Source: Variovorax davisae
GTDB lineage: Bacteria > Pseudomonadota > Gammaproteobacteria > Burkholderiales > Burkholderiaceae_C
Reading direction: 5' to 3'
Assembly (NCBI RefSeq): GCF_030316845.1
Contig: NZ_JASZYS010000003.1
Span: 496,001-560,000 of the forward strand
DNA: 64,000 bases
In this document: positions 1-64,000 of the stretch, one piece after another
How positions within the stretch are numbered: the first letter of the stretch is position 1
Layout: the number at the start of each line of letters is the position of its first letter
Notes under the pieces: generated by a model
Database searches by the model: none
Seen by the model: the letters and a program-made list of their open reading frames with translations, nothing else
What the model was told of the DNA's origin: nothing
Made by a program: the position numbers and the translations under genes

Positions 1-2
1 GC

Positions 3-851
3 TCGCATATCGACGTCCATGTTCCGGGGGGACCGGTCCGCCAATATTCTTTGTGCAACGACCCGGCTGAATCACACCGCTATTTGATCGGTGTACTGCG
101 CGATGCCGCTTCGAGGGGCGGATCGAGCACGATGCACGATTCCGTTAGCGAAGGCGACGTGCTGACGGTCAGCTCTCCGAAGAATCATTTCTCGCTCGCC
201 AAGGCTGCGCAGCGGAGCTTGCTGCTTGCTGGTGGGATCGGCGTGACACCGATCCTTTGTATGGCCGAGCGCTTGGCGGCGACTGGGGCGGCGTTCACGA
301 TGCACTATTGCACGCGGTCAAGGGAGCGGACCGCCTTCGTTGATCGAATCAGCGCGTCAAGCTTCGCCAGTCAGGTCTGCTTCCACCATGACGACGCAGA
401 CCCCTCCCAAAGGCTGGATCTCGCGAGTCTGCTGGCCACTCCCGTGCTGGGCACCCACCTCTATGTCTGTGGACCTCTGGGCTTCATGAATGCTGTGCTC
501 GATGCCGCACGGAGTAGCGGCTGGGCGGAGGAACAGTTGCACTACGAGTTCTTCGCTGCCGCAGCGGTGTCGTCGGACGCTGATCAGAACTTCGAGGTGC
601 AACTCGCAAGTTCCGGACGAGTGATCCCGGTGAAGAAAGAACAGAGCATCGTCCAGGCGCTGAGCGCCGCCGGGGTCGAGGTTCCGACTTCCTGCGAGCA
701 GGGGGTATGTGGTACTTGCCTGACCCGCGTGCTCGAAGGCGAGCCCGACCATCGGGACATGTACCTCACCCCCGAAGAGCAAGCCCGGAACGACCAGATG
801 CTGGTGTGCTGCTCGCGTGCGAGCAGCGCGCGGCTCGTGCTCGATCTCTAA
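3..851 (+). CDS. VanB-like Rieske oxygenase reductase (5' end outside window)
   Basis: Flavin/2Fe-2S reductase that would pass electrons from NAD(P)H to a Rieske oxygenase, in the vanillate O-demethylase reductase family. The frame is open from base 3, before the first possible start at 51, so the N-terminus lies outside the window. Visible in order are the flavin-binding RQYSLCN motif, the nucleotide-binding GGIGVTPIL segment, and a C-terminal plant-type ferredoxin domain with C-x4-C-x2-C (CEQGVCGTC) plus a later Cys in MLVCCS. The stop is 20 bp before the cupin gene on the same strand, and the partner oxygenase is at 2948. The family is clear; the substrate of the pair is not. Confidence 0.9.
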   Translation, partial: SHIDVHVPGGPVRQYSLCNDPAESHRYLIGVLRDAASRGGSSTMHDSVSEGDVLTVSSPKNHFSLAKAAQRSLLLAGGIGVTPILCMAERLAATGAAFTMHYCTRSRERTAFVDRISASSFASQVCFHHDDADPSQRLDLASLLATPVLGTHLYVCGPLGFMNAVLDAARSSGWAEEQLHYEFFAAAAVSSDADQNFEVQLASSGRVIPVKKEQSIVQALSAAGVEVPTSCEQGVCGTCLTRVLEGEPDHRDMYLTPEEQARNDQMLVCCSRASSARLVLDL

Positions 852-871
852 CCAATCCAAAGGAAAACCCG

Positions 872-1279
872 ATGTCGCCCGTGAAGTTGTTTGCCCAATT
901 CAGGGACTTGCCCCGCGAAAGCCTGTTTGACGGCAAGTTCGAGCGTTGCGCCGTGCGCAGTGACGGCGCCATGTCTGTCTTCAACTGGCTGAAGCCGGGC
1001 CTGCCGGACTTTCCGCCGCACGACCATCCCTTCGATCAACTAGTCTTCATCTTCGAAGGAACGATGGAGCTGACCGTCGGCGACGTCCCCTACCTGCTGA
1101 CGCCGGGGAGCGTCCTGCGCATACCCGCCGGCGTGCCGCACAAGGCTCGCGTGGTGGGCGAGGAGACCGTGCTGAACATCGACATCTTCTCGCCGGTCCG
1201 AGAAGACTACGCGCAACTTCTGCGCAATCCGCCTGACGAGTACGGTCCGACCAGCGCAGACGCGGGGGAGGCGCAATGA
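872..1279 (+). CDS. Small cupin-domain protein
   Basis: A 135-aa single-domain cupin. The start at 872 follows an AAGGAAA Shine-Dalgarno; a longer frame exists but overlaps the reductase gene. Cupin motif 1 is seen as HDHPFDQLVFIFEG, with a metal-type His-x-His but Gln where Glu is common. Motif 2 contains PAGVPHKA with the second-motif His. Members of this family act as small metal-dependent enzymes or as sensors. Its last codons overlap the next gene by ATGA, so it is translated with the SnoaL-like protein. A role in handling the methoxylated substrate or its product is inference from the operon only. Confidence 0.8.
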   Translation: MSPVKLFAQFRDLPRESLFDGKFERCAVRSDGAMSVFNWLKPGLPDFPPHDHPFDQLVFIFEGTMELTVGDVPYLLTPGSVLRIPAGVPHKARVVGEETVLNIDIFSPVREDYAQLLRNPPDEYGPTSADAGEAQ

Positions 1280-1722
1280 GTGCCGATCTGCTTCCGGGCG
1301 GCGTCACGCCGCAAGAACGTGCCCATGTCGAGGCGTTGATCATCGACGGCGCCTGGCGCGTCGATCACGGGCAGGCCGACACCGTATGGGAACAGTGCAC
1401 CGAGGACGCGGTGCTTTTCGGAATGCGGCCTAACGAAGACATCGTCGGGCGTGAAGCGATCAAGGCTTGGGGAAGAACCCGGGCCTCGGCCCAGCGCACT
1501 ACGCGTCATGTGGTGACCAATGTCCGGGTCTATCGCGATGCGTCGGGCGACTTGCGCAGCACCTCAACCTTGACGATGTATCGCCATGAAGGTTCGGGGA
1601 CGGGTTCGGCCGCCCCCTTCATGGTGGGTGACTATGAGGACAAGTACGAGCAAAACGCCGATGGCCGCCTGCTGATGGCCGAGCGCCGGATCGTCTGGGC
1701 CTTCATGAGCCCGAACTCATGA
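1276..1722 (+). CDS. SnoaL-like / NTF2-fold protein
   Basis: A 148-aa protein resembling SnoaL-like (NTF2-fold) polyketide cyclase/dehydratase relatives. Visible family features are the N-terminal helix followed by GAWRVDHGQADTVWEQCTEDAVLFG, a GREAIKAWG loop, the RTTRHVVTNVRVYRD strand and a basic ERRIVWAF end. Such proteins are cone-shaped pockets that act as isomerases, dehydratases or small subunits. The gene overlaps both neighbours by ATGA, indicating translational coupling in one operon with the Rieske system. The reaction cannot be told from sequence. Confidence 0.75.
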   Translation: MSADLLPGGVTPQERAHVEALIIDGAWRVDHGQADTVWEQCTEDAVLFGMRPNEDIVGREAIKAWGRTRASAQRTTRHVVTNVRVYRDASGDLRSTSTLTMYRHEGSGTGSAAPFMVGDYEDKYEQNADGRLLMAERRIVWAFMSPNS

Positions 1723-2891
1723 TGCGCGCAGCGGCCGTGATCAAGACAGAGAGCATTCGAGGGCGCATTGCCCTGATGGTTGCGCACTGCGCCGGCATGA
1801 TCGACTTGGTGGCGCTGCCGATCTGGGTGGGCACCTTGATCGCGCATCACGGCTTCAATCCGCAGCAAGCGGGCGTCGTGGTGACGCTTTTCCTCGGCGG
1901 TGCGGTCGCAGCCAGTCTTCTCGTTGCGCGTCTTTTCCCCCTTCTCTCAGGACGTCGCGTGGCACCGATCGGCTACGCGGTCGCGGCCATCGCGTTGGTT
2001 TGCGCGTCGTCGACCCGCGACTTCGGTGCCCTTGCAGGCCTGCACGCCACGGGTGGCTTCGCGGCAGGCATTAGCTTGAGCCTCACCCATGGAACCATTG
2101 GGCGCACTGTGAACCCGCATCGGCTGTTCGCACTCGTAGGGATGGCCCTGGGCATTTTCGCGCCGATCTTCATGGTGGGAACGTTGAGGATCGTAGGCGC
2201 CTTCGGCGGGCAGGCCCTGTTCTACGTGTTGGGCGGCATCATGGCGCTGGCCGCGATCGTGTGCTGCTTTGCCTTCCCGCAGTGTAATGCCGCGCCGGCG
2301 AGAGAGGCGACGGCAACGCGGATCAATGCGCCGATGCCCCGCATCGCATGGGCGGCGATCCTGGGTATTAGCTGCATCACCCTGGTTCAGGCAATGATGT
2401 TCAGCTTCGTCGAACGCATGGGCATCGAGCGCGGCTTCGACGCTGCGAATGTGGCCTCGGTGCTGGTCGCGGTCGGCGTGGTGAACATGTTTCCCGCAGC
2501 CCTGGCGGGGTGGCTGCAAGGTCGCCTGAATCCTCGGCTGGTGTTGGTGGTCGGGCCTGTATTGCAGTGCATCCTGTCCTTGGTGATCACACAGACGTCG
2601 AGGTTCGAGCCTTATGCCGTAGGTGCAGCGGTGTTCGTTGCCGTCTTGGTATTCACCCATACCTTTGCCTTCGGCTTGTTAGCGGAGATCGATTCGACCG
2701 GTCGGGCCACATCGGCGACGCCTGCCATGACCATGATCGGCTCGGCCATCGGACCCGTGCTCGGGGGAACGCTCGTCGTGGCTTTTGGCTACGGAGGATT
2801 GGGCATCGCGGCCGCCGCGATCGATGGGGTGGCGATCATCTTTTTTTCGCGTCTTCTCGTGCGACGTCGACTTCAAAAGGCGGTCGCCTGA
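1719..2891 (+). CDS. MFS transporter
   Basis: A 390-aa inner-membrane protein of the major facilitator superfamily with about twelve hydrophobic segments, the first at LMVAHCAGMIDLVALPIWVGTLI and the last near GIAAAAIDGVAIIFFSRLL. The size is usual for an MFS permease. A basic LLVRRRLQK tail would face the cytoplasm. The start overlaps the SnoaL-like stop by ATGA. Sitting between the two halves of a demethylase system, it most likely imports the aromatic or other methylated substrate; direction and substrate are inferred. Confidence 0.85.
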   Translation: MMRAAAVIKTESIRGRIALMVAHCAGMIDLVALPIWVGTLIAHHGFNPQQAGVVVTLFLGGAVAASLLVARLFPLLSGRRVAPIGYAVAAIALVCASSTRDFGALAGLHATGGFAAGISLSLTHGTIGRTVNPHRLFALVGMALGIFAPIFMVGTLRIVGAFGGQALFYVLGGIMALAAIVCCFAFPQCNAAPAREATATRINAPMPRIAWAAILGISCITLVQAMMFSFVERMGIERGFDAANVASVLVAVGVVNMFPAALAGWLQGRLNPRLVLVVGPVLQCILSLVITQTSRFEPYAVGAAVFVAVLVFTHTFAFGLLAEIDSTGRATSATPAMTMIGSAIGPVLGGTLVVAFGYGGLGIAAAAIDGVAIIFFSRLLVRRRLQKAVA

Positions 2892-2916
2892 AGAGATAGC
2901 GCAATCATCAAAGCAG

Positions 2917-2934
2917 CGGGCGCCGAAGCGCCCG
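2917..2934 (+). promoter_or_regulatory. GC-rich hairpin just before the oxygenase ribosome binding site
   Basis: CGGGCGC and GCGCCCG form a perfect 7-bp stem around a CGAA loop, followed at once by the TAGGAG ribosome binding site of the oxygenase at 2948. It has no T-tract, so it is more likely an mRNA stability or translation element than a terminator. It lies in the only untranslated gap between the transporter and the oxygenase. Confidence 0.5.
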
Positions 2935-2947
2935 GTAGGAGAAAACC

Positions 2948-4000
2948 ATGTTTATCAAGAATTGCTGGTATGTCATCGCCTGGGACAAGGAAGTGCCAGC
3001 TGAGGGGCTCTTAGCCCGTACGGTCATCAACGTTCCGTTGGTGTTATGGCGCGATACTCAGGGCAAGGTCATTGCCTTTGAAGATCGCTGCTGTCACCGC
3101 GGTGCTCCTTTGTCTATGGGGCGCAAGGAGGGCGGCGACTGCGTGCGTTGCATGTACCACGGCCTCGTATTCGACAAGACCGGGCAATGCGTGGCAGCAC
3201 CTGCACAGAATCGGATCCCTCCCCAGATGAAGGTCAGAGCCTTTCCTGTGGTCGAGACGCATCGGTGGGTGTGGGTCTGGATGGGCGATCCAGCATTGGC
3301 GGACGAGAAGCTCATCCCGCAGACGCCATGGCTTGACCATCCGGAGTGGCGCTCGCTCGACGGCTATCTGCACTACGACACGAACTACCTGCTCATCGCC
3401 GACAACCTGCTTGACTTCTCTCATCTTCCCTACCTTCACCCGACTTCGGTCGGGGGTTCGCACGACTATGCATCCGTGTTGCCTAAGGTCGAGCGGCGTG
3501 AGCGCGGCGTGTACCTCACCAAGTGGGTCAAAGACACCGACCCGCCAGCCTACTCGGCCAAGTACGGTAACTACCCTCCAGGCCAGAAGGTGGACCGCTG
3601 GATGTTCTACGAATTCCAGGTGCCGGGCGTGTTGCTGATGGACTCTGGCATGGTGCCCGCCGGCAACAATGCCGCCGAGGGCGAGCGCGTGAACGCCATC
3701 GCGTTCCGCGGATGCCAGGCGCTAACGCCGGAGACTGACAACTCAACGCACTACTTCTTCGCCCACTGCCACAATTTTTTGATCGACCAACCCGAGGTCA
3801 CTCAATCGATCCACAACGGCATCCTCACCGCGTTCGAGGAGGATCGTCAAATGATCACGCTCCAGGATCGAAACCTGCGCTTGGACCCCACCTTCAAGAT
3901 GCAGCCGCTTTCGGTCGATGCCGGCCTGGGCCAGTTCCGGTGGGTCGTAGATCAGATGATCAAGCGCGAGCAATCCGAAGAGCCACACGCTGCTGCGTGA
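2948..4000 (+). CDS. Rieske non-heme iron oxygenase, VanA-like O-/N-demethylase alpha subunit
   Basis: A 350-aa oxygenase component of the vanillate-demethylase type, expected to oxidise a methyl group on O or N and release formaldehyde. The Rieske centre is C48-x-H50-x17-C68-x2-H71. The mononuclear iron site shows D156-x2-H159-x4-H164 (DFSHLPYLH). The length matches the VanA family. The start is supported by AGGAG at proper spacing. The reductase partner is at 3-851 and a formaldehyde dehydrogenase lies downstream, which supports a demethylase rather than a ring dihydroxylase. Dicamba, vanillate, syringate, choline-like or other methyl donors cannot be separated by reading. Confidence 0.9.
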   Translation: MFIKNCWYVIAWDKEVPAEGLLARTVINVPLVLWRDTQGKVIAFEDRCCHRGAPLSMGRKEGGDCVRCMYHGLVFDKTGQCVAAPAQNRIPPQMKVRAFPVVETHRWVWVWMGDPALADEKLIPQTPWLDHPEWRSLDGYLHYDTNYLLIADNLLDFSHLPYLHPTSVGGSHDYASVLPKVERRERGVYLTKWVKDTDPPAYSAKYGNYPPGQKVDRWMFYEFQVPGVLLMDSGMVPAGNNAAEGERVNAIAFRGCQALTPETDNSTHYFFAHCHNFLIDQPEVTQSIHNGILTAFEEDRQMITLQDRNLRLDPTFKMQPLSVDAGLGQFRWVVDQMIKREQSEEPHAAA

Positions 4001-4244
4001 GGTGATTGTGTCGTGGCCTTCAAGGATCTGCGGATCCGCCTCGCTCAGGATCGCGGCTGTGCTCAAGGCCGTCTCGGCGTGAGGGTCGAAGCAATCGCTG
4101 TTTGCGCCGCGAGGCGCGCGCAGTCCACCTGGTCGCCATTCTGTCAATTGAGTGAGCGCCTGAACCGACAGCTTGCATTGCAGAGAAAGTCGCGGCGTCC
4201 GCCGCATTCCGCCGATGAACGGCGTCAACAAGCAAGGAAAGAAG

Positions 4245-5450
4245 ATGAGCAGCAGCAACCGTGGCGTGGCCTACGTCAAACAAGGGGTGGTTGAGGTCCA
4301 AAGCATTCCGTTTCCAAAACTGGAAGACCCTCGTGGGAAGCGCATCGATCATGGTGTGATTCTCAAGGTCGTCTCCACCAATATCTGCGGATCTGATCAA
4401 CATATGGTGCGCGGACGTACGACTGCTCCGGCGGGTTTGATCCTCGGCCACGAGATCACTGGCGAAGTGCTCGAGGTGGGCCGTGATGTCGAAACTTTGA
4501 AAAGGGGCGATCTGGTTTCGGTGCCCTTCAACGTGGCATGCGGGCGCTGCCGCACGTGCAAGGAGCAGCACACGGGTGTGTGTTTGACCGTAAACCCGGC
4601 CCGGGCTGGGGGCGCATACGGCTATGTGGATATGGGCGGCTGGGTCGGTGGCCAAGCCGAGTATGTGATGGTGCCGTATGCGGACTTCAACTTGTTGAAG
4701 TTCCCCGATTCGGCGCAGGCGATGGAGAAGATTCGCGATCTGACATGCCTGTCCGACATCCTCCCGACTGGATACCACGGCGCCGTGATGGCGGGAGTGG
4801 GTCCGGGCAGCACCGTTTACGTAGCCGGGGCTGGGCCTGTCGGCTTGGCTGCAGCGGCGTCGGCCGACCTCTTGGGCGCGGCGGTGGTCATCGTCGGAGA
4901 TGTGAATCCGGCGCGTTTGGTCCATGCGGCCACTTCGGGGTTCAAGACCGTCGATCTATCGAAGGACGCGACCCTGGCCGAGCAGATCGCGCAGATCCTG
5001 GGCGTGCCAGAAGTTGATTGCGCAATTGACGCTGTCGGCTTCGAGGCGCGGGGTCATGGACACGAAGGTGCGCAGCACGAAGCGCCCGCGACGGTCTTGA
5101 ATTCTCTGATGGAGGTGACGCGTGAGGCGGGCAAGATTGGCATTCCTGGTCTGTACGTGACAGATGATCCGGGGGCCCTCGACGCCGCGGCAAAGAAGGG
5201 AGCACTAAGCATTCGCCTTGGCTTGGGCTGGGCCAAGTCGCACAGTTTCTTCACAGGTCAAACTCCGGTAATGAAATACAACCGTGCGCTCATGCAGGCT
5301 ATCCTGTGGGACAAGATTCGCATTGCCGAGGTGGTCGGCGTGCAGGTGATTTCGCTGGAGGAGGCTCCGCTTGGCTACGCGGCCTTCGACGCGGGCGCGC
5401 CCAAGAAGTTTGTCATGGATCCGCACGGCCTTCTGGAAAAGACGGCTTGA
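4245..5450 (+). CDS. fdhA: Zinc-dependent formaldehyde dehydrogenase, glutathione-independent
   Basis: A 401-aa zinc alcohol dehydrogenase-superfamily enzyme of the glutathione-independent formaldehyde dehydrogenase type, oxidising formaldehyde to formate with NAD. Visible are catalytic-zinc residues C48 (NICGSDQH) and the GHE motif near residue 69, four structural-zinc cysteines (C99, C102, C105, C113), and a Rossmann GAGPVG loop near residue 195. The start at 4245 is chosen because AAGGAAAGAAG precedes it and the N-terminus then matches the family; an upstream in-frame start at 4173 lacks such a site. A 244-bp gap with no convincing gene separates it from the oxygenase. It would detoxify the formaldehyde made by that oxygenase. 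Confidence 0.9.
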   Translation: MSSSNRGVAYVKQGVVEVQSIPFPKLEDPRGKRIDHGVILKVVSTNICGSDQHMVRGRTTAPAGLILGHEITGEVLEVGRDVETLKRGDLVSVPFNVACGRCRTCKEQHTGVCLTVNPARAGGAYGYVDMGGWVGGQAEYVMVPYADFNLLKFPDSAQAMEKIRDLTCLSDILPTGYHGAVMAGVGPGSTVYVAGAGPVGLAAAASADLLGAAVVIVGDVNPARLVHAATSGFKTVDLSKDATLAEQIAQILGVPEVDCAIDAVGFEARGHGHEGAQHEAPATVLNSLMEVTREAGKIGIPGLYVTDDPGALDAAAKKGALSIRLGLGWAKSHSFFTGQTPVMKYNRALMQAILWDKIRIAEVVGVQVISLEEAPLGYAAFDAGAPKKFVMDPHGLLEKTA

Positions 5451-5460
5451 TTTTTTCGAC

Positions 5461-5505
5461 AGCGGCAACGGGGGCATGGGACCCCCATGACCCGCTTCTG
5501 CCGCT
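5461..5505 (+). terminator. Imperfect hairpin after fdhA
   Basis: Starting 10 bp after the fdhA stop, AGCGGCA pairs with TGCCGCT (outer 7 bp) and CATGGG pairs with CCCATG inside, with further G/C pairs between. There is no downstream T-run, so intrinsic termination is not proven, but the position suits the end of the demethylase operon. Confidence 0.4.
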
Positions 5506-5705
5506 CGGAGATGTCTTGCTCGGCTTCGCCCCTGCCATTCCAGCTTTGAGTTGGGTCGGCCGGACGCCTTATGACCGGGGCCTCGGCTTCGCTAATGTCG
5601 ACGCGCATGCGTTATTTTCCTGCGCGGTGCTGCAACCCCTTTAATCGTCGACACGCCTTGCTCTGCGCCGGTGCCACGTTGCCGCTTTCTTCAGTCGTGG
5701 CCGGC

Positions 5706-5960
5706 AGGCCGCGCATGTTGGAGGCCTATGAAGACCAAACGCGCCGCTGGCTGCAGCGGCAACCCGGAATGACGGCCGTGGAGATCCTCGAGCGGCTGCG
5801 AGAACTTGCGCCGGCAGGGACGTTCACGGACACGCACTTGAGAACGGTTCAACGTGCACTCACAACATGGCGTGCAGATGCGATCCGGCAGTGGATCGAT
5901 CAATGCCGCATGGAGACGGAAACAAGTACATCTCCCTCGGCAAAGGCTGCGGGGGTCTAA
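5706..5960 (+). pseudogene. C-terminal fragment of a DDE-type transposase
   Basis: The reading frame from about residue RPRMLEAYED to the stop at 5960 looks like the C-terminal tail of a large integrase-catalytic-domain transposase: a helical RRWLQRQPGMTAVEILERL stretch followed by LRTVQRALTTWRADAI. The catalytic DDE core is absent and the upstream frame is unrelated, so this is a remnant of about 85 codons. It marks the start of an IS-debris patch to 6540. Family assignment is from memory of such tails and is moderate. Confidence 0.5.
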
Positions 5961-6021
5961 AGGGGGCCAGGCGCGGCGCGCCTGGTATCAGATAGATAAA
6001 AAACCAGTCGGGCCAAACGGC

Positions 6022-6171
6022 CGTGGACAACGCTTCGCGTTGACCGTTGACCACCGCCTGAGCCTGGGCGGAACACATGATCGCTGCGGCAACGAACAAT
6101 ACAGCCTCACGCGCTCGGTAACATTGCGCCGTGAGGCAACATGAGGGGCAGTTCCTCATGTCGCTTGACAA
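6022..6171. repeat. Dispersed repeat, copy 1 (IS-like end)
   Basis: About 150 bp closely matching 22315-22456, differing at roughly one base in fifteen plus one indel near 6035. Both copies end in the same outer sequence, which on the minus strand begins TGTCAAGCGACAT. That resembles an insertion-sequence terminus starting TG. At this copy the outer edge abuts, and appears to truncate, an IS30 transposase fragment. Confidence 0.65.
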
Positions 6172-6480
6172 CCAGTTCGCGCCTGAGCGCCCCTCGCCCC
6201 TGAATGTAGAGGGCCTGGTAAATAACTTCGTGGGAAATGCGCATGGACTGATCATCCGGGAAATCGACCTGCAGACGGTTGGCAATCTGCTCCGGCGACC
6301 AGCCGTTGACCCATTTGCGGTCACCACGATGAGGCTTGTTGCGGCCGATGAACGAAGCTTGGCGAGGCCCGGCGACCTCGCGCCCTTGTAGCCTTGGCGC
6401 CGGATCGACCTTGAAGCACCCGGCCCGCCTGTGCGGGCTAATTACGTCGGACAGGACACTCGTGTGAAGTATCAGCGAAG
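6172..6480 (-). pseudogene. IS30-family transposase fragment
   Basis: The minus-strand frame contains GWSPEQIANRLQVDFP, SMRISHEVIYQALYIQGRG and ALRREL, diagnostic of the middle of IS30-type transposases. The usual C-terminal catalytic half is missing because homology stops at the edge of the 6022-6171 repeat. The N-terminal part before RNKPHRGDRKW is also degenerate. No intact IS30 ends are seen. Confidence 0.75.
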
Positions 6481-6697
6481 TCCGGTATCTACCTATCCGG
6501 TGCGAGGCGGGAGAAGTTTTCCTAAACGGGGTGTCCAACCAATCTACCGCGGCGGACTCTGCAAAACATCGCGGCCGGATAGAGCCGAGTAGTCAACGAC
6601 TGATAGGAGGAGGAGGCGATGATCCGGTCTCAAGGTACTCGTCAATCGTCGTAGCAATGGTTCGACCGACCGCTGAGGGGGTGTCCGCGCGGTGACC

Positions 6698-7528
6698 CTA
6701 CAACGGCGGGAACCGAGGGTTTCGCCTTTCCTGAGCGGCGGCGATGCCTTCCTTCAAGTCGGGAAGCTTCAAGAGAGTTCCAGTGAGCTTCTTCGAGTCC
6801 TCCACAGCTCGTCCAGGCTCAAGGTGCATCTGCTCGGCGTAGACCTGACGCTTGGCGGTCTTGACGGCGATAGGGGAAACGCTTGCTGCCATTTGACGTG
6901 CGCGGGTAAGCACCTGCGCCTCAAAGTCTTCTGACGGCAGCACGCCGTGAAGAAAACCCATGCTGCGCATCTCCTCGGCCAGCAACACCCTGCCCGTGAA
7001 GAGGATGTCCACCGCATTGCTCAGCCCGATGAGGCGCGGAAGCACCCAGGAGAGGCCGTATTCCGCAGGCAGCCCCAGCTTTGGGGTGGAGGTCGTGAAC
7101 TTGGCGCCCGCCGCCGCATAGCGAAAGTCGCAGAACGCCGCGAGGCCGACCGCGATGCCGGCGCATGCGCCGTTCACCGCGGCAATGACGGGCTTGGCCA
7201 GGCCCCAGTGCCACACCATCTCGTGGTCGAACTCCGGATGCACGCCATGGCCGGGCCGCGCCAACGCCTCTTGCCTCGATTCCGCGACATAGTTGCTCTT
7301 CGAGTCCTTGTGGTGCTCCAGCGCCTTGAAGTCGGCACCGACGCAAAACTGGCGCCCGGCGCCGGTGACGACGATGACGCGAACCTCGGGGTTCTCGTCG
7401 AGCGATTTCATCAACCAGCGGTACTCGGCGTTCATGCGGTGGGTCCAGGAGTTGCCGCGGTCCGGCCGCTTCAGACGAACGAGGCCGACGCCGTCGGCAA
7501 TGCTGGATTCGGTGACGTGCAGTTCCAT
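6698..7528 (-). CDS. Enoyl-CoA hydratase/isomerase (crotonase) family protein
   Basis: A 276-aa crotonase-fold enzyme acting on a CoA thioester. Visible are GAGRQFCVGADFKALE (oxyanion-hole strand), AAVNGACAGIAVGLAAFCDFRYAA and KLGLPAEYGLSWVLPRLIG. The start at 7528 matches the family N-terminus; the open frame further upstream runs into the next crotonase gene and is not used. It lies 19 bp after the crotonase at 7548-8402 and is presumably in the same operon. Exact chemistry (hydratase, isomerase, hydrolase) cannot be read from the motif. Confidence 0.85.
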   Translation of the reverse strand: MELHVTESSIADGVGLVRLKRPDRGNSWTHRMNAEYRWLMKSLDENPEVRVIVVTGAGRQFCVGADFKALEHHKDSKSNYVAESRQEALARPGHGVHPEFDHEMVWHWGLAKPVIAAVNGACAGIAVGLAAFCDFRYAAAGAKFTTSTPKLGLPAEYGLSWVLPRLIGLSNAVDILFTGRVLLAEEMRSMGFLHGVLPSEDFEAQVLTRARQMAASVSPIAVKTAKRQVYAEQMHLEPGRAVEDSKKLTGTLLKLPDLKEGIAAAQERRNPRFPPL

Positions 7529-7547
7529 GGGATGCTCCTCGCAGGGT

Positions 7548-8402
7548 TCAATCGCCGAAACGCTCATCGCGCTTCTTGAAGGTCGCGGTGGTTCCTTCCT
7601 GCGCGCGTTCGCGCAGGAAGTTGAATTCGTCCGGCTCGAAGCGCAGGTTCGTGCCCAGCGTGTGGCCGACGTAGCCACGGGTGAACTGCTGTGCGCCGCC
7701 CAGGCTTTCGAGCGCCATCTGGTGCATCGCCTTGCCCGTGACCAGCGCGTCACGCGCATGCTTCGAAATCCGCTGCGCCCAGTTCTCTACCGTTGCCTCC
7801 AATTGCGCTTGCGGAACCGAGAGGTTGACCAGTCCGAACCGGTGCGCCTCGGGGCCGTCGAAGCTGTCGCCCAGCAGCATCAGTTCGCGCGCCTTCTTGG
7901 CTCCGTACATCAGGATCTGGCTGTTCATGTGCCAGGTGTTGCCGGCCAGGCCGAGCCGCTGCTCGGCGTGACTGAAGTAGGTGTCGTCGGCGGCGATCGC
8001 CAGGTCGACCAGCTCCACGAAATACATGCCGACACCGGTGCAGTGTCCGTGCACTTGGGCGATTACGGGTTTCATCGAATTCTGGAACGCCATGTAGTTC
8101 ATGCCGAGCTTGCGATCCCGCAGCAATCGGGTGCGCTGGCTAGGCCGGCGCAGCTTGCTGCCATCGGCGGCCGGCTCGAGGCCGTAGGACATCAGTGCAT
8201 CGTTGTAGTCATGGCCGGCACAGAAGGAGGGCCCATTGCCCTTCAGCACGATGACCTTGATGGCGTCGTCGTCTTCGGCTTCGTGCAGGGCGGCGACGAG
8301 TATGTCGAGATCGTCGAATCGCAGCGCGTTGTGCTTCTCGGGTCGGTTAAGGACCAGCCGCGCCACCGGTCCGTTCTTCTCGACGATCACTGCATCGCTC
8401 AT
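7548..8402 (-). CDS. Enoyl-CoA hydratase/isomerase (crotonase) family protein
   Basis: A 284-aa crotonase-superfamily protein. The N-terminus VARLVLNRPEKHNALRFDD, the GPSFCAGHDYNDA oxyanion strand and the VIAQVHGHCTGVGMYFVELVDLAIAAD core are typical. The start at 8402 is preferred over an in-frame start at 8450 because it begins directly at the family N-terminus and leaves a 76-bp divergent spacer before the CoA-transferase. It is the first gene of a two-crotonase minus-strand operon, probably co-regulated with the CoA-transferase/ligase pair on the other strand. Confidence 0.85.
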   Translation of the reverse strand: MSDAVIVEKNGPVARLVLNRPEKHNALRFDDLDILVAALHEAEDDDAIKVIVLKGNGPSFCAGHDYNDALMSYGLEPAADGSKLRRPSQRTRLLRDRKLGMNYMAFQNSMKPVIAQVHGHCTGVGMYFVELVDLAIAADDTYFSHAEQRLGLAGNTWHMNSQILMYGAKKARELMLLGDSFDGPEAHRFGLVNLSVPQAQLEATVENWAQRISKHARDALVTGKAMHQMALESLGGAQQFTRGYVGHTLGTNLRFEPDEFNFLRERAQEGTTATFKKRDERFGD

Positions 8403-8478
8403 CGCATCTGCTCCTGAATTGGTACCCCGATATGATACAACGTTTGACACGGGCGTCTATGATTTGTAGCATGAAGCC
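8403..8478. promoter_or_regulatory. Divergent promoter region, crotonases / CoA-transferase
   Basis: This spacer separates opposite-strand starts. It contains an AT-richer stretch with TGATACAA (about 8429-8438), TTTGACA and TATGATT, plausible promoter parts though the spacing is not canonical. TGATACA also occurs in the other divergent spacer of this region (about 12557), so it may be a shared operator half-site. Confidence 0.35.
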
Positions 8479-9708
8479 ATGAACTCCATTCCAATCGATG
8501 CTTCGCCGTCTGATGCCGGCGTCCAACCCCTTCGCGGCGTGCGCGTCGTGGAATTCGCCCACTGGATGGCCGGCCCGCTCACGAGCGGCCTGCTTGCCGA
8601 CTGGGGCGCGGACGTCGTCAAGGTGGAGCCGCCTGGCGGAGAGCCCATGCGGACGATCTTCTCCAAGATGGGTGCTCGTGCCGGCACCCCCAACGGCGCA
8701 TTCACGCTGGCCAATCGGGGCAAGCGCTCGGTCGAGATCGACATCAAGACGCCCGAAGGCCGAGAGGCATTCGATCGGCTGCTCGCGCGGGCCGACGTGC
8801 TGGTGAGCAATCTGCGGCCGGAGGCGCTGCAACGCCTTGACCTCGGTGCTGCCGAGGTGCGCGAGCGTCATCCGCACCTGGTGTATTGCACGGTGAGCGC
8901 GTACGGGTGGGGTGGCCCGGACCAGGATCGGCCCGGCTACGACATCGCGGCCTTCTTCGGCCGTACTGGGATCGCCCACGAGATCACCACCGCCGGCACC
9001 GCACCTCCTGCCCTGCTGCAGGGCATTGGCGATGCCTTCACGGCAATGGCTGCCGCGAGTGGCATCCTGGCAGCGCTGATGGAGCGCCAGCAGACCGGCA
9101 GAGGGCGGTTCGTCGAAGCCTCGCTCATGCGCACCGGCATGTGGGCGCTCGGTGGCGAATTGGGCCAGCAGGCGTTGGGTGGTCATCCCAGGCCGCCGCG
9201 GCCGCGCGAGACCTCTCGCACGCCGATGTACAACTCCTATCGTTGTGCCGATGGTCGCTGGTTCTTCCTGGTCGGTGTGGAGGCCAAGCGGCACCTGCCG
9301 TCCGTCTTGCGCGCGATCGGCCGCGCCGATCTCGTCGAGGACGATCGCTTTCGAGACGCTCGCACGATTGCCACCCACAGCCTCGACTTGATCCGCCTCT
9401 TCGATGAGGCCTTCGGCGCGCAACCGCTGGTCCACTGGGCGCGGCAACTCGATGCCCACGAGGTCTGGTGGGCGCCGGTGCAGACGCCGGCCGACCTGAT
9501 GGAGGATGCGCAGGCGCAGGCCATCGGGGCCTGGGTCGAGGTGGAAGGCAGCAAGTCGGTGGATGCGCCAGTGCGCTTCGACTTCACCGCGCGCGGTGGC
9601 GTGCGGCCGCCGCCCGCGACGGGCCAGCATACGGCCGAAGTGCTGGGCGAGCTCGGCTTCTCAGACGAGCAAATCCGGCAGCTTCAGGCAGCCGCATCGC
9701 AGGAGTAA
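8479..9708 (+). CDS. Family III (CaiB/Frc-type) CoA-transferase
   Basis: A 409-aa class III CoA-transferase that would move CoA between carboxylic acids. The N-terminus LRGVRVVEFAHWMAGPLTSGLLADWGADVVKVE is characteristic, and Asp155 in RPGYD is the expected nucleophile. Length is usual. The start at 8479 is the in-frame ATG; an ATG at 8471 is followed by a stop within three codons. It is followed after 5 bp by an acyl-CoA ligase, giving two routes to the CoA thioester in one operon. Confidence 0.88.
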   Translation: MNSIPIDASPSDAGVQPLRGVRVVEFAHWMAGPLTSGLLADWGADVVKVEPPGGEPMRTIFSKMGARAGTPNGAFTLANRGKRSVEIDIKTPEGREAFDRLLARADVLVSNLRPEALQRLDLGAAEVRERHPHLVYCTVSAYGWGGPDQDRPGYDIAAFFGRTGIAHEITTAGTAPPALLQGIGDAFTAMAAASGILAALMERQQTGRGRFVEASLMRTGMWALGGELGQQALGGHPRPPRPRETSRTPMYNSYRCADGRWFFLVGVEAKRHLPSVLRAIGRADLVEDDRFRDARTIATHSLDLIRLFDEAFGAQPLVHWARQLDAHEVWWAPVQTPADLMEDAQAQAIGAWVEVEGSKSVDAPVRFDFTARGGVRPPPATGQHTAEVLGELGFSDEQIRQLQAAASQE

Positions 9709-9713
9709 TCAGC

Positions 9714-11309
9714 ATGCACGCGACGCTTATGTCCCGCACTTGGGGCCGCGAGATCACCACGACGGTGGTGAACGGTTACCCTTGCCGGGTCTACCAGGAT
9801 CGGCCGCGCTCGGTGGCGGCGTTGCTGCAGGACGCCAGCCGCTGGTGCGGACGCACCTTTGCCGTGGAGGGAGGGCGTCGTCTCAGCTTCGACGATTTCG
9901 CCCATGCCGTCGGCCGGGTGGCTTCGCACCTCGAGGCACGCGGCGTGCGTCGCGGCGACCGGGTCATCCTCCTTGCCTACAACAGCCTCGAATGGCTGGC
10001 TGCCTTCTGGGCACTGCAGTCACTGGGCGCAGTGACGGTACTCGCCAACGCCTGGTGGAGCCCCGCCGAGATCGCCGAGGGCTTGGCGGATGTCTCACCG
10101 GCGGCCGTGGTCGCGGACCAGTTGGCGAAGCGCGGGTTGCAGGGTCGTGCCGATGCCATCGACCTGCAAGAGCTGCGAGCAGTGGTGGACGCAACCGATG
10201 TGCCGGAGCCCCGGACGCTGCCCTTGGTCGATGAGGATGAGGTGGCAATCATCATGTTCAGCTCAGGTACCTCGGGCCGTGCCAAGGGCGTGCTGATGTC
10301 GCATCGGGGCGTGGTGGCGAACATCCAGAATCTGCTGGCGTTGACCGGCCGTATGCCGCACGAACTGCCGCCTGACAGCCAAGGCACGGTGAGCCTGCTG
10401 ACGGTGCCGTTGTTCCATTTGGCGGGCATCCAGACCAGTTTTTCGACGCTGCTGTCGGGCGGCACCCTGGTGCTCCTGCAGGGTCGATTCGACCCCGGAG
10501 CCGTCCTGCGCCTCATTGAAAGCGAGCGCGTGCGCGTCTGGGGCAGCATTCCGACCATGGTGTCGCGCGTGCTCGAGTATCCGGAGCTGGACCAGTACGA
10601 CACCTCCAGCCTGCGCTCGATTCCGATGGGCGGCGCGGCCATTTCGCCCGAGCTGCGGCAGAAGGTGCAGCGTGCCTTTCCGGGGGTCAAGAAGAGCGTG
10701 GGCAGCCTCTTCGGATCCACCGAAGCAGGTGGTGTGCTCGCGGCCGGATCGGCGGACGATCTGCAGGGCCGCTCCGGCTGCGTGGGCAAGCCACTGCCGG
10801 TCGTGGAGCTGCGAATCCGCCATCCCGACGCGAACGGCGTAGGCGAGATCCTGGCGCGCACGCCGACCGCGACGCTGGGTTGCTGGGGCGACCCGTCGCC
10901 CACCACCGACGTGGACGGCTGGGTGGCGACCGGCGACCTCGGCCGCATCGAGGACGGGTACCTGATCCTGAGCGGCCGCTCCAAGGACATCGTGATCCGG
11001 GCAGGGGAGAACGTGGCGTGCGCGCACGTCGAGCAATGTCTGCAACGGCACCCCGCCGTGGTCGAGGTTGCCGTCCTGCCGCTTCCGCATGCCGACCTCG
11101 GCGAGGAAGTCGCCGCCGTGGTGGTGCTTCGGGCTGGCGCAGCGGTGACCGAACAGGAGCTGGAGGCGCACGCCAGCGCATCGCTGGGCAGGTTCCAGGT
11201 GCCTTCGAGCTGGTGGCTGCGCGCGGAGCCGCTGCCCACCAACGCGTCGGGCAAGATCGCCAAGCGCGAACTGCTTGCGCTGTGGACGGCGCGCGAGCGG
11301 ACGAGCTAG
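9714..11309 (+). CDS. AMP-binding acyl-CoA ligase
   Basis: A 531-aa adenylate-forming ligase converting an acid, CoA and ATP to acyl-CoA. The P-loop is seen as FSSGTSGRAKGVLMSHRG, followed by GSLFGSTEAGG and the C-terminal hinge SGRSKDIVIRAGENV and ASGKIAKREL (catalytic Lys). AGGAG overlaps the end of the CoA-transferase and serves the start at 9714. The gene ends 1 bp from the stop of the convergent PaaX-like gene, leaving no room for a terminator between them. Substrate not determinable. Confidence 0.87.
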   Translation: MHATLMSRTWGREITTTVVNGYPCRVYQDRPRSVAALLQDASRWCGRTFAVEGGRRLSFDDFAHAVGRVASHLEARGVRRGDRVILLAYNSLEWLAAFWALQSLGAVTVLANAWWSPAEIAEGLADVSPAAVVADQLAKRGLQGRADAIDLQELRAVVDATDVPEPRTLPLVDEDEVAIIMFSSGTSGRAKGVLMSHRGVVANIQNLLALTGRMPHELPPDSQGTVSLLTVPLFHLAGIQTSFSTLLSGGTLVLLQGRFDPGAVLRLIESERVRVWGSIPTMVSRVLEYPELDQYDTSSLRSIPMGGAAISPELRQKVQRAFPGVKKSVGSLFGSTEAGGVLAAGSADDLQGRSGCVGKPLPVVELRIRHPDANGVGEILARTPTATLGCWGDPSPTTDVDGWVATGDLGRIEDGYLILSGRSKDIVIRAGENVACAHVEQCLQRHPAVVEVAVLPLPHADLGEEVAAVVVLRAGAAVTEQELEAHASASLGRFQVPSSWWLRAEPLPTNASGKIAKRELLALWTARERTS

Positions 11310-11310
11310 C

Positions 11311-12141
11311 TCAGGCGCTTTCGCATAGCTTGCGCCAGTGCGCATGCGCCTGGTCGCGCCAGCGCATGCGCAGTTCTTCCAGCCGGCGGGTGACGCGCTC
11401 GCCGTCCCAGCCGCGCGGCAGCAGCTTGGCCGGCAGGCCGGGGTCCACGCCGGGCAGCCGTTGCAGTTCGTTCACCAGCTGCACGTGGGCCACGAACACG
11501 TTCTCCTCACTGCGCGGCCGCAAGGCCGAGAATCGGTCTTCCAGCTCGCGGTAATGCGCCGCCAGCGCATCCAGGTCCCAGGCCTGGGCGACAAGCTCGG
11601 CATGCCCGATGCCGAAGGCCATGCCTCGCGCCTGGAAGGCGATCGTGTGGGCGGCCAGCTCGAGTTCCGCCACCTTTGCTTCGGCCGCCTTGGCGCGATC
11701 CTCGTGGGGGCAGATCCACAAACCCGGCGTCGGGCTGCCGAATCCAAGCCAGCTGAGCGCCCGGTACAGCCGCAGCCGGTCGGAACGGCGGGTTTCCGGC
11801 AGGGTGATGTGCAGCAGCACCCAGGTGCCGGGCCAGTCCTGTGCGGCCTGGCGCAGTGATCGGACCCGGCGGGATCCCTCGGTGATCAACGAGGTCGAAG
11901 CCGGCGCGAGTTGCCACCACGCCTTGCGGCCGTCCCGGCCGCCTTCGATCCAGCCGGCGGCGGCCGCTCGCGCGAGCGTCTGGCGTACCGCCTTCTCGGC
12001 GACGCCAACGGCGGCGAACGCCTGCAGCAGCGCGGAAGTCCAGATCGGTTCGGTCGAGGGATGGACGAATTCACCCAGCAGCGTGAGCAGCAGGGATCGG
12101 GCGCTGGCGGCGGGGGCGGGAGCGGGTGTCGGGGAGGGCAT
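11311..12141 (-). CDS. PaaX-family transcriptional regulator
   Basis: A 276-aa regulator of the PaaX type, whose founding member represses phenylacetate catabolism and responds to phenylacetyl-CoA. Visible are the N-terminal winged-helix region (LLLTLLGEFVHPSTEPIW, then AEKAVRQTLARAAAAGWIE), the central PGTWVLLHITLPETRRSDR region and PGLWICPHEDRA. The start ATG overlaps the thioesterase stop by ATGA, so the two are co-translated. No paa genes are in the window; it probably senses the CoA thioester made by the neighbouring enzymes. Confidence 0.85.
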   Translation of the reverse strand: MPSPTPAPAPAASARSLLLTLLGEFVHPSTEPIWTSALLQAFAAVGVAEKAVRQTLARAAAAGWIEGGRDGRKAWWQLAPASTSLITEGSRRVRSLRQAAQDWPGTWVLLHITLPETRRSDRLRLYRALSWLGFGSPTPGLWICPHEDRAKAAEAKVAELELAAHTIAFQARGMAFGIGHAELVAQAWDLDALAAHYRELEDRFSALRPRSEENVFVAHVQLVNELQRLPGVDPGLPAKLLPRGWDGERVTRRLEELRMRWRDQAHAHWRKLCESA

Positions 12142-12530
12142 CAGGGCGCCGCCTTGCCCCGGATCGCGAAGGTGCCCGTCGCCGCCGCGATCAATGCGTC
12201 GTCGACGAAAACCCTGCATTGCAGGCTGGCGATGGTGCGGCCCTTGTGCACGATCTCGCTCTCGGAAACCATCGTCTTGCCCACGCCCGCCCGAAAGTAG
12301 CTCATCTTCGTCTCGACGGTGACGCAGGTCTGCGTCGGCTCCAGCAGCGAACGCAAGGCAGCGCCCATGCAGGTGTCGGCCAGGGTGAACGTCAAGCCGC
12401 CATGGGCGGCGCCGTGCGAATTGAGGTGCTCCGGCCGCAGCGCCACCGACCCGCGGCTGCGGCCATCTCGTGCCGGGTCGAGCGTCACGCCGGTCAGTCG
12501 GGCGAAGGGAATTTCCGAGGTCGTGGTCAT
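12141..12530 (-). CDS. PaaI-like hotdog-fold thioesterase
   Basis: A 129-aa hotdog thioesterase related to PaaI/YdiI, hydrolysing acyl-CoA to free acid and CoA, possibly to rescue trapped CoA. Visible are HLNSHGAAHGGLTFTLADT, the helix-N-cap and active-site region of this family, and VTVETKMSYFRAGVGK. The frame starts at 12530 and its stop overlaps the PaaX-like start. It is divergent from the GntR regulator gene with a 109-bp spacer. Confidence 0.82.
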   Translation of the reverse strand: MTTTSEIPFARLTGVTLDPARDGRSRGSVALRPEHLNSHGAAHGGLTFTLADTCMGAALRSLLEPTQTCVTVETKMSYFRAGVGKTMVSESEIVHKGRTIASLQCRVFVDDALIAAATGTFAIRGKAAP

Positions 12531-12639
12531 GCGGCATGCGCTCCGGTGTGCGGCATCAGATGATACACATCGAAGGCGTTGGGATCGGCTTGTGTAGCGC
12601 TAGCGGTGCGGTGGTCCAGAGTTGGCATACGATGAGCCC
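12531..12639. promoter_or_regulatory. Divergent promoter region, thioesterase / GntR
   Basis: The spacer between divergent starts holds TGATACACA near 12557, similar to TGATACAAC in the 8403-8478 spacer, and a CGCTAGCG self-complementary octamer near 12600. The TGGGT-N-ACCCA palindrome found before 13535 is not present here. Confidence 0.3.
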
Positions 12640-13464
12640 ATGCAAGCAGCGACCACACCGACCCGCACGGCAACACCTCGTGGGGGGCGCGCCGTTTCTT
12701 TCGATCGCGTGGAGGGGGCGCGCCCGGCCGACGGCATCCAGTCGCAGATCCGCGCCGCAGTCTCCTCGCAGCGTCTGGGGGCGGGCGACCGCCTGCCGTC
12801 GGAACGCGAATTGGCGGAGCAGTTCGGTGTCAGCCGCAACTCGGTGCGCCAGGCCCTGCGCTCGCTGGTCGACAGCGGATTGCTCGAGATGAAGAAGGGC
12901 GCTGCCGGGGGCGCGTTCATACGCAAAGGCGGCGGCGATGCCGTCCGGGCGGGGCTCGTCGACCTCTACTCGCTGGGCACGATCCAGCCCTCGCATCTGA
13001 CGGAGACGCGCATCCTCATCGGCGTGGAGGTGGTCCGGCTGGCCTGCGAGCGCGGCACCGACGAGGAATTCGATGCGCTCGAACGCAACGTGGAGGCGGC
13101 GGAGGAGGCCGTGAGAGCGGGCGACGAGCCCCAGCGCACACGGATCAACCTCGAGTTCTACCGCTTGCTGGCGGCGATGACGCACAACCCGCTGCTGGAA
13201 ATCGTCACCGATTCGGTCATGGCGATCACGCAGAAGTTCGTGGAGGATTTCCTGCGCACGTCCACGCCGACCGTGATGCCCTTCCGCCACAAACTGCTGG
13301 CGGAGTTGAGAGCGCGCGACGCCGATGCGGCCGCCAAACGCATGCTCGAACACCTGCTGGGCCTTCAAGAAATCTACCTCGAAGAAGCCGGCAAGCGCGC
13401 TGGCGAGGACAGGCCGGCACGCAAGACGCCGGCGCCCGCCCGACGGCGCTCGAGCACCTCGTAG
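12640..13464 (+). CDS. GntR-family (FadR/FCD-type) transcriptional regulator
   Basis: A 274-aa regulator with an N-terminal winged helix-turn-helix (RLPSERELAEQFGVSRNSV, then QALRSLVDSGLLEMKKG) and a C-terminal all-helical FCD ligand domain (LTETRILIGVEVVRLAC; FRHKLLAEL with metal-site-type His). The ATG at 12640 is preferred over a TTG at 12622. The C-terminus is a basic Ala/Pro/Arg tail. FadR-type GntR proteins usually bind near-palindromes with GT...AC cores, and exactly such a site, duplicated, lies before the next gene, so it probably controls the 13535-19947 operon. Confidence 0.87.
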   Translation: MQAATTPTRTATPRGGRAVSFDRVEGARPADGIQSQIRAAVSSQRLGAGDRLPSERELAEQFGVSRNSVRQALRSLVDSGLLEMKKGAAGGAFIRKGGGDAVRAGLVDLYSLGTIQPSHLTETRILIGVEVVRLACERGTDEEFDALERNVEAAEEAVRAGDEPQRTRINLEFYRLLAAMTHNPLLEIVTDSVMAITQKFVEDFLRTSTPTVMPFRHKLLAELRARDADAAAKRMLEHLLGLQEIYLEEAGKRAGEDRPARKTPAPARRRSSTS

Positions 13465-13465
13465 C

Positions 13466-13492
13466 GGCAATCCGCTTGACAAGCGGATCGCC
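13466..13492. promoter_or_regulatory. Palindrome over the -35 element
   Basis: ATCCGCTTG and CAAGCGGAT pair perfectly around a central A (13470-13488), and GGC/GCC extends the symmetry after one mismatch. The -35 hexamer TTGACA (13476-13481) lies in its centre. It could be an operator or a hairpin at the end of the GntR message; there is no T-tract. Confidence 0.55.
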
Positions 13493-13504
13493 GCTGAGTA
13501 CATT
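13476..13504 (+). promoter_or_regulatory. Sigma-70-type promoter
   Basis: TTGACA, a 17-bp spacer, then TACATT: a consensus -35, ideal spacing and a good -10. Transcription would begin within the palindromic operator immediately downstream and drive the ligase-Bug-kinase operon to 19947. Confidence 0.65.
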
Positions 13505-13533
13505 GGGTCACCCAAATAAATGGGTGACCCAAT
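13502..13533. promoter_or_regulatory. Tandem FadR-like palindromic operator
   Basis: TGGGTCACCCA (13504-13514) and TGGGTGACCCA (13521-13531) are each near-palindromes and are reverse complements of each other, giving 13-bp arms ATTGGGTCACCCA around an AATAAA spacer. Centres are 17 bp apart. The site starts at the -10 and ends 1 bp before the ligase ATG, so a bound repressor would cover the transcription start and the ribosome binding region. It fits the GT-x-AC core style of FadR-type GntR regulators, one of which is encoded just upstream. Confidence 0.7.
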
Positions 13534-13534
13534 A

Positions 13535-15189
13535 ATGACGCTCGACATTCGCCTGACCACCTCCCACTGGGCCGCTGTGCCCGGCGATCCCTTGCTGGAC
13601 ATGAGCTTTGGCGATCTGTTGCGCCGCCTCGCGCACGAGGTTCCCGACCGTTGCGGCCTCGTCGAGGCGAGCGAAGGCGTCGTGCCGCGCCGCTGGTCCT
13701 ACGCCGACCTTCTGGCATCGGCCGAGCTGGTCGCCCGCGCGCTGCTGCGCCGATTCACTGTCGGCGAACGGATCGCAGTCTAGTCTGGGCCCCCAATTGC
13801 GCCGAGTGGATCCTCCTGCAACATGGCGCAAGCCTGGCGGGCCTGGTGCTGGTCACAGTGAACCCCGCCTACCTGAAGGAGGAACTGCGGCACGTATTGG
13901 CCGCCTCCGGCGCCGCCGGCATCTTCCACAGCGACGGCTACCGTGGGACCGATATGGGCGAGGTCGTGCGCCAACTGCGTGGTGAATTGCCGCAGCTGCG
14001 CGAATCGACGGCGTTCTCTGCATGGGACGCCTTCCTGGCCACCAGTGACTCCACCATCTTGCTGCCTGACGTGCAGCCCTCGGACACCGCGCAGATCCAG
14101 TTCACCTCCGGGACGACGGGCAAGCCCAAAGGCGCGCGGCTGCACCACCGCGGCCTTGTCAACGCTTCCCGCTTCGCGGCGCAGCGCGCCGAGTTTCCCG
14201 ACGGCGGAGTCTGGGCCACCGCGATGCCGCTGTTCCACGTCGGCGGCTGCGCCGGCAGCCAGCTCGGGGCGATGACCTCGCGCGGAACATTCGTTCTGCA
14301 GACGGCCTTCGAACCGGGCGGCATGCTGTCGATCATCGAGAGCGAACGGGTGAATCACCTGCACGCCGTGCCCGCCATGGTGCTGAGAATCCTGGAACAT
14401 CCGGCTCTGCCGGCGCGTGACGGGTCCTCGCTGCGCACGCTGATGAGCGGCGGCTCGCAGGTACCCGCCAGTCTGGTCGAACGGGCCCGGCGCGAGCTCG
14501 GCTGTCGCTTCACCATCACCTTCGGCCAGACCGAACTCTGCGGCGTGGTCAGCCAGACCTATCCCGGCGACAGCCTGGAGCGCCAAACCTCCACCATCGG
14601 CCAGCCGGCACCCTGGATGGAAGTGAAGGTCGCCGACCCGGATTCCGGCATGCCGCGGCCACTGGGCGAGACCGGCGAGATCTGGGCCCGCGGCTACCAG
14701 GTGATGCACAGCTACTACAACTTGGCGTCAGACATGGAACCGGCCATCACGGCGGACGGCTGGTTGCGCACCGGCGACCTCGCGTCCATGGACAGCGCCG
14801 GCTACCTGCGCGTCACCGGCCGGCTGAAGGATTGCATCATCCGCGGCGGCGAGAACATTTATCCGCGCGAGATCGAGGATGCCCTGCTGATGCATCCCGC
14901 GGTCCACGAGGTCAGCGTCGTGGGCCTGTCCGATCCCCAATGGGGCGAGATCGTCGCTGCCGCGCTGCGCCTGCGCACGGGCATGACGCCGCCCACGACG
15001 CTCGAATTGCACCACCATTGCAGATCGCGCCTCGCAGCCTACAAGACACCTGCGGCCTGGTTCTACGTGGAGGATTTTCCGACCACCGCCTCTGGAAAGG
15101 TGCAGAAGTTCGCGCTGAAGGAACAGATGAAGAGCGGCGCCCTCACGCCCCAGCCCTTCAAGAAGCCCGAACGCCTCAAGGCGAACTGA
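13535..15189 (+). pseudogene. AMP-binding acyl-CoA ligase, frameshifted by a 5-bp duplication
   Basis: An adenylate-forming ligase that would be 549 aa if intact. The first frame runs to ERIAV and hits TAG at 13781; the rest (WAPNCAEWILLQHG onward) continues in another frame to 15189 with FTSGTTGKPKGARLHH, TFGQTELCGV, RLKDCIIRGGENIYP and the catalytic-Lys ASGKVQKFAL. The break is a perfect tandem copy of AGTCT (13777-13786); removing one copy restores the frame. The rest is undamaged, so this is a recent mutation, slippage, or an assembly error. First gene of the GntR-operator-controlled operon. Confidence 0.85.
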
Positions 15190-15229
15190 CCTGCGGGCGA
15201 CGGCATCCTCGAAAAATACGGAGACACGC

Positions 15230-16219
15230 ATGATCACGACCACCAACCTTCGAACCATCGGCGCCGCAATCGCATGTGCCGCGACCCTCTTCGCCGCGGC
15301 GCCGGTCGCTGCCCAGTTTCCGACCGGCGACAAGATCAGCATCGTGGTTCCCTATTCCCCGGGCAACGGCCTGGATCTGCTCGGTCGGGAATTCTCCGAG
15401 ATCCTTCAGGGGCAGATGAACAAGGCTGTCATCGTCGAGAACCGCGAAGGCGCGGCGGGCGTGATCGGCACACAGTTCGCCATGCGCGCGCAGCCAAACG
15501 GCCAGACTCTGCTGTTCACGGCCAACCCGCCTTTCGTCACTTCGCCTTTCACGTTCGAGAAGCCGCCCTACGACGCATTGACTTCGTTCACGCCCGTGGC
15601 GCGGGTCGGCTCGGTACCCCTGGTGCTCGTGACATCGAGCAAATCGTCGATACGCGATCTCGAGCAGTTGAAGGCCTTCGTTCGCAAGGACCCGAAGGCG
15701 GCGAGCTACGCATCGGCCGGTGCGGGTTCGCCGGGCCAGATCTTTGGCGAACTTCTCAATCAGGCGGCCGGGCTTCAACTGGAGGAGATTCGATACAAGG
15801 CCACCGGCCAGGCCCTGACGGACGTGATCTCCGGCAATGTGCTAGTGAGCCTCGTGTCCGTCACGGCCGCGGCCCAGCACATCCGAAGCGGGACGCTGAC
15901 GGCACTGGCGGTGGGTTCACGGCAACGGTTGCCGGACTTCAAGGACGTGCCTACCTTGGCCGAGGCCTTGGGACAGAAGGACTTCGAAGCGGGCGTCTGG
16001 TATGGGTTCTTCGCACCGGCAGGAACGCCCCCCGACAAGGTGCAAGGCATGTACGCGGAAATTGCCAAGGCGGCCGGCTCCAAACGCATGACGGCGTTCA
16101 TGACCCGGCAGTACATGGTACCGGAGCTGCTGAAACCCGACGAGTTTGCGCAGGCATTGAGGCGCGACGCGGACACAGCCCGCAGTCTCAGCCGCCTCTC
16201 GCTGAACAAGAGCAAGTAG
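15230..16219 (+). CDS. Bug/TctC-family periplasmic binding protein
   Basis: A 329-aa extracytoplasmic solute-binding receptor of the Bug (TctC) family. It has an N-terminal signal peptide (hydrophobic AAIACAATLFAAAPVAAQ, cleavage near residue 29), then the family pattern IVVPYSPGNGLDLLGREF, VIVENREGAAGVIGT and PNGQTLLFTANPPF. The usual Asp after GG is here NGLD, fitting ligand variation. Such proteins normally feed a TctAB transporter, which is absent here. It is 40 bp after the ligase and shares the ANPPFVT segment with the Bug gene at 18985, so the two look like paralogues in one operon. Confidence 0.9.
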   Translation: MITTTNLRTIGAAIACAATLFAAAPVAAQFPTGDKISIVVPYSPGNGLDLLGREFSEILQGQMNKAVIVENREGAAGVIGTQFAMRAQPNGQTLLFTANPPFVTSPFTFEKPPYDALTSFTPVARVGSVPLVLVTSSKSSIRDLEQLKAFVRKDPKAASYASAGAGSPGQIFGELLNQAAGLQLEEIRYKATGQALTDVISGNVLVSLVSVTAAAQHIRSGTLTALAVGSRQRLPDFKDVPTLAEALGQKDFEAGVWYGFFAPAGTPPDKVQGMYAEIAKAAGSKRMTAFMTRQYMVPELLKPDEFAQALRRDADTARSLSRLSLNKSK

Positions 16220-16277
16220 GGATCGAGCAGGCTCCCTGCGTTTGGGGCAGGGCCTCCCGCCTTTTGGAGAAACATCG

Positions 16278-17261
16278 ATGATCAAGTCGTCTGATACCGA
16301 ATTCCACCGCTTCGACCCGAGCGACCGTCTTTGGACCGAAACCACGTATCTCGCCTTCAATGTGCCCGAGGCCGCACTGCACGGCACGCTGTACGTGCTG
16401 GCCCGGCCCAATATGGGCGTGGCGATGTCGTCGGTCGTCATCGCACGCGGCGTTCGACGCCGCCCCCATGAGGTGGACTTCTGTGATCCGCAGATCCACT
16501 TGCCATGTCCTGAGTCCTATGCGCGCTTCACGCTCGCCAATGGCCTGTCAGTGGAGGCCGAGAGCCTGACGGACTGGCGCTTTGCCTACGAGCACAAACT
16601 GAAGGCTTGCAGTTTCGAACTGAGCTTGCGCGGAATGCACCATCCCTTTGATCCGACGGACCCTCGGGAGAACCCGGCGGCCGCCAAAGCGTCCCAGGTG
16701 TCCGATCCCCGTGTTGGCGACGCCTGGTCGCACGGGCACTTCGACCTCAAGGGTCGGATCCGCGGCGCGCTCACCCTGCGCGGCCAGCGCTACGAGGTGC
16801 ACTGCTACGAAGGCATGGACCGCAGCTGGGGCCCGCGCAACGAAACGCCCGACCGCGCAACGGCCTACATATCGGTCAATTGCGGTGAGGATATGTCGAT
16901 GTGGTTGACCATGACGCTTGACGTGTCGCCGGATGGCCACGCGCGCTACGAGAAGCTCAACTCGGGCTTCATCGTGGAACATGGCGTGGTCACGCCAGTG
17001 GTGGCAGCAACGGTGGAGGCCACCACGGTGGACATGCTCGCCATCAGCGACCGAATCCTGGCCGTGGATGCACGCGGGCGCAGTCATGAGTTCCTAGGCG
17101 CTGCCATCGGCACCCGACCGATGGGCTCCATCAATCCGTCCATCGCCGCCTTCGTCTCGCTGATGCGCTACCAGTACGCCGGTCGCGTCGGCCATGGCGG
17201 CCACGGCAAGCTCTTCGGCCTCAACTATCTCGCGCAACGCCTTGCGCGCTCCGACGCATGA
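16278..17261 (+). CDS. Uncharacterised lipocalin-like (AttH/CrtC-type) protein
   Basis: A 327-aa protein with no signal peptide. The pattern (a SHGHFDLKGRIRGALTLRGQRYEV strand region, then EGMDRSWGPRNE and AYISVNCGED) resembles the two-domain lipocalin-like proteins annotated as DUF7064/DUF7065, recalled from family knowledge and not searched. The conserved D-R-S-W-G-P-R segment would line the pocket. The start at 16278 follows GGAGAAA. It overlaps the kinase-like gene by ATGA. Relatives are found beside CoA-ligase and phosphotransferase genes; no reaction is known to me. Confidence 0.65.
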   Translation: MIKSSDTEFHRFDPSDRLWTETTYLAFNVPEAALHGTLYVLARPNMGVAMSSVVIARGVRRRPHEVDFCDPQIHLPCPESYARFTLANGLSVEAESLTDWRFAYEHKLKACSFELSLRGMHHPFDPTDPRENPAAAKASQVSDPRVGDAWSHGHFDLKGRIRGALTLRGQRYEVHCYEGMDRSWGPRNETPDRATAYISVNCGEDMSMWLTMTLDVSPDGHARYEKLNSGFIVEHGVVTPVVAATVEATTVDMLAISDRILAVDARGRSHEFLGAAIGTRPMGSINPSIAAFVSLMRYQYAGRVGHGGHGKLFGLNYLAQRLARSDA

Positions 17262-18469
17262 ACACGAACACGCTCGATCTGCGCGACCAGCCCACCGAGG
17301 CATTCATCGAGGACCTGCGTCGCCGCTTTCCGACGGAGCGCGAAACCGACGAGCTGCTCACTCGAAAGATGCGTCGGCGCGCAGGCCCACCCTACCGACA
17401 GGCCTCGCTCGACGAAATGGTCGGCTGGCTGAATGCCATGCTGTCCCAATGCGTTGAGGGCCAATTCGAGGTCCATGACCCGCGCTGGCTGACAGGTGGG
17501 GCCTCCAAGGTGCAGGTGGCCTTCGATCTGGCCTGGAACGCACCGGGCCGCGGGCCCAGCCGCGATCGGCTGGTCGTGCGCATGGATCCGTCCGAGGCCT
17601 CGAACACCACCAGCCGCGTCCGCGAAACCGAATTGCTGGCGGCATTTCGGGGTGTCCTGCCGGTGCCGGAGGTGTTCTGGCTCGATCACGAGCCACGCTG
17701 GTTCCCAGAGCCGGCCATCATCTACACGTTCGTGGAGGGGGTTGCCAAACCGCGCGACGCGAGTGCCGGGCAGGTGGTGGGCTTGGGAACCAACTTCGGG
17801 CCCGGCCTGCGTCAGCGACTCGCTCCGCAGTTCCTGCAGCATCTCGCGACCATCCACACGGCCGATGTCGGCGCGATGAAGTTCACCAGCATGGACCTGC
17901 CGCCCGTCGGCACGGCGGACTGCGCGCGCTGGCAGCTCCATCGGGCCCGCCGCGTCTGGGAGGAGGATCGCGGGGAGGACTTCCCGTTGATGGACGTCGC
18001 GGCCAATTGGCTCGAACGCAATCTTCCACTGCTCGACCGCTTGAGCGTCGTCCACGGCGACTATCGCAGCGGCAACTTCCTGTTCGACGAGTCCGAGGGG
18101 CAGATCACCGCCTGGCTCGATTGGGAACGCGGCCACTTGGGCGACCGGCACCGCGACCTGGCCTGGATGACGCAGCGCGAAAAAGGCCACCTGGCGGAGG
18201 ACGGCAAGACCTACCTGGTGTGCGGCCTCATCCCCATGGAGGAGTTCTACCGTCGCTACGAGGACGCGTCAGGCCTGTCAGTCGACTTGGAGCGCCTGCG
18301 CTGGTACCGGGTGCTCAACTGCTTCCAGGTCGTCACCACCACCATGGCCACCATGTATCGGGTTGCAAAGCTGGGCAAGTCGCACCAGGACATCCTTCTG
18401 GCACGGCTGAAGGCCATCGCGCCAGTGGGCGCTCATGAACTTGCGGAACTTCTGACGGAGGTACTCTGA
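17258..18469 (+). CDS. APH-like phosphotransferase family protein
   Basis: A 403-aa protein of the aminoglycoside-phosphotransferase/choline-kinase fold. The catalytic loop VVHGDYRSGNFLFD (H-G-D-x4-N) and the metal-binding AWLDWERGHLGD are intact, and an upstream LVVRMDP strand carries basic ATP-contact residues. It is longer than typical resistance kinases and has an N-terminal extension of about 60 residues. Embedded in a CoA-ligase/Bug operon, it is more likely a small-molecule kinase of the catabolic pathway than antibiotic resistance. It is coupled to both neighbours (ATGA before, TGATG after). Confidence 0.82.
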   Translation: MNTNTLDLRDQPTEAFIEDLRRRFPTERETDELLTRKMRRRAGPPYRQASLDEMVGWLNAMLSQCVEGQFEVHDPRWLTGGASKVQVAFDLAWNAPGRGPSRDRLVVRMDPSEASNTTSRVRETELLAAFRGVLPVPEVFWLDHEPRWFPEPAIIYTFVEGVAKPRDASAGQVVGLGTNFGPGLRQRLAPQFLQHLATIHTADVGAMKFTSMDLPPVGTADCARWQLHRARRVWEEDRGEDFPLMDVAANWLERNLPLLDRLSVVHGDYRSGNFLFDESEGQITAWLDWERGHLGDRHRDLAWMTQREKGHLAEDGKTYLVCGLIPMEEFYRRYEDASGLSVDLERLRWYRVLNCFQVVTTTMATMYRVAKLGKSHQDILLARLKAIAPVGAHELAELLTEVL

Positions 18470-18981
18470 TGGACAACACCGATGTGGGTCTGAGCGCAGC
18501 GATTCGCGCACTCGCTGACGTCGTCGTCCCGGAGGTAGGCCCCGATCACGCCCAAGCCACCGATCAGCTCAAGCTGACGATCGACTATCTTCGCTTCGTC
18601 GTCGAACGCCTGCCGCATCTCCACCAGCGCGCTCGACTCGAACTGCGTCACGGCGTTCTGGCGGCAAGTACCGTGCAGTCCGCCATGCAGGCACCGGTGA
18701 CATCGCCGCTTGGCGAGGCGATCGACGCGGGCAACGCCGTCCTCAGCGACCCCGACGTCTCATCATCGCGGGTTCAGCAAGCGACCGCCAAGCTCGGCGC
18801 CGCAACGGCGCAAGCCGTGCGTGATGCGGCCTCCCTGGACGAGCCAATACGCCAGAAAGTCGAACGAAGTGCGCTTCGCGCAAGTCTCGAGCGCATCGCC
18901 TTCGAACGCTCCTGGTACTTGCCGTTGCGGCTTGACCCCGATCCGCACGATGTGCGGCCTCTGTCTTATTTTTTGGAGTAG
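18469..18981 (+). CDS. Unrecognised 170-aa protein
   Basis: I do not recognise this family. It is a mostly helical, soluble 170-aa protein with no signal peptide or membrane segment. The helix-rich stretches (LKLTIDYLRFVVERLPHLHQ; RVQQATAKLGAATAQAVRD) and a terminal PLRLDPDPHDVRPLSYFLE tail stand out. Its ATG overlaps the kinase stop in TGATG and it ends 3 bp before the next Bug gene, so it is tightly built into the operon. It may be a partner or small subunit of the kinase-like protein; this is inference from coupling only. Confidence 0.75.
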   Translation: MDNTDVGLSAAIRALADVVVPEVGPDHAQATDQLKLTIDYLRFVVERLPHLHQRARLELRHGVLAASTVQSAMQAPVTSPLGEAIDAGNAVLSDPDVSSSRVQQATAKLGAATAQAVRDAASLDEPIRQKVERSALRASLERIAFERSWYLPLRLDPDPHDVRPLSYFLE

Positions 18982-18984
18982 TTC

Positions 18985-19947
18985 ATGCGGTTGCCCAAGC
19001 TCATCGTCACGGCCGTGACAGCAATCTGCGTGGCGTCCTCAGCGCAAGCCGATGCTCAGGAACCTGCCAAGGAGATCATGCTGATTGTTCCGCACGCCGC
19101 CGGCACGGGCGTCGATGCAGTAGCGCGGAGCCTTTTGGCCCCGCTGCAGACGACGCTTGAAAGGACCGTCGTGGTGGATAACCGCGTGGGCGCGTCGGGG
19201 GCCATCGGATCGGCCAGCGTGGCGCGTGCAAAGCCAGACGGCACGACCATCATGTTGAATGCCAATCCGCCATTCGTGACGTTTCCGCTCACGCAAGACC
19301 GGCCCCTCTACAACCCCATGGCCGATTTCAAGCCGCTTGCCAGGGTGGGAACGGTTCCGATGGTGTTGGTGGTCTCGGCGCAAAGCGAGACTAAGACGCT
19401 GGAGCAACTGTTGGCCTTCGCCAAGAGCCACCCTGCAAAGGCCAACTATGCGTCACCCGGCGTGGGCTCCGCAGGCTATCTGGCAATGGAGCGATTGAAG
19501 GCGAAATACGGCCTTCGCTTTGAAGAGGTTCTCTACAAGTCGACGCCGCAATCGCTGATCGATGTGACGGCGGGGCACGTCCTCGCTGCGTTCTCCTCGC
19601 TTCCGGCCGCCAGCTCGCTCATCGAAGGCGGAAAATTGCGCGCGCTGGCCGTCGGGTCGACGGCGCGGATCTCTCAGTTGCCTGCCACGCCAACGCTGGC
19701 AGAGCTCACGGGAGAAGTGGACTTCCTCGCGAATGTTTGGTACGGATTCCTGGCGCCGGCCGGGATCTCCGACGCAATGGCCGAGCAACTGTATGCCGGC
19801 ATCTCGAAGGCCTTTGCAACGGAAGCGGCGCAACGAGCGCTTCGAAGCCAGGGCATCGTTCCGGAGCTGCAGTCGCCCAAGGAGTTCGAACGCTCGCTTG
19901 CTCTGGATGACAAGGCAGCCCGCCGAGTCATGAGGGGCAACCCCTGA
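18985..19947 (+). CDS. Bug/TctC-family periplasmic binding protein
   Basis: A 320-aa Bug-family receptor. The signal peptide is LPKLIVTAVTAICVASSAQADAQ. The mature protein begins with IMLIVPHAAGTGVDAVARSL, followed by VVVDNRVGASGAIGSASV, PDGTTIMLNANPPFV and ANVWYGFLAPAGIS. It is the second Bug protein of this operon and the more distal, sharing the NPPFVT and WYGFLAPAG segments with the first. There is no transporter partner nearby. It is probably the last gene of the operon. Confidence 0.9.
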   Translation: MRLPKLIVTAVTAICVASSAQADAQEPAKEIMLIVPHAAGTGVDAVARSLLAPLQTTLERTVVVDNRVGASGAIGSASVARAKPDGTTIMLNANPPFVTFPLTQDRPLYNPMADFKPLARVGTVPMVLVVSAQSETKTLEQLLAFAKSHPAKANYASPGVGSAGYLAMERLKAKYGLRFEEVLYKSTPQSLIDVTAGHVLAAFSSLPAASSLIEGGKLRALAVGSTARISQLPATPTLAELTGEVDFLANVWYGFLAPAGISDAMAEQLYAGISKAFATEAAQRALRSQGIVPELQSPKEFERSLALDDKAARRVMRGNP

Positions 19948-20029
19948 TCCATCCACCTTTCGAGAGGGCCGGGATACGGCACGTGGAAACCCCGATTGCA
20001 CACTGGCGGCCGGACGGATCCCCCTCCCG

Positions 20030-21178
20030 GGCGGGGCGACGTCGTGATCGGCTGCGACCTGCGGGTCACCGGCGAGCCGGATGTCCTGACTCGGCTGCAA
20101 CCCTCCGCCGCAATGGGGTCATCAATGCAGGCGTGATGCCGTCCGAAGACTTGACGCGGAACCTGGACTGGCAAGCTGACCCTGAGCGGGTGCTGGCCCG
20201 CATTGGGGAAGTGTCCACCCAGACAGAGGTCACCGACGCTTCGCTGATCGCAGAGAAGGAGCTCGGTGACAGCATTGGCGCCAATGCCATGCTCCCCGGA
20301 ATGGCTTGGCAAAAGGGCTGGATCCCGGTGCGGCTCGAAGCGATCCTTGAAGCCATCGCCGCCGAATCCGGCGCCCGACTGATTCGCGCGCCTTTGACCT
20401 GGGCCGCCGCGCGGCGCACGATGCCGCATGGGCTGCCTCGTTCAGCGAGCCCAAGGCGCAAACGGTTCATTTCGTCGCTACCCAGCCGCGCACGCTTGCC
20501 CAGTGGATGGAGCTGCACCGCAGGGAACTCACAGCGTACGAAGGGGCAGCGCTTGCGAAGCGTTATAAAGCGCGCATCGACGCGATCGCTGCGGCTGAAA
20601 AGCGGGCCGGGCACGGAGAACGGCCGGCCACTTTCGCCGCGTGCGGCTACTACATGCTGCTGGCCCGCAAGGACGAATTCGAGGTCGCGCGCCTGTTGAT
20701 GGACCCTGGTTTCCGCTCGCAGATCGAGTCGCAGTTCGAAGGCGCCGTGGACTTCCACTTCCATCTCGGTGGCGGCGCCGTGGCTACGAACCACCCGGTG
20801 ACGGGCAAGCCCGTGAAGCGGGAGTTGCGCGAATGGATCGTCTCCGCCATGAAGACGCTGGCTGCTATGCGCCGCTTGCGCAACACGTGGGCCGACCCGT
20901 GGCAATATAGCCCGGAGCGCAAGCTCGCTGCCGAATGGGTACGTCGCTACGATGCCGACGTCCAGCACATCGAGCAAGCCTTGGCCGGCGCAGTCGATGC
21001 CAGATCCCGCACGGCGCTTTGCGAATTGCCGCGCGTTCCGAAGAAGCTCCGCGGCTACGGTCATGTACGCGAGGCGCATTCCACGCAGGCGCTTGGGGTA
21101 CGCGATCAGGCGCTGGAACGGTTGGCGGCCGGCTACGTTGAAAAGCGAACGGTTGGACAGGTTCCAACGGCTGCATGA
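20030..21178 (+). pseudogene. 3' remnant of indolepyruvate ferredoxin oxidoreductase
   Basis: Three reading frames must be joined to follow one protein. DVVIGCDLRVTGEPD starts in one frame, VMPSEDLTRNLDW to the WQKGWIPV region is in a second (shift near 20110), and FVATQPRTLAQWMEL to RGYGHVREAHS is in a third (shift near 20395). This matches the C-terminal third of the large fused indolepyruvate:ferredoxin oxidoreductase (normally about 1150 aa). The N-terminal TPP and ferredoxin parts are absent. It is dead and truncated at its 5' side just after the Bug gene. Confidence 0.75.
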
Positions 21179-21188
21179 GGTGCAAGCG

Positions 21189-21637
21189 ATGAGTTCCTAC
21201 AAGACCACTGACATCTGTGATGCCTGCGCCAAAGCGCAAGCATGCGAACTCCCATTCCTAGGTTTCGGGCGGCGACGAGCATTCTCGGGCGCGATTCGCA
21301 CGGTGCGCTACGTCCAGGGGATCAGCGTCGTTCGTGAGTTGCTTCGCCAGCGCGGCGAAGGGCAGGACCTGGTGATCGACGGGGCAGGCCTTGCCTGGCG
21401 GGCTCTCTTCGGGGACATCATGGCTGGCCTCGCGGCACGCAATAGGTGGGAAGGCGTGATCGTGAATGGCGCTGTCCGCGACCGGGTCGAGATCAACCGG
21501 ATGGACATCGGCGTCAAGGCCCTTGCGACTGTAGCGCGATCCGAGGTGAAGCTAATAGGAGGCGCCGGGCACGGCCAACGAGTCCACCCCCGGCCGTCGG
21601 CGGATTGACCATCACGCCCGTCAGGCTCTGGCGCTGA
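21189..21637 (+). pseudogene. RraA-family protein remnant, C-terminally frameshifted
   Basis: The frame from 21189 gives an RraA/HMG-aldolase-like protein: SYKTTDICDA, then DLVIDGAGLAWRALFGDIMA and NRWEGVIVNGAVRDRVE. It changes to nonsense after ATVARSEVK. The missing family ending (AVGGLTITP) is found in another frame up to 21637, so an indel near 21560 broke it. It follows the indolepyruvate oxidoreductase remnant, and both decay together. Confidence 0.65.
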
Positions 21638-21815
21638 AGTGAGTCTATTACTACCACGTGCCTTTCGGCGACCGCGGGGGCTCGATCTATGGGCCGTGCG
21701 AGCAGGGCAGGCACGCGCCGGAATTCCTCACGGTGGTGAAGACGGCGTAGGCTCCCTTTCGGGCGGAGGCCAGGCAATGAATGCGTCTGCCGGTACCAGC
21801 GGGCAACCGCGCACG

Positions 21816-21986
21816 CTAATGCACCTTCCCGGTACCGGAGCAATTCGCACACGGGCGCCTGTCTGCATCCCGTCCGGAGCCTCCACAGCTTCGGCAAATC
21901 TTCTCCCCGGAGCCAGGCGGACTCTTGACGGGTGCAGCCTTGGTGGTGGTCTTCTGCGCTGAGTTTGTCGAGGGCTGCTGCTTCAT
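21816..21986 (-). CDS. Small DnaJ-type zinc-finger protein
   Basis: A 56-aa protein, too short for most gene finders. It is a Lys/Thr-rich N-terminal tail followed by two CxxC/CxGxG-type knuckles: CRSCGGSGRD and CANCSGTGK, the spacing seen in the DnaJ cysteine-rich zinc finger. An AAAGGAGA ribosome binding site lies at ideal distance before the start at 21986. It stands alone in otherwise decayed DNA. A metal-binding or nucleic-acid/protein-binding role is inferred. Confidence 0.65.
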   Translation of the reverse strand: MKQQPSTNSAQKTTTKAAPVKSPPGSGEKICRSCGGSGRDADRRPCANCSGTGKVH

Positions 21987-22314
21987 GGCTGTCTCCTTTT
22001 GCGCAAGCTCTGATTTGCTGCAAATTTGCACCGGACGGGGAGGCCGAGCAAGTGGCCTCTGGAGCGAGTCCAGTCGGAAGGCACCTATACCTAATTCGCG
22101 CATCGTCGCACTGAACTTGCGCCCAAGGATATCCTCAATATCAGTTCTGTCAGGCGACACGACAAATTGCCCTCCGCATTGACTCATCCGGACTGTTACC
22201 GGGTGAGCCCGGCCTCGAGCCTCACGTAACGTGCTACCTGCTGGATGGGCCAGCCGGAGCGCACGAACGTCGCGAGTCAAGTGAGCATGTCAACACGCAG
22301 GAGTTGATCGACGT

Positions 22315-22456
22315 CGTGGACAACGCACGCGTTGACCACCGCCTGAGCCTGGGCGGAACATATGATCGCTGCAGCAACGAACAACACAGCCTCACGCGCT
22401 CGGTAACGTTGCGCCGTGAGGCAACATGGGGGCCAGTTCCTGATGTCGCTTGACAA
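22315..22456. repeat. Dispersed repeat, copy 2 (IS-like end)
   Basis: Second copy of the 6022-6171 repeat, in the same orientation, over about 142 bp. The outer edge is again TGTCAAGCGACAT on the minus strand. Here it is not next to IS30 sequence, so the repeat is a separate mobile element end and not part of the IS30 remnant. A minus-strand frame across it reads similarly in both copies but has no recognised domain. Confidence 0.65.
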
Positions 22457-22653
22457 GTTCAACCGCCCCACGCGACTGCATACTTCAGGCATATCACCTC
22501 CGTTCCGTCTATGATTTTGTGAAAGTCATCTGGCATGAGAAGTTCATGGCCGAGGAAAAGAACTGACACAGCCAGTGATAAGTTGTTGCAATCGTCCGTT
22601 GGGCGCGAGGCAAGATTCGCCCGCGCTGCCGAAGCGTTTGTGGAACAAGGCCA

Positions 22654-22947
22654 ATGAAAAAGCTCATCACCTTTGCGGCAGGAGCCGCCTTCGCGTTCGG
22701 GGCGCTCGCCGCAGCGTTTTTTGAAGCGTGGAGCTACTCAAATTCGATCGACGATTTCACGGGCGGGAGCGTGACGACTGCCAGCTTCGCAAGTGCCAAT
22801 TCGCTTGAACTTTCGTCGCCCTATGAAGGCAATAATCATGGAGTGCTGGTCATTCGCCAGCGCAAAATGGAGATCGAGGCCTTGAAGTTGACCGATGGCC
22901 GCAACCGTGTGATTTACATGATCTGCACCGATGGCGGGGGCGCTTAA
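22654..22947 (+). CDS. Hypothetical exported protein, possibly truncated
   Basis: A 97-aa ORF with a clear signal-peptide-like N-terminus (KKLITFAAGAAFAFGALAAAFF) and a short mature part (SYSNSIDDFTGGSVTTASF; YEGNNHGVLVIRQRK). The latter resembles small proteobacterial periplasmic proteins whose mature region reads S-x-N-S-x-x-F-x-x-P-Y-x-G. The family usually continues with a Cys-containing tail not seen here, so the C-terminus may be altered. No neighbours are co-oriented. Confidence 0.5.
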   Translation: MKKLITFAAGAAFAFGALAAAFFEAWSYSNSIDDFTGGSVTTASFASANSLELSSPYEGNNHGVLVIRQRKMEIEALKLTDGRNRVIYMICTDGGGA

Positions 22948-23022
22948 GGCCCACGAGCCGGGTCCGCGAGGAGTTCTAAGAATTGAGACCTGCGCGCTCA
23001 CTCACCGGCGACAAAAGGTCGA

Positions 23023-23240
23023 TCAGACGCGAGTGTCGACTTGGCTTCCAAGCAGCAAGCTGCTTATCGGGGCATTTTTAGCCGAGGCCACCGCTTCAGC
23101 TCCCTTTTCTTCAACAGGCATCGCCATGCGCTTCATCTGCTCCTGAATCATCTCGATTTGCTGCTGCAGTGCTTGGATCTGCTCTTAGGTATCCGTTTTG
23201 CGAGTCTGCAGTATTGGCAAGCTGCTTCGAGCGCCAGCAC
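23023..23240 (-). pseudogene. Broken copy of a coiled-coil (FlxA-like) protein gene
   Basis: On the minus strand EQIQALQQQIEMIQEQMKR runs on to GSQVDTRV and a stop at 23023. It is closely similar to the intact 106-aa gene at 62494-62814 (QIQALQQQVEMIQEQMKR; GSRVDTHA). An in-frame TAA at 23185 and an indel in the next upstream segment (KQLANTADS) destroy the reading frame, and homology fades near 23240. Confidence 0.75.
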
Positions 23241-23352
23241 GTGGAGCCCCGACATCTCGGGCAGATACGCCTCACGTGGATCAGGCCGACATGGATCATC
23301 CGGCGCGCTTTTCGGGTGGAGACCCGAAGACCTACGTTGTGGAGTATATGGA

Positions 23353-24176
23353 TCATTGAAAATGCCCTTCGATTTCTTGGGCCGCCGCCAAAAGCGCTGG
23401 CCTGATGTCGCGCATGAACACCTCGGCAGGCATCGACTGCGCAGGCCCGGCGGCGCTCAGGACCATGAGCGGCATGCCCTTGCCCACCCGCAGCGGAGTC
23501 GCAATGCCATGCACCTCGGGCCGCCAGTCCCCGAAGGAACTGCAGCACCCAAACTCTTCGAGTTCGTCGATTGCCTTGCGAATGCCATCTTCGATGCTCG
23601 GCCAACTCGCTGGGTCCAGCGTGCGCATCCTGTCCTCGAGCCCCTTGCGCGCACCCGGCTTGACCGCGGCCAGGTAGGCCCGACCCATCGACGAGGTTGC
23701 GAGCGGCATTCGGGAGCCTAGATTCAACCGAAGGGTGACGACAGAGTCGCTCCGACAGGTCTCCACATAAAGCATGGACTCCCCTCCCGCATGCTGAGGG
23801 CAACGAGGCATTGCGTGCTGTCTGCCAGCTTCTGCATGATCGGGCGACTGACTTCCTTCGCATCCAGCCTGGACAGGGTCGTACCGCCCAGCGAAAGCGT
23901 CGCCATACCCAGTCGATAGCGGCCCGCATCGTCGTCGTGGTGGAGAAATCCGAGCTTGGTGAGTGTGTACGTCAACCGGGACACGGTCGACTTCGGCAGG
24001 GAGCATCTTTCGGCCAGTTCCTGGTTTCCGAGACGCTCCTCGCCCGACTTGAAGGCCTGCAGCACCTGCAGCCCCCTCGCCAATGCCGCGACGAAGTGGC
24101 GGTCTTCCTTGACAGGCCGCCCGGCGGGCGCAGGGCGGGGGGCATCTCCGCTTGTCTTCAAGACACTTCTGGGCAT
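23353..24176 (-). pseudogene. IclR-family regulator with a single-base frameshift
   Basis: The N-terminal frame (23724-24176) gives a full IclR helix-turn-helix: ALARGLQVLQAFKSGEERLG, then LPKSTVSRLTYTLTKLGFL. It breaks at LSMREG. The effector domain continues in another frame (ESMLYVETCRSDSVVTLRL to VFMRDIRPALLAAAQEIEG), ending at 23353. One missing base in a G-rich run near 23779-23786 explains it; the repaired product would be about 274 aa, normal for IclR. It ends the SDR-crotonase-isomerase-NMO gene string and would be its natural regulator. It may be a true loss or an error. Confidence 0.85.
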
Positions 24177-24270
24177 CTGCGTAAGCTGAATCGAGGTGCG
24201 AAGCGCACGGTGGCCGGGGGACTCCGCGGGGCGACGGTGACGCTCCGCGACCTAACTTGTGAGGAACCGC

Positions 24271-25272
24271 TCAATCCACGCTGGCAACCACTTCGTCGCG
24301 ACCCACGAAGCGAGACAGCCGACCGCAAATGATGTCCTCAGCTTCGCGCATTATCCTGGAGAGCAACTCGCCGACCGATGGAACGTCGTCAATCAAGCCG
24401 GCGACCATGCCGCAGCTCCAGGCGCCGGCGTCCATGTGGCCGTCCACCATGACTTTCGGATAGACGCCTCCGACGAAATCACGAATGTCCGAGATGCTGA
24501 CTGCAGCTCCCTTCTCGCGCTCGACCGCCAGCAGGGCATCGACCCCCGCATTCTTCAGAACGCGTTCGGTATTGCGGAGCTGTCGCATGACCAGGCGCGT
24601 ATCGAGCTCCGAGGCGTCGACGATGGCCTGCTTGACGTTGGGGTGAACCGGTGCCTCTTGGGTGGCTACGAATCGGGTGCCCATGTTGATGCCGTCTGCT
24701 CCCAGCGCGAGCGCTGCGACCAGACTGCGCGCATCGGCCATCCCGCCGGAAGCCACGAAGGGGACAGTCAGTTCGTCCGCTGCCCGCGGCAGCAGAATCA
24801 TGTTCGGCACATCGTCCTCGCCAGGATGCCCACCGCACTCGAATCCGTCGACGCTGACGGCATCGCAGCCAATCTGCTCGGCTTTCAAGGCGTGGCGGAC
24901 GGAGGTGCATTTGTGGATGACCTTGATGCCGGCGGCCTTCAACGCGGGCATGTACTGCTCGGGGCTGCGCCCGGCCGTCTCGACGATCTGTACGCCGCCC
25001 TCGGCAATCGCGGCGATGTACTCCGCGTACGGATGGGACGCGAACGTGGGCAGGAACGTGAGGTTGACGCCAAAAGGCTTGTCCGTCATTTCCCGGCACT
25101 TGGCAATTTCCTTGGCCAGCAGCTCGGGAGTCCTCTGCGTGAGGCCTGTGATGATGCCCAGCCCGCCAGCGTTGGAAACAGCGGACGCCAGCTCGGCAAG
25201 ACCAACGAAATGCATTCCACCTTGGATGACGGGATGCTCGATCGCGAACAGTTCTGTGATTCTTGTCTTCAT
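24271..25272 (-). CDS. Nitronate monooxygenase family (NMO/2-nitropropane dioxygenase) protein
   Basis: A 333-aa FMN-dependent TIM-barrel enzyme of the nitronate monooxygenase/FabK-like group. Visible are PVIQGGMHFVGLAELASAVS, SVDGFECGGHPGEDDV (class I NMO-type segment) and the phosphate-binding PFVASGGMADARSLVAALALGADGI. The start at 25272 matches the family N-terminus (KTRITELFAIEHP). A longer start at 25320 would overlap the upstream stop by ATGA and cannot be excluded. In a CoA/aromatic operon it could act as a flavin enoyl oxidoreductase rather than on nitronates. Confidence 0.85.
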   Translation of the reverse strand: MKTRITELFAIEHPVIQGGMHFVGLAELASAVSNAGGLGIITGLTQRTPELLAKEIAKCREMTDKPFGVNLTFLPTFASHPYAEYIAAIAEGGVQIVETAGRSPEQYMPALKAAGIKVIHKCTSVRHALKAEQIGCDAVSVDGFECGGHPGEDDVPNMILLPRAADELTVPFVASGGMADARSLVAALALGADGINMGTRFVATQEAPVHPNVKQAIVDASELDTRLVMRQLRNTERVLKNAGVDALLAVEREKGAAVSISDIRDFVGGVYPKVMVDGHMDAGAWSCGMVAGLIDDVPSVGELLSRIMREAEDIICGRLSRFVGRDEVVASVD

Positions 25273-25316
25273 GGTAGATAGGTTCGTGCGGCTGTGTCGG
25301 ACGCTCGGCTGGCCGC

Positions 25317-25934
25317 TCATCCGGCCTTCTGCTTCAGGATTTCTTCCTCGACCTCTCTCAGCCGATCCTTGCCGAAGAAGATCTCGTCACCGACGAAGAA
25401 TGTCGGCGAACCGAAAGCGCCTCGCGCAAATGCCCTTTGCGTGTTGAAACCCAGGCGTTCCTTCACGTCGGCGTCCTCCGTGGCCTCCAGAATGGATTGC
25501 GCGTCGAGGCCTGCTGCCTCGAGCGCACCGTGAACCGCTGCCGGGTCCGCCATGTTCAGGCTCTGCTCCCACATGCAGGAGAAGACCGTTGCCACATAGG
25601 CGTCGAAGCAACCGAGCTTCTGCGACGCCACGGCGCCCCTCATGATGAGAAGCGTGTTGACGGGAAAGAACTCATTCTTTCGAAAAATCGAAATCTTGTG
25701 TTTGGCCAGGAAGCGCTGAATCTCCAAGGCATCGTAAGCACGCTTGCTCGGGATCGCCGCGAATGCCTCCGCGGGCGACCGGTTGTTCGTGAGCTTGAAC
25801 AAGCCGCCAAGCAAGATGGGAACGTACTCGATCTGGGTGCCGGTGCGCCGCTGGATATCTCGCAAGACACGGTGGCACATGTACGCATTGGGGCTACCGA
25901 AGTCGAAAAGGAACTCAGCGGCTGCGTTGCTCAT
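25317..25934 (-). CDS. DsbA-fold 2-hydroxychromene-2-carboxylate isomerase family protein
   Basis: A 205-aa thioredoxin-fold protein of the HCCA isomerase/kappa-GST group. EFLFDFGSPNAYMCHRVL replaces the DsbA CxxC with the family SPNAY pattern (catalytic Ser). Downstream are NTLLIMRGAV and the FGSPTFFVGDEIFFGKDRL motif. It has no signal peptide, so it is cytoplasmic. The start overlaps the crotonase gene by 20 bp. In naphthalene-type pathways relatives isomerise glutathione-dependently; here the substrate is unknown. Confidence 0.85.
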   Translation of the reverse strand: MSNAAAEFLFDFGSPNAYMCHRVLRDIQRRTGTQIEYVPILLGGLFKLTNNRSPAEAFAAIPSKRAYDALEIQRFLAKHKISIFRKNEFFPVNTLLIMRGAVASQKLGCFDAYVATVFSCMWEQSLNMADPAAVHGALEAAGLDAQSILEATEDADVKERLGFNTQRAFARGAFGSPTFFVGDEIFFGKDRLREVEEEILKQKAG

Positions 25935-26703
25935 GGGTCTGTCTCGACGAAGTGGAAGGGGAGGGCGGATTCAGGAAGGCATCGAAGGCAGCTTTCGCCT
26001 GGGGCGTCTGCAGCAACTGCGCAAACATCAGGTTCTCCTGCTCGAGGCGGCGAAGATGCGCGGCGGCGGGCTCGCCTCGCATCAGCGACTTGATGGACCG
26101 AAGGGCGGGCGCAGAAGCAGCGCACAAGCGGCGGGCGACCGCCACCGCGTGCGGAAGGACTTCCTGCGGCGGCAGCACCGCGTTGACCAAACCGAGCGTT
26201 CGAGCGTCCGCAGCACCGACTGCATCTCCGAGCATCAGCAGTTCCGCCGCTCGCTGGTGGCCCAGCGCCGCCGGCAGCAACAGCGACGAGGCGAATTCCG
26301 GACACAGACCGAGCTTCGAGAAGGGAAAGGACAGTTTTGCAGAGCTGCCGGCAAACACCAGGTCGCAATGCAAAAGCATCGTTGCCCCGATGCCGACCGC
26401 CGAGCCGTTGACTGCAGCGAGCAGCGGCTTCCCCAGCGCGATCACCGCCTTCATGAACCGGACGGAAGGCCGCTCTCCCTCGATGGACGGTAGGCTGGCG
26501 AAGTCGGCGTTGTCATTGCCAGCACAAAAGGCGGATTCGGACCCGTGAATCACGACGGCGCGGACCTTCTCGTCGCGCTCAGCTTCGACCAAGGCTTGCG
26601 CAAGCTCGATGTACATGTCGGACGTCAGGGCGTTTCTGCGCGACGGTCGGTTGATGCCCAGGAGGCAGAGGCCATCGTCAACCTCTCGAGTGATCTCGTG
26701 CAT
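25915..26703 (-). CDS. Enoyl-CoA hydratase/isomerase (crotonase) family protein
   Basis: A 262-aa crotonase. It shows GINRPSRRNALTSDMYIELA, ESAFCAGNDNADFASLP and LLAAVNGSAVGIGATMLLHCDLVFA. The ATG at 26703 overlaps the SDR stop as TGATG, arguing for translational coupling; a start at 26721 inside the SDR gene is less likely. The tail is Ser/Pro/Thr-rich and runs into the next gene. Confidence 0.85.
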   Translation of the reverse strand: MHEITREVDDGLCLLGINRPSRRNALTSDMYIELAQALVEAERDEKVRAVVIHGSESAFCAGNDNADFASLPSIEGERPSVRFMKAVIALGKPLLAAVNGSAVGIGATMLLHCDLVFAGSSAKLSFPFSKLGLCPEFASSLLLPAALGHQRAAELLMLGDAVGAADARTLGLVNAVLPPQEVLPHAVAVARRLCAASAPALRSIKSLMRGEPAAAHLRRLEQENLMFAQLLQTPQAKAAFDAFLNPPSPSTSSRQTHEQRSR

Positions 26704-27431
26704 CACCAGGCCTCCATCCAAGGACGAATCTCGGTCTCATGGGTCCATGCGTTGCGTGGTTGCATGTGGATCTGCCAGTAGGTTTCCGCGATGCTGTCGG
26801 GCAAGACAATGCCGCCTTCGTCCTTCAACGCGTAACGTTCAGGGAAGTTGGACCGGATGAACTCTGTGTCGATCGCGCCATCGATGATGGGGTGCGCCAC
26901 GTGGATGCCCTTCGGCCAAAGCTCGCGCGCCATCGACTGCGCCAACGCACGCAACGCGTGCTTGGCTCCTGCGAACGCCGCGAAACCATCGCGACCCCGC
27001 AGGCTCGCCGTGGCACCCGTGAAGATGATGGTTCCTCGCTGTCGCGGCAACATCCGCGCCGCGACCTCTCTACCCATCAAGAAGCCGCCGAAACAAGCCA
27101 TCTCCCAAACCTTGAAGTAGACCCGGGCGGTGGTTTCGGTGATGCCGAACCGCACGTTGGCACCGATGTTGAAGACAGCCACTTCGATGGGCGCAATATC
27201 GCGCTCGATGGTGTCGACCAGCGACGCCATCTCTTCTTCCTTGCGCGCGTCGCTGCCAAAGGCAACGGCCTGGCCGCCAGCTGCCTTGATTTCCTCGACC
27301 AGAGGAACCAGCTTGTCAGCGCTGCGCCGGGTGACGCAAGCGATGTAGCCCTCGCGAGCGAAGCGCTTGGCAATGGCGCCTCCTGTGGCATCGCCGGCGC
27401 CAATCACAAGCACCGCCTTCTTCTCACTCAT
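26703..27431 (-). CDS. SDR-family protein lacking the catalytic tyrosine
   Basis: A 242-aa short-chain dehydrogenase/reductase fold. The cofactor loop is GAGDATGGAIAKRF. The NxxG region reads FNIGANV, and the active-site region is FTGATASLRGRDGFAAFAGAKHAL. The family Y-x3-K is F153-x3-K157 here, so the catalytic Tyr is Phe. A subgroup of SDRs with FAxFAxAK is known to me from annotation, so this is probably not a random mutation. First gene of the minus-strand operon, facing the acyl-CoA ligase across a 335-bp spacer. Confidence 0.85.
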   Translation of the reverse strand: MSEKKAVLVIGAGDATGGAIAKRFAREGYIACVTRRSADKLVPLVEEIKAAGGQAVAFGSDARKEEEMASLVDTIERDIAPIEVAVFNIGANVRFGITETTARVYFKVWEMACFGGFLMGREVAARMLPRQRGTIIFTGATASLRGRDGFAAFAGAKHALRALAQSMARELWPKGIHVAHPIIDGAIDTEFIRSNFPERYALKDEGGIVLPDSIAETYWQIHMQPRNAWTHETEIRPWMEAW

Positions 27432-27575
27432 GTCATCTCCTGATCGTTGGGGATAGGTGCAGCGGCCCGAAAAGCCGATGCGGCTAACTGCTTTGCTTCG
27501 AGGCCTGGGAAGCAGCACGAGGATGTGAATTCTGCGGCTCAACCCCTTTGAAAACGGAACATCGGCGCAAAACGA

Positions 27576-27592
27576 GTTCTGCAATGCAGAAC
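27576..27592. promoter_or_regulatory. IclR-type palindromic operator, copy 1
   Basis: GTTCTGCAATGCAGAAC, 8-bp arms around a central A. IclR-family regulators bind short palindromes of this build. An identical copy lies at 27681, with centres 105 bp apart (ten helical turns), between the divergent SDR and ligase genes. Confidence 0.7.
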
Positions 27593-27680
27593 TTGCGAAT
27601 GACGGCGGCGTCGCCCATCCTGCGTCCCGTGCTGGCCTGAAGTCTTCGAGACGCCCGAGGGGGCTCCTTTGGACTGGGCT

Positions 27681-27697
27681 GTTCTGCAATGCAGAAC
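27681..27697. promoter_or_regulatory. IclR-type palindromic operator, copy 2
   Basis: Exact second copy of GTTCTGCAATGCAGAAC, 70 bp before the ligase ATG at 27767. With copy 1 it could let one regulator control both divergent operons, possibly by looping. The candidate regulator in the same gene set (23353-24176) is frameshifted. Confidence 0.7.
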
Positions 27698-27766
27698 TGA
27701 GTATCTCCCGTTGATCGTTCTCGCTTCATACACTCAGCGCCGAGACAAACCGCCGAGGAATTCCAG

Positions 27767-29302
27767 ATGAAGCCTGAGCCAGAAGTTGCGTGCAGGGTGC
27801 ATGAGTTGTTGCACCCGTGGGTCGCCGTTCAGCCAGAAGCCGTTGCGCTTCGAGATGCCCAAGTCTCCTTGACCTATGGGCAACTCGAGCATGAAGCGGA
27901 ATCGATGGCTCGGCGCCTGGAGGACGAAAAGGTGCGGCCAGGTGACCGCGTGCTTTTGGTAGGGGAGAACTGTGTCGCGCTCTGCGTATTGTTCCTCGCC
28001 CTGAGCAAGGTCGACGCCTGGACGATCGTCGTGAATGCGCGCCTCACATCGAGGGAGATCGATCAGTCCCTGAGCCACTCGGGTGCGCGTCGCGCTCTCT
28101 ATCTTTGCCATGTGTCGCCGGATGCGCAGGCCCATGCGACCCAAGCTGGGGCTGTGCCATTTCCTTCGAATCTCGGCACCCTCGCCATCGGTCCATTGGC
28201 CGGGGATGTCGACGCCGAGCCCTGCTTCGCGGATCCGGGTCAGCAAGTCGCCGCCATGGTCTACACCTCCGGCACCACCGGCTCTCCCAAGGGAGTGATG
28301 TTGACCCACGGCAGCATGATGTTCGTCGCCACGTCAGCACGCGACATGAGAGGCATCGGCCCCGGGGACGTGGTGTACGGCGTGTTGCCGATGGCGCATG
28401 TGGTGGGGTTGTCAACGCAGTTCCTGGGGGCGATGTCGGCGGGCGCCACCTTGCTCTTGGAACCTCGATTCACCGCTGAGGGCGCGCTCGAAGCGCTGGC
28501 CAAGGGTGGTGTGACCATCTTTACCGGCGTTCCGGCCCTCTACGCACGCATGCTCGAGTGGGCCCGGAAAGCAGAGAAGCCCATCCGGGCACCGAATCTG
28601 CGTCTCATCACGGTTGCGGGATCGCCTTTGACGCCCAGTCTCAAGGCCGAAGTGGAACGAGAGTTTGCACTGCCTCTTCAGAATGGGTACGGGCTGACCG
28701 AGACCGCCCCGACGATCGCCCAAACCGGACCCGGTGGAAACCGCACCGATTGTTCCGTTGGACCGCCCATCCCAGGCGTCAAGGTTCGAATCGTTGATTC
28801 TGAAGGGCGCGACGTCCCACCCGGAGAGGTCGGTGAGCTTTGGGCGACTGGGCCTGGTGTCATGAAGGGCTACTACAAGAACGCGGCTCTCACGGCGGCT
28901 GTCGTCAACGACGAGGGATGGTTCAACACCGGTGACATGGCTCGCGTCGGGCCTGATGGTGCGTTGTTCATTTCTGGGCGCACGAAGGAGCTCATCATCC
29001 GCTCGGGCTTCAACGTGTATCCGCTCGAAGTCGAGCAAGTGCTCAACGCGCACGCGGCAGTCGTCCAGTCGGCGGTGGTGGGCCGCGAAGTCGAGCACAA
29101 CGAGGAAGTCGTCGCATTCATCGAGACCAAAGAAGGTATCGAACTGAACCTGGGCGACCTGCGTGCCTATCTGCGCAAACATCTCTCGCCGTACAAGCAG
29201 CCAACCGATATTCGAATCTTGAAGGCGCTGCCATCGGCTCCGAACGGGAAGGTCCTCAAGCATCTACTTCGAGAGCTTGCGAAATCATCGATCCGCAACT
29301 GA
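27767..29302 (+). CDS. AMP-binding acyl-CoA ligase
   Basis: A 511-aa adenylate-forming ligase. Motifs are MVYTSGTTGSPKGVMLTHGS (P-loop), QNGYGLTETAPTIAQ, EGWFNTGDMARVGPDG, the hinge SGRTKELIIRSGFNVYP and the catalytic-Lys APNGKVLKHLL. Length is usual for fatty or aromatic acid CoA ligases. The promoter region holds two IclR-type palindromes. It probably activates the acid captured by the Bug protein encoded 63 bp downstream, with the opposite-strand crotonase, SDR and NMO completing the pathway. Confidence 0.88.
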   Translation: MKPEPEVACRVHELLHPWVAVQPEAVALRDAQVSLTYGQLEHEAESMARRLEDEKVRPGDRVLLVGENCVALCVLFLALSKVDAWTIVVNARLTSREIDQSLSHSGARRALYLCHVSPDAQAHATQAGAVPFPSNLGTLAIGPLAGDVDAEPCFADPGQQVAAMVYTSGTTGSPKGVMLTHGSMMFVATSARDMRGIGPGDVVYGVLPMAHVVGLSTQFLGAMSAGATLLLEPRFTAEGALEALAKGGVTIFTGVPALYARMLEWARKAEKPIRAPNLRLITVAGSPLTPSLKAEVEREFALPLQNGYGLTETAPTIAQTGPGGNRTDCSVGPPIPGVKVRIVDSEGRDVPPGEVGELWATGPGVMKGYYKNAALTAAVVNDEGWFNTGDMARVGPDGALFISGRTKELIIRSGFNVYPLEVEQVLNAHAAVVQSAVVGREVEHNEEVVAFIETKEGIELNLGDLRAYLRKHLSPYKQPTDIRILKALPSAPNGKVLKHLLRELAKSSIRN

Positions 29303-29365
29303 CATGGTGCAAACGCACCCTCTCACCCACCAACAGTTCGTCACCCCATTCCAAGGAGACAACAA

Positions 29366-30346
29366 TTGAAATCCGTATCAAGGAACATGGCTCTTGCCGT
29401 AATCGCCGTGGCTGCCATCGGCCTCTCCAACCCGTCGCGCGCTCAGGAAAAACCAGAGGCATATCCGTCTCGTCCGATTCGCGTGATGCTTGGATTCGCG
29501 CCGGGAGGATCGACGGATGCCCCGATGCGTGTTCTGGCTGAAAAGGTAGGTGCGATTCTGAAGCAACCGGTCGTGATAGAGAACAAGCCAGGCGCAGCCG
29601 GGGTCATTCCGACGCAGACGCTGCAGTCGGCGGCGCCGGATGGCTACACGCTCGCCATCGCCCCTGCGGGGGTTTATCGGTTGCCTTATACACAAGCGAT
29701 CAAATGGGACCCTGCGAAGGACCTCACATATATCATCGGACTGACAGGCTATGCCTTCGCCATCGTCGTGCCCGCGAACTCACCGATCAAGAACCTCGAC
29801 GACTACGTCGCGTACGCGAAGGCCAACCCAGGAAAGTTGACGTACAGCACGCCGGGGGTGGCAACGACAAACCACCTGACCATGGAACAGGTGTCGAGGC
29901 ACTACGACATCAGCCTCAACCACATCCCCTACAAGGGGTCGGCAGAGTCGCTCCAGGCCATCGTGGCTGGACAAGTCGATTCCGCGGCCGAGACCTCGGC
30001 CTTCGTGCCCTATGTGGACGCTGGCAAGCTGAGGCTGATCGCGGTGTGGGGAAACAAGCGGATGAGCCGATATCCGAGCGTCCCGACGCTCAAGGAGAGC
30101 GGCCTGAACATTGTTCAAACCTCTCCGTGGGGACTGGTGGGTCCCAAGGGGATGGATCCGATCGTCGCGGGAAGGCTTCATGCCGCATTCAAGCAGGCCA
30201 TGGAGACCAAGGAATTCAAGGATGTTCTCGCCCGCTTTGACATGGAGCCCGACTACAAATCGCCGAAGGAGTACCAAGCTTTCGCCGTGGAGTCGATGAA
30301 GCGCGAGAAGGAAATCCTCGATATCCTCGGTCTTTCTCAGAAGTAG
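29366..30346 (+). CDS. Bug/TctC-family periplasmic binding protein (TTG start)
   Basis: A 326-aa Bug receptor with signal peptide MALAVIAVAAIGLSNPSRAQ. The mature protein shows RVMLGFAPGGSTDAPMRV (canonical GGSTD ligand loop), VVIENKPGAAGVIPTQ and PDGYTLAIAPAG. The start is TTG: AAGGAG lies 7 bp before it and the product then begins KSVSRN, a good positively charged signal-peptide start, while the next ATG is seven codons in without a site. It is cotranscribed with the ligase, with no TctAB partner. Confidence 0.9.
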   Translation: MKSVSRNMALAVIAVAAIGLSNPSRAQEKPEAYPSRPIRVMLGFAPGGSTDAPMRVLAEKVGAILKQPVVIENKPGAAGVIPTQTLQSAAPDGYTLAIAPAGVYRLPYTQAIKWDPAKDLTYIIGLTGYAFAIVVPANSPIKNLDDYVAYAKANPGKLTYSTPGVATTNHLTMEQVSRHYDISLNHIPYKGSAESLQAIVAGQVDSAAETSAFVPYVDAGKLRLIAVWGNKRMSRYPSVPTLKESGLNIVQTSPWGLVGPKGMDPIVAGRLHAAFKQAMETKEFKDVLARFDMEPDYKSPKEYQAFAVESMKREKEILDILGLSQK

Positions 30347-30515
30347 CGATTCACGCGCGACTCTCGTTGCTATCGGGCTTTCTGCTAGACGAGGAGACCA
30401 GCGTCTGCATGGAGCCCGCCCTGAAGCACGGCGGCGCATGCCAGCACCGTCTTCGCGCCACGGCCACATGGAGCGCCAGCTAGGTCGCTTCGCAAACGTC
30501 AGCGCTCCCTTGGCT

Positions 30516-31544
30516 TCAGAAAGCGTGACGGAGACCCAAGTCAATGCCTCTCAAAGTCCCGCCCGCCACCAGCAAGGCCGGACCGCCACTGAACGAGATC
30601 TTCGAAGCACCCTTGTTCTGAATTCGAGCAACGGTGGTGTAGAGCGCGGTACGCGTTGACAGATAGTAGATGTATCCCACCGCGATGCGGCTCGCATCGT
30701 CGCCATTGGCCAATGCTTGGCCGCGAACGGCGGGGCCCTCCATCTCGCTGAAGGTATAGCTCGCCCGCAAAAGGCCGGCTCCCACAGGGACTGTGACGCC
30801 AAGCAGATAGTAGTTCTGCTTGGACACCTTGTACTTGCCTTGAACTGCCTCTGCAGATACTTTGGCTGGCCCAAAGTCGTAGCTCGCGGCAAGCACCGCC
30901 TGTTCGTATTTGTCGGCAACGATGGTGGTCTCGGCATATGACGCGTTCACGAGGAGTTTTTCGTTGCGCCAGCCAACCATGCCACCCGCATATTTGGCAC
31001 CGACCACGCCCTCGGCTGGTGCAACCCCGACTTGCCCAAAGAATCCACCTAGATTCGCTGGAAGCGAATAGGTCACAAGATTGTCTGCGCGGGTCAAAGT
31101 GAGCGCACCACTTCCGAGAGCACTCAACAGCACAGAGACTCCCCCAATACCGTTGTCTCCAAACGGATCCACGGTGGCGAACGCGATGTAGCTTGGCGTG
31201 ATGTCGCGGCCCAGCTTGATCTCGCCCAATGCACCGCTAGAAAGGCTGACGGTGGATCTGCGATTGAAGAAGCGTGAGGGATCGACCAGGGTGCCGGTGT
31301 CCGGGCCGAAGCCGTTCTCCAGCCAGAACGACGCTTGCAGGCCGCCACCCAGGTCTTCCGTACCACGGAAGCCGAGGCGCGAACTGTTCATCCCGCTTGT
31401 CGTGAGAGAGGTCATGGAGGCATAGTCATTGCTGACATAGCGAATCGTCGCATCGGTGATGCCGAACAATGTCACTGAGGTTTGAGCGTTTGCGCCACTC
31501 ATCAAGAGGAGCGAAGAGAAGAATGCGAGAGCGGTTTTGCGCAT
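30516..31544 (-). CDS. Gram-negative trimeric porin
   Basis: A 342-aa outer-membrane general porin of the Burkholderia/Bordetella type. It has a signal peptide (KTALAFFSSLLLMSGANAQ), then SVTLFGITDATIRYVSND, the hallmark RLGFRGTEDLGGGLQASFWLENGF, alternating beta strands and a C-terminal phenylalanine (LGLRHAF) as required by the BAM machinery. A frame upstream to 31601 is not needed. It is convergent with the Bug gene and 57 bp downstream of ridA on the same strand. It could admit the acids used by the neighbouring pathways. Confidence 0.88.
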   Translation of the reverse strand: MRKTALAFFSSLLLMSGANAQTSVTLFGITDATIRYVSNDYASMTSLTTSGMNSSRLGFRGTEDLGGGLQASFWLENGFGPDTGTLVDPSRFFNRRSTVSLSSGALGEIKLGRDITPSYIAFATVDPFGDNGIGGVSVLLSALGSGALTLTRADNLVTYSLPANLGGFFGQVGVAPAEGVVGAKYAGGMVGWRNEKLLVNASYAETTIVADKYEQAVLAASYDFGPAKVSAEAVQGKYKVSKQNYYLLGVTVPVGAGLLRASYTFSEMEGPAVRGQALANGDDASRIAVGYIYYLSTRTALYTTVARIQNKGASKISFSGGPALLVAGGTLRGIDLGLRHAF

Positions 31545-31600
31545 CGAAATTGTGGTTGAGACTTTGAACGTGCCTTCATGGGTGCGGGTGACGGCACCCA

Positions 31601-31972
31601 TTACTCGACTTCAGCCTCATCGACGGCTGCAGTGACGATGACTTCGATCAAGATCTCTGGAAGGCCCAAAGCGCATTGAACGGTTGCGCGGGTCGGCGCA
31701 TTGCCTGGAGCCGTCCACGTGTCCCAGATTTCGTTCATCCCCGCAAAATCGTGGGTGATGTCCTTCAGCCAGATTTGGACACTCAGCAGACGACTCTTGC
31801 TCGTTCCAGCCTCGGCCAGCAGCCTGTCAATCTTTGCGAGGACCTGGCGGGTCTGCCCGCGTATATCAAGGGTGCGATCCTCAGCCGTCTGCCCACCGAT
31901 GAATGCCATCCCGTTGTAGACCACGGCGCTGCTGCGACGCGAAGTAGTGGCGTGTCGACGGATTTCCCTCAT
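31601..31972 (-). CDS. RidA-family protein
   Basis: A 123-aa member of the RidA/YjgF/UK114 family, which hydrolyses reactive enamines and imines. Visible are VVYNGMAFIGGQTAED, DIRGQTRQVLAKIDRLLAEAG, LLSVQIWLKDITHDFAGMNEIWD, and the motif with the substrate-binding Arg (PTRATVQCALGLPEILIEV). The ATG at 31972 follows an AGAGAGAAA purine stretch; a TTG at 31990 is possible. It lies after the HcnABC-like dehydrogenase genes, whose imine products are the kind of compound RidA removes. Confidence 0.85.
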   Translation of the reverse strand: MREIRRHATTSRRSSAVVYNGMAFIGGQTAEDRTLDIRGQTRQVLAKIDRLLAEAGTSKSRLLSVQIWLKDITHDFAGMNEIWDTWTAPGNAPTRATVQCALGLPEILIEVIVTAAVDEAEVE

Positions 31973-32048
31973 GCATTTCTCTCTTTTCAAAAGTTACAGA
32001 CGAACCCATGCCCGACTAGCTAGTAGCCGTGCTTTCCCAATGGGGAGT

Positions 32049-32083
32049 ACCGCGGGTTGCTAAGCGGTTAAGTCACCCGCGGT
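32049..32083. repeat. Inverted repeat with 9-bp GC-rich arms
   Basis: ACCGCGGGT (32049-32057) pairs with ACCCGCGGT (32075-32083) around a 17-nt loop that contains TAAGCGGTTA. It lies between the dehydrogenase operon and ridA. It has no T-run on either side, so it may be a processing or attenuation hairpin or an operator. Confidence 0.45.
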
Positions 32084-32206
32084 CGAGGCTTCCGACCGCA
32101 GGTAAAAACAGGCCACTGCACGACGAGACGCTCTGATATCGAACGCGAGCACGTGCTGGCACCAACTGGCCGTCAAGGGCTCATGTCGCCCAAGAACGAA
32201 GGTCCC

Positions 32207-33607
32207 TCACACGTTTTCCTGCTCGACGTTCAGCGACGCCAGTTCTTCCAGCGTCAGCGGCTTCAATGGCGGGCGAATGCGGTAGAAGCCCACTTCCGAC
32301 ACCTGCCGCTTCTGCTGCGCCGCGAGGATGTGGGAGATCGTGTAGCCACACTGGCGGCCTTGGCAGGGCCCCATCCCGGCGCGGGTGTACGACTTGAGTT
32401 GATTCGGTCCGGGCTGACCGATGGCGGCGGCCTTGCGGATGTCGCCGGCCGTCAGCTCTTCACAGCGGCAGACGATGGTGTCGTCGGGCGGCGCAAAAAT
32501 GTCGGACCGCGGTGGGTAGAGCGCATCGAGCATGGGACGCAGGCGCAGCAACCCTTTCAGCTTTTTGCGCAAGGGCGCAGCGCGTGCGATGGCCTCATCC
32601 GGCGACAGTCGGCCGGAATGCATTGCAACGCCCAGCGCGACCAATTCGCCACGCACGCACGCGGCCAGGGCGCCGCCGATGCCGGCGCCGTCGCCTGCCA
32701 CGTACACGCGCTGCTTGCTGGTCTGCCCCCAGGCGTCCAGGTCGGGCGTGAGGCACGCTTGCTGTGTATTCCAGCGGTGGGCGCAATCGAGCGCACGCGT
32801 CATGTGAATGGATGGAACCACACCCTCGTGCGACAGCAGCACGGTGGCCGGCGCACGCATCGACTTGCCATCGGCTCGTGTGTATTCGATCTCCTGCAGG
32901 CGGCCCTCGCCCAGCGCCCGCACGGCGGTCACACCGCGTACACGCGTCACGCCAGCTGCCCTGAGTTCCTGCAGCCAGGCCAAACCCTTGCCGACGTCTC
33001 CCCAGCTCGCCAGTGCAGCGCCGATCGAGGGCAAGGTGCGCAGCCAGCCACCGACGGGCGCCGTGTCGAGCCAACCTGCAATACTGCCGCCGGCGCGCAG
33101 CAGCTGCGCCATGTACAGCAGCGGCAGGGGCCCGCTGCCCGCAACCCAAACCGGTTCCGACGGAACCTGGCGGGACGTCTTCAACAGGATCTGGGCCGCG
33201 CCGACCGTCAGCACGCCAGGCAGGGTCCACCCCGGAAACGGCGCTGGCCGCTCCTGCGCGCCGAGCGCCAGGACAACGTGCATGGCTCGCACCATTTCTG
33301 CGTGTCCACCCCTCTTCATGTAGACCTGCCAGCCAGGCTCGACTTGCCAGACCTGCGTCTGAGGCTCATAGTGAGCGCCACAGGCGCGGAAGCGTCCGGC
33401 AAGAACGGCACCCGAGCGGTACTCGTCGCCGAGCAGCGCACCCGTCGGCGTAGGCGCCATCGCTTCCACCCCGCGCCAGATCTGACCGCCCGGCGCGGGC
33501 TGTTCGTCCACGACCAACACAGACAGTCCCTGCCCGCGCATGCCGATGGCCGCGCTCATGCCGGCCGGTCCTGCGCCGACGACCACAGCATCGAAGTCGC
33601 GCGTCAT
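32207..33607 (-). CDS. FAD-dependent oxidoreductase, HcnB/opine-oxidase-A-like subunit
   Basis: A 466-aa flavoprotein with the dinucleotide loop VVVGAGPAGMSAAIGMRG, a second nucleotide region (PVWVAGSGPLPLLYMAQLL), VYVAGDGAGIGGALAA and a C-terminal BFD-like 2Fe-2S domain with CRCEELTAGDI plus GPCQGRQCGYT (four Cys). This is the layout of HcnB and opine oxidase subunit A. Its ATG overlaps the stop of the small 2Fe-2S subunit by ATGA. With the two following entries it should form a membrane-linked amino acid or opine dehydrogenase complex; the substrate is unknown. Confidence 0.87.
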   Translation of the reverse strand: MTRDFDAVVVGAGPAGMSAAIGMRGQGLSVLVVDEQPAPGGQIWRGVEAMAPTPTGALLGDEYRSGAVLAGRFRACGAHYEPQTQVWQVEPGWQVYMKRGGHAEMVRAMHVVLALGAQERPAPFPGWTLPGVLTVGAAQILLKTSRQVPSEPVWVAGSGPLPLLYMAQLLRAGGSIAGWLDTAPVGGWLRTLPSIGAALASWGDVGKGLAWLQELRAAGVTRVRGVTAVRALGEGRLQEIEYTRADGKSMRAPATVLLSHEGVVPSIHMTRALDCAHRWNTQQACLTPDLDAWGQTSKQRVYVAGDGAGIGGALAACVRGELVALGVAMHSGRLSPDEAIARAAPLRKKLKGLLRLRPMLDALYPPRSDIFAPPDDTIVCRCEELTAGDIRKAAAIGQPGPNQLKSYTRAGMGPCQGRQCGYTISHILAAQQKRQVSEVGFYRIRPPLKPLTLEELASLNVEQENV

Positions 33608-33912
33608 GACGCGAGGCTCCTGCGGCCGTACTGGCGCTCGACGCGCATACCTTCGCGCACGGTGATCAGGCAGGACTGCGTCGACGATGCGCCGTCTACG
33701 ATGGCCAGGCAGTCGAAGCACACACCCATCATGCAGAACGGTGCACGCGGGCTCCCACTCACTGGGGTGGTGCGGCTGGCCGACATCGGCTGCCGAAGCA
33801 GCACGGCGGCCACGGTTTCGCCGATCTCGGCGGTCACGGCTTGCCCGTCGACCGTGAGCGTCAGCAGTGGGCTAACGGCGTCATTGATTTTTCGGAACAT
33901 TGAAGCGCTCAT
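33604..33912 (-). CDS. 2Fe-2S small subunit, HcnA/opine-oxidase-like
   Basis: A 102-aa ferredoxin-like subunit. The cluster motif is C-x4-C-x2-C (CMMGVCFDC) with a final Cys in SSTQSCLITV. The fold is short, as in HcnA-type subunits. The start is uncertain: 33912 or the Met at 33900, the latter closer to the family N-terminus (FRKINDAVSPLLTLTVDG). Either way it overlaps the upstream FAD oxidase gene and is coupled to the HcnB-like gene. Confidence 0.82.
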   Translation of the reverse strand: MSASMFRKINDAVSPLLTLTVDGQAVTAEIGETVAAVLLRQPMSASRTTPVSGSPRAPFCMMGVCFDCLAIVDGASSTQSCLITVREGMRVERQYGRRSLAS

Positions 33913-35005
33913 GGTGAAAGATCCGAAGGGAGTCCGGCAGCCCACCGCTGGCCAACGCCTCGGCATAGGCGCCGGCGTGGAACGAGGCCAAGGTGACGCC
34001 GGAATGACAGGTGGCGATGTCCGCGCCGGGGTGACTGACAGAGCTGGCGTACACGGGGTTGCCGTCCGGCGTCATGACCCGCAGGCACGCCCATTGGCGA
34101 ACGAGCTTCGCTTTCGCAAGGTCCGGGAGGATGCGCAAGGCCTTGCGCGTCATGCGCACCGCGCCCTCGGTCGTCGTGGACAGGTCGAAGCCCACGTCTT
34201 CCTGGGTCACGCCGATCATCACGGTGCCTTCGCCCGTCTGCCGCAGCCCACTGGCCGGTACGGGCAACAATGGCGCCAATCGTTCCGTCACGAGGATCTG
34301 ACCCCGCAGCGGCCGCAAGGGCACGTCCAGTCCGACCATCGGGCCCAGTGCCGACGAACCCAGACCCGCGGCGATGAGGACGCGCTCGGCACGCGCGCGA
34401 AACCCACCGGCCACCACCTCGAAGCCGCCGCCAGGCAGGGGGTGGATGGCGGTCACCGCGTGGTTGCTTCGCAGCGCTCCACCTCGACGCAGGTACGCCG
34501 CCAGCATGGCCGCCAGCAAGCGCATCGGGTTGACTTGGCCGTCGAGGTCTCCAAGGGTCGCCCCGGCCACCTCTGCGCCGAGACGCATCGACGGGAAACG
34601 GCGAATCAGTTCGTCGCGGTTTAGCACATGGGCAGAAGGTGCAAGGTCCGGCGTCTGGGCGTGCCACACATCCATTTGTGCGGCGCGGGCTGACAGGTCG
34701 GCGTCGCTCAGACAGAAGTGCAAGCCACCCTTGCGCTCGTAGGCGAGTGCCATGCCGGTTTCTTCTTCCAGCCGGGCCGCAAACTCCGGCCAGGCTTCGC
34801 AGGCTTGAATCGTCAGGCGTTGGTATGCGGGGTCGTTGATCCCCTTGCCATGAGCCCACACGAGCCCAAAGTTGGCCTTGGCGGCGCGAAGATCGGTGTC
34901 GGAGCCGTCCAGCATGAGAACGCGCCGGTTCAGCCCGGCCAGCCCGTAGCCGACGGCGGCGCCGACCATGCCGGCTCCCGCCACGATCACGTCGTAGTCG
35001 GTCAT
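33881..35005 (-). CDS. FAD-dependent amino-acid oxidase, HcnC/DadA-like subunit
   Basis: A 374-aa D-amino-acid-dehydrogenase/glycine-oxidase family protein. The N-terminal FAD loop DVIVAGAGMVGAAVGYGLAG, the VLIAAGLGSSALGPMVG segment and the C-terminal GVTLASFHAGAYAEALA are family hallmarks. The ATG at 35005 overlaps the Bug stop as TGATG. It is the catalytic dehydrogenase of the three-subunit complex, oxidising a C-N bond of an amino acid or opine-like compound to an imine. It overlaps the small subunit gene by up to 32 bp. Confidence 0.87.
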   Translation of the reverse strand: MTDYDVIVAGAGMVGAAVGYGLAGLNRRVLMLDGSDTDLRAAKANFGLVWAHGKGINDPAYQRLTIQACEAWPEFAARLEEETGMALAYERKGGLHFCLSDADLSARAAQMDVWHAQTPDLAPSAHVLNRDELIRRFPSMRLGAEVAGATLGDLDGQVNPMRLLAAMLAAYLRRGGALRSNHAVTAIHPLPGGGFEVVAGGFRARAERVLIAAGLGSSALGPMVGLDVPLRPLRGQILVTERLAPLLPVPASGLRQTGEGTVMIGVTQEDVGFDLSTTTEGAVRMTRKALRILPDLAKAKLVRQWACLRVMTPDGNPVYASSVSHPGADIATCHSGVTLASFHAGAYAEALASGGLPDSLRIFHHERFNVPKNQ

Positions 35006-35988
35006 CAGTCCGCCGTGATGTTGTTCTTCTTGACCACGGCGCCCCATTTTTCATTCTCTGTCTTGATCAGCTCGGTGAATGTCGAAACGGACGCGGGCGC
35101 TGGGTCGCATCCCAGGTCGGCGAGTCGCTTGATCACCTTGGGATCATTGAGTACCGCATTGAAATCGGCATTGATCTTTTGCACGATCGGCGCGGGCAGC
35201 CTTGCCGGCCCCATCACGCCGCCCCAGGTCAGCATTTCCGCGGCGGGCACCCCGGCTTCTGCCATCGTGGGCACGTTGGGCAGCAACGGCGACCGCTTGG
35301 GCCCGGTAACGGCTAGCGCTCGAAGGCGCCCCGCTTTGACGTTGGGCTCCATCGAGGTGATGTTGCCGATCATGAGCTGAATCTGCCCTGCCGCCAGGTC
35401 CATTTCCGCTGCCGGATTGCTCTTGTAGGGCACGTGCGTGATGTCGATGCCGGCACTTCCCCGGAACAACTCGGTCACCACGTGCAGAGCGGAACCCGAC
35501 CCGGACGAGCCGTAGAACAACTCATGCGGATGCGCCTTCGTGTAGGCAATGAGTTCCTTGACCGACTTGACGGGCAGGCTCCGCGTTACGCTCAGCAGAT
35601 TCGGGCTGGTACACAGCATCGCGATGGGTGTGAAGTCTTCGGTTGCCTTGTAGGGCAAGCGCTTGGCAACGACGTTGGCCACCACGAACGTCGAAAGCGT
35701 GGCCTGCCCCAACGTGTACCCGTCGGGCGCGGCCTTCGCAGTCGCATCGTTGGCAATGAGGCCCGTGGCACCTGGCCGGTTGTCGATGACGATGGGCTGC
35801 CCCCAGCGCTCACTGACCGCGGTAGCCACCACGCGCGCAATGGCGTCGGCGGCACCGCCGGCAGCACCGGGAACGATCCAACGCACGGGCTTGTCCGGAT
35901 AGGCTGCATGAGCGGCCCGCATCACGCCCGCAAAGCACAGCAACATGACAGCACCTGTGCGACGCATGGTTGAAAGATCGAATTTCAT
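35005..35988 (-). CDS. Bug/TctC-family periplasmic binding protein
   Basis: A 327-aa Bug receptor with signal peptide RTGAVMLLCFAGVMRAAHAA. The mature protein begins YPDKPVRWIVPGAAGGAAD, followed by IVIDNRPGATGLIANDA and PDGYTLGQATLSTFV; the canonical GGSxD loop reads GGAAD. It is first in the minus-strand operon and coupled by TGATG to the FAD oxidase, so its ligand is probably the oxidase substrate or a precursor. It is divergent from a LysR gene. Confidence 0.9.
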   Translation of the reverse strand: MKFDLSTMRRTGAVMLLCFAGVMRAAHAAYPDKPVRWIVPGAAGGAADAIARVVATAVSERWGQPIVIDNRPGATGLIANDATAKAAPDGYTLGQATLSTFVVANVVAKRLPYKATEDFTPIAMLCTSPNLLSVTRSLPVKSVKELIAYTKAHPHELFYGSSGSGSALHVVTELFRGSAGIDITHVPYKSNPAAEMDLAAGQIQLMIGNITSMEPNVKAGRLRALAVTGPKRSPLLPNVPTMAEAGVPAAEMLTWGGVMGPARLPAPIVQKINADFNAVLNDPKVIKRLADLGCDPAPASVSTFTELIKTENEKWGAVVKKNNITAD

Positions 35989-36211
35989 GGTGGGAAGAAA
36001 TGGATGATGAGATTTCGATGAGTTCCTGAAAGAACAACCTGTCGATGCCTATGTTAGTGAGCCAAGGCGATTTTCGGAACCGTGGGAACCACTATCGATG
36101 TTGTTCTGCAATAGGTGGGCCATCCATGCGTAAGCCGTTGTTTTGATTAATATTTGTCATCAAGCTATGTGCTTACAATAGCAATTCAATATCCATCAAT
36201 GTCATTTTGCT
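35989..36211. promoter_or_regulatory. Divergent promoter region, Bug/oxidase operon and LysR
   Basis: An AT-rich 223-bp spacer, notable in this GC-rich window. ATAGCAA (from about 36178) and TTGCTAT (about 36204-36210) are inverted matches 22 bp apart, next to the LysR ATG. LysR proteins usually bind such spacers; the exact site is not resolved. Confidence 0.4.
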
Positions 36212-37141
36212 ATGGACAAGCGCATCACCCTTCGACATCTAGAAGCCTTTCGCGCAATCATGGTGCGACGCACCGTCACCGGGGCTGCTCAAATGCTCGA
36301 AGTCACACAGCCTGTGGTCACGCGCTTGATCGCTGATCTCGAGGAACGCATCGCGATGCCGCTGTTCAAGCGCGCTAACGGGCGTCTGGCGCCGACGCCC
36401 GAAGCGGCTCTGCTGTTCGAGGACGTGCACCAGTCGTTGATGGCCATCGAGCGCATTGCGAACGCGGCATCCAACATCAAGTCACTGAAGCTCGCGCGCC
36501 TCGGAATCGCCGCCGCGCCCGCCATGGCGCTCTCGTTCCTGCCACGCACCATCGCGAGCTTCACGAGCGAGCATCCGGAGACGCTGGTGTCCATGCGCAC
36601 GCATAGCACAGCCACCGTGATCGATATGGTTCAAAGCGGCCGCTGCGACCTCGGCTTCGCGATGTTGAATATGCGAAAGACACTGCACGGCAACAGCGAG
36701 TTGCTGGTGTCGGCCAAGATGGTAGGCGTGGTGCCGATCCACCACCGGCTAGCAAGTCGCAAAGTCCTTCGCCCCGAGGACTTCGAAGGCGAGAGCTTCA
36801 TCGCCCCGTCGCCCTTGATGGAAACGCGAACCCAGATTGATGCCGTGATGCTGTCGCACGGCGTCAATCGCCGGATCCACGTGGAGACCCAGCACTCTTC
36901 CGCCATCGTCAAACTGGTCGAAGCGGGCGCCGGCCTCGGCCTCATCGAACCCCTGACGGCCAGCGCCTACACAGGAGGGTTGCTCAAGTTCGTTGCATTC
37001 GAGCCGGCGATCGTCGCGGACTACTCCATCGTCATCTCGCAGCGAATGTCATCGACGCTCATCCTCAAGCCCTTCATCGACCATGCGCGAAGGGAAATCC
37101 GCAGGATGCTGCCCGGGCACCTGATTGTCCATGGCCAATAG
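36212..37141 (+). CDS. LysR-family transcriptional regulator
   Basis: A 309-aa LysR regulator. The N-terminal winged helix reads ITLRHLEAFRAIMVRRTVTG, then AAQMLEVTQPVVTRLIADLE, with RLAPTPEA. The effector domain follows (GIAAAPAMALSFLPRTIASF; QSGRCDLGFAML; VEAGAGLGLIEPL). Length is usual. It is divergent from the Bug/HcnCAB-like operon, which it probably regulates in response to the substrate. Confidence 0.9.
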   Translation: MDKRITLRHLEAFRAIMVRRTVTGAAQMLEVTQPVVTRLIADLEERIAMPLFKRANGRLAPTPEAALLFEDVHQSLMAIERIANAASNIKSLKLARLGIAAAPAMALSFLPRTIASFTSEHPETLVSMRTHSTATVIDMVQSGRCDLGFAMLNMRKTLHGNSELLVSAKMVGVVPIHHRLASRKVLRPEDFEGESFIAPSPLMETRTQIDAVMLSHGVNRRIHVETQHSSAIVKLVEAGAGLGLIEPLTASAYTGGLLKFVAFEPAIVADYSIVISQRMSSTLILKPFIDHARREIRRMLPGHLIVHGQ

Positions 37142-37207
37142 TGCGCTCAGAAACTTCGTGCGTGTCGACTTCAAGCGCGGGAGGCTTCGGGCGCGCTCGG
37201 GCCGTTG

Positions 37208-37465
37208 TCATGAGGATCTCAAGCTGACCGTGACCAAGAGCGCAACGAGTATCGCGAGAGTCAACCAGTAGCCGATTGGCATGGCGTCGTCCATATCGAT
37301 GTCATCCTCGGAAACTGTCGCGATGAGGCCAGGCAAGGGGCTGACCACAATTTCGCGCCTTCGAATTTTCGGCGCGCCATCTGAAGCGCCGAGCCCCTTC
37401 GCATGGGTCTCGAGTTCAGGACGCGTGGCGGCCAGATTAGGCCTGCTTGGCGACGGTTCATTCAT
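37208..37465 (-). CDS. Small single-span membrane protein coupled to the PrpB-like gene
   Basis: An 85-aa protein not matching a family I know. It has a polar N-terminal 60 residues and one C-terminal membrane helix ([19 protein letters not shown]). Its ATG overlaps the stop of the upstream lyase gene by ATGA, as for most genes of this operon, which supports it as real. A C-terminal tail anchor orientation is likely. Last gene of the ten-gene operon; function unknown. Confidence 0.6.
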
Positions 37466-38352
37466 TTCGCACTCCGATTGAAAAGCGCGTCGAGCCTTTC
37501 TTCAAACGCGTGGTAGTTGATGCACTCGTAAAGTTCCGCGCGCGTCTGCATGCTGTCGAGGACCGCCTGTTGAGAGCCATCCCGACGGATCGTCGCATAG
37601 ACCGCTTCTGCCGCCCGGTTCGCAGCGCGAAAAGCGCTCAGCGGATACAGCACCATGCCGACGCCGGCGCTCGCAAGCTCATCGACCGTGAAGAGCGGCG
37701 TCTGGCCGAACTCCGTGATGTTGGCAAGCACCGGGACGCCAAGGGTGGACGTGAAGCGGCGGTAGGTGTCGAGGTCATAGGCCGCCTCCGCGAAGACCGC
37801 ATCGGCGCCGGCCTCGACGAAGCGGGCGGCACGCTCCAGCGCGACATCGACGCCTTCGGAAGCGATCGCGTCGGTGCGCGCAATCAGGTAGAAGCCGGCA
37901 TCGGTGCGTGCGTCGACGGCGGCCTTGATGCGGTCGACCATCTCCTGGGTCGCGACGATCTCCTTGCCCGGCCTGTGGCCACAGCGCTTGGCGCCGGCCT
38001 GATCCTCGATGTGGCAGGCGGCCGCGCCGAACTTGACCAGGCTCTTGACGGTGCGCGCGATGTTGAAAGCGCTCGGTCCGAAGCCGGTGTCGATGTCGAC
38101 CAGTAAGGGCGCATCGCACACGTCGGTGATGCGGCGAACGTCGGTGAGCACGTCGTCCAATGTGTTGATGCCCAGGTCGGGGAAGCCGAGCGAGCCGGCC
38201 GCGACACCGCCGCCAGACAGGTAGATGGCCTTGAAGCCCGCGCTTTGCGCAAGCAGCGCATGGTTGGCGGTGGTGGCGCCGACGATCTGCAGCGGCTGTT
38301 CCTGCTGCAGGGCCAGACGGAAGCGCTGGCCGGGGGAGAGGGGAGCGGTCAT
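37462..38352 (-). CDS. Isocitrate lyase/PEP mutase-family C-C lyase, PrpB-like
   Basis: A 296-aa TIM-barrel enzyme of the methylisocitrate lyase group, cleaving a C-C bond in a 2-hydroxy dicarboxylate. It shows [20 protein letters not shown], the metal-site [10 protein letters not shown], the catalytic-loop [15 protein letters not shown] (KRCGH with catalytic Cys) and FYLIARTDA. Length is as in PrpB. No prpC, prpD or acnB is nearby, so a role outside the methylcitrate cycle (for example 2,3-dimethylmalate-type lyase) is possible. Separated by 24 bp from the cysteine hydrolase gene. Confidence 0.87.
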
Positions 38353-38376
38353 GGTGTGGGGGGGTCGGTGGACGAG

Positions 38377-39054
38377 TCAGGCGATGGCATGGAGCCTGGC
38401 GATCAGGTCGACGGTGGGCAGCACGTCGGCGTACTTCTGGCCGAGGTCGAACAGGTTGACCTTGTGCGAGGTGATGCTGCGGTCGTACACGCATTCCTGC
38501 GGAATCGCAACCTTGAAGTTCAGCGAGAAGGCATCGACCGCCGTGCCGCGCACACAGCCGCTGGTGCTGCAGCCGACGACGATCACGGTGTCGATCTGCT
38601 TGTCGATCAAATGGCTGCACATGGCGGTGCCAAAGAAGGCGCTGGGGTGCTTCTTCGGGATCAGCACGTCGCCCGGTTGCGGTGCGATCTCGGCGACGAA
38701 TTCATAGCCCTTGGCCGAGACGCCCATGATCGCGGGCACCTTCTCCGCCAGGCGGCCGCCGTCGTAGGCCTGCTTGGGCGCCACGTGGGGGTACATGACG
38801 GGCCATCCGCGGTCGCGAAAGACTTGGATCAGCGGAACGAGTGCCGAGACCGCATCCCAGGCGACCTCGCCGCAGGAGGTGGGGAACTCCTTGATCGCTT
38901 CGTAGAACGGCTTGCGTTCGGTGCCGACGGTGCGGTATTGCACGTCGATGATGAGCAGCGCGGGCCGCTGGCCGAGGCCGCTCGGGCGACCGAAGCCGGC
39001 GGCGGCATAGGCCTTCTGCTCGTCCTCGCTGATCACGTCGTCCCAGATGTTCAT
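38377..39054 (-). CDS. Isochorismatase-family cysteine hydrolase (N-carbamoylsarcosine amidase-like)
   Basis: A 225-aa cysteine hydrolase. The catalytic triad is visible as D37 (LLIIDVQY), K134/K135 (IPKKHPSAF) and C167 (STSGCVRGT), with the cis-peptide region before it. These enzymes hydrolyse amides such as N-carbamoylsarcosine, maleamate or ureido acids. Next to a hydantoinase-type enzyme (40 bp upstream) it is the natural second step after opening a cyclic amide or imide. Confidence 0.86.
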   Translation of the reverse strand: MNIWDDVISEDEQKAYAAAGFGRPSGLGQRPALLIIDVQYRTVGTERKPFYEAIKEFPTSCGEVAWDAVSALVPLIQVFRDRGWPVMYPHVAPKQAYDGGRLAEKVPAIMGVSAKGYEFVAEIAPQPGDVLIPKKHPSAFFGTAMCSHLIDKQIDTVIVVGCSTSGCVRGTAVDAFSLNFKVAIPQECVYDRSITSHKVNLFDLGQKYADVLPTVDLIARLHAIA

Positions 39055-39094
39055 GGTGTGCTCCGATGAGGTTGATTCGAATGGGAGAGAGTGT

Positions 39095-40483
39095 TCAGGC
39101 CGCCTGCAGTTCTACGCTGCCGTCGTTGTGCCTGAAGAGGTACTGGCCGTCGCCTGGGGCTCCAGTGAGCTTGCCGTCCTGCATCACGGTCTTGCCGCGC
39201 AGGATGGTCTCGACCGCCCAGCCCTTGAAGGTCCAGCCGTCGTAGATGCTGTAGTCCGAATAGGACAGAAGCTCTTCGTGGCGCACGGTGCGCTCCAGGT
39301 TCAGGTCGACCAGCGTGATGTCTGCGTCCATGCCCGGGCGCAGGGCACCCTTGCGGTCGTCGATGCCGAAGATGCGCGCCGGGTTGGCCGCCACCAGTTC
39401 GCAGATGCGACGCAGCGGCAGGCCACGCTTGTGATGCCCCTCGTGCAGCAGCACCGGCAGGATCGTGGCGGTGCCCGGGAAGCCCTGCGATGCGAGCCAT
39501 AGCGATTTGTCCTTGGTCGCGCGCTTGCGTGGGCAATGGTCCGAGGCGACGACGTCGATGCTGCCGTCGAAAAGGCCTTCCCACAGCGCTTCGCGTTCGG
39601 TCGCGTTCCGAAACGGCGGGTTGGCCTTGCCCATCCCGCCCAGGTCCATGTCGCTGGTGTGGGTCAAGTAGTGCGGGCAGGTCTCGACGTAGACGCGCTC
39701 GTAGCGCGCGCGCCAGCGCCGGACCTCGTCCAGGCCCAGCTTGGAACTCATGTGCGGGATGTAGATGGTCGCGCCAGCCTGTTCGGCGAGGAACATGGCG
39801 CGGATGCAAGCCTCGGCCTCGGTGATCGGGGGCTTGATCGCCTCCCACTGCAGCAGGTTGTCCAGCCCGCGGTCGAGCTGCGCGTTGCGCAGGCGGTTCA
39901 CGATCTCGATGTTCTCGGTGTGGCACACCACGGTGACGCCGCCGATGCCGGCCGCCTGCTGCAGCAGAGCGTGGAAATAGCCGTCGTCGGTGCCGTCCAG
40001 GCCCAGGTAGCGGCCTTCTTCACCCTTGAAGTTCATGAAGTACTTGAAGGAGGTGACGCCGTAGTCCTTTACATAGGAAGGCAGCTCCTGCACATGCAGT
40101 TCGGAGGCAGTACTGAAGTGGAAGCCGTAGTCGGTGTGGGCGCGCGGGCGCGCATAGCCCTGCTCGCGCCGGTAGACATCGCCGTAGGCCTCGTTGTTGA
40201 GGAAGTAGGCCAGCACGGTGGTGAAGCCGCCGATCGCCGCATGCGCAGTCTCGGTCTCGTACTCGGTGACCTTCTCGCCGAAGCCGAAATGCATGTGGGC
40301 CTCGATCAGGCCGGGGAAGACGTGCAGGCCATCGATGCGCCGCTCTGCGACGCCTGCGGCAACCGGGGTGCCGGGAGCCAGCAGGGCAGCGATGCGGCCG
40401 TCCTCCACCAGCAGATCGAGAGGGGATGGATCTTGCTCGGCACTGACGACGATGCCGCCGCGGAGGATGAAGTTGTGGCTCAT
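39095..40483 (-). CDS. Hydantoinase/dihydropyrimidinase-family cyclic amidohydrolase
   Basis: A 462-aa metal-dependent amidohydrolase. The ligands expected for a binuclear site are present: H63 and H65 (EAHMHFG), a Lys likely to be carboxylated near 147 (TSFKYF), H188 (CHTEN), H244 (IPHMSS) and D315 (VVASDHCPR). The start at 40483 is at the family N-terminus; a frame reaching 40660 lies inside the GTPase gene. The start overlaps the GTPase stop by ATGA. It would open a hydantoin, dihydropyrimidine, imide or lactam ring; which one is not visible. Confidence 0.87.
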   Translation of the reverse strand: MSHNFILRGGIVVSAEQDPSPLDLLVEDGRIAALLAPGTPVAAGVAERRIDGLHVFPGLIEAHMHFGFGEKVTEYETETAHAAIGGFTTVLAYFLNNEAYGDVYRREQGYARPRAHTDYGFHFSTASELHVQELPSYVKDYGVTSFKYFMNFKGEEGRYLGLDGTDDGYFHALLQQAAGIGGVTVVCHTENIEIVNRLRNAQLDRGLDNLLQWEAIKPPITEAEACIRAMFLAEQAGATIYIPHMSSKLGLDEVRRWRARYERVYVETCPHYLTHTSDMDLGGMGKANPPFRNATEREALWEGLFDGSIDVVASDHCPRKRATKDKSLWLASQGFPGTATILPVLLHEGHHKRGLPLRRICELVAANPARIFGIDDRKGALRPGMDADITLVDLNLERTVRHEELLSYSDYSIYDGWTFKGWAVETILRGKTVMQDGKLTGAPGDGQYLFRHNDGSVELQAA

Positions 40484-41547
40484 GGCGATTTGCTTTCGAA
40501 AGTCGACGGGGAAGAAGGTGCGGGCTCGACGATGGCGTCGAGCTCGGCACGACCGATGGATTCGCCGATGCACACCAGGAAGCCGGCGCGCCCGCCGGGC
40601 GGCCACGCGGCCAGGCGCTCCGGTGGCGCGAAGTAGCCCTGCACGCCCTGCACCACCCACGGCGCGCTGCCGTCGCCCAGCGCCAGCAGGCCCTTGCAGC
40701 GGAGCAACCGCTGGCCCAGGCGTGCCGACAGCGCCTGCGTCCAGCGCGCATAGCGCTCCCAGTCAAGGGGTTCGTCGATCGGCAGCACGTGCGTGGTGAT
40801 CTGGCTGAAGGCGCTGCCGTGGGTGTCGGGCTCGTCGCCGCCGTCGGCGTACTGGGGGCGAAGCGGGCCGCGCAGCCAGGCAGCCGGGCCCGCGCCGGCC
40901 CCGTGTGGCGTCGACTCAGGGGCGTAGAACAAGGGCGCCGGCGCTTCGCCCTGCCGCCAGAGCGAGACTGGCGCATGGGCGTTGATGCCAGCGAGCTGCG
41001 AAGCCAGTCGGTCGCGTTGCGTCGAGTCGGCGGTGTCGGTCTTGCTGATCACCAGGCGATCGGCGAATGCCACTTGGCGGCGGGCTTCGGCGTAGCGCTC
41101 CAATGTGTGCGGGCCGTTGCGTGCGTCCACCAGCGTCAGCACCTGCGACAGCGTGCAGCGCGGCACGAGCGCCGAGTCGCCGAGCAGCGATGCCACCAGC
41201 GGGCCGGGGTGGGCCAGTCCGCTGGTCTCGACGATCACGCGATTGAACGGGGCTATGCGGCCGCTGCTGCGCCGGGCGAACAGGTCGATCAGCGTGTCGC
41301 GCAGCGTGCCCGACGCGGCGCAGCACAGGCAGCCCCAATCGAGCAGCACGACCTGGTCGTCGGCACTCGACACCAGCAGATGGTCGAGCCCGACTTCGCC
41401 GAATTCGTTGACGATGACCATCGCGCCGGCGAACGCCGGATCGCGCAGCACAGCGTTGATCAGCGTCGTCTTGCCGCTGCCCAGGAAGCCGGTGACTAGG
41501 TCCACGGGCAGACGTCCAGGGGCAGAGGCGGCGAAGGCGGCAGCCAT
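40480..41547 (-). CDS. COG0523/CobW-family G3E GTPase, probable metallochaperone
   Basis: A 355-aa P-loop GTPase: TGFLGSGKTTLIN (Walker A), VNEFGEVGLDHLL, the metal-binding C-x-C-C (WGCLCC, C73/C75/C76), ETSGLAHPGP and a C-terminal CobW domain. Members deliver metals to client enzymes. Its stop overlaps the start of the hydantoinase-type metalloenzyme, making that enzyme the obvious client; the client relation is inference. Confidence 0.87.
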   Translation of the reverse strand: MAAAFAASAPGRLPVDLVTGFLGSGKTTLINAVLRDPAFAGAMVIVNEFGEVGLDHLLVSSADDQVVLLDWGCLCCAASGTLRDTLIDLFARRSSGRIAPFNRVIVETSGLAHPGPLVASLLGDSALVPRCTLSQVLTLVDARNGPHTLERYAEARRQVAFADRLVISKTDTADSTQRDRLASQLAGINAHAPVSLWRQGEAPAPLFYAPESTPHGAGAGPAAWLRGPLRPQYADGGDEPDTHGSAFSQITTHVLPIDEPLDWERYARWTQALSARLGQRLLRCKGLLALGDGSAPWVVQGVQGYFAPPERLAAWPPGGRAGFLVCIGESIGRAELDAIVEPAPSSPSTFESKSP

Positions 41548-41562
41548 CAGGGTCGCAGATTC

Positions 41563-43044
41563 TCAGAGCGGCGAAAGGCGTTGAACCAAGGTGGCCTTGA
41601 CCACCTTGCCCAACGAGTTGCGCGGCAATTCCTCGACGACAAACACCTGGCGCGGCGCCTTGTAGGGCGCAAGTTGCGACCTGCACAGCGCGATCAGGGC
41701 CTGTGGCTCGACCGGTGAGCGCACGGTGACGAAGGCGGCGACTTCCTCGTCGAACTCGCGCGACGGCCACCCGACCACGGCGGCGTCCGTCACTGCCGGG
41801 TGCGACATCAACATCGACTCCACCTCGAGCGGATAGATGTTCACGCCCCCGCGGATGATCATGTCCTTGGCGCGGCCCTTGAGGAAAAGATAGCCCTGGT
41901 CGTTGAAGCAGCCCAGATCGCCGGGGTAGAAAAATCCCTCCCTGAAGGCCTCACGGCTGGCCTCAGGATCCCGGTGGAAGCCGTCTGCCACGGCCGGGCC
42001 CCGGTAGCGGATGCGGCCGATCGTGCCTGGGGGTACGGGAACGTCGGCCTCGTCCACGATCTGCACCTCGACCCCGAAGACAGGCCGGCCCACGGATTCT
42101 CCGAACAGCTTCTGGTCGCGCGGCGACAGCACCGAGATGCCGCCGCCTTCCGTCGAGCTGTAGTACTCGATGAAGTTCGGGCAGATGGTTTCGCGGATCT
42201 GCACGCGCTCCGCCGCAGTCAACGCCGAACCCGAGGACACCAGCGTCTTGAGTTGCATCAGGGGCGCCAGCGTGGCGGTGTCGCAGGCGCGCAGGCGGCG
42301 CAACAGCGTCGGCACGAGGAACAGCACGGTCGAGCCTGTCCGAGCCACCTCCGCAGCCAATGCCTCTGGCTTGTAGGGCGGCGGGCACAGGACCACCGTG
42401 CCTCCGGCGTAGAGGGTCGACATGCTGAATGCGCGGCCGCCGCCGAAATAGAGCGGGGTGGCGTTGATGTAGGTTTCCCTGCTGCCGAAGCCCAGGTCCA
42501 CCCAGTGCGTCCAGAAGCGGTTGAGGAACTTCTGGTGCGACACCATCGGGCCCTTGGGCCGACCCGTCGTGCCCGACGACAGCGACATCGCGATGCCTCG
42601 CGCGCCGTCGGGAAAGTCACGCTCGGCATCCGTGGCCGCGACCGCGTCGCGCCAGGCTTCGTCGACGGAGATGCATGGCGCACCGTCGAATGCTGCGCCC
42701 GGCTCCACCATCACGGCGGCAGGTTCGAAATGCGCGGCCAGCCGCTGCTTCTCGTTGTCGCGCCAGCGGCAGTCCATCGGAAGAATCACGGCGCCGGCGC
42801 GGGCCACCGCATAGAGCATGAGCACATGCTCGATGGAGTCTTCCAGGGCAATGCCGACGATGCCTCCGGGCGTCACGCCGAGGTCGGCGAGCCTGGCCGC
42901 CCGCTGGCGCACGGCGAGGTTCAACTGGCGGTAGTCAAGCGTCTTCTCGCCGTGGATCAACGCTGGTTGGGTAGGGCGCTGTCGCGCATGGAGCGCGATC
43001 TGGTCGGCCAGGTTGTGAGCAGGCAGGGCGGCGATGTGGCTCAT
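41563..43044 (-). CDS. AMP-binding acyl-CoA ligase
   Basis: A 493-aa adenylate-forming ligase. It shows MSLSSGTTGRPKGPMVSHQK (P-loop), EYYSSTEGGGISVLS, the hinge KGRAKDMIIRGGVNIYP and the catalytic-Lys NSLGKVVKATL. It is coupled to the amidohydrolase gene by ATGA. A roughly 350-bp piece of a close relative (matching 42566-42916) is found again at 61561-61912. It probably activates the ring-opened acid before the acyl-CoA dehydrogenase of this operon. Confidence 0.88.
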   Translation of the reverse strand: MSHIAALPAHNLADQIALHARQRPTQPALIHGEKTLDYRQLNLAVRQRAARLADLGVTPGGIVGIALEDSIEHVLMLYAVARAGAVILPMDCRWRDNEKQRLAAHFEPAAVMVEPGAAFDGAPCISVDEAWRDAVAATDAERDFPDGARGIAMSLSSGTTGRPKGPMVSHQKFLNRFWTHWVDLGFGSRETYINATPLYFGGGRAFSMSTLYAGGTVVLCPPPYKPEALAAEVARTGSTVLFLVPTLLRRLRACDTATLAPLMQLKTLVSSGSALTAAERVQIRETICPNFIEYYSSTEGGGISVLSPRDQKLFGESVGRPVFGVEVQIVDEADVPVPPGTIGRIRYRGPAVADGFHRDPEASREAFREGFFYPGDLGCFNDQGYLFLKGRAKDMIIRGGVNIYPLEVESMLMSHPAVTDAAVVGWPSREFDEEVAAFVTVRSPVEPQALIALCRSQLAPYKAPRQVFVVEELPRNSLGKVVKATLVQRLSPL

Positions 43045-43937
43045 GTCCGCGTCTCCAGCCGCTTGCCATCGGCATCCAATCCGTAGATACGCAAAGCGTT
43101 GTCGCGCAGCATCTTGCGCTTGGGGATCGGTCGAAGGTCGAGCGCCTCGATCTCGTCGCGCGTGCGCTCAAAATCCAGCACCGGGAAGTCGGTACCGAAG
43201 ATCACCTTGTCCTGGCCGAAGGTGTTGATGTACTTGATGAAGGCTTCAGGCCAGTACTTCGGGCTGTGCGCATCGGTGCCGATGAAGACGTTGGGATGCT
43301 TCCAGGCCATGGCGATCATCTCTTCCGTCCACGGGATGCCGACGTGGATGCCGATCAGCTTGAGTTCGGGGAAATCGCAGGCCACCGCGTCCAGCGCGAT
43401 CGGCCGGCCCACGCTGCGCAGGCGGTGGTTCGGGTCGTAGAGCATCGATTGGCCCACCTGCAACTGCACAGGTACGTCGAGCTCGACGCACTTGGCATAG
43501 AACGGATACCACTTGGCATGGTCGGGTGCGAGTTCGAACCAGTGGGGATAGAAGTGCGCGCCGATGAAGCCGTGCTCCTTTACGCCCTTCTCGAGTTGTC
43601 GGACACCGTCCATGCCCTCGGTCGGGTCAAGGCCGGCCAGGCCATAGAAGCGGTCGGGATGTCGGTTGACTGCTTCGGCCACCATCTCGTAGGGGATGTG
43701 ATAGCTGGCCTTGTGCAGAAGAGGGCCCACCTTGGAGGCGATGAGAAAGGAGCGCTCGATGCCCGCCGCGTCCATGCGCCGCAGCATTTCCGCCAGCGTC
43801 ACGCCCTGCAGCGTCGTCTCCTTGACGTTCATCTTGCCGCCGAAGAAGGCGTCGCGGTTCGGCCGGATCGCGAGCGTCTCGGGCGTCCAGATGTTGACCA
43901 CCGTGTCGATGGCGAGGATGTCGTAAGCGTTCTTCAT
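43041..43937 (-). CDS. Amidohydrolase-2 family metal-dependent hydrolase/decarboxylase
   Basis: A 298-aa TIM-barrel protein of the amidohydrolase-2 group (ACMSD/2-pyrone-4,6-dicarboxylate lactonase relatives). Visible are a degenerate first strand (LAIDTVVNIWTP, without the usual HxH), GLAGLDPTEGMDGVRQLEKG, GAHFYPHWFELAPDH, LIGIHVGIPWTEE, and FGTDFPVLDFERT with the conserved Asp. The missing HxH suggests a mononuclear site formed by the later His and Asp or altered chemistry. Both ends overlap neighbours by ATGA. Confidence 0.82.
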   Translation of the reverse strand: MKNAYDILAIDTVVNIWTPETLAIRPNRDAFFGGKMNVKETTLQGVTLAEMLRRMDAAGIERSFLIASKVGPLLHKASYHIPYEMVAEAVNRHPDRFYGLAGLDPTEGMDGVRQLEKGVKEHGFIGAHFYPHWFELAPDHAKWYPFYAKCVELDVPVQLQVGQSMLYDPNHRLRSVGRPIALDAVACDFPELKLIGIHVGIPWTEEMIAMAWKHPNVFIGTDAHSPKYWPEAFIKYINTFGQDKVIFGTDFPVLDFERTRDEIEALDLRPIPKRKMLRDNALRIYGLDADGKRLETRT

Positions 43938-44881
43938 TGCGTGTCTCGTGGAAGGTTCGTTTCGTCGAGGAAGGCCGCGAACTGCGCCGCAGTCAGCGCC
44001 AGTGCATCGGCACTGCCGGTGCCTGGAGTGATCAGGCCGAGGGCATCGGGCATCAAAGCCCGAACACGCTCGAAGTACGCCATGAACATGTCGCTTCGGG
44101 CGCAGGCCAACAGCGTCGGCACCTTGACCAACGGCAGCCTGGGCGCCTTGTCGTAGCCGATGGCGGCTCGGTAGGCGATCGGATAGGTGCGGGCCGCCTT
44201 GAGCACCTCGACCACCTTGTCGTGCAGTTCGTCCGCACTCGGCAAGCCGAGGTCGCGCCGATGGGCCGTGTCGCGCTTGTACCAAGGCCAGTAGAGGTAG
44301 ACATCGCGCACGAAATGCCAGACCCATCCGAGCTGGCTGCCCATGAGGTCGATGGGTACGCCGGGCGCATAGTTCTGCAGCATGTCGGCGCGCTCCTCCT
44401 CGCTGTAGAGAGAGACACCGTCGAGCACCAGTCGCCGCACCCGATTCGGATGCGCGATGGCGATCTCGCAGGCGATGTTGGCACCGGTGTGGCTGCCGTA
44501 GAGATCGAAGCGATCGATGCCGAGCGCGTCGATGGCGCGCAAGTGGGCTTCGGCAAAGTAGGCGATCGGCGGTACCTCCTCGAGCGCGCAGTCCGGCGCC
44601 GAGGAGTCGCCATTGCCCAGGGTGTCCGTGGCGATCACCTGCCGCTCGTTCGAGAGTGCGCGAATGAGCGGTTCGAGCATCTTCGCGGACCCAGGTGACG
44701 CATGCAGCATCACAAGCGGTGCTCGACCTGACGTGCCGATGCCGGCGGTGCGGTAGTGAACTTGGCCCTCGGGCACATCCACGAATCCCCGTCGGATCTG
44801 CGGTGCATCCGACTGCGCCCGGGCGCACCGAGCTTGGATCTGGATCGCCGGCGGCAATGCGAGCTTGGACGACACCGTCAT
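43934..44881 (-). CDS. Alpha/beta hydrolase-fold protein with His in the nucleophile position
   Basis: A 315-aa alpha/beta hydrolase. The oxyanion strand LVMLHASPGSAKM, VIATDTLGNGDSSAP and the elbow DLYGSHTGANIACE are clear. In the G-x-Nuc-x-G elbow the central residue is H131 (G129-S-H-T-G133), not Ser, Cys or Asp. This suggests an atypical hydrolase, a decarboxylase/dioxygenase-like activity, or use of the shifted S130. The pattern resembles other annotated hydrolases with LYGSHTGA, so it is probably a real subgroup. ATGA overlap at both ends. Confidence 0.84.
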   Translation of the reverse strand: MTVSSKLALPPAIQIQARCARAQSDAPQIRRGFVDVPEGQVHYRTAGIGTSGRAPLVMLHASPGSAKMLEPLIRALSNERQVIATDTLGNGDSSAPDCALEEVPPIAYFAEAHLRAIDALGIDRFDLYGSHTGANIACEIAIAHPNRVRRLVLDGVSLYSEEERADMLQNYAPGVPIDLMGSQLGWVWHFVRDVYLYWPWYKRDTAHRRDLGLPSADELHDKVVEVLKAARTYPIAYRAAIGYDKAPRLPLVKVPTLLACARSDMFMAYFERVRALMPDALGLITPGTGSADALALTAAQFAAFLDETNLPRDTQ

Positions 44882-45912
44882 TCCTTGATGTCGGCGGCCT
44901 TCACCGCGGCTGCCCAGCGCACCAGGTCGGACTTGATCTTCGCGCCGTAGGCATCAGGCGTCGTGCCTTCGGCATCCAGGCCGTTGTCCTTCAACCGTTG
45001 CTGGATGTCGGGCATCTTGAGGATCTCGACGATTTCCGCGTGGAGTCTCGCGATGATGGCCGGCGGAGTCTTCGCCGGGGCCATCAGGCCGTACCAGGAG
45101 TTCACTTCGAAACCGGGGTAACTCTCCGCGACTGTCGGGACATCGGGCAATGCCGATGTGCGCTTCGTCGTGCTGACCGCGATCGGTCGCAGCTTGCCGT
45201 CCTTGATGAGACCCACCACACCAGCCACATTGACAAATGCAGTCTGGATCTGGCCGCCAAGCAAGTCGGTGTTGATCATCGAAGAACCCCGATACGGCAC
45301 GTGAATCATCTGGGTGCCGCTCATCTGGGCGAGCGTTGCGCCTGCCATGTGGGTGGAACTGCCGATCCCGACCGACCCATACGCGACCTGGCCCGGGTGC
45401 GCCTTGGCATAGGCGATCAGTTCCGCCAGGCTCCTAACCGGAAAGTCCGATCGCACGACCAGCACCGTGGGGCCCGAGACGATCTGCGTGATGGGCGCGA
45501 AGTCCTTGACCGAATCGTAGGACGGCTTGTTGGGCAAGGCGGGGCTGATCGCGATCGGGCCGACATGCGAGAACAGCAGCGTGTAACCGTCGGGCTGGGC
45601 GCGTGCCACGGCGGCTGCGCCGATCGTGCCGTTGGCCCCGCCGCGGCTGTCGACGACGAAGGGTTCTCCGAGCCGCTGGCCGAGCTTCTCCGCGATGGGC
45701 CGGATGATCGCTTCGGCGGGCCCGCCGGCTGCCCAGGGATTGATGATCGTCACGGGCCGGCTCGGCCAGGCATCCGCGGCGACGGCAGGAAAAGCGAGAA
45801 GCGGGGCACTCAGCACGAGGGCCGAGATGCAACTCATGAGTCGGTGGGTGAGGGTGGTCATGGGGTCTTGGGTAGGGAAGGATGGGCTGATCGCGGTGCC
45901 GGGCTTTTTCAT
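44878..45912 (-). CDS. Bug/TctC-family periplasmic binding protein
   Basis: A Bug receptor of up to 344 aa. The mature part has VTIINPWAAGGPAEAIIRPI, FVVDSRGGANGTIGAAAV and PDGYTLLFSHVGPI. The start at 45912 overlaps the acyl-CoA dehydrogenase stop by ATGA as elsewhere in the operon, but the Met at 45861 gives a more standard signal peptide (THRLMSCISALVLSAPLLAF, cleaved near AVAADA). The usual Asp of the ligand loop is Glu (GGPAE). It is the only receptor of the operon and has no membrane partner. Confidence 0.88.
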   Translation of the reverse strand: MKKPGTAISPSFPTQDPMTTLTHRLMSCISALVLSAPLLAFPAVAADAWPSRPVTIINPWAAGGPAEAIIRPIAEKLGQRLGEPFVVDSRGGANGTIGAAAVARAQPDGYTLLFSHVGPIAISPALPNKPSYDSVKDFAPITQIVSGPTVLVVRSDFPVRSLAELIAYAKAHPGQVAYGSVGIGSSTHMAGATLAQMSGTQMIHVPYRGSSMINTDLLGGQIQTAFVNVAGVVGLIKDGKLRPIAVSTTKRTSALPDVPTVAESYPGFEVNSWYGLMAPAKTPPAIIARLHAEIVEILKMPDIQQRLKDNGLDAEGTTPDAYGAKIKSDLVRWAAAVKAADIKE

Positions 45913-47051
45913 CGGAGGATGTCGCGCGCGATCAGCATGCGTTGAATTTCGGAAGAACCTTCGCCGATGCGGTAGTGGCGCACGTCGCGATAGAAGCGCT
46001 CGACGTGCACACCGCGAATGAGGCCCGCGCCGCCGAGAATCTGGACGGCCCGATCGGCAATCCGGCCGACCATCTCCGAGCAGAAGAGCTTCACCATGCT
46101 GGGTGCGCTGCCGGTGTCTTCACCGGCGTCGATCCGGCGCAGTGTTTCGTAGGCGAGCGAGCGGGCCAGCGCGAGTTCGGTGGCGGAGTCCGCCAGCATC
46201 CACTGAATGGCCTGGCGTTCGGACAACGGCTGTCCGAACGTGGTGCGGGTCTTGGCGTAGTCGATGGCAATCTCGAGCAAGCGGTCTGCCGTGCCGATGC
46301 AGGCGGCCGAAACACCCATGCGCCCGCTGACGAGCGAACCCATGGCGATGGCGAAACCTTGCCCTACTGCGCCCAGGACGGCGGCATCGCCGACGACGCA
46401 ATCTTCGAAGCGGATCTCGGAGATCTGGATCGGGTCCGAGCCGATCGTCTTGTCGGTGCGAGTGATCTCCATGCCGGGCGTGCCACGGTCCACCAGGAAC
46501 GCGGTGATGCCCCCGCGCGCCTTGAGGGCCGGATCGGTGACCGCGAGCACCATCACGACGTCGGCGCGATGGGCGCCGCTGATGTAGTGCTTCATGCCCG
46601 AGATCGACCAGCCACCTTCCACCTTCTTCGCTCGGGTGCGCAATGCCGCGGCATCGGAGCCGGCGTCGGGCTCGGTGAGGCCGAACGAGGCGCGCTGGCT
46701 GCCGTCCGCGAGCCCCGGCACGTAGCGCGCCTTCTGCTCCTCGGTGCCGAAGCGGGCGATCGCAATGGGGGTCAACCCGCTGGAGGCGTCCAGCATCAGT
46801 GTGAAGACGCGGTGCGAGCGGCCCAGTTCCTCCATGACGAGGCAATAGGTCGAAAGGTCGGCCTCGGCGCCGCCCAGGTTCGCCGGCAGACGCATGCCGA
46901 GATATCCCTGAGCCTGCAATGCGCCCAAGACTTGGGCTGGTACCTCGCCGAGTGCGTCGATCTGCAACGCCATCGGTTCGAGTTGCTCGGTGACGAAGCG
47001 ACGCACGGTGGGGCGCATCTCCGCAAGATCTGGATTGATGTCGAGTTGCAT
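45909..47051 (-). CDS. Acyl-CoA dehydrogenase
   Basis: A 380-aa FAD acyl-CoA dehydrogenase: RASFGLTEPDAGSDAAALRT (FAD/substrate motif), MKHYISGAHRADVVMV, TRTTFGQPLSERQAIQWMLAD and the C-terminal signature RDVRHYRIGEGSSEIQRMLI. The catalytic base, usually a Glu before the final Gly-rich loop, is not obvious, as the position reads IRGVHVERFYRD. The start at 47051 is chosen; a GTG at 47066 would put the start inside the palindromic operator. First gene of the ten-gene operon. Confidence 0.88.
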   Translation of the reverse strand: MQLDINPDLAEMRPTVRRFVTEQLEPMALQIDALGEVPAQVLGALQAQGYLGMRLPANLGGAEADLSTYCLVMEELGRSHRVFTLMLDASSGLTPIAIARFGTEEQKARYVPGLADGSQRASFGLTEPDAGSDAAALRTRAKKVEGGWSISGMKHYISGAHRADVVMVLAVTDPALKARGGITAFLVDRGTPGMEITRTDKTIGSDPIQISEIRFEDCVVGDAAVLGAVGQGFAIAMGSLVSGRMGVSAACIGTADRLLEIAIDYAKTRTTFGQPLSERQAIQWMLADSATELALARSLAYETLRRIDAGEDTGSAPSMVKLFCSEMVGRIADRAVQILGGAGLIRGVHVERFYRDVRHYRIGEGSSEIQRMLIARDILR

Positions 47052-47060
47052 GTCTAATCT

Positions 47061-47088
47061 ATTCACTATGCGAATAGTCTATTCGCAT
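47061..47088. promoter_or_regulatory. IclR-type palindromic operator
   Basis: ATGCGAATA (47068-47076) and TATTCGCAT (47080-47088) are perfect 9-bp arms around GTC. The overlapping CTATTC...GAATAG pair (47060-47077) gives a second, shifted symmetry. It lies 9 bp upstream of the acyl-CoA dehydrogenase start and within the spacer to the divergent IclR gene, the position expected for an IclR autoregulator and operon controller. Confidence 0.7.
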
Positions 47089-47183
47089 TTCGATTGACGA
47101 AGTATCATGCAATCGGCATGCCAGGAGTCCAGGGTTTTCCCTTGGCCTTGCGCGCTAGACTGGTGCAAACAAGAAAGGCTGAA

Positions 47184-47957
47184 ATGTCCGAGACGCCGAG
47201 GGACTCGATGTATGTGACCGCGCTGGCACGCGGGATCGAGGTATTGCGATGCTTCACGCCCGAGAGGCCCGAACTCGGCACGAGCGAGATCGCGCGCCTG
47301 ACCGGCTTGCCGCAGCCCACCGTCTACAGGCTTTGCTACACCCTGAGCGACCTCGGTTGCCTGATGCCGGGTCGTTCACCGGACAAACTGCGCGTGGCGC
47401 CCGGGGTCCTGTCGCTCGGTCACGCCGCAGTGACGCACGGCGGCATCGCAGATCTCGCGCATCCGATGATGAATACGTTGGCAAACGAGTTCGATGCGTC
47501 GGTGTCGCTCGGCGCCCGCGATCGCACCAGCATGGTGATCGTGCAGCGCAGCGAAGCGCCCGGCATCGTCAACGTCAATCTGCACATCGGGTCGGCGCTT
47601 GACCTCGCCAACTCGTCGCTGGGCTGGGCGTGGCTTGCGGCCATCAACGATGAGGCGCGTAAGGACGCGCTGGAGCCGATCAAACGGGTGGGAGGCGATC
47701 GATGGCGCAAGGCTCAGAACCACGTGAAAATCGCCCTGAGCGAGTACGAAAGGGGAGGATTCGTGCTCAACTTAGGAAAATCGCATCCGGACATCAATGC
47801 GATCGGCGTGCCGGTGATCTCGCCGTCAAGAATTCGCGTGATGGCGCTGACCTGCGGCGGCGTTCGAACCAGCATGACGCGGGAGCGGCTCGAGAATGAC
47901 GTCGCACCTCGACTCGTCTCTCTGGCGCAGCAGCTATCGTTGGCCCTTGGTCCCTGA
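47184..47957 (+). CDS. IclR-family transcriptional regulator
   Basis: A 257-aa IclR regulator. The winged helix shows VTALARGIEVLRCFTPERPE, then LGTSEIARLTGLPQPTVYRL. The effector domain shows SLGARDRTSMVIVQRSEAPG, LANSSLGWAWLAAI and GGFVLNLGKSHPDINAIGVP. The start at 47184 follows AAGAAAGG and fits the family; the frame is open back to 47094. It is divergent from the ten-gene operon and next to a perfect palindrome, so it is the probable pathway regulator. Confidence 0.9.
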   Translation: MSETPRDSMYVTALARGIEVLRCFTPERPELGTSEIARLTGLPQPTVYRLCYTLSDLGCLMPGRSPDKLRVAPGVLSLGHAAVTHGGIADLAHPMMNTLANEFDASVSLGARDRTSMVIVQRSEAPGIVNVNLHIGSALDLANSSLGWAWLAAINDEARKDALEPIKRVGGDRWRKAQNHVKIALSEYERGGFVLNLGKSHPDINAIGVPVISPSRIRVMALTCGGVRTSMTRERLENDVAPRLVSLAQQLSLALGP

Positions 47958-48137
47958 AGTGGACCGCGCCGGGTTTGCGCCAATCAAGGCCGAGTTGGTG
48001 CAGTCGCTTCAATAATCCGGCAACGGGTGCGTTTGCGCGGCGAGTTCCGCACCCCGCTGGACGGCTTCCTGTCGCTGACAAAGCGAAGTTCGCCGGGTCC
48101 TTTTCGGCTGACGCGAAGGCGGAAACCACTCTCCTGG

Positions 48138-48734
48138 TCAGAAAACGACCATCTCCCACGGATCGGTGCCCGGCTGGAGCAGCGGACGCGAGGTAATGCG
48201 CTCCATCGCCTCGCCTGCTTCATATCGCGCGGTCAGGTCTTCCGGGTCGAATTTCACGCCGATAAAATTCTCACGATAGGCCCCGCCGGAAAAAAAGGCC
48301 TGCACCTCGTCGGCGGTTTCAAAAACGTCGTGCTGCAGCTCCAGGCGATTGCCGTCCGGGTCCTTGTAGTAGAGGGAAATCGTGGGGCCGTGATTGATGG
48401 TCCAGTAGGGCGTGATGCCTTCTGCCTTCAGCCGCCGGTGGGTGGCCAGCAACTCGCCGAGGGACGCATAGGTGAAGGCCATGTGATCCATACCGGCCTG
48501 AGACTCCCCACGAACGGCAAGCGCCGGTTGGGCGATGAGCCCGATACGGTGATGCTCCTCGTCGTAGCTGAGAAAGCAAACCGACTCGTTCTCGAAGCTC
48601 GGGCGAGCCTGTAGCACCGTGAGGTACCAGGCTCTCGATCGCTGGAGATCGCTCGTCCGCAGCACCACGTGGGCCAGCTTGGCTGGGCGAATCGCCTCGC
48701 GGGTGGCGTCGGGGAGGGATCGAGTGGTCCTCAT
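48138..48734 (-). CDS. VOC-superfamily (extradiol dioxygenase/glyoxalase-like) protein
   Basis: A 198-aa vicinal-oxygen-chelate protein. The expected metal triad is present: H22 (LAHVVLRTSDL), H84 (GMDHMAF) and E132 (DPDGNRLELQ). The YYKDPDGNRLEL ending is typical of type I extradiol dioxygenase domains. It is a single module, shorter than two-module ring-cleavage dioxygenases (about 300 aa). The start overlaps the FAH-like gene stop by ATGA. Paired with an FAH hydrolase it suggests a ring-cleavage or glyoxalase-like step. Confidence 0.85.
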   Translation of the reverse strand: MRTTRSLPDATREAIRPAKLAHVVLRTSDLQRSRAWYLTVLQARPSFENESVCFLSYDEEHHRIGLIAQPALAVRGESQAGMDHMAFTYASLGELLATHRRLKAEGITPYWTINHGPTISLYYKDPDGNRLELQHDVFETADEVQAFFSGGAYRENFIGVKFDPEDLTARYEAGEAMERITSRPLLQPGTDPWEMVVF

Positions 48735-49621
48735 GCGTGGTCTCCTGTCTGAAAGCGCGACGCCGGTTCGGGCACGACGCGATTCTCGATGCTGCCGATG
48801 CCTTCGATCTCCACGCGCACTACGTCGCCGGTGCGCAGGTAGAGGGGTGGGTTCATCAGGGCACCCACGCCGGCGGGGCTGCCGGTCGTCAGGATGTCGC
48901 CCGGACACAGGGTTACGGCGGCCGAGAGTTCAGCGATCATGGCCTCGATGCGATGGATCATCTCGCCCGTATGCCCCTGTTGCCGCAGTTCGCCGTTGAC
49001 CCAGGTGCGCAGATGCAGGTCGTGCGGATCGGGAATCTCGTCGCGCGTCACGAGCCATGGCCCGAAGGGACCATGCGTATCGAAGGACTTGCCCAGCGTG
49101 TGCGTCGGCGAGCGCAGCTGCCAGTCGCGCACGCTGATGTCGTTGACCACGACATAGCCCGCGATGACACGCATCGCATCGTCAGCGCGAACATAGCGGC
49201 ATCGGGTTCCGATGACGACGCCGAGCTCGCCTTCATAGTCGAGCTGCCCGGATGCGCGCGGCAGGAACACGTCGTCGCGCGGCCCCGAAACGCAGGACAC
49301 CTGCTTGTTGAACCAGACCTGGCCGGGGCCCCTGACGAGACCATGCTTCGCAGCTTCCGCCAGATGCGACCCGTAGTTGCCGCCGAGCGCGAAGAATTTC
49401 TGGGGGTCGGGAATCGGCGCACAGACCTGCACCTCGGCCAGGGGCAGGCGCGGCGCATGCGTCGCCGCCCACCGTGCCCACTTGAAGCCGTCGCTCCCGC
49501 GCTCCAGAAGCTCCCGGAGACTGAGAGGCGCCGCGGGCTGGCTGGAAAGATCCGCGATGACGTCGCCTTCGGCCGAGCCGATCTTTAGTTGCCCTCCGTG
49601 GGAGAAGGTTGCCAGTTTCAT
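48731..49621 (-). CDS. Fumarylacetoacetate hydrolase family protein
   Basis: A 296-aa FAH-superfamily enzyme (hydrolase, hydratase or decarboxylase of 2-keto acids). It shows FFALGGNYGSHLAEAA, the metal-binding LDYEGELGVVIG (E-x-E), GYVVVNDISVRDWQ, KSFDTHGPFGPWLVTRDEI and DILTTGSPAGVG. The start is at 49621, where the family N-terminus KLATFSHGGQLKIG begins; the frame running back to 49786 lies across the LysR promoter. It is the first gene of a two-gene operon opposite a LysR. Confidence 0.88.
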   Translation of the reverse strand: MKLATFSHGGQLKIGSAEGDVIADLSSQPAAPLSLRELLERGSDGFKWARWAATHAPRLPLAEVQVCAPIPDPQKFFALGGNYGSHLAEAAKHGLVRGPGQVWFNKQVSCVSGPRDDVFLPRASGQLDYEGELGVVIGTRCRYVRADDAMRVIAGYVVVNDISVRDWQLRSPTHTLGKSFDTHGPFGPWLVTRDEIPDPHDLHLRTWVNGELRQQGHTGEMIHRIEAMIAELSAAVTLCPGDILTTGSPAGVGALMNPPLYLRTGDVVRVEIEGIGSIENRVVPEPASRFQTGDHA

Positions 49622-49696
49622 GGAATGTGAAGATGTTGAACGATCGCGATCATTCCCCCTGGTTGGAAACGCAACAATCGGGTCTGCTCGAACGCT

Positions 49697-49716
49697 GCGT
49701 TCTGCACGTAGAACGC
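49697..49716. promoter_or_regulatory. Palindromic site between FAH-like gene and LysR
   Basis: GCGTTCT and AGAACGC are perfect 7-bp arms around GCACGT, in the 131-bp divergent spacer. Likely an operator for the adjacent LysR regulator. Confidence 0.55.
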
Positions 49717-49752
49717 GCACACGCGAAAATTCCGACAAGGAGACACCCACCC

Positions 49753-50670
49753 ATGGAGGACCTGAATGATCTGGCACTGTTTGCAATGGTTGTGGAGCAT
49801 CGCGGCTTCAGCGCAGCCAGCCGTGAACTGGGCATTCCGAAGTCGCGCTTGAGCCGGCGCGTCGCCCAGCTCGAAGCGCGGCTCGGTGTGCGCCTGCTGC
49901 AGCGCAACTCGCGGAACCTGACGCCGACTTCGGTTGGGCAGGCGTACTACGAGCGCTGCAGGGAAGTGGTCATGCTTGCCACGTCGGCCACCGACGTGAT
50001 CGACAAGGCGCTTGCCGAGCCGCAAGGAACGCTTCGCGTGAGCTGCCCGATCTCGCTGGCTCAGTTTTGGTTGACGCCGCTCCTGTCGGTTTTCATGCGG
50101 GCGCATCCGAAGGTTGTGATCTCGCTTGCAGTCACCAACCGGCCCATCGATCTACTTAACGAGTCGATGGACGTGGTGCTCCGCGTGCGTCGTCCGCCGC
50201 TCGGGGACTCGGGTATGGTCGTTCGTCCGCTGGCTCGGACAGCCGATATTCTGGTCGGCAGTCCCACCCTGTCAGCGCAGTTTGGCGCACCATCGAGCAT
50301 CAAGGAACTGCAACACTGGCCGACACTGTCGATGCCCGTGCCCGGGGACCAGTATTGCTGGCGCCTTCGCAGCGTGGGCGGACTAGAACAGCTCGTGCAT
50401 CGGCCGCGGCTGATCACCGATGACATGTTCGCCCTCAAGTCGGCCGCGCTGGACGGAACGGGCATTGCGCTTCTGCCGCCGATGATTTGCGCGGCAGAAC
50501 TCGAAGCGGGCACCTTGCGCGCGATTCTGCCCGATTGGTCTGCCGAGCCCGGTGAGATCCAAGCGGTATTCCCGTCGCGACGCGGAATGCTTCCGGCGGT
50601 GCGAGCGTTCGTGGACTTCCTCATTGCGCATCCTCCAGACGAGCCTTTCCTACACACATCGCAGAAGTAG
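49753..50670 (+). CDS. LysR-family transcriptional regulator
   Basis: A 305-aa LysR regulator of the group close to the DhcR/AaeR-type regulators. The N-terminus is DLNDLALFAMVVEHRGFSA, then ASRELGIPKSRLSRRVAQLE and RLLQRNSRNLTPTSVG. The effector domain has GTLRVSCPISLAQFWL and MDVVLRVRRPPLGDSGMVVR. The start at 49753 follows AAGGAG. It is divergent from the FAH/VOC operon, its probable target. Confidence 0.9.
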   Translation: MEDLNDLALFAMVVEHRGFSAASRELGIPKSRLSRRVAQLEARLGVRLLQRNSRNLTPTSVGQAYYERCREVVMLATSATDVIDKALAEPQGTLRVSCPISLAQFWLTPLLSVFMRAHPKVVISLAVTNRPIDLLNESMDVVLRVRRPPLGDSGMVVRPLARTADILVGSPTLSAQFGAPSSIKELQHWPTLSMPVPGDQYCWRLRSVGGLEQLVHRPRLITDDMFALKSAALDGTGIALLPPMICAAELEAGTLRAILPDWSAEPGEIQAVFPSRRGMLPAVRAFVDFLIAHPPDEPFLHTSQK

Positions 50671-51170
50671 GGTGCTCCGTGTTGTACTCCGAGGGACGCC
50701 TCGAAGCGGCGCTCCTTGTAACAGCGTGCACGGGGAGGGCGCCGCATTCCTCTCATTTAGCCGTTGCAAGTGTGGCGGCAGCACCCTGGTCACGAGGCGA
50801 TGACCCGGCTGCCGTCGTATGCGGTGGAGGGGCCCTAACCGCCGCGCAGCCATAGTGGTAGCGCAGGGGCTAGAGTTCAATGCAACGTAGTCAATCCGAA
50901 CGGGGGCGCTATTGCCCTGGGCCTATCGGCTGTTCCCGCGCGTTCCGGCAAAGTAAAGCGCGGATGGCCCGCGTCCAGCAGCTTCACCGAGCAAGCTTGG
51001 CGGCGACAGTCACGCGCAGCTCTCCATCGGCCCACAGCAGCATGCAGAGCGCTGTCTTGGTTTGAAGAGGGCGGCGTCAAAATCCGGGACTATGAGCTAG
51101 GAATCCTGGTGCCCCAGGGTTGGCTTCGGACCTAGACGAGAAGAGACAGAGCCATGCCTGATTTCAAGGC
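50671..51170. other. 500-bp gap with no gene seen
   Basis: It lies between the LysR stop and the stop of the ornithine cyclodeaminase-family gene (converging). Short frames here have no recognisable motif or good ribosome binding site. No strong hairpin with T-run and no IS end was seen. Confidence 0.5.
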
Positions 51171-52142
51171 TTACCAGGGCCATGCCAGCAACGTGCCGAG
51201 ACCCTTGGAAACGGCGTACTCGTACAGAGATCTCGCGACGGTGAGGTCTTGAAGCGCGATGCCTGTCATATCGAAAACCGTCACCTCGTCTCTGGTGCGC
51301 CTAAAGGGGACATTAGCAGTTAGCAAATCGCCCAGCTCGGTGCACGGCAGTTTCGATGCCCATTGGCATTCGCCTATCGATCGAGCTTGCTCCTGGTCGT
51401 CAACAAAGACGCGAGCTCGTTCCAGAACGCCTGCCGGTAGCTCCCGCTTGCCAGCCGTGTCACTACCCACGCAGTTGATGTGGGTGCCCGGTCTCACCGC
51501 GTCGGCCTCGAAAAGCGGGCCGCCACCGGGCGTGGCCGTGATGACCACATCGCTGCCGGCGACCGCCTCGTTGCGGTCGGGAGCAGCTCGAACGTCAAAG
51601 GTTTTTTGGAAGACCGCTTCAAAGGCGGCGTCCTGCTTCCCATCAACGCTGATGTACTGAACACTGCGAAGTCGCGGAAGGACGCGAAGGGCATAGCGCA
51701 CTTGGACCCGAGCTTGCACCCCAGTGCCGAAGACACACAGCCGCTCACTATTCTCGCGGGCAAGCACTTGCAAGCCAAGGCCACCCGCAGCACCGGTCCG
51801 CTCTGTAGTGATCGCATTGCCATCCATCATGCATAGTGGCCGTCCGGTCTCCGGGTCGATAAGCAACACCGTAGCTTGATGAGGCTCCGAGCCCACCAAG
51901 CGGTTGTCGGGCCAGAATCCAGCGGCCTTGAAGCCAAGGAGATTCTGGCTGCTCACATCGCCTGCCTTGATGCCGAAGACACCGCCGGTGTGCAGCTTCT
52001 CTCGAATGAGCGGAAAGACTCGGCCTGCTCGTTGGCCGTGCAAAATGAATGCCTCACGAACCGCCGCGAGGACTTCCTGCGGATTTAGTGCATCGCAGAC
52101 CTTGTTACGGTCGAGCAGGAGAAGTTTTGCGTCATGTGGCAT
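51171..52142 (-). CDS. Ornithine cyclodeaminase/mu-crystallin family protein
   Basis: A 323-aa NAD(P)-dependent enzyme of the OCD family, which includes ketimine and imino acid reductases and deaminases. Visible are NLLGFKAAGFWPDN, LLIDPETGRPLCMMDGNAIT, TERTGAAGGLGLQVLAREN, the Rossmann LCVFGTGVQARVQVRYAL and SDVVITATPGGGPLF. It is preceded by the aldolase-like gene on the same strand. It resembles iminosuccinate reductase BhcD as much as true ornithine cyclodeaminase; sequence reading cannot decide. Probably the last gene of the operon. Confidence 0.87.
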   Translation of the reverse strand: MPHDAKLLLLDRNKVCDALNPQEVLAAVREAFILHGQRAGRVFPLIREKLHTGGVFGIKAGDVSSQNLLGFKAAGFWPDNRLVGSEPHQATVLLIDPETGRPLCMMDGNAITTERTGAAGGLGLQVLARENSERLCVFGTGVQARVQVRYALRVLPRLRSVQYISVDGKQDAAFEAVFQKTFDVRAAPDRNEAVAGSDVVITATPGGGPLFEADAVRPGTHINCVGSDTAGKRELPAGVLERARVFVDDQEQARSIGECQWASKLPCTELGDLLTANVPFRRTRDEVTVFDMTGIALQDLTVARSLYEYAVSKGLGTLLAWPW

Positions 52143-52415
52143 GGCAGACTAGAACAAAACACCATCGGGGGTGCCTGAAAAGGTAATGCGGCACGACGAA
52201 GGTGTGCCCAAAAAATGTGGATCGAACATTGCAGCTTGAGAATGCCCGTTTGCTGAGTGGTCTGCGCCGCCAAGCCGACGGTAGCGCCGATGCGCACAAC
52301 CAGCTCCCAGACTGGCTTCGTATGCGGCGGCGCCACAGTTCTCCCTGCAAAGTCCAGGCACAGTGGAAAACCTCGCACCCTTTGGTGGGAAATGACTCGT
52401 CCCGACTACGTGCCG

Positions 52416-53570
52416 TCACCATCCGCTGAATCGCTCCCAGATCGCAACGGAATCGCGATCGCTCGACACGACGTGATAGGCCGGGTGCTGTGCTCCGGTC
52501 GCGCAGGCATGGTTGGGGACTATGCGCAACTGGCTGCCAACCGGAAATCGGCCTTCCAAGTTTGCTGCCGCGTCTCCTGTCCAGCCGAGCACCCCGTGTT
52601 CCTGATTGGCCTCGTTGAAAACCAAGCCGTCGACAGGCCTTCCCTCGACGTCGCAGACCATGCCGTATCCGTAGTCGTGTGACTGTTTCTGGGTTCCGCG
52701 ATCACGGCTCATGGCCATCCATCCTCCGTCGGTGATGATCCAGCCCGCATCAGGACGATGGCCGATGACCGTGCATAGAACGGAAAGTGCGATGTCTTCC
52801 TGCCTGCATACGCCCACTTCAGCCATTACAAGGTCGAAGAAGACATAAACTCCCGCACGCACTTCGGTAACTCCATCCAGCCGGCGAGCACTCAGTGCCG
52901 TGGGTGTTGAGCCGATGCTGACCACTTCGCATGAATGCCCGACGGCGCGGAGTCGTTCTGCAGCGTGAACACAACCAGCACGCTCCCTCTCGGCAATCGC
53001 TGCAAGTGCGTCATCGGTGCGGAGAGAATACGAACTGCCTGCGTGCGTCAAGACGCCTTGTAGGTGGCCGCCACACGCATTCTCCAAGCGAAGCGCGTTG
53101 GCAATCTCCAACAGCACGGGTGAGTCCGCGTCAATGCCCGACCGATGGCCGTCCGTGTCCACCTCAATCATTACCTCGAACCGCTGCGCATGGTCGATTC
53201 CAAACTGCGAGAGCTGTTTCGCCACCACCACCGACTCGATTAGCAGCGAGAGCTTCAGTCCTGCCCTGACAAGTCGCAGCGCGTGGTCGAACTTTGAAGG
53301 AACGATAGCGACAGCATAGAGAATGTCATCGACGCCTTCTGCATGGAGTCGTTCCGCTTCTTTCAGCGTCGAAACCGTGATTCCGCGTGCTCCGGCCGCG
53401 ATCTGGCGCTTGATGACATCGGGGCATTTGCTTGTCTTCGCATGGGGCCTGAAACGAACACCAAGATCATTCATGCGAGTCTGCATACGATCGATGTTGC
53501 GATTCATGCGGTCTTCGTCCAACAGAAGAACGGGCGTTTCAATCTGAGAAAAAGTGGTTTTCGAACTCAT
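52416..53570 (-). CDS. Alanine-racemase-fold PLP enzyme, D-threonine/3-hydroxyaspartate aldolase-like
   Basis: A 384-aa fold-type III PLP enzyme of the DSD1/D-threonine aldolase family. The N-terminal TPVLLLDEDRMNRNIDRMQ and the PLP-lysine motif VRFRPHAKTSKCPDV are clear. QGVLTHAGSSYS, VSIGSTPTAL and a C-terminal metal motif near VPNHACATG follow. These enzymes cleave or dehydrate beta-hydroxy-D-amino acids (threonine, serine, 3-hydroxyaspartate). A 273-bp gap without a convincing gene separates it from the OCD-family gene. Confidence 0.87.
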   Translation of the reverse strand: MSSKTTFSQIETPVLLLDEDRMNRNIDRMQTRMNDLGVRFRPHAKTSKCPDVIKRQIAAGARGITVSTLKEAERLHAEGVDDILYAVAIVPSKFDHALRLVRAGLKLSLLIESVVVAKQLSQFGIDHAQRFEVMIEVDTDGHRSGIDADSPVLLEIANALRLENACGGHLQGVLTHAGSSYSLRTDDALAAIAERERAGCVHAAERLRAVGHSCEVVSIGSTPTALSARRLDGVTEVRAGVYVFFDLVMAEVGVCRQEDIALSVLCTVIGHRPDAGWIITDGGWMAMSRDRGTQKQSHDYGYGMVCDVEGRPVDGLVFNEANQEHGVLGWTGDAAANLEGRFPVGSQLRIVPNHACATGAQHPAYHVVSSDRDSVAIWERFSGW

Positions 53571-53621
53571 AGGTAAGGATTGATGGTGAGGGGGATGCAG
53601 ACCGTTCGGATCCTGGTCTCT

Positions 53622-54809
53622 CTACGCCTGATCGCCTTGCGCCAGAAAGTGCTCCGTGAGACGGACCCAATAGGCCGCGCCGATCGAAAGGCATTTGTCG
53701 TTGAAGTCGAAGGAAGGGCTATGAACCATGCACTCATGGGCTTCGTCGTTGTTGCCTATGAACAGGTACGAGCCAGGGCACTTCTCGAGCATGAATGCAA
53801 AGTCCTCACCATTCATTTGCATGTCTGCGTTCTCGATCACTCCGTCTTCTCCGAGCCATTCGAGTGCAAGGTCGCGGGCAATTTTGGTCTCTCTCGGATG
53901 GTTAACCAAGACGGGATAGCGCCAGTGATACGTTACCTTGGCGGTCGCGCCGTAGGACGCCGCTTGGGCTTCTGCGACTTCTGCAATGCGTTCGCGTAGA
54001 AATGCACGAGTCGCGGGCCGTAAGGCTCGGACGGTGAGCTTGAGTTGCGCTGATTCGGGGATGACGTTGGGGGCCTCGCCTGCATGGAACGAACCGACGG
54101 TCACCACCGCGGCGTCCATAGCCTCGATGTTGCGGGAGACGATCGACTGGAGCGCGATGACGATGTTTGATGCGGCGAGGATGGGATCTACGGCCTTGGC
54201 CGGTGTGGCGCCGTGTCCGCCTATGCCTGTCACGTCGATCACTACCGTATCCGATGACGCCATAAAGGGGCCTTCGCGGAAGCCAAGCTTGCCTGCGGGA
54301 TAGCCAGGCATGTTATGCATGGCAAAAATGGCATCGCAAGGAAACTTTTCGAAGAGGCCGTCTTCAAGCATTTTGCGCGCGCCGGCGAGGCCTTCCTCCG
54401 CCGGCTGGAAAATCAGATGGATGGTGCCATCGAACTTACGCGTTTGAGCCAGCTCTTGCGCCGCCGCAAGAAGCATGGTCGTGTGACCATCATGCCCGCA
54501 CGCATGCATCTTGCCCGGCGACGCGCTCGAATAGGCGATGTCCGAGGTTTCATGGATCGGCAACGCATCCATATCCGCGCGGAGCCCCATCGTTCTAGCC
54601 GATCTCCCCAGCTTCAGGGATCCGATGACCCCGGTTCCTCCGATGCCCCGATGGACGTCGTATCCCCACTCCGTGAGCTTGGATGCGATCAGGTCGCTGG
54701 TCCTGAACTCTTCGAAGCCAAGCTCAGGGTGAGAGTGGATGTCGCGGCGGATGCGGCAAAACTCGTCCTCTCGTTCCACTATACCTTGCGGTATGAAGCC
54801 GCCCTTCAT
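53622..54809 (-). CDS. M20 family amidohydrolase (hippurate hydrolase-like)
   Basis: A 395-aa zinc amidohydrolase of the M20D/HipO group. It shows IRRDIHSHPELGFEEFRT, GLRADMDALPIHE, the metal motif MHACGHDGHTTMLL, IFQPAEEGLAGARKM and VTGIGGHGATPAKAVDPI. The start at 54809 follows a GAGGG site and gives the family N-terminus; the frame extends to 54893. It hydrolyses N-acyl amino acids. Between a Bug receptor and two amino-acid enzymes it would release the free amino acid from an imported N-acyl conjugate. Confidence 0.88.
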   Translation of the reverse strand: MKGGFIPQGIVEREDEFCRIRRDIHSHPELGFEEFRTSDLIASKLTEWGYDVHRGIGGTGVIGSLKLGRSARTMGLRADMDALPIHETSDIAYSSASPGKMHACGHDGHTTMLLAAAQELAQTRKFDGTIHLIFQPAEEGLAGARKMLEDGLFEKFPCDAIFAMHNMPGYPAGKLGFREGPFMASSDTVVIDVTGIGGHGATPAKAVDPILAASNIVIALQSIVSRNIEAMDAAVVTVGSFHAGEAPNVIPESAQLKLTVRALRPATRAFLRERIAEVAEAQAASYGATAKVTYHWRYPVLVNHPRETKIARDLALEWLGEDGVIENADMQMNGEDFAFMLEKCPGSYLFIGNNDEAHECMVHSPSFDFNDKCLSIGAAYWVRLTEHFLAQGDQA

Positions 54810-54941
54810 CGCGCCGCCCTCACCAAGTGTCCCATCTGTTGGATTGAGGATCTCCACGCTATCGCGAAAAACGGCTGCACTAAGCTCGCACACGTTGCAT
54901 GAGTAATGAGATTCAGATAACTGGTTGTCATAACTGAGCGC

Positions 54942-55937
54942 CTACTTGTCGAGCTTGGCGAAAGCGACGACCTTCTGTAGCTTCCTTGTGTCATCGGAGA
55001 TCATCTGCGCCAGGTCTTCGTCTCCCTTTGCAACGGTAACGCTCGCTTGCTCGAACGCCCGCGCGACGGTCGCATCCCGCAGTGCTGCTCGCAGCGCTGC
55101 GCGGAGTTTGGCAATGACGGAAGCTGGTGTCCCGCGCGGAGCCATCATTGCGTACCAGCCGACCAACTCATAGCCCTTGAAGGCAGGGTGCTCGGCGAAG
55201 GCCGGCACTTGAGGCAACTCGGGAAAGCGTTGAGCCCCCGTCACGGCGATGGGCACAACACGACCGGATTCGATGAACGGCTTCGCTGAACTGGGCGCCA
55301 TGAAGCCGAACTCGAGATTTCCACCTGCTAAGTCGTTTCCTATCGCAGCGATGCCACGATAGGGTACGTGAGTCATAGCAAGATCTGCGCGCTCCTTCGC
55401 CATTTCGCCGGCTAGATGCAATATGGATCCAATCCCGGAACTCCCGTAACTGAACTTGCCGGGGTTTTTCTTGACCGCCGAAACGAATCCATCCAGTGTG
55501 GTGACGCCTGATTGCTTGGAAGCGACGAGAACCAGCGCTTGTGAGCCAATCAGGCCGACAGGCACCAAGTCCTTCATCCCGTCATATCTCTGCGTTGGAT
55601 TGATCAGCTTCGTCGCAACGATCTCGTTGCTTGAGCCGACTAGCAATGTGTGCCCGTTGGCTGGAGAACCTACGACTTTCTGGGCACCGATCGCGCCCGC
55701 GGCACCGCCGACGTTGTCGATCACGATCGTCGCTGAGAGGCTTTTCGCAAGTGCTTCAGAGAGGTTCCGCGCTGCGAAGTCGACGCTGCCGCCCGCCGGG
55801 TAGCCGACGACGATGGTCACGGGCCTCATCCCGGGGTAGTCCTCCTGCGCAGTCGCCTCACCCATGAACACTGTGCCAAGCGCGGCCATCGCAAATAGCC
55901 CTGCCAGGCACTTTCCGGAAACCAGCATGTTGAACAT
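54942..55937 (-). CDS. Bug/TctC-family periplasmic binding protein
   Basis: A 331-aa Bug receptor. The signal peptide is CLAGLFAMAALGTVFMGEATAQ. The mature protein has VTIVVGYPAGGSVDFAARNL (canonical GGSxD), IVIDNVGGAAGAIGAQ and ANGHTLLVGSSNE (unusual ANG for PDG). First gene of the minus-strand operon with the M20 hydrolase 132 bp downstream, and divergent from a LysR gene. No TctAB partner. Confidence 0.9.
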   Translation of the reverse strand: MFNMLVSGKCLAGLFAMAALGTVFMGEATAQEDYPGMRPVTIVVGYPAGGSVDFAARNLSEALAKSLSATIVIDNVGGAAGAIGAQKVVGSPANGHTLLVGSSNEIVATKLINPTQRYDGMKDLVPVGLIGSQALVLVASKQSGVTTLDGFVSAVKKNPGKFSYGSSGIGSILHLAGEMAKERADLAMTHVPYRGIAAIGNDLAGGNLEFGFMAPSSAKPFIESGRVVPIAVTGAQRFPELPQVPAFAEHPAFKGYELVGWYAMMAPRGTPASVIAKLRAALRAALRDATVARAFEQASVTVAKGDEDLAQMISDDTRKLQKVVAFAKLDK

Positions 55938-56030
55938 AGACCGTCACTAAGAATGTTGAGGCAATGACTATAGGAATGAAGGCTCCAGTTGCGTTTAACA
56001 TGTTGTTGATTGACGATTAAGCAGGATTTA

Positions 56031-56951
56031 ATGATCGATCTCGATGACCTTCGCCTCTTCCGTGCGCTACGCTTGACCGGTTCACTCGCTGGTGCAGGGC
56101 GCATGCTTGACCTGACGACCGCAGCCATGTCCATCCGCCTCAAGAAGCTCGAGGAGCGCATCGGAACGATTCTTGTCTTGCGCGGCGCGCGCGGCGTCAG
56201 CTTTACCGACGAGGGGGAACGACTGCTTCGTGAAGCCGGTGAGCTGCTGGAAAGAATCGAGGCACTACCCGCCCTTGTTTCAGGGTCTGCGCATTCGATG
56301 GCGGGAACTTTGAAGATCCAAGCACCGTTTGGGTTTGGGCGTCAGCACGTCGCACCAATCGTGAGCGACTTTCATCGGATGTATCCGCGCATACAGGTGC
56401 TCCTCCACCTTTCGGACCGCCCGCTTGTCGATACGACCGGCATGGACCTTGTCATCCACATTGGCGACGTGAAGGAGTCCTCGTGGATTGCGCACGTCCT
56501 TGCTCCAAACAGGCGAATCCTTTGCGCCAGCCCGACTTACCTTCAGCGTTCTAAACCCGTATCACATCCGTCCGACCTCTCGGCACACGAGTGCCTCTGC
56601 ATACGCGAGAACGACGAGGACTCCACCCGTTGGCATTTCACGGCTGTTCGTGACGCCAAACTGCCGGACTCGCGTCGTTCGATCAGGGTACAGGTGCGGG
56701 GATCCCTGGCTTCGAACGATGGCGAAGTGGTAACCCGATGGGCTCAATCCGGTATGGGAATCATGGCCCGCTCTGAATGGGCTGCCGCGCCGCTCATCGC
56801 GAACTCGGAACTAGTCCACGTCCTGCCCTTGTGGGAACTGGTGCCGGCTCCAGTGCTAGGGCTCGCGCCCGTACGTACGGCGGCATCGGGACGTTTGCGC
56901 GCGTTCCTTGAATTCAGCAAGCGAGCGCTTCATCCCGTTCCGTGGAGGTGA
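56031..56951 (+). CDS. LysR-family transcriptional regulator
   Basis: A 306-aa LysR regulator: IDLDDLRLFRALRLTGSLAG, then AGRMLDLTTAAMSIRLKKLE and RGVSFTDEGERLLREA, followed by an effector domain (GTLKIQAPFGFGRQHVAPI; GMDLVIHIGDVKESSW; WAQSGMGIMARSEW). The ATG at 56031 matches the family; a TTG start at 56010 is open in frame. It is divergent from the Bug/M20/aldolase/OCD operon and probably controls it. Confidence 0.9.
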   Translation: MIDLDDLRLFRALRLTGSLAGAGRMLDLTTAAMSIRLKKLEERIGTILVLRGARGVSFTDEGERLLREAGELLERIEALPALVSGSAHSMAGTLKIQAPFGFGRQHVAPIVSDFHRMYPRIQVLLHLSDRPLVDTTGMDLVIHIGDVKESSWIAHVLAPNRRILCASPTYLQRSKPVSHPSDLSAHECLCIRENDEDSTRWHFTAVRDAKLPDSRRSIRVQVRGSLASNDGEVVTRWAQSGMGIMARSEWAAAPLIANSELVHVLPLWELVPAPVLGLAPVRTAASGRLRAFLEFSKRALHPVPWR

Positions 56952-57130
56952 AGCCGGCGGGTTAGGCTTGCTTCTCAAGCCCATTCTTCAACATCTTCAC
57001 CACTCAATCTCTTCAGAGTGTTGAGCGTCCGCGATCTCCAGGCGATTCAGGGGACACTGCCACTCAACGCGATGCAAAGTGTCCCGATGAGCTGGGTGAA
57101 GCCAGTTGGGGCGGGAAAAAGGCTGTCGCC

Positions 57131-57718
57131 TCAGCCTTGCTTGATGAAGTTCTGAAGGATGAGCGGCCCTCCCATGCCAATCAGAGCGCCGCCTTCGTTG
57201 ACTCTCCCGAGCGACACAGGGGAGAACCCGAGCTCGCCGACCAGCTTGGCAATCGACGCCTCGGCGGCCTGGTCGTTGCTCGACACGAACATGACGCGCC
57301 GCCCGCCGCTTTCGGCGGGGTCCTTCGCCAGCAGCTTCGCCGGCAACTGGTTGAGAGTCTTGACCAACTTCGCACCGGGGAACGCTGACGCCACCACGTC
57401 GGTGGAGGCTCGCCCCTCTAGTTCCTCCGGCGAGACGCCGTAGGTGTTCATTGCGTCCACCACGACCTTGCCGGACCAATTCGTGAGGGCATGGGCGACT
57501 GCGGTGTGCGCACGGAACGGGACCGCCAGGATGACCACGTCGGCCTTGAGTGCGTCATGCAGCGTTGCGGGAACGATCTCGCTGCCGAGCTCCTCGGCCA
57601 TCGCCGCGATGGATTCGGGGCCGCGCGTGTTGGCGATCTTCACGGTGATACCACTGCGGGCGAACTGCGTGGCCAGGGAGGCGCCGACATTGCCGGAACC
57701 GATGATGGAATAGGTCAT
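57131..57718 (-). CDS. F420-dependent NADP reductase-like Rossmann protein
   Basis: A 195-aa NAD(P)-binding protein of the F420H2:NADP oxidoreductase family (NADP-binding domain). It shows YSIIGSGNVGASLATQFAR, VKIANTRGPESIA, DVVILAVPFRAH, GKVVVDAMNTYG and LVKTLNQLPAKLLA. Cofactor F420 is not expected in this host, so it is more likely an NADPH-linked reductase. The start at 57718 follows AAGGA. It lies 47 bp after azoR, likely one operon. Confidence 0.85.
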   Translation of the reverse strand: MTYSIIGSGNVGASLATQFARSGITVKIANTRGPESIAAMAEELGSEIVPATLHDALKADVVILAVPFRAHTAVAHALTNWSGKVVVDAMNTYGVSPEELEGRASTDVVASAFPGAKLVKTLNQLPAKLLAKDPAESGGRRVMFVSSNDQAAEASIAKLVGELGFSPVSLGRVNEGGALIGMGGPLILQNFIKQG

Positions 57719-57765
57719 GAGAAATCCTTGAATGAGATGGGTTTTTCGGATGTGGGGGCGATGAC

Positions 57766-58374
57766 TCAGGTCGTGATGCCGGCGATGTCTTCGAGGGCTC
57801 TTGCCACGGCGGCCTGTCTGGCGTCCGGACTGCACGCGAGGCCTTCCGCGCGCACCACCGTCACGTCGGTCACCCCCAGGAACTTCAACAGGCCAAGTAG
57901 GTAGCTCTCCTGGTGCTCAAAAGCGGCACCCGGGCTCCCAGCCGAATAAACACCGCCACGCGACGATGCAATGAAGGCCTTCTTGTTCATCAGCAGGCCT
58001 TCGGGGCCAGTGGCTGTGTAGCGGAAGGTCTTGCCTGCCACGGCAATGCGGTCAATCCAGGCCTTGAGCGGCGTGGGAATCGACAGGTTGTACATCGGCG
58101 CACCGATGACCAGGATGTCCGATGCGAAAAGCTCGTCCATGTACGCGTTGCCCTTGAGCAAGTCGGCGGTCATGGTTGCGTCATCCGTCGCTGCGCCCTG
58201 GAAGGCGGCCATGTGCGCGCCCGACAGATGCAAGGCCGGGTCGGCGGACAGGTCGCGAGATACGACGCGGATGCCTGGGTGCAAGGCCCTTTGGCGCGCG
58301 ACGAGTTCGGCGGAGAGTTGGCGACTGACGGATGCCGTGCCGAGGACGCTGGAATCGAGATGAAGGAGTTGCAT
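57766..58374 (-). CDS. azoR: FMN-dependent NADH-azoreductase
   Basis: A 202-aa flavodoxin-fold quinone/azoreductase. It shows LLHLDSSVLGTASVSRQLSA (FMN phosphate loop), DILVIGAPMYNLSIPTPLKA, WIDRIAVAGKTFRYTATGPE, SRGGVYSAGSPGAAFEHQES and YLLGLLKFLGVTDVTVVRAEG. It reduces quinones and azo dyes with NADH. It is divergent from a LysR gene with a palindromic site between. Such pairs often respond to quinone or aromatic stress. Confidence 0.9.
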   Translation of the reverse strand: MQLLHLDSSVLGTASVSRQLSAELVARQRALHPGIRVVSRDLSADPALHLSGAHMAAFQGAATDDATMTADLLKGNAYMDELFASDILVIGAPMYNLSIPTPLKAWIDRIAVAGKTFRYTATGPEGLLMNKKAFIASSRGGVYSAGSPGAAFEHQESYLLGLLKFLGVTDVTVVRAEGLACSPDARQAAVARALEDIAGITT

Positions 58375-58516
58375 GGGGTGCCTCTAGGGGGAAGGGTTGA
58401 ACTGCTTGGCTACTTTCGAACTCACCCTCACGCGTCGGAAACCGGCTGGACGGCGTCGATGAATCGATGGACTAGACTGTGCCGGGCCGCTGCCATCCTG
58501 AATAGACGGTATATTG

Positions 58517-58531
58517 AGATGCAAACCATCT
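58517..58531. promoter_or_regulatory. LysR-type operator candidate
   Basis: AGATG-CAAAC-CATCT, 5-bp arms with a 5-nt spacer, lies 25 bp before the LysR ATG in the divergent azoR/LysR spacer. The interrupted dyad fits the LysR T-N11-A style. Confidence 0.45.
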
Positions 58532-58556
58532 GTTTTTGGGATGGAAGGAGCGCTCG

Positions 58557-59495
58557 ATGCTTGATGGTGTTTCCCTGGACCAGCTCAGGACCTTCATCGC
58601 GGCCGCGGACGAAGGCAGTTTTTCCGCGGCGGCGAAGAAGCTCAACCGCGTTCAATCCGCTGTGAGCGGGTGGGTTGGTGGGCTGGAAGAGCAAATCGGC
58701 GTCGTGCTCTTTGACCGTTCGGGTCGATTTCCGAAGCTCACCGCGGAGGGCGTGCTGCTGCTGGCAGACGCTCGCAATGTCATCTCGGGGGTGGACACCC
58801 TCAAGGCCCGTGCCAAGCTCATGACGTCAGGGCTCGAAGCGGAACTTTCGGTGGTGGTCGATGTTTTCTTCCCGACCGATATCGTCTCCGCAGCAGCAAA
58901 AGCATTCGCAAGCCAGTTTCCGTTGACACCGCTACGGCTCTTCGTGGAGGGACTGGGCGCAGGGTATGAACCGGTGCTCGATGAGCGTTGCAGTCTTGGA
59001 ATTCTGGCGACGCTGCCTGTCGCATTTCCATCGCTCGTGAGCGAGCGCATCGGTGAACTGGTGCTGGTCACAGTGGCCGCGGCGAGCCATCCTCTGGCGA
59101 ATGTGGGACATCGAATTCCCAAGCGGACTTTGGCCAGACACGTGCAACTCGTGCTGACGGACCGGTCGAGCTTGATGGAGGGCCAAGATTATGGAGTCAT
59201 GTCCCCCTCGACCTGGCGTCTCGCAGACCTCTCGACCAAACACGCATTCCTCAAGGACGGTGTCGGGTGGGGAAGCATGCCCCTTCACATGGTCGAGAGT
59301 GACATCGCTACCGGCAGGTTGGTTGTTCTGGATGTCGAGGGCATGCCTCCAAGCGGCTTCATGTTGACAATATCGGCAGTCCACCAAGCGTCAACGTCCC
59401 CTGGGCCCGCAGGCAGATGGTTCATCGACCACTTGAAGCCCAGCACAGCCAGTGGTCCGCATAACGACCTCGTGCATCGCATGCGCCGGCAATGA
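58557..59495 (+). CDS. LysR-family transcriptional regulator
   Basis: A 312-aa LysR regulator: VSLDQLRTFIAAADEGSFSA, then AAKKLNRVQSAVSGWVGGLE and RFPKLTAEGVLLLADA, with an effector domain (ELSVVVDVFFPTDIVSAAAK; DERCSLGILATLPVAF). The start at 58557 follows AAGGAG at good distance. It is divergent from azoR, the likely target. It ends near the decayed right-hand zone. Confidence 0.9.
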   Translation: MLDGVSLDQLRTFIAAADEGSFSAAAKKLNRVQSAVSGWVGGLEEQIGVVLFDRSGRFPKLTAEGVLLLADARNVISGVDTLKARAKLMTSGLEAELSVVVDVFFPTDIVSAAAKAFASQFPLTPLRLFVEGLGAGYEPVLDERCSLGILATLPVAFPSLVSERIGELVLVTVAAASHPLANVGHRIPKRTLARHVQLVLTDRSSLMEGQDYGVMSPSTWRLADLSTKHAFLKDGVGWGSMPLHMVESDIATGRLVVLDVEGMPPSGFMLTISAVHQASTSPGPAGRWFIDHLKPSTASGPHNDLVHRMRRQ

Positions 59496-59587
59496 GATTG
59501 AGTTCACGGCGGATTGGCGTCGCGGGGGCGGCCCGCGCCCGCGGCGCCCGAAATCGAGTCACTTCTCCAGGCCGCGCAGTCACCCGG

Positions 59588-60406
59588 CTATGGGTTGAAC
59601 TCCACGATCGCAAACGCCAGATTCCCGTTGCCGGTCGCGAAGGGACTGTCGTGTCGTCGACCGCGAACTCATAGACTTGTCCGTTGAGCGCGCGCGCGTA
59701 GAGGAAGCGCCCGATCGCGTCCACTCCCAGTCGCCGACTGTCGGCACAGACGGAAGCCGTCCCTAGGAGTGCCATTGAACTCGTGGCCGGATCCATACGA
59801 TGAATCGCGATTCTGTTGCTGGCATTGCCGAGCACATAGGCGAAGTTTCCGTAGGGGTTAAGGACGAGGTTCAAGGGACTCGCTACGGTTGCAAAAATGA
59901 ACACCTTGTGCGAGCGAGCTGGATGCCGGATCGATGCTGGACACGCTGACGCTATTGCTTCGTTCGTTGGTTGGGTATGCAAGGGCCTGTGCCTCGTCGA
60001 AGTCGCCCCACAGCATGGGGACGAAGTCCATCCCGAAGCGCGTGGCATGGTCTGAAGGGGCGCCAGTGTTCGGGCGCAGGCTCCAGTCATACCACCAAAT
60101 GACCCCAGGTGTGAGTGGAACCATGTTTCGCTCGGTCGCCAGGTCGTAGGCAACCCCGCGCTTTGTGCTTTTGCGGCGGCCGGGGCTGACGCCCGGTAAC
60201 GGCGTTGCCGCTGGTTCACCAGCCACTGGCGAAGATGCGGGGGCAACACCACCGGCACCATTACCAGCAGTGTCACTTCCCTTGATCACGGCGGCACCGC
60301 CACCACCGCCACCACCGCCGCCACAGGCCGCGAGGCTCGCTGCGGCGAGACTCGCGAACGCTGCGCCCAGCAAGCGCCGGCGCTCCTCGAATGCATGCAG
60401 ATTCAT
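59588..60406 (-). pseudogene. Lipoprotein glycosyl-hydrolase fragment fused to a beta-propeller fragment
   Basis: Starting at 60406, a lipoprotein signal (LGAAFASLAAASLAACGGGG, lipobox LAAC) is followed by a piece resembling the Asl1-like glycosyl hydrolase catalytic core (KRGVAYDLATERNMVPLTPG, VIWWYDWSLRP, DFVPMLWGDFDEAQ). It then joins in frame to beta-propeller blades (NSVSVSSIDPASSSLAQGV). A T-run length change near 59895 shifts the frame to the next blade (LNLVLNPYGNFAYVLGN). A further shift near 59650 leads to GNGNLAFAIVEFNP and a stop at 59588. At least two frameshifts plus an internal fusion mean it is not functional as one protein. Confidence 0.65.
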
Positions 60407-60449
60407 GTTCGTCACAGGGAGTTCAGAAACTCGAGCACGGCGGGGCGGC

Positions 60450-60951
60450 CGCACGGACTCAGATCTACAAGATCCCGGTCAGCATCGACACCCTGGCCGG
60501 GCCGGCCGCCAGCCAAGCAGGTCGCCTGCAACTTGTCGACAACCAAATCGATGCGAAAAGCGGAACAATTCGGCTGCGCGCAGTGCTGGACAACAAGGAT
60601 GGTGTGTTGACCCCAGGGCAGCTTGCCCGCATTCGCATGGGACGACCCGAATCGACGTCAGCCTTGCTGGTCAGCGAACGCAGCATCGGTACCGACCAGA
60701 ACAAGCGATTTGTTCTGGTGGTCGGGCCCGGCACAAACTCATCTATCGGGAGGTTGAGCTCGGCGCCCAGCAACGGGATGCGCGTCATCACTGCGGGCCT
60801 CAAGGATGGCGAGACCGTAGTCGTCAACGGGCTGCAACGCGTTCGACCGGGTGCGGTAGTGCAACTGGAAGTTTTTCCGATGAGCGCAATCGCCCCCACC
60901 AAGAAAAGAGCTGACCCTGTCGTGCCTCTTGCTACCGCGTCCAAGTCCTGA
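60450..60951 (+). pseudogene. C-terminal fragment of an RND efflux periplasmic adaptor
   Basis: The plus-strand frame carries the beta-barrel and membrane-proximal part of an HlyD/MFP adaptor: LVDNQIDAKSGTIRLRAVLD, DGVLTPGQLARIRMG, then GMRVITAGLKDGETVVVNGL and QRVRPGAVVQLE. Between them KLIYREVELGAQQR is in another frame, so there are compensating indels near 60735 and 60775. The N-terminal hairpin and lipoyl halves are absent on this strand; a matching N-terminal piece lies on the opposite strand at 61106-61440. Confidence 0.7.
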
Positions 60952-61105
60952 TGCGCCCCTTGCCATTGACGCGCAGCCATCCGGGAACACGGCAGACACG
61001 TCGTCACCTGGAACGACTTCCTCCGGCAGGATCTGGCACAGCTCACCGGAGTTCAGCAAGTCCACGTTGAAAAGAAGTGAACTGGCCTGTGCCACCCCCA
61101 AACCA

Positions 61106-61440
61106 CTAAGTACAGCGGCTCACAAGGCTTCCGGCGTTGCTCCGCTCGTCTAGTTCCCGCTGCGCGATCGCCTGGTCAGCCCAGAGGCGATTGGAGCGTG
61201 TCAGTTCACTCTTGGTGTACGCAAGCAGGGCTTGGGCCGCCAGCACTTGCGCTTCGGCACGCTCGACTTCGGCCTTGAATAGTGTAGGGTGTCAATCGTG
61301 AAAAGCAGTTCGCCAGCGCGCACCAGGCCGTCCCCACGAAAGTGCACGGCTTGCACGACTCCCTCTTCTGATGGACGCGCTGCGATCAAGGCCCGCATCC
61401 GAGTGGCAGGATCGCCTGGCCACCAGCGGCATACCCAAGG
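61106..61440 (-). pseudogene. N-terminal (lipoyl/hairpin) fragment of an RND efflux adaptor, opposite strand
   Basis: On the minus strand VVQAVHFRGDGLVRAGELLF and TID start the lipoyl domain. After a shift near 61280 the alpha-hairpin continues: KAEVERAEAQVLAAQALLAY, TKSELTRSNRLWADQAIAQ, REL, with TAG at 61106. This is the half missing from the plus-strand C-terminal fragment. Either one gene was split by an inversion or two adaptors left different halves. Confidence 0.65.
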
Positions 61441-61560
61441 GCACTGTCCGCAGTTGCCCCGCCACGACTGCGTTTGCTGTCGTCCAGATCGGTTCGCTCG
61501 CTCATGATGTCCACCAGAAAGTTAAGGAAAATGGGGGTTAGCGGGTTCTGGTAGCGGGCA

Positions 61561-61912
61561 GTCGTGCCTGACGACAGCGACATGGCGATGCCTCCCGATC
61601 CGTCGGGAAAGTCACGCTCGGGATCCGTGGCCGCGGCCGCGTCGCGCCAGGCCTTGTTCGGCTGCGATGCATGGCGCACCGGCGAATGCCGCGTCGGGCT
61701 CCACCATGACCGCCGCGGGCTCGAAATGCGAGGCCAATCGCTGCTTCTCGTTGTCGCGCCAGCGGCAGTCCATCGGAAGGATCACGGCGCCGGCGCGTGC
61801 CACCGCATAGAGCATGACCACATGCTCGATGGAGTCTTCCAGGACAATGCCGACGATGCTTCCAGGCCCCACGCCGAGATCGGCGAGGCTTGCCGCCCGC
61901 TGGCGCACAGCG
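61561..61912 (-). pseudogene. Duplicate fragment of an acyl-CoA ligase gene
   Basis: About 350 bp closely matching 42566-42916 (roughly nine bases in ten by eye). The minus-strand frames read VGIVLEDSIEHVVMLYAVAR, AGAVILPMDCRWRDNEKQRL, and after an indel ERDFPDGSGGIAMSLSSGTT. Both ends are abrupt: the left stops just before the P-loop Pro-Lys-Gly and the right is joined to IS66 sequence. Confidence 0.8.
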
Positions 61913-62223
61913 CGGCATGTCGACAGTCGTATCGACAGGGTTGACGCCCGGCAACCGTTGACCGCCTTGCTCGATCCAGCGGCGCAACAGGTTCGCATTG
62001 ATGCCATTGGCCAACGCCACTGAGGCGATCGACACACCAGGTCGAGAGCAGGCGGCGACCAGGTTCGCCTTGAGCTCGCCACTGCGACGGCGCCTGCGGC
62101 GCCGCTCTCCCTTCACCGTCGTCTCGATAGTGTTCAAGTGTCCGCCAAGAAATAAGTGGGGTAGTGAATACTATGATCCTAGGCCCGATGGCGAGAATCA
62201 AGATGAGTTGGCCCGACGCTTAC
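61913..62223 (-). mobile_element. IS66-family left end with truncated tnpA
   Basis: The outer end at 62223 reads GTAAGCGTC on the minus strand, the usual IS66 terminus. The ORF from 62137 begins an IS66 TnpA-type protein (RRRRSGELKANLVAACSRPG, then VSIASVALANGINANLLRRW) that runs in frame into foreign sequence after about 70 residues. The tnpB and tnpC genes and the right end are missing. Confidence 0.75.
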
Positions 62224-62493
62224 CCTTTTTCGATGTTGGCGTCATGACCTATCGCCTGCAACAATCGCTCAGGGGCGACGATGAGTGCGGGCGGAGCTTA
62301 GGGCGAACAAAAGCCTTGGCCGCCAGCGAGCACTGATGTCGCAGCATTTCGTCAATGCATCGAACCGCCGTGACCAAGGCGGCTCGTGGAAACCGGAAGG
62401 GTGCTCGCCCTTCCGCAAGTACCGCCTGGTCAACGCACCACCAAGTCGATCTTGCGCGAAGAGCCACCCGGATCTCGCGCTTGGCCTAGCCAA
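62224..62493. other. Gap with no supported gene
   Basis: 270 bp between the IS66 end and the coiled-coil gene. Short frames on both strands show no recognisable motif. It probably belongs to the rearranged zone. Confidence 0.4.
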
Positions 62494-62814
62494 TCAGGCG
62501 TGCGTATCGACCCGGCTTCCGACCATCCCATTATTCATTTCTGGCCGATTTGCGGATAGGGCCTGCTTCACGCCGTCTCGCTCTGGAGGCATTGCCGTGC
62601 GCTTCATTTGTTCCTGAATCATCTCGACCTGCTGCTGCAACGCTTGAATCTGCTGCTGTAGCAGCCGTTTCGCGTCTCTATCAGTGGTATTGGAAAGTTG
62701 CTTCGTCAACGCGCTTAACTGCTTCTGAATGGAAACCAGTTGCTTTTGGAGAGCAGCAGTGGTTGTCGCTGGTCCTGATTCGCGGGAGGGCCCGGCCTTT
62801 ACTTCAACGCGCAT
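62494..62814 (-). CDS. Small coiled-coil (FlxA-like) protein
   Basis: A 106-aa protein dominated by a heptad-rich coiled coil (ALQKQLVSIQKQLSALTKQL, then RLLQQQIQALQQQVEMIQEQ) with a Lys/Pro-rich N-terminus and a short C-terminal tail. It looks like the FlxA-like small coiled-coil family of proteobacteria. No signal peptide. A broken relative lies at 23023-23240. It appears intact, though it sits in a decayed region; function unknown. Confidence 0.65.
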   Translation of the reverse strand: MRVEVKAGPSRESGPATTTAALQKQLVSIQKQLSALTKQLSNTTDRDAKRLLQQQIQALQQQVEMIQEQMKRTAMPPERDGVKQALSANRPEMNNGMVGSRVDTHA

Positions 62815-62942
62815 GTAGGGAGGTCCTGAAAGTTTTCGTGCTTATCGGCACGGAGGCGGAAAAGTTTAGGCCCGCGCGGCGGTACTTTCACACAGGTGCT
62901 ACCTGTCGGGCTCGCCGGTGACCGGCTTCTAACCCGATGTCG

Positions 62943-63185
62943 TCATGACAACCTCAATCCCACATCAGCCGATGGCTCCTGAGCAACGTTCTCGATGTCA
63001 ACGTTGGCAATACGCATGGCTGACGGGCCCTTTAGTCGTCGAAGATTCCCAAGACCATATGCATCTAACGGCAGGTAGACGCCGCGTTCGTGCGTTTGCT
63101 GATGCAGTGAATTGCCACTAGAGGAACGCTTGGGCACAAGAGGCTGCTCACTTGATGCTGACGGGTCGCCGTTGGCTGCACCCAC
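62943..63185 (-). CDS. Possible 80-aa hypothetical protein
   Basis: An open frame of 80 aa (PSASSEQPLVPKRSSSGNSL ... GVYLPLDAYGLGNLRRLKG) with no recognised domain. The internal LDAYGLGNLRRLKGPSAMRI stretch looks protein-like but there is no good ribosome binding site. It is kept because nothing else explains 62815-63210; it could equally be a chance ORF. Confidence 0.25.
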   Translation of the reverse strand: MGAANGDPSASSEQPLVPKRSSSGNSLHQQTHERGVYLPLDAYGLGNLRRLKGPSAMRIANVDIENVAQEPSADVGLRLS

Positions 63186-63210
63186 TGCATCTCGGCCGTC
63201 GCCACGACGG

Positions 63211-64000
63211 TCACCTGCGCCGCGCCAGCCCGAAGTAGCTCGTCACGACGTCCATGCTGCGGCGGCCAGTCATGGCCATGGTTTCCGGCAGCGGCATGTT
63301 CTGGCGACCGGCCTAGGTGACGAAGCCCGATCGCAGCGAATGCGCCGAGAAGTCATCGCCGACGTCGGCGAGCGAGCAGCGCGCCTTCACGATGCTCCGG
63401 TTGGCCGTTCCGGTGAGGGCGTCTTCACCCAGTCGCCCGGCCTTGTTAATCCTGCGGAAGTGGGGGCCTGACGTGATCCGCTGATCTTCAGCCAGGCTTC
63501 CATCGCCTGGGCGGCGGTGCCGACCACGGGTTTCACATCCTCGGGAGTCACCTTGCCGGAATGGTCGTCTTCGAGTTGGCCAATGTGCAGAGGTAGCCGA
63601 CTTCATCGGATTGGCGAAGGTTCTCGAACACCGCCTCCGAGACCTCAGATCGCCAGCGGCCCCCCGACGACCAGGCGAAGAGGAGGAGGGCGCGGTCACG
63701 CTTTCCTTTGAGCGAGCCGTCGCAGGTCTCCAGTACCGCCTCGAGCGGCTCTTTGGTCAGCGCCCGTTGCTTGTGGGGCGTGGCGTTGCGCGTGGCGTAG
63801 GCCTTGCGGGTCTTGATCAGGAGCGCCTTCACCGCTGAGTCGGTGCACGGGTTGGGCTGCTTGACCAGGTGGTGGGCCATCGACAGGTTCGAGACCCGGT
63901 ATATCAGCGTGTTCAGCGCCGGCGCGCCTGCCTTGCCCTTGAAGCCGGCCTCGACCAGGGCGGCATCTCCGGCGGCAGTTGGTGCACCAGCCCAGCCTTG
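63211..64000 (-). pseudogene. Tyrosine recombinase/integrase, multiply disrupted (5' end outside window)
   Basis: The minus-strand frame is open from the window edge: a core-binding part (ALNTLIYRVSNLSMAHHLVK), then KGKRDRALLLFAWSSGGRWR with the first catalytic Arg region. A base is lost after LANSKT near 63560 and again near 63475. The C-terminal part shows SAHSLRSGFVT (H-x2-R). Then TAG at 63313 replaces a sense codon, after which AGRQNMPLPETMAMTGRRSM and VVTSYFG reach a stop at 63211. The second box His is Arg (TGRRS), while the nucleophilic Tyr remains. It is inactive, and likely the relic of the island that brought the debris. Confidence 0.8.

Follow-up and report, generated by a model that had tools for sequence, protein, structure and literature searches.

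A nine-gene operon of Variovorax davisae that may open a cyclic imide or amide and cleave the remaining acid

The fermentation of nicotinate by Eubacterium barkeri ends with dimethylmaleate hydratase and 2,3-dimethylmalate lyase, that is, with a hydratase followed by a lyase of the PEP-mutase/ICL superfamily releasing pyruvate, and a B12 mutase and methylitaconate isomerase also belong to this pathway. At an earlier step a cyclic amide is opened by an amidohydrolase, as the pathway is outlined in PMC9304392. The same paper assigns to nicotinate catabolism in Aspergillus nidulans the hydrolytic opening of an imide by HxnM and the hydrolysis of the half-amide by HxnN (PMC9304392).

The operon described here lies in a window of 64,000 nucleotides (the whole stretch of DNA analysed) of the Variovorax davisae genome. 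Its proposed chemistry resembles that of E. barkeri in ring opening by an amidohydrolase, in the use of a hydratase and in a PEP-mutase/ICL-superfamily lyase yielding pyruvate. It differs in that the host is aerobic and the operon has neither a B12 mutase nor a methylitaconate isomerase, and comprises additionally a cysteine amidase, a CoA ligase and an acyl-CoA dehydrogenase, with a lyase of methylisocitrate-lyase (MICL) grade. A Pfam search revealed no gene of the dimethylmaleate hydratase type (aconitase family) in the window operon; relatives have such genes, and so does a second cluster in this genome. Genes for a PuuE-like protein and an amidase, recalling HxnM and HxnN, are found in relatives of the operon, whereas the window has HYD and CHD, followed by a C–C lyase. 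NicF of the aerobic nicotinate (nic) pathway belongs to the same cysteine-hydrolase family as CHD, and CHDs of the window clade occur in pyridine-type clusters. However, canonical NicF (3ot4) falls outside the window CHD clade (99/99) in the tree, and the operon has no pyridine hydroxylase or dioxygenase. With hydantoinase/N-carbamoylase systems the operon shares the fold of both hydrolases, but its HYD forms a subfamily of its own and is often accompanied by a dicarboxylate lyase. The first-pass annotation, made from the sequence, knew of no described aerobic pathway with this gene set; none was found in the open-licence literature, nor did the papers listed for maleimide, hematinic acid or imides describe such a pathway.

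Organisation of the operon and its first five genes

The ORF list and family searches delimit nine genes and a doubtful tenth ORF on the minus strand, from 47051 to 37208 (Table 1), in the order 5'→3' ACAD, Bug, ABH, AH2, CoAL, G3E, HYD, CHD, PrpB, ORF85. A ten-gene overlapping operon had been proposed at first pass: nine of its genes stand, and Pfam and NCBIfam confirm all the named families in the order claimed. Most junctions are indeed ATGA, six of the nine (ACAD/Bug, Bug/ABH, ABH/AH2, AH2/CoAL, G3E/HYD, and PrpB/ORF85), the remaining three being gaps of 15, 40, and 24 bases. The tenth gene, read as a membrane protein, does not hold: ORF85 is doubtful as a gene, and probably not a conserved one, since it has no Pfam or NCBIfam match, no significant homologue among the relatives' loci compared (copies of the window itself excepted), and its third-position GC is 0.67, compared with 0.83–0.90 for PrpB, AH2, and CHD.

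Table 1. Genes and ORFs of the operon and its flanks, in window coordinates
Feature	Coordinates	Strand	Basis
LysR-type regulator, convergent with the operon end	36212..37141	+	ORF; type read by eye from sequence
ORF85, 85 aa, C-terminal hydrophobic stretch	37208..37465	-	ORF
PrpB, methylisocitrate-lyase-grade lyase	37462..38352	-	NCBIfam PRK11320, prpB
CHD, isochorismatase-fold cysteine amidohydrolase	38377..39054	-	Pfam Isochorismatase 4.5e-28
HYD, cyclic amidohydrolase, hydantoinase/allantoinase fold	39095..40483	-	NCBIfam D-hydantoinase, below cut-off
G3E/CobW-family GTPase	40480..41547	-	Pfam cobW + CobW_C
CoAL, AMP-forming acyl-CoA ligase	41563..43044	-	Pfam AMP-binding + AMP-binding_C
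AH2, amidohydrolase-2 protein	43041..43937	-	Pfam Amidohydro_2 1e-43
ABH, alpha/beta hydrolase	43934..44881	-	Pfam Abhydrolase_1
Bug/TctC periplasmic solute-binding protein	44878..45912	-	Pfam TctC 8e-70
ACAD, acyl-CoA dehydrogenase, 380 aa from ATG 47051	45909..47051	-	Pfam Acyl-CoA_dh_1/N/M
IclR-type regulator, divergent from the operon start	47094..47957	+	ORF; type read by eye

The operon is divided here into module A (ACAD, Bug, ABH, AH2, and the CoA ligase) and module B (G3E, HYD, CHD, and PrpB). The IclR-type regulator has annotated IclR counterparts, likewise divergent from module A, in Variovorax SRS16 (61% identity) and Comamonas (54%). Gene calls in unannotated loci are approximate, having been made by simple ORF criteria, by third-position GC or by agreement between loci.

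ACAD could also start at GTG 47066, giving 385 aa; its 67% identical homologue in locus G340, which lies beside enoyl-CoA hydratase and thiolase genes, has a start matching the ATG at 47051. All 23 of its NCBIfam matches are under cut-off and therefore give no indication of the substrate; we propose that ACAD acts by dehydrogenating the acyl-CoA product of the CoA ligase in the operon. Module A of SRS16 is headed by an ACAD 78% identical to that of the window and has a Bug/TctC protein (72% identity) in the equivalent position. The alpha/beta hydrolase deserves its earlier label "odd": G-S-H-T-G replaces the G-x-S-x-G motif, placing His at the nucleophile position, as in all six ABHs aligned from such loci, that of the window among them; a homologue from a pyridine cluster (L108) has Ser there. 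AH2 has no N-terminal HxH metal motif (IDTVVNIWT stands in its place), nor does any of the 10 aligned rows, the window's among them, and it is possibly a hydratase, decarboxylase or lactonase. CoAL shares a stretch with AH2 in 9 of the 9 examined loci that have AH2 at 70% identity or more.

The ring hydrolase, the cysteine amidohydrolase and the lyase

HYD scores 264.9 bits with the NCBIfam D-hydantoinase model, whose cut-off is 393.25, and stays under cut-off in all 25 families among the matches listed (of the 53 NCBIfam families matched), hydantoinase and allantoinase models included, for which reason an ordinary hydantoin or allantoin operon is not favoured. The binuclear metal ligands (HxH, Lys, His, His, and Asp) are intact in 16 of 16 cluster HYDs. 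At the positions which we take to be those of the substrate-site Tyr and Asn of hydantoinases, the window HYD has Phe and Gln; the Asn occurs in none of the 16 and the Tyr in three, all outside the main clade. The Asn of an NPPxR motif is common to all 16, three references having Thr or Ala there. Together with its separate clade in the tree, these features make HYD, at the sequence level, a subfamily of its own within the hydantoinase/allantoinase fold, and it is proposed to be the ring-opening enzyme.

CHD matches PDB entries 4l07, 3ot4/3uao, 26st, and 1nba, and lies near maleamate amidohydrolase NicF and N-carbamoylsarcosine amidohydrolase, being equally close to both by score. Of the presumed catalytic residues Asp, Lys, and Cys, the last two align with those of 3ot4, 26st, and 1nba, and the Asp with that of 26st and 1nba, the compared segment of 3ot4 starting later. 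CHD is proposed to be a half-amide hydrolase. Two Variovorax plasmid clusters hold CHDs of the window clade together with a molybdenum hydroxylase, an FAD monooxygenase, and a 2,5-dihydroxypyridine dioxygenase homologue, whose gene either neighbours CHD or lies 18 kb from it; in these two clusters CHD would be expected to act on a maleamate-type amide.

PrpB had been labelled "PrpB-like", which names the right family and understates the match: both NCBIfam methylisocitrate-lyase cut-offs are passed (PRK11320, 506.4 vs. 353; prpB, 409.9 vs. 354.4). Over the segment compared, the protein shares 71% identity with the Salmonella enzyme, and the catalytic motifs SGGG, DxD, ED..KRCGH, and N[IL]TEFG are present when it is aligned with segments of the Salmonella (1o5q) and Burkholderia (3eoo) enzymes. 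It has QAGAK and FAEA where 1o5q has QVGAK and FPEA; these replacements were dropped as a mark of the pathway, since both also occur in a homologue (G021) whose 12-kb stretch contains neither HYD nor CHD. PrpB is proposed to catalyse a retro-aldol cleavage releasing pyruvate. It is uncommon in the genus (7 of 100 genomes, including that of the window). Despite its MICL grade, it sits in a ring-opening operon, and a housekeeping methylcitrate cycle is not favoured: the genome has no prpF, and no prpC above cut-off (best prpC-type match, 316 bits vs. 421.3). Two MmgE/PrpD genes, 26–30% identical to the pathway type, are located elsewhere in the genome, and a weak citrate-synthase-like match (C44) lies about 3.4 kb from one of the two, which makes a non-standard methylcitrate cycle conceivable. 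The likeness to 2,3-dimethylmalate lyase noted at first pass proved apt: a PrpB partner from another phylum (one was compared) has petal death protein as its nearest PDB entry, with 2,3-dimethylmalate lyase also matched, and LeuCD-like hydratases occur in some clusters.

Recurrence of the genes in other loci

The gene association recurs across phyla, which argues that the operon is not a product of chance. Among the 48 loci whose CHD is close to that of the window (at least 56% identity), HYD was found in 41, a PrpB-type lyase in 38, MmgE/PrpD in 33, and a fumarate-reductase-like flavoprotein in 31, against 3, 0, 0, and 0, respectively, of the 12 loci with a distant CHD; no HYD was found in 7 of the close-CHD loci and no PrpB in 10, some loci being incomplete. 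HMG-CoA-lyase-like genes are present in 5 of the 12 distant-CHD vs. none of the 48 close-CHD loci, and CoA transferases in five loci of each group. The CoA-transferase/HMG-CoA-lyase variant thus belongs to the distant CHDs; Haloferax has both enzymes. G3E was found in 7 of the 48 close-CHD loci and in several plasmid clusters immediately precedes HYD, for which it is probably a metal chaperone.

The company of these enzymes varies. AcnA is the hydratase found, with no MmgE, in Shinella and Antarctobacter, and is accompanied by weak MmgE relatives in G340. LeuCD stands beside MmgE in some clusters, and the second cluster in the window's own genome combines LeuCD with HyuAB, a flavoprotein, and PrpB. 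PuuE-like relatives of cyclic imide hydrolases replace HYD in Comamonas and stand beside it elsewhere. Such changes are not all clean swaps, several alternatives standing beside the usual enzyme. The cluster on the Shinella plasmid is flanked by an aminotransferase gene.

The proposed pathway and competing explanations

The operon probably opens a cyclic amide or imide, removes its nitrogen, and splits the remaining acid into ordinary metabolites. We place at roughly 0.45 the probability of the fuller reading, in which its products degrade, aerobically, a cyclic imide or a closely related cyclic amide whose four-carbon core bears an alkyl branch. The Bug-type receptor would support uptake (step 1), and HYD, its metal site loaded with the help of the G3E GTPase, would open the ring to a half-amide (step 2), from which CHD, a NicF-like cysteine amidase, would release ammonia to leave a branched dicarboxylate (step 3). 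The dicarboxylate would then be converted to a 2-hydroxy, 2-alkyl acid (step 4), in relatives by the fumarate-reductase-like flavoprotein with MmgE, AcnA or LeuCD; only AH2 and ABH, the enzymes with no other step assigned, are available for it in the window. PrpB would cleave this acid to pyruvate and a second acid (step 5), to be activated and dehydrogenated for β-oxidation by the CoA ligase and ACAD (step 6).

We infer every one of these reactions and the class of the substrate, step 4 being the weakest in the window. The catalytic residues of HYD, CHD, and PrpB are, as judged from alignments, intact, and the three genes are recurrently associated. The imide route gains support from the hydratase families MmgE/PrpD, AcnA, and LeuCD, which could make a substrate of the type the lyase uses. 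The logic suggested at first pass (ring opening, amide hydrolysis, CoA activation, dehydrogenation, and C–C cleavage of a branched dicarboxylate) is favoured by comparative genomics, with the reservation that the window operon itself has no MmgE, AcnA or LeuCD hydratase by Pfam search, which counts against the imide route.

A rather unlikely explanation, yet one with evidence of its own, is a ureide route, in which a hydantoin or dihydropyrimidine ring, opened by HYD, yields an N-carbamoyl amino acid that CHD decarbamoylates, with deamination preceding cleavage by PrpB. Besides the hydantoinase fold of HYD and the alignment of CHD with N-carbamoylsarcosine amidohydrolases (26st and 1nba), it is favoured by locus G065, where a 48% identical HYD homologue lies beside a nitrilase-type relative of N-carbamoyl amidases and a D-amino-acid-dehydrogenase-like gene, an omega-aminotransferase and a methylmalonate-semialdehyde dehydrogenase following after another 6–7 kb, and by an Asp/Glu/hydantoin racemase in the G340 cluster; the G065 neighbours and this racemase point to hydantoin-like rings, against the imide reading. 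However, the ureide route leaves unexplained why CHD keeps company with PrpB-type lyases and several unrelated hydratases, and HYD, as described above, has no hydantoinase substrate-site residues and stays under the cut-offs among the NCBIfam matches listed.

It is less probable still that two unrelated short pathways share one transcript, module A serving one acid and module B another ring, joined by rearrangement. AH2–CoAL or module A occurs with no HYD, PrpB or close CHD in the stretches examined of G236, G274, Comamonas, and Rhizobium, and module B also occurs without module A, so that the two need not form one linear route. In SRS16 each module has its own IclR gene. Against this explanation, module A adjoins module B in SRS16 in the window order and with 72–88% identity (no PrpB was found within its 31 kb), and AH2 and ABH matches lie just upstream of the CHD cluster in PBL-E5. 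Moreover, genes of the two modules are mingled in G148 and G340, the latter having CHD, CoA ligase, AH2, AcnA, PrpB, enoyl-CoA hydratase, ACAD, and thiolase in one stretch of about 24 kb. A stretch of 20 kb in Bradyrhizobium L048 holds ABH, AH2, HYD, CHD, PrpB, MmgE, and the flavoprotein, and module A genes of Comamonas accompany another imide-type hydrolase set. Least probable of all is a lower pathway for an alkylated pyridine, with a maleamate-type intermediate passing to CHD and PrpB and HYD acting on a cyclised side product, which the pyridine-type clusters with window-clade CHDs and a dioxygenase homologue would suit, but the usual partner of CHD is HYD (41 of 48) rather than the dioxygenase, and neither the window operon nor the HYD+CHD+PrpB loci with named genes (part of the 48) has a pyridine hydroxylase.

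Were the imide or cyclic-amide route correct, it would constitute an undescribed modular aerobic pathway of alpha- and betaproteobacteria and actinobacteria, with a variant form in haloarchaea, in which like chemistry is apparently performed by unrelated ring hydrolases (HYD, PuuE-like, and HyuAB), hydratases (MmgE, AcnA, and LeuCD), and lyases. It would give functions to orphan groups, namely the HYD subfamily, AH2 with no metal motif, and ABH with His at the nucleophile position, and provide a ready genetic marker for asking which natural cyclic imide or amide soil bacteria consume in this manner.

A conversion of citrazinate to cis-aconitamide was set aside as an idea, the literature among the matches listed being materials, drug or analytical chemistry. 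A porphyrin link was also set aside: the hemC at the Shinella locus is genuine (333 bits vs. 164), yet it is one case on one plasmid. It is a long shot that the route mineralises, in bacteria and archaea, the alkylmaleimides arising from heme and chlorophyll breakdown (hematinic acid, methylethylmaleimide, and methylvinylmaleimide). Each of these rings bears a methyl group, so that, after ring opening, hydrolysis of the amide and hydration, PrpB-type cleavage would give pyruvate and one further acid (glutarate, butyrate or vinylacetate) for oxidation through the CoA ligase and ACAD. Lyases resembling methylisocitrate lyase and petal death protein, found in the equivalent position, would accommodate side chains that carry a carboxylate and side chains that lack one.

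Operon architecture and module A

The operon is real, its parts are conserved, and it brings known enzyme families together in a new combination, undescribed as far as the open-licence literature was searched (no pathway with this gene set among the matches listed, an absence that is weak evidence). A fungal step acting on an imide is described in one paper, together with a comparison of nicotinate pathways (PMC9304392), and members of the lyase superfamily are named in another (PMC7609661).

The operon lies in a genome of 7.18 Mb in 44 contigs and forms a single tight unit, with ATGA overlaps at six of the nine junctions and gaps of 15, 40, and 24 bases at the remaining ones. The first-pass annotation had proposed ten overlapping genes; nine genes and the tight packing are borne out, and the tenth, ORF85, is doubtful, with no significant relatives among the compared loci and a weak coding bias. 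A divergent IclR-type gene lies upstream and a convergent LysR-type gene downstream (both types assigned by eye).

Location of the operon, neighbouring features and selected compared loci
Feature	Location	Content or remark
Operon	window 47051 to 37208, minus strand	Nine coding genes plus an 85-aa ORF of doubtful standing, in the order acyl-CoA dehydrogenase (ACAD), Bug/TctC receptor, alpha/beta hydrolase (ABH), amidohydrolase-2 (AH2), AMP-forming CoA ligase (CoAL), G3E GTPase, hydantoinase-like ring hydrolase (HYD), isochorismatase-fold cysteine hydrolase (CHD), PrpB lyase, ORF85
AH2	window 43041-43937
ABH	window 43934-44881
DAO-type FAD oxidoreductase	window 33881-35047	Just past the LysR gene; possibly operon-linked
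Bug-like receptor (by eye)	window 35005-35988	Just past the LysR gene; possibly operon-linked
Glyoxalase/VOC-type protein	window 48138-48908	Adjoining the IclR gene
ORF resembling fumarylacetoacetate hydrolase (by eye)	window 48731-49786	Beside the Glyoxalase/VOC-type gene
Second cluster in the same genome as the operon (L156)	G000:C40:383001-402000	Liv transporter (by eye), Bug, LeuC, LeuD (by eye), HyuB/HyuA, flavoprotein, PrpB-type lyase; further along, AH2-like and RraA-like genes (both by eye)
F420 island in a genome of the window's genus (L116)	G065:C57:1-20000	CofD, CofH and NADPH-dependent F420 reductase, all over the family cut-off
hemC, Shinella plasmid	L124 18402-19334	Genuine hemC (333 bits against a cut-off of 164) close to an AcnA-PrpB-HYD-CHD cluster

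Module A, comprising the first five genes, is found in Variovorax SRS16 in the same order (ACAD, Bug, ABH, AH2, and CoAL 78, 72, 73, 88, and 80% identical to those of the window), preceded by a divergent IclR gene (61% identity) and situated immediately upstream of a Liv-MmgE-flavoprotein-MmgE-G3E-HYD-CHD cluster; PrpB was not found within the 31 kb read there. The window operon looks like a fusion between module A and the G3E-HYD-CHD-PrpB portion of module B. Both modules are carried on plasmids in SRS16 and in Variovorax PBL-E5, and Ottowia thiooxydans DSM 14619 has a cluster of the module B type. Outside the window, AH2 orthologues of at least 70% identity were found at nine sites, five on plasmid records and four in genomes, and every one of these stretches also carries a CoA ligase. 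Comamonas endophytica groups AH2, CoAL, ABH, and a distant ACAD (32%) with two PuuE-like genes and an isochorismatase-family gene of 33% identity. One stretch of ca. 24 kb in genome G340 carries CHD, CoAL, AH2, AcnA, PrpB, an NDP-forming acyl-CoA ligase, enoyl-CoA hydratase, ACAD, and thiolase, with HYD and G3E immediately beside it; this arrangement suggests beta-oxidation of the second product of the lyase.

No standard hydratase is present in the window, where AH2 and ABH are the sole candidates for the missing hydration step. AH2 is devoid of the HxH metal motif in all ten rows aligned, the window's own and nine relatives from bacteria and one haloarchaeon. ABH has an unusual catalytic site, with histidine at the nucleophile position in 6/6 rows (window, L048, L136, L138, L139, and L143), G-x-H-x-G replacing G-x-S-x-G.

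The conserved core around CHD and alternative enzymes of like chemistry

The CHD scan yielded 60 loci, divided by CHD identity into a close set of 48 (at least 56%, L027-L074, some truncated) and a distant set of 12 (at most 41%, L075-L086), in which the genes around CHD were scored by tblastn with a threshold of 80 bits. The close loci contain HYD in 41 of 48 cases, a PrpB-type lyase in 38, MmgE/PrpD in 33, an FAD_binding_2 flavoprotein in 31, and a GntR regulator in 28, followed by a PuuE-like protein (12), amidase (8), G3E (7), LeuC/AcnA (6), CoA transferase (5), ABH (4), AH2 (3), and ACAD (1). Around the 12 distant CHDs, CoA transferase and an HMG-CoA-lyase-like gene were found in five loci each, HYD, amidase, and ACAD in three each, and a PuuE-like protein in one, while PrpB, MmgE, the flavoprotein, GntR, G3E, LeuC/AcnA, ABH, and AH2 had no match of at least 80 bits. 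The close loci belong to alpha- and betaproteobacteria and to actinobacteria; two MAGs in the set bear the labels Bacillota and Proteobacteria, respectively. The gene order in Ottowia is Liv transporter, MmgE, flavoprotein, MmgE, G3E, HYD, CHD, and PrpB. The nearest relatives of the one flavoprotein searched are fumarate and urocanate reductases, and those of the one MmgE searched are iminodisuccinate epimerase, a weak match (E 7.5e-9), and next cis-aconitate-decarboxylase-type proteins.

Unrelated enzymes of the same kind occur around HYD or CHD, either replacing or accompanying the usual one. The usual hydratase is MmgE; in Shinella and Antarctobacter AcnA is present and MmgE was not found in the stretch, in G340 AcnA occurs together with weak MmgE relatives, and in Haloferax and L073 LeuCD accompanies MmgE. 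The lyase is of the methylisocitrate lyase type in the window, Ottowia, and Hydrogenophaga, a petal-death-protein-like PrpB is the second type, and the pair of CoA transferase and HMG-CoA-lyase-like enzyme appears only with distant CHDs, e.g., in Haloferax. As for ring-opening enzymes, PuuE-like proteins occur without HYD in Comamonas and beside it in several loci, HyuAB adjoins LeuCD, the flavoprotein, and a PrpB-type lyase in the second cluster (L156), and in L045 and L073 ORFs that look HyuAB-like by eye flank HYD. These alternatives are the strongest hint to the chemistry: they fit a proposed route in which a cyclic amide or imide would be opened to a half-amide and hydrolysed to a diacid, which would then be turned into a hydroxylated branched diacid and cleaved in a retro-aldol reaction.

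CHD, HYD, and the nature of the ring substrate

CHD aligns nearly equally well with NicF (3ot4) and with N-carbamoylsarcosine amidohydrolases (102.5 and 102.1 bits). A tree of 44 rows places the window-type CHDs in one clade (99/99) and canonical NicF outside it. The clade includes CHDs from two Variovorax plasmid clusters containing a molybdenum hydroxylase, an SRPBCC/CoxG-like protein, and an FAD monooxygenase, rows whose placement, on a long branch, is to be read with caution. The gene two places beyond CHD in SRS16, annotated leucyl aminopeptidase, shares 83% identity with a protein of V. boronicumulans that carries the annotation 2,5-dihydroxypyridine 5,6-dioxygenase, a name borne by one among the 25 matches listed, most others being called leucyl aminopeptidase or left nameless; on the V. 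boronicumulans plasmid the gene so annotated lies 18 kb from CHD.

All metal ligands are retained in 16/16 cluster HYDs, which share an invariant Asn in the motif NPPxR. At the positions that we take to be those of the hydantoinase Asn and Tyr, the former residue is found in 0/16 and the latter in 3/16, from Haloferax, Shinella, and Antarctobacter. These three fall outside a 98/87 clade (41-row tree) formed by the other 13 and one HYD of G065. The G3E protein is presumably a metal chaperone.

The reading that starts from a cyclic imide is given somewhat less than an even chance (roughly 0.45). A ureide route, in which a hydantoin-type ring would be opened to an N-carbamoyl amino acid, is considered a less likely rival; it draws on G065, listed with 6% contamination, where a 48%-identical HYD lies among F420 genes, in an island that also holds G3E and an F420-type LLM oxidoreductase scoring below the cut-offs. 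This HYD is accompanied by a nitrilase-type N-carbamoyl-amidase relative and a D-amino-acid-dehydrogenase-like gene (both under the cut-off), and omega-aminotransferase and methylmalonate-semialdehyde dehydrogenase (both over it) follow 6-7 kb beyond, so that the neighbourhood looks like a reductive ureide route, possibly F420-dependent. In addition, the G340 cluster contains an Asp/Glu/hydantoin racemase. Both estimates reflect the G065 and G340 contexts, the lack of a standard hydratase in the window, the distance of the genome's two MmgE homologues, and the separability of modules A and B, each found without the other, so that they need not belong to a single linear route.

The PrpB lyase

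The window PrpB scores above both NCBIfam methylisocitrate-lyase cut-offs, and its aligned catalytic motifs agree with those of the Salmonella and Burkholderia enzymes. It does not look like a housekeeping enzyme, since the window's genome has no match to prpF and nothing above the cut-off for prpC, its five further PrpB-family matches are each at most 41% identical, and among 100 genomes of the genus 7, counting that of the window, carry a homologue with an E value of 1e-85 or lower. A non-standard methylcitrate cycle may nevertheless operate in this genome and stays a candidate because of two MmgE/PrpD genes elsewhere, one of them ca. 3.4 kb from a weak citrate-synthase-like match.

Three loci of the same genus (L148, L149, and L150, in G014, G039, and G021, respectively) encode PrpB proteins 73-79% identical to that of the window, adjoined by flavoprotein and/or MmgE relatives (28-31%); HYD and CHD had no match within these 12-kb stretches. 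PrpB with the flavoprotein and/or MmgE possibly constitutes a shared sub-pathway for branched succinates.
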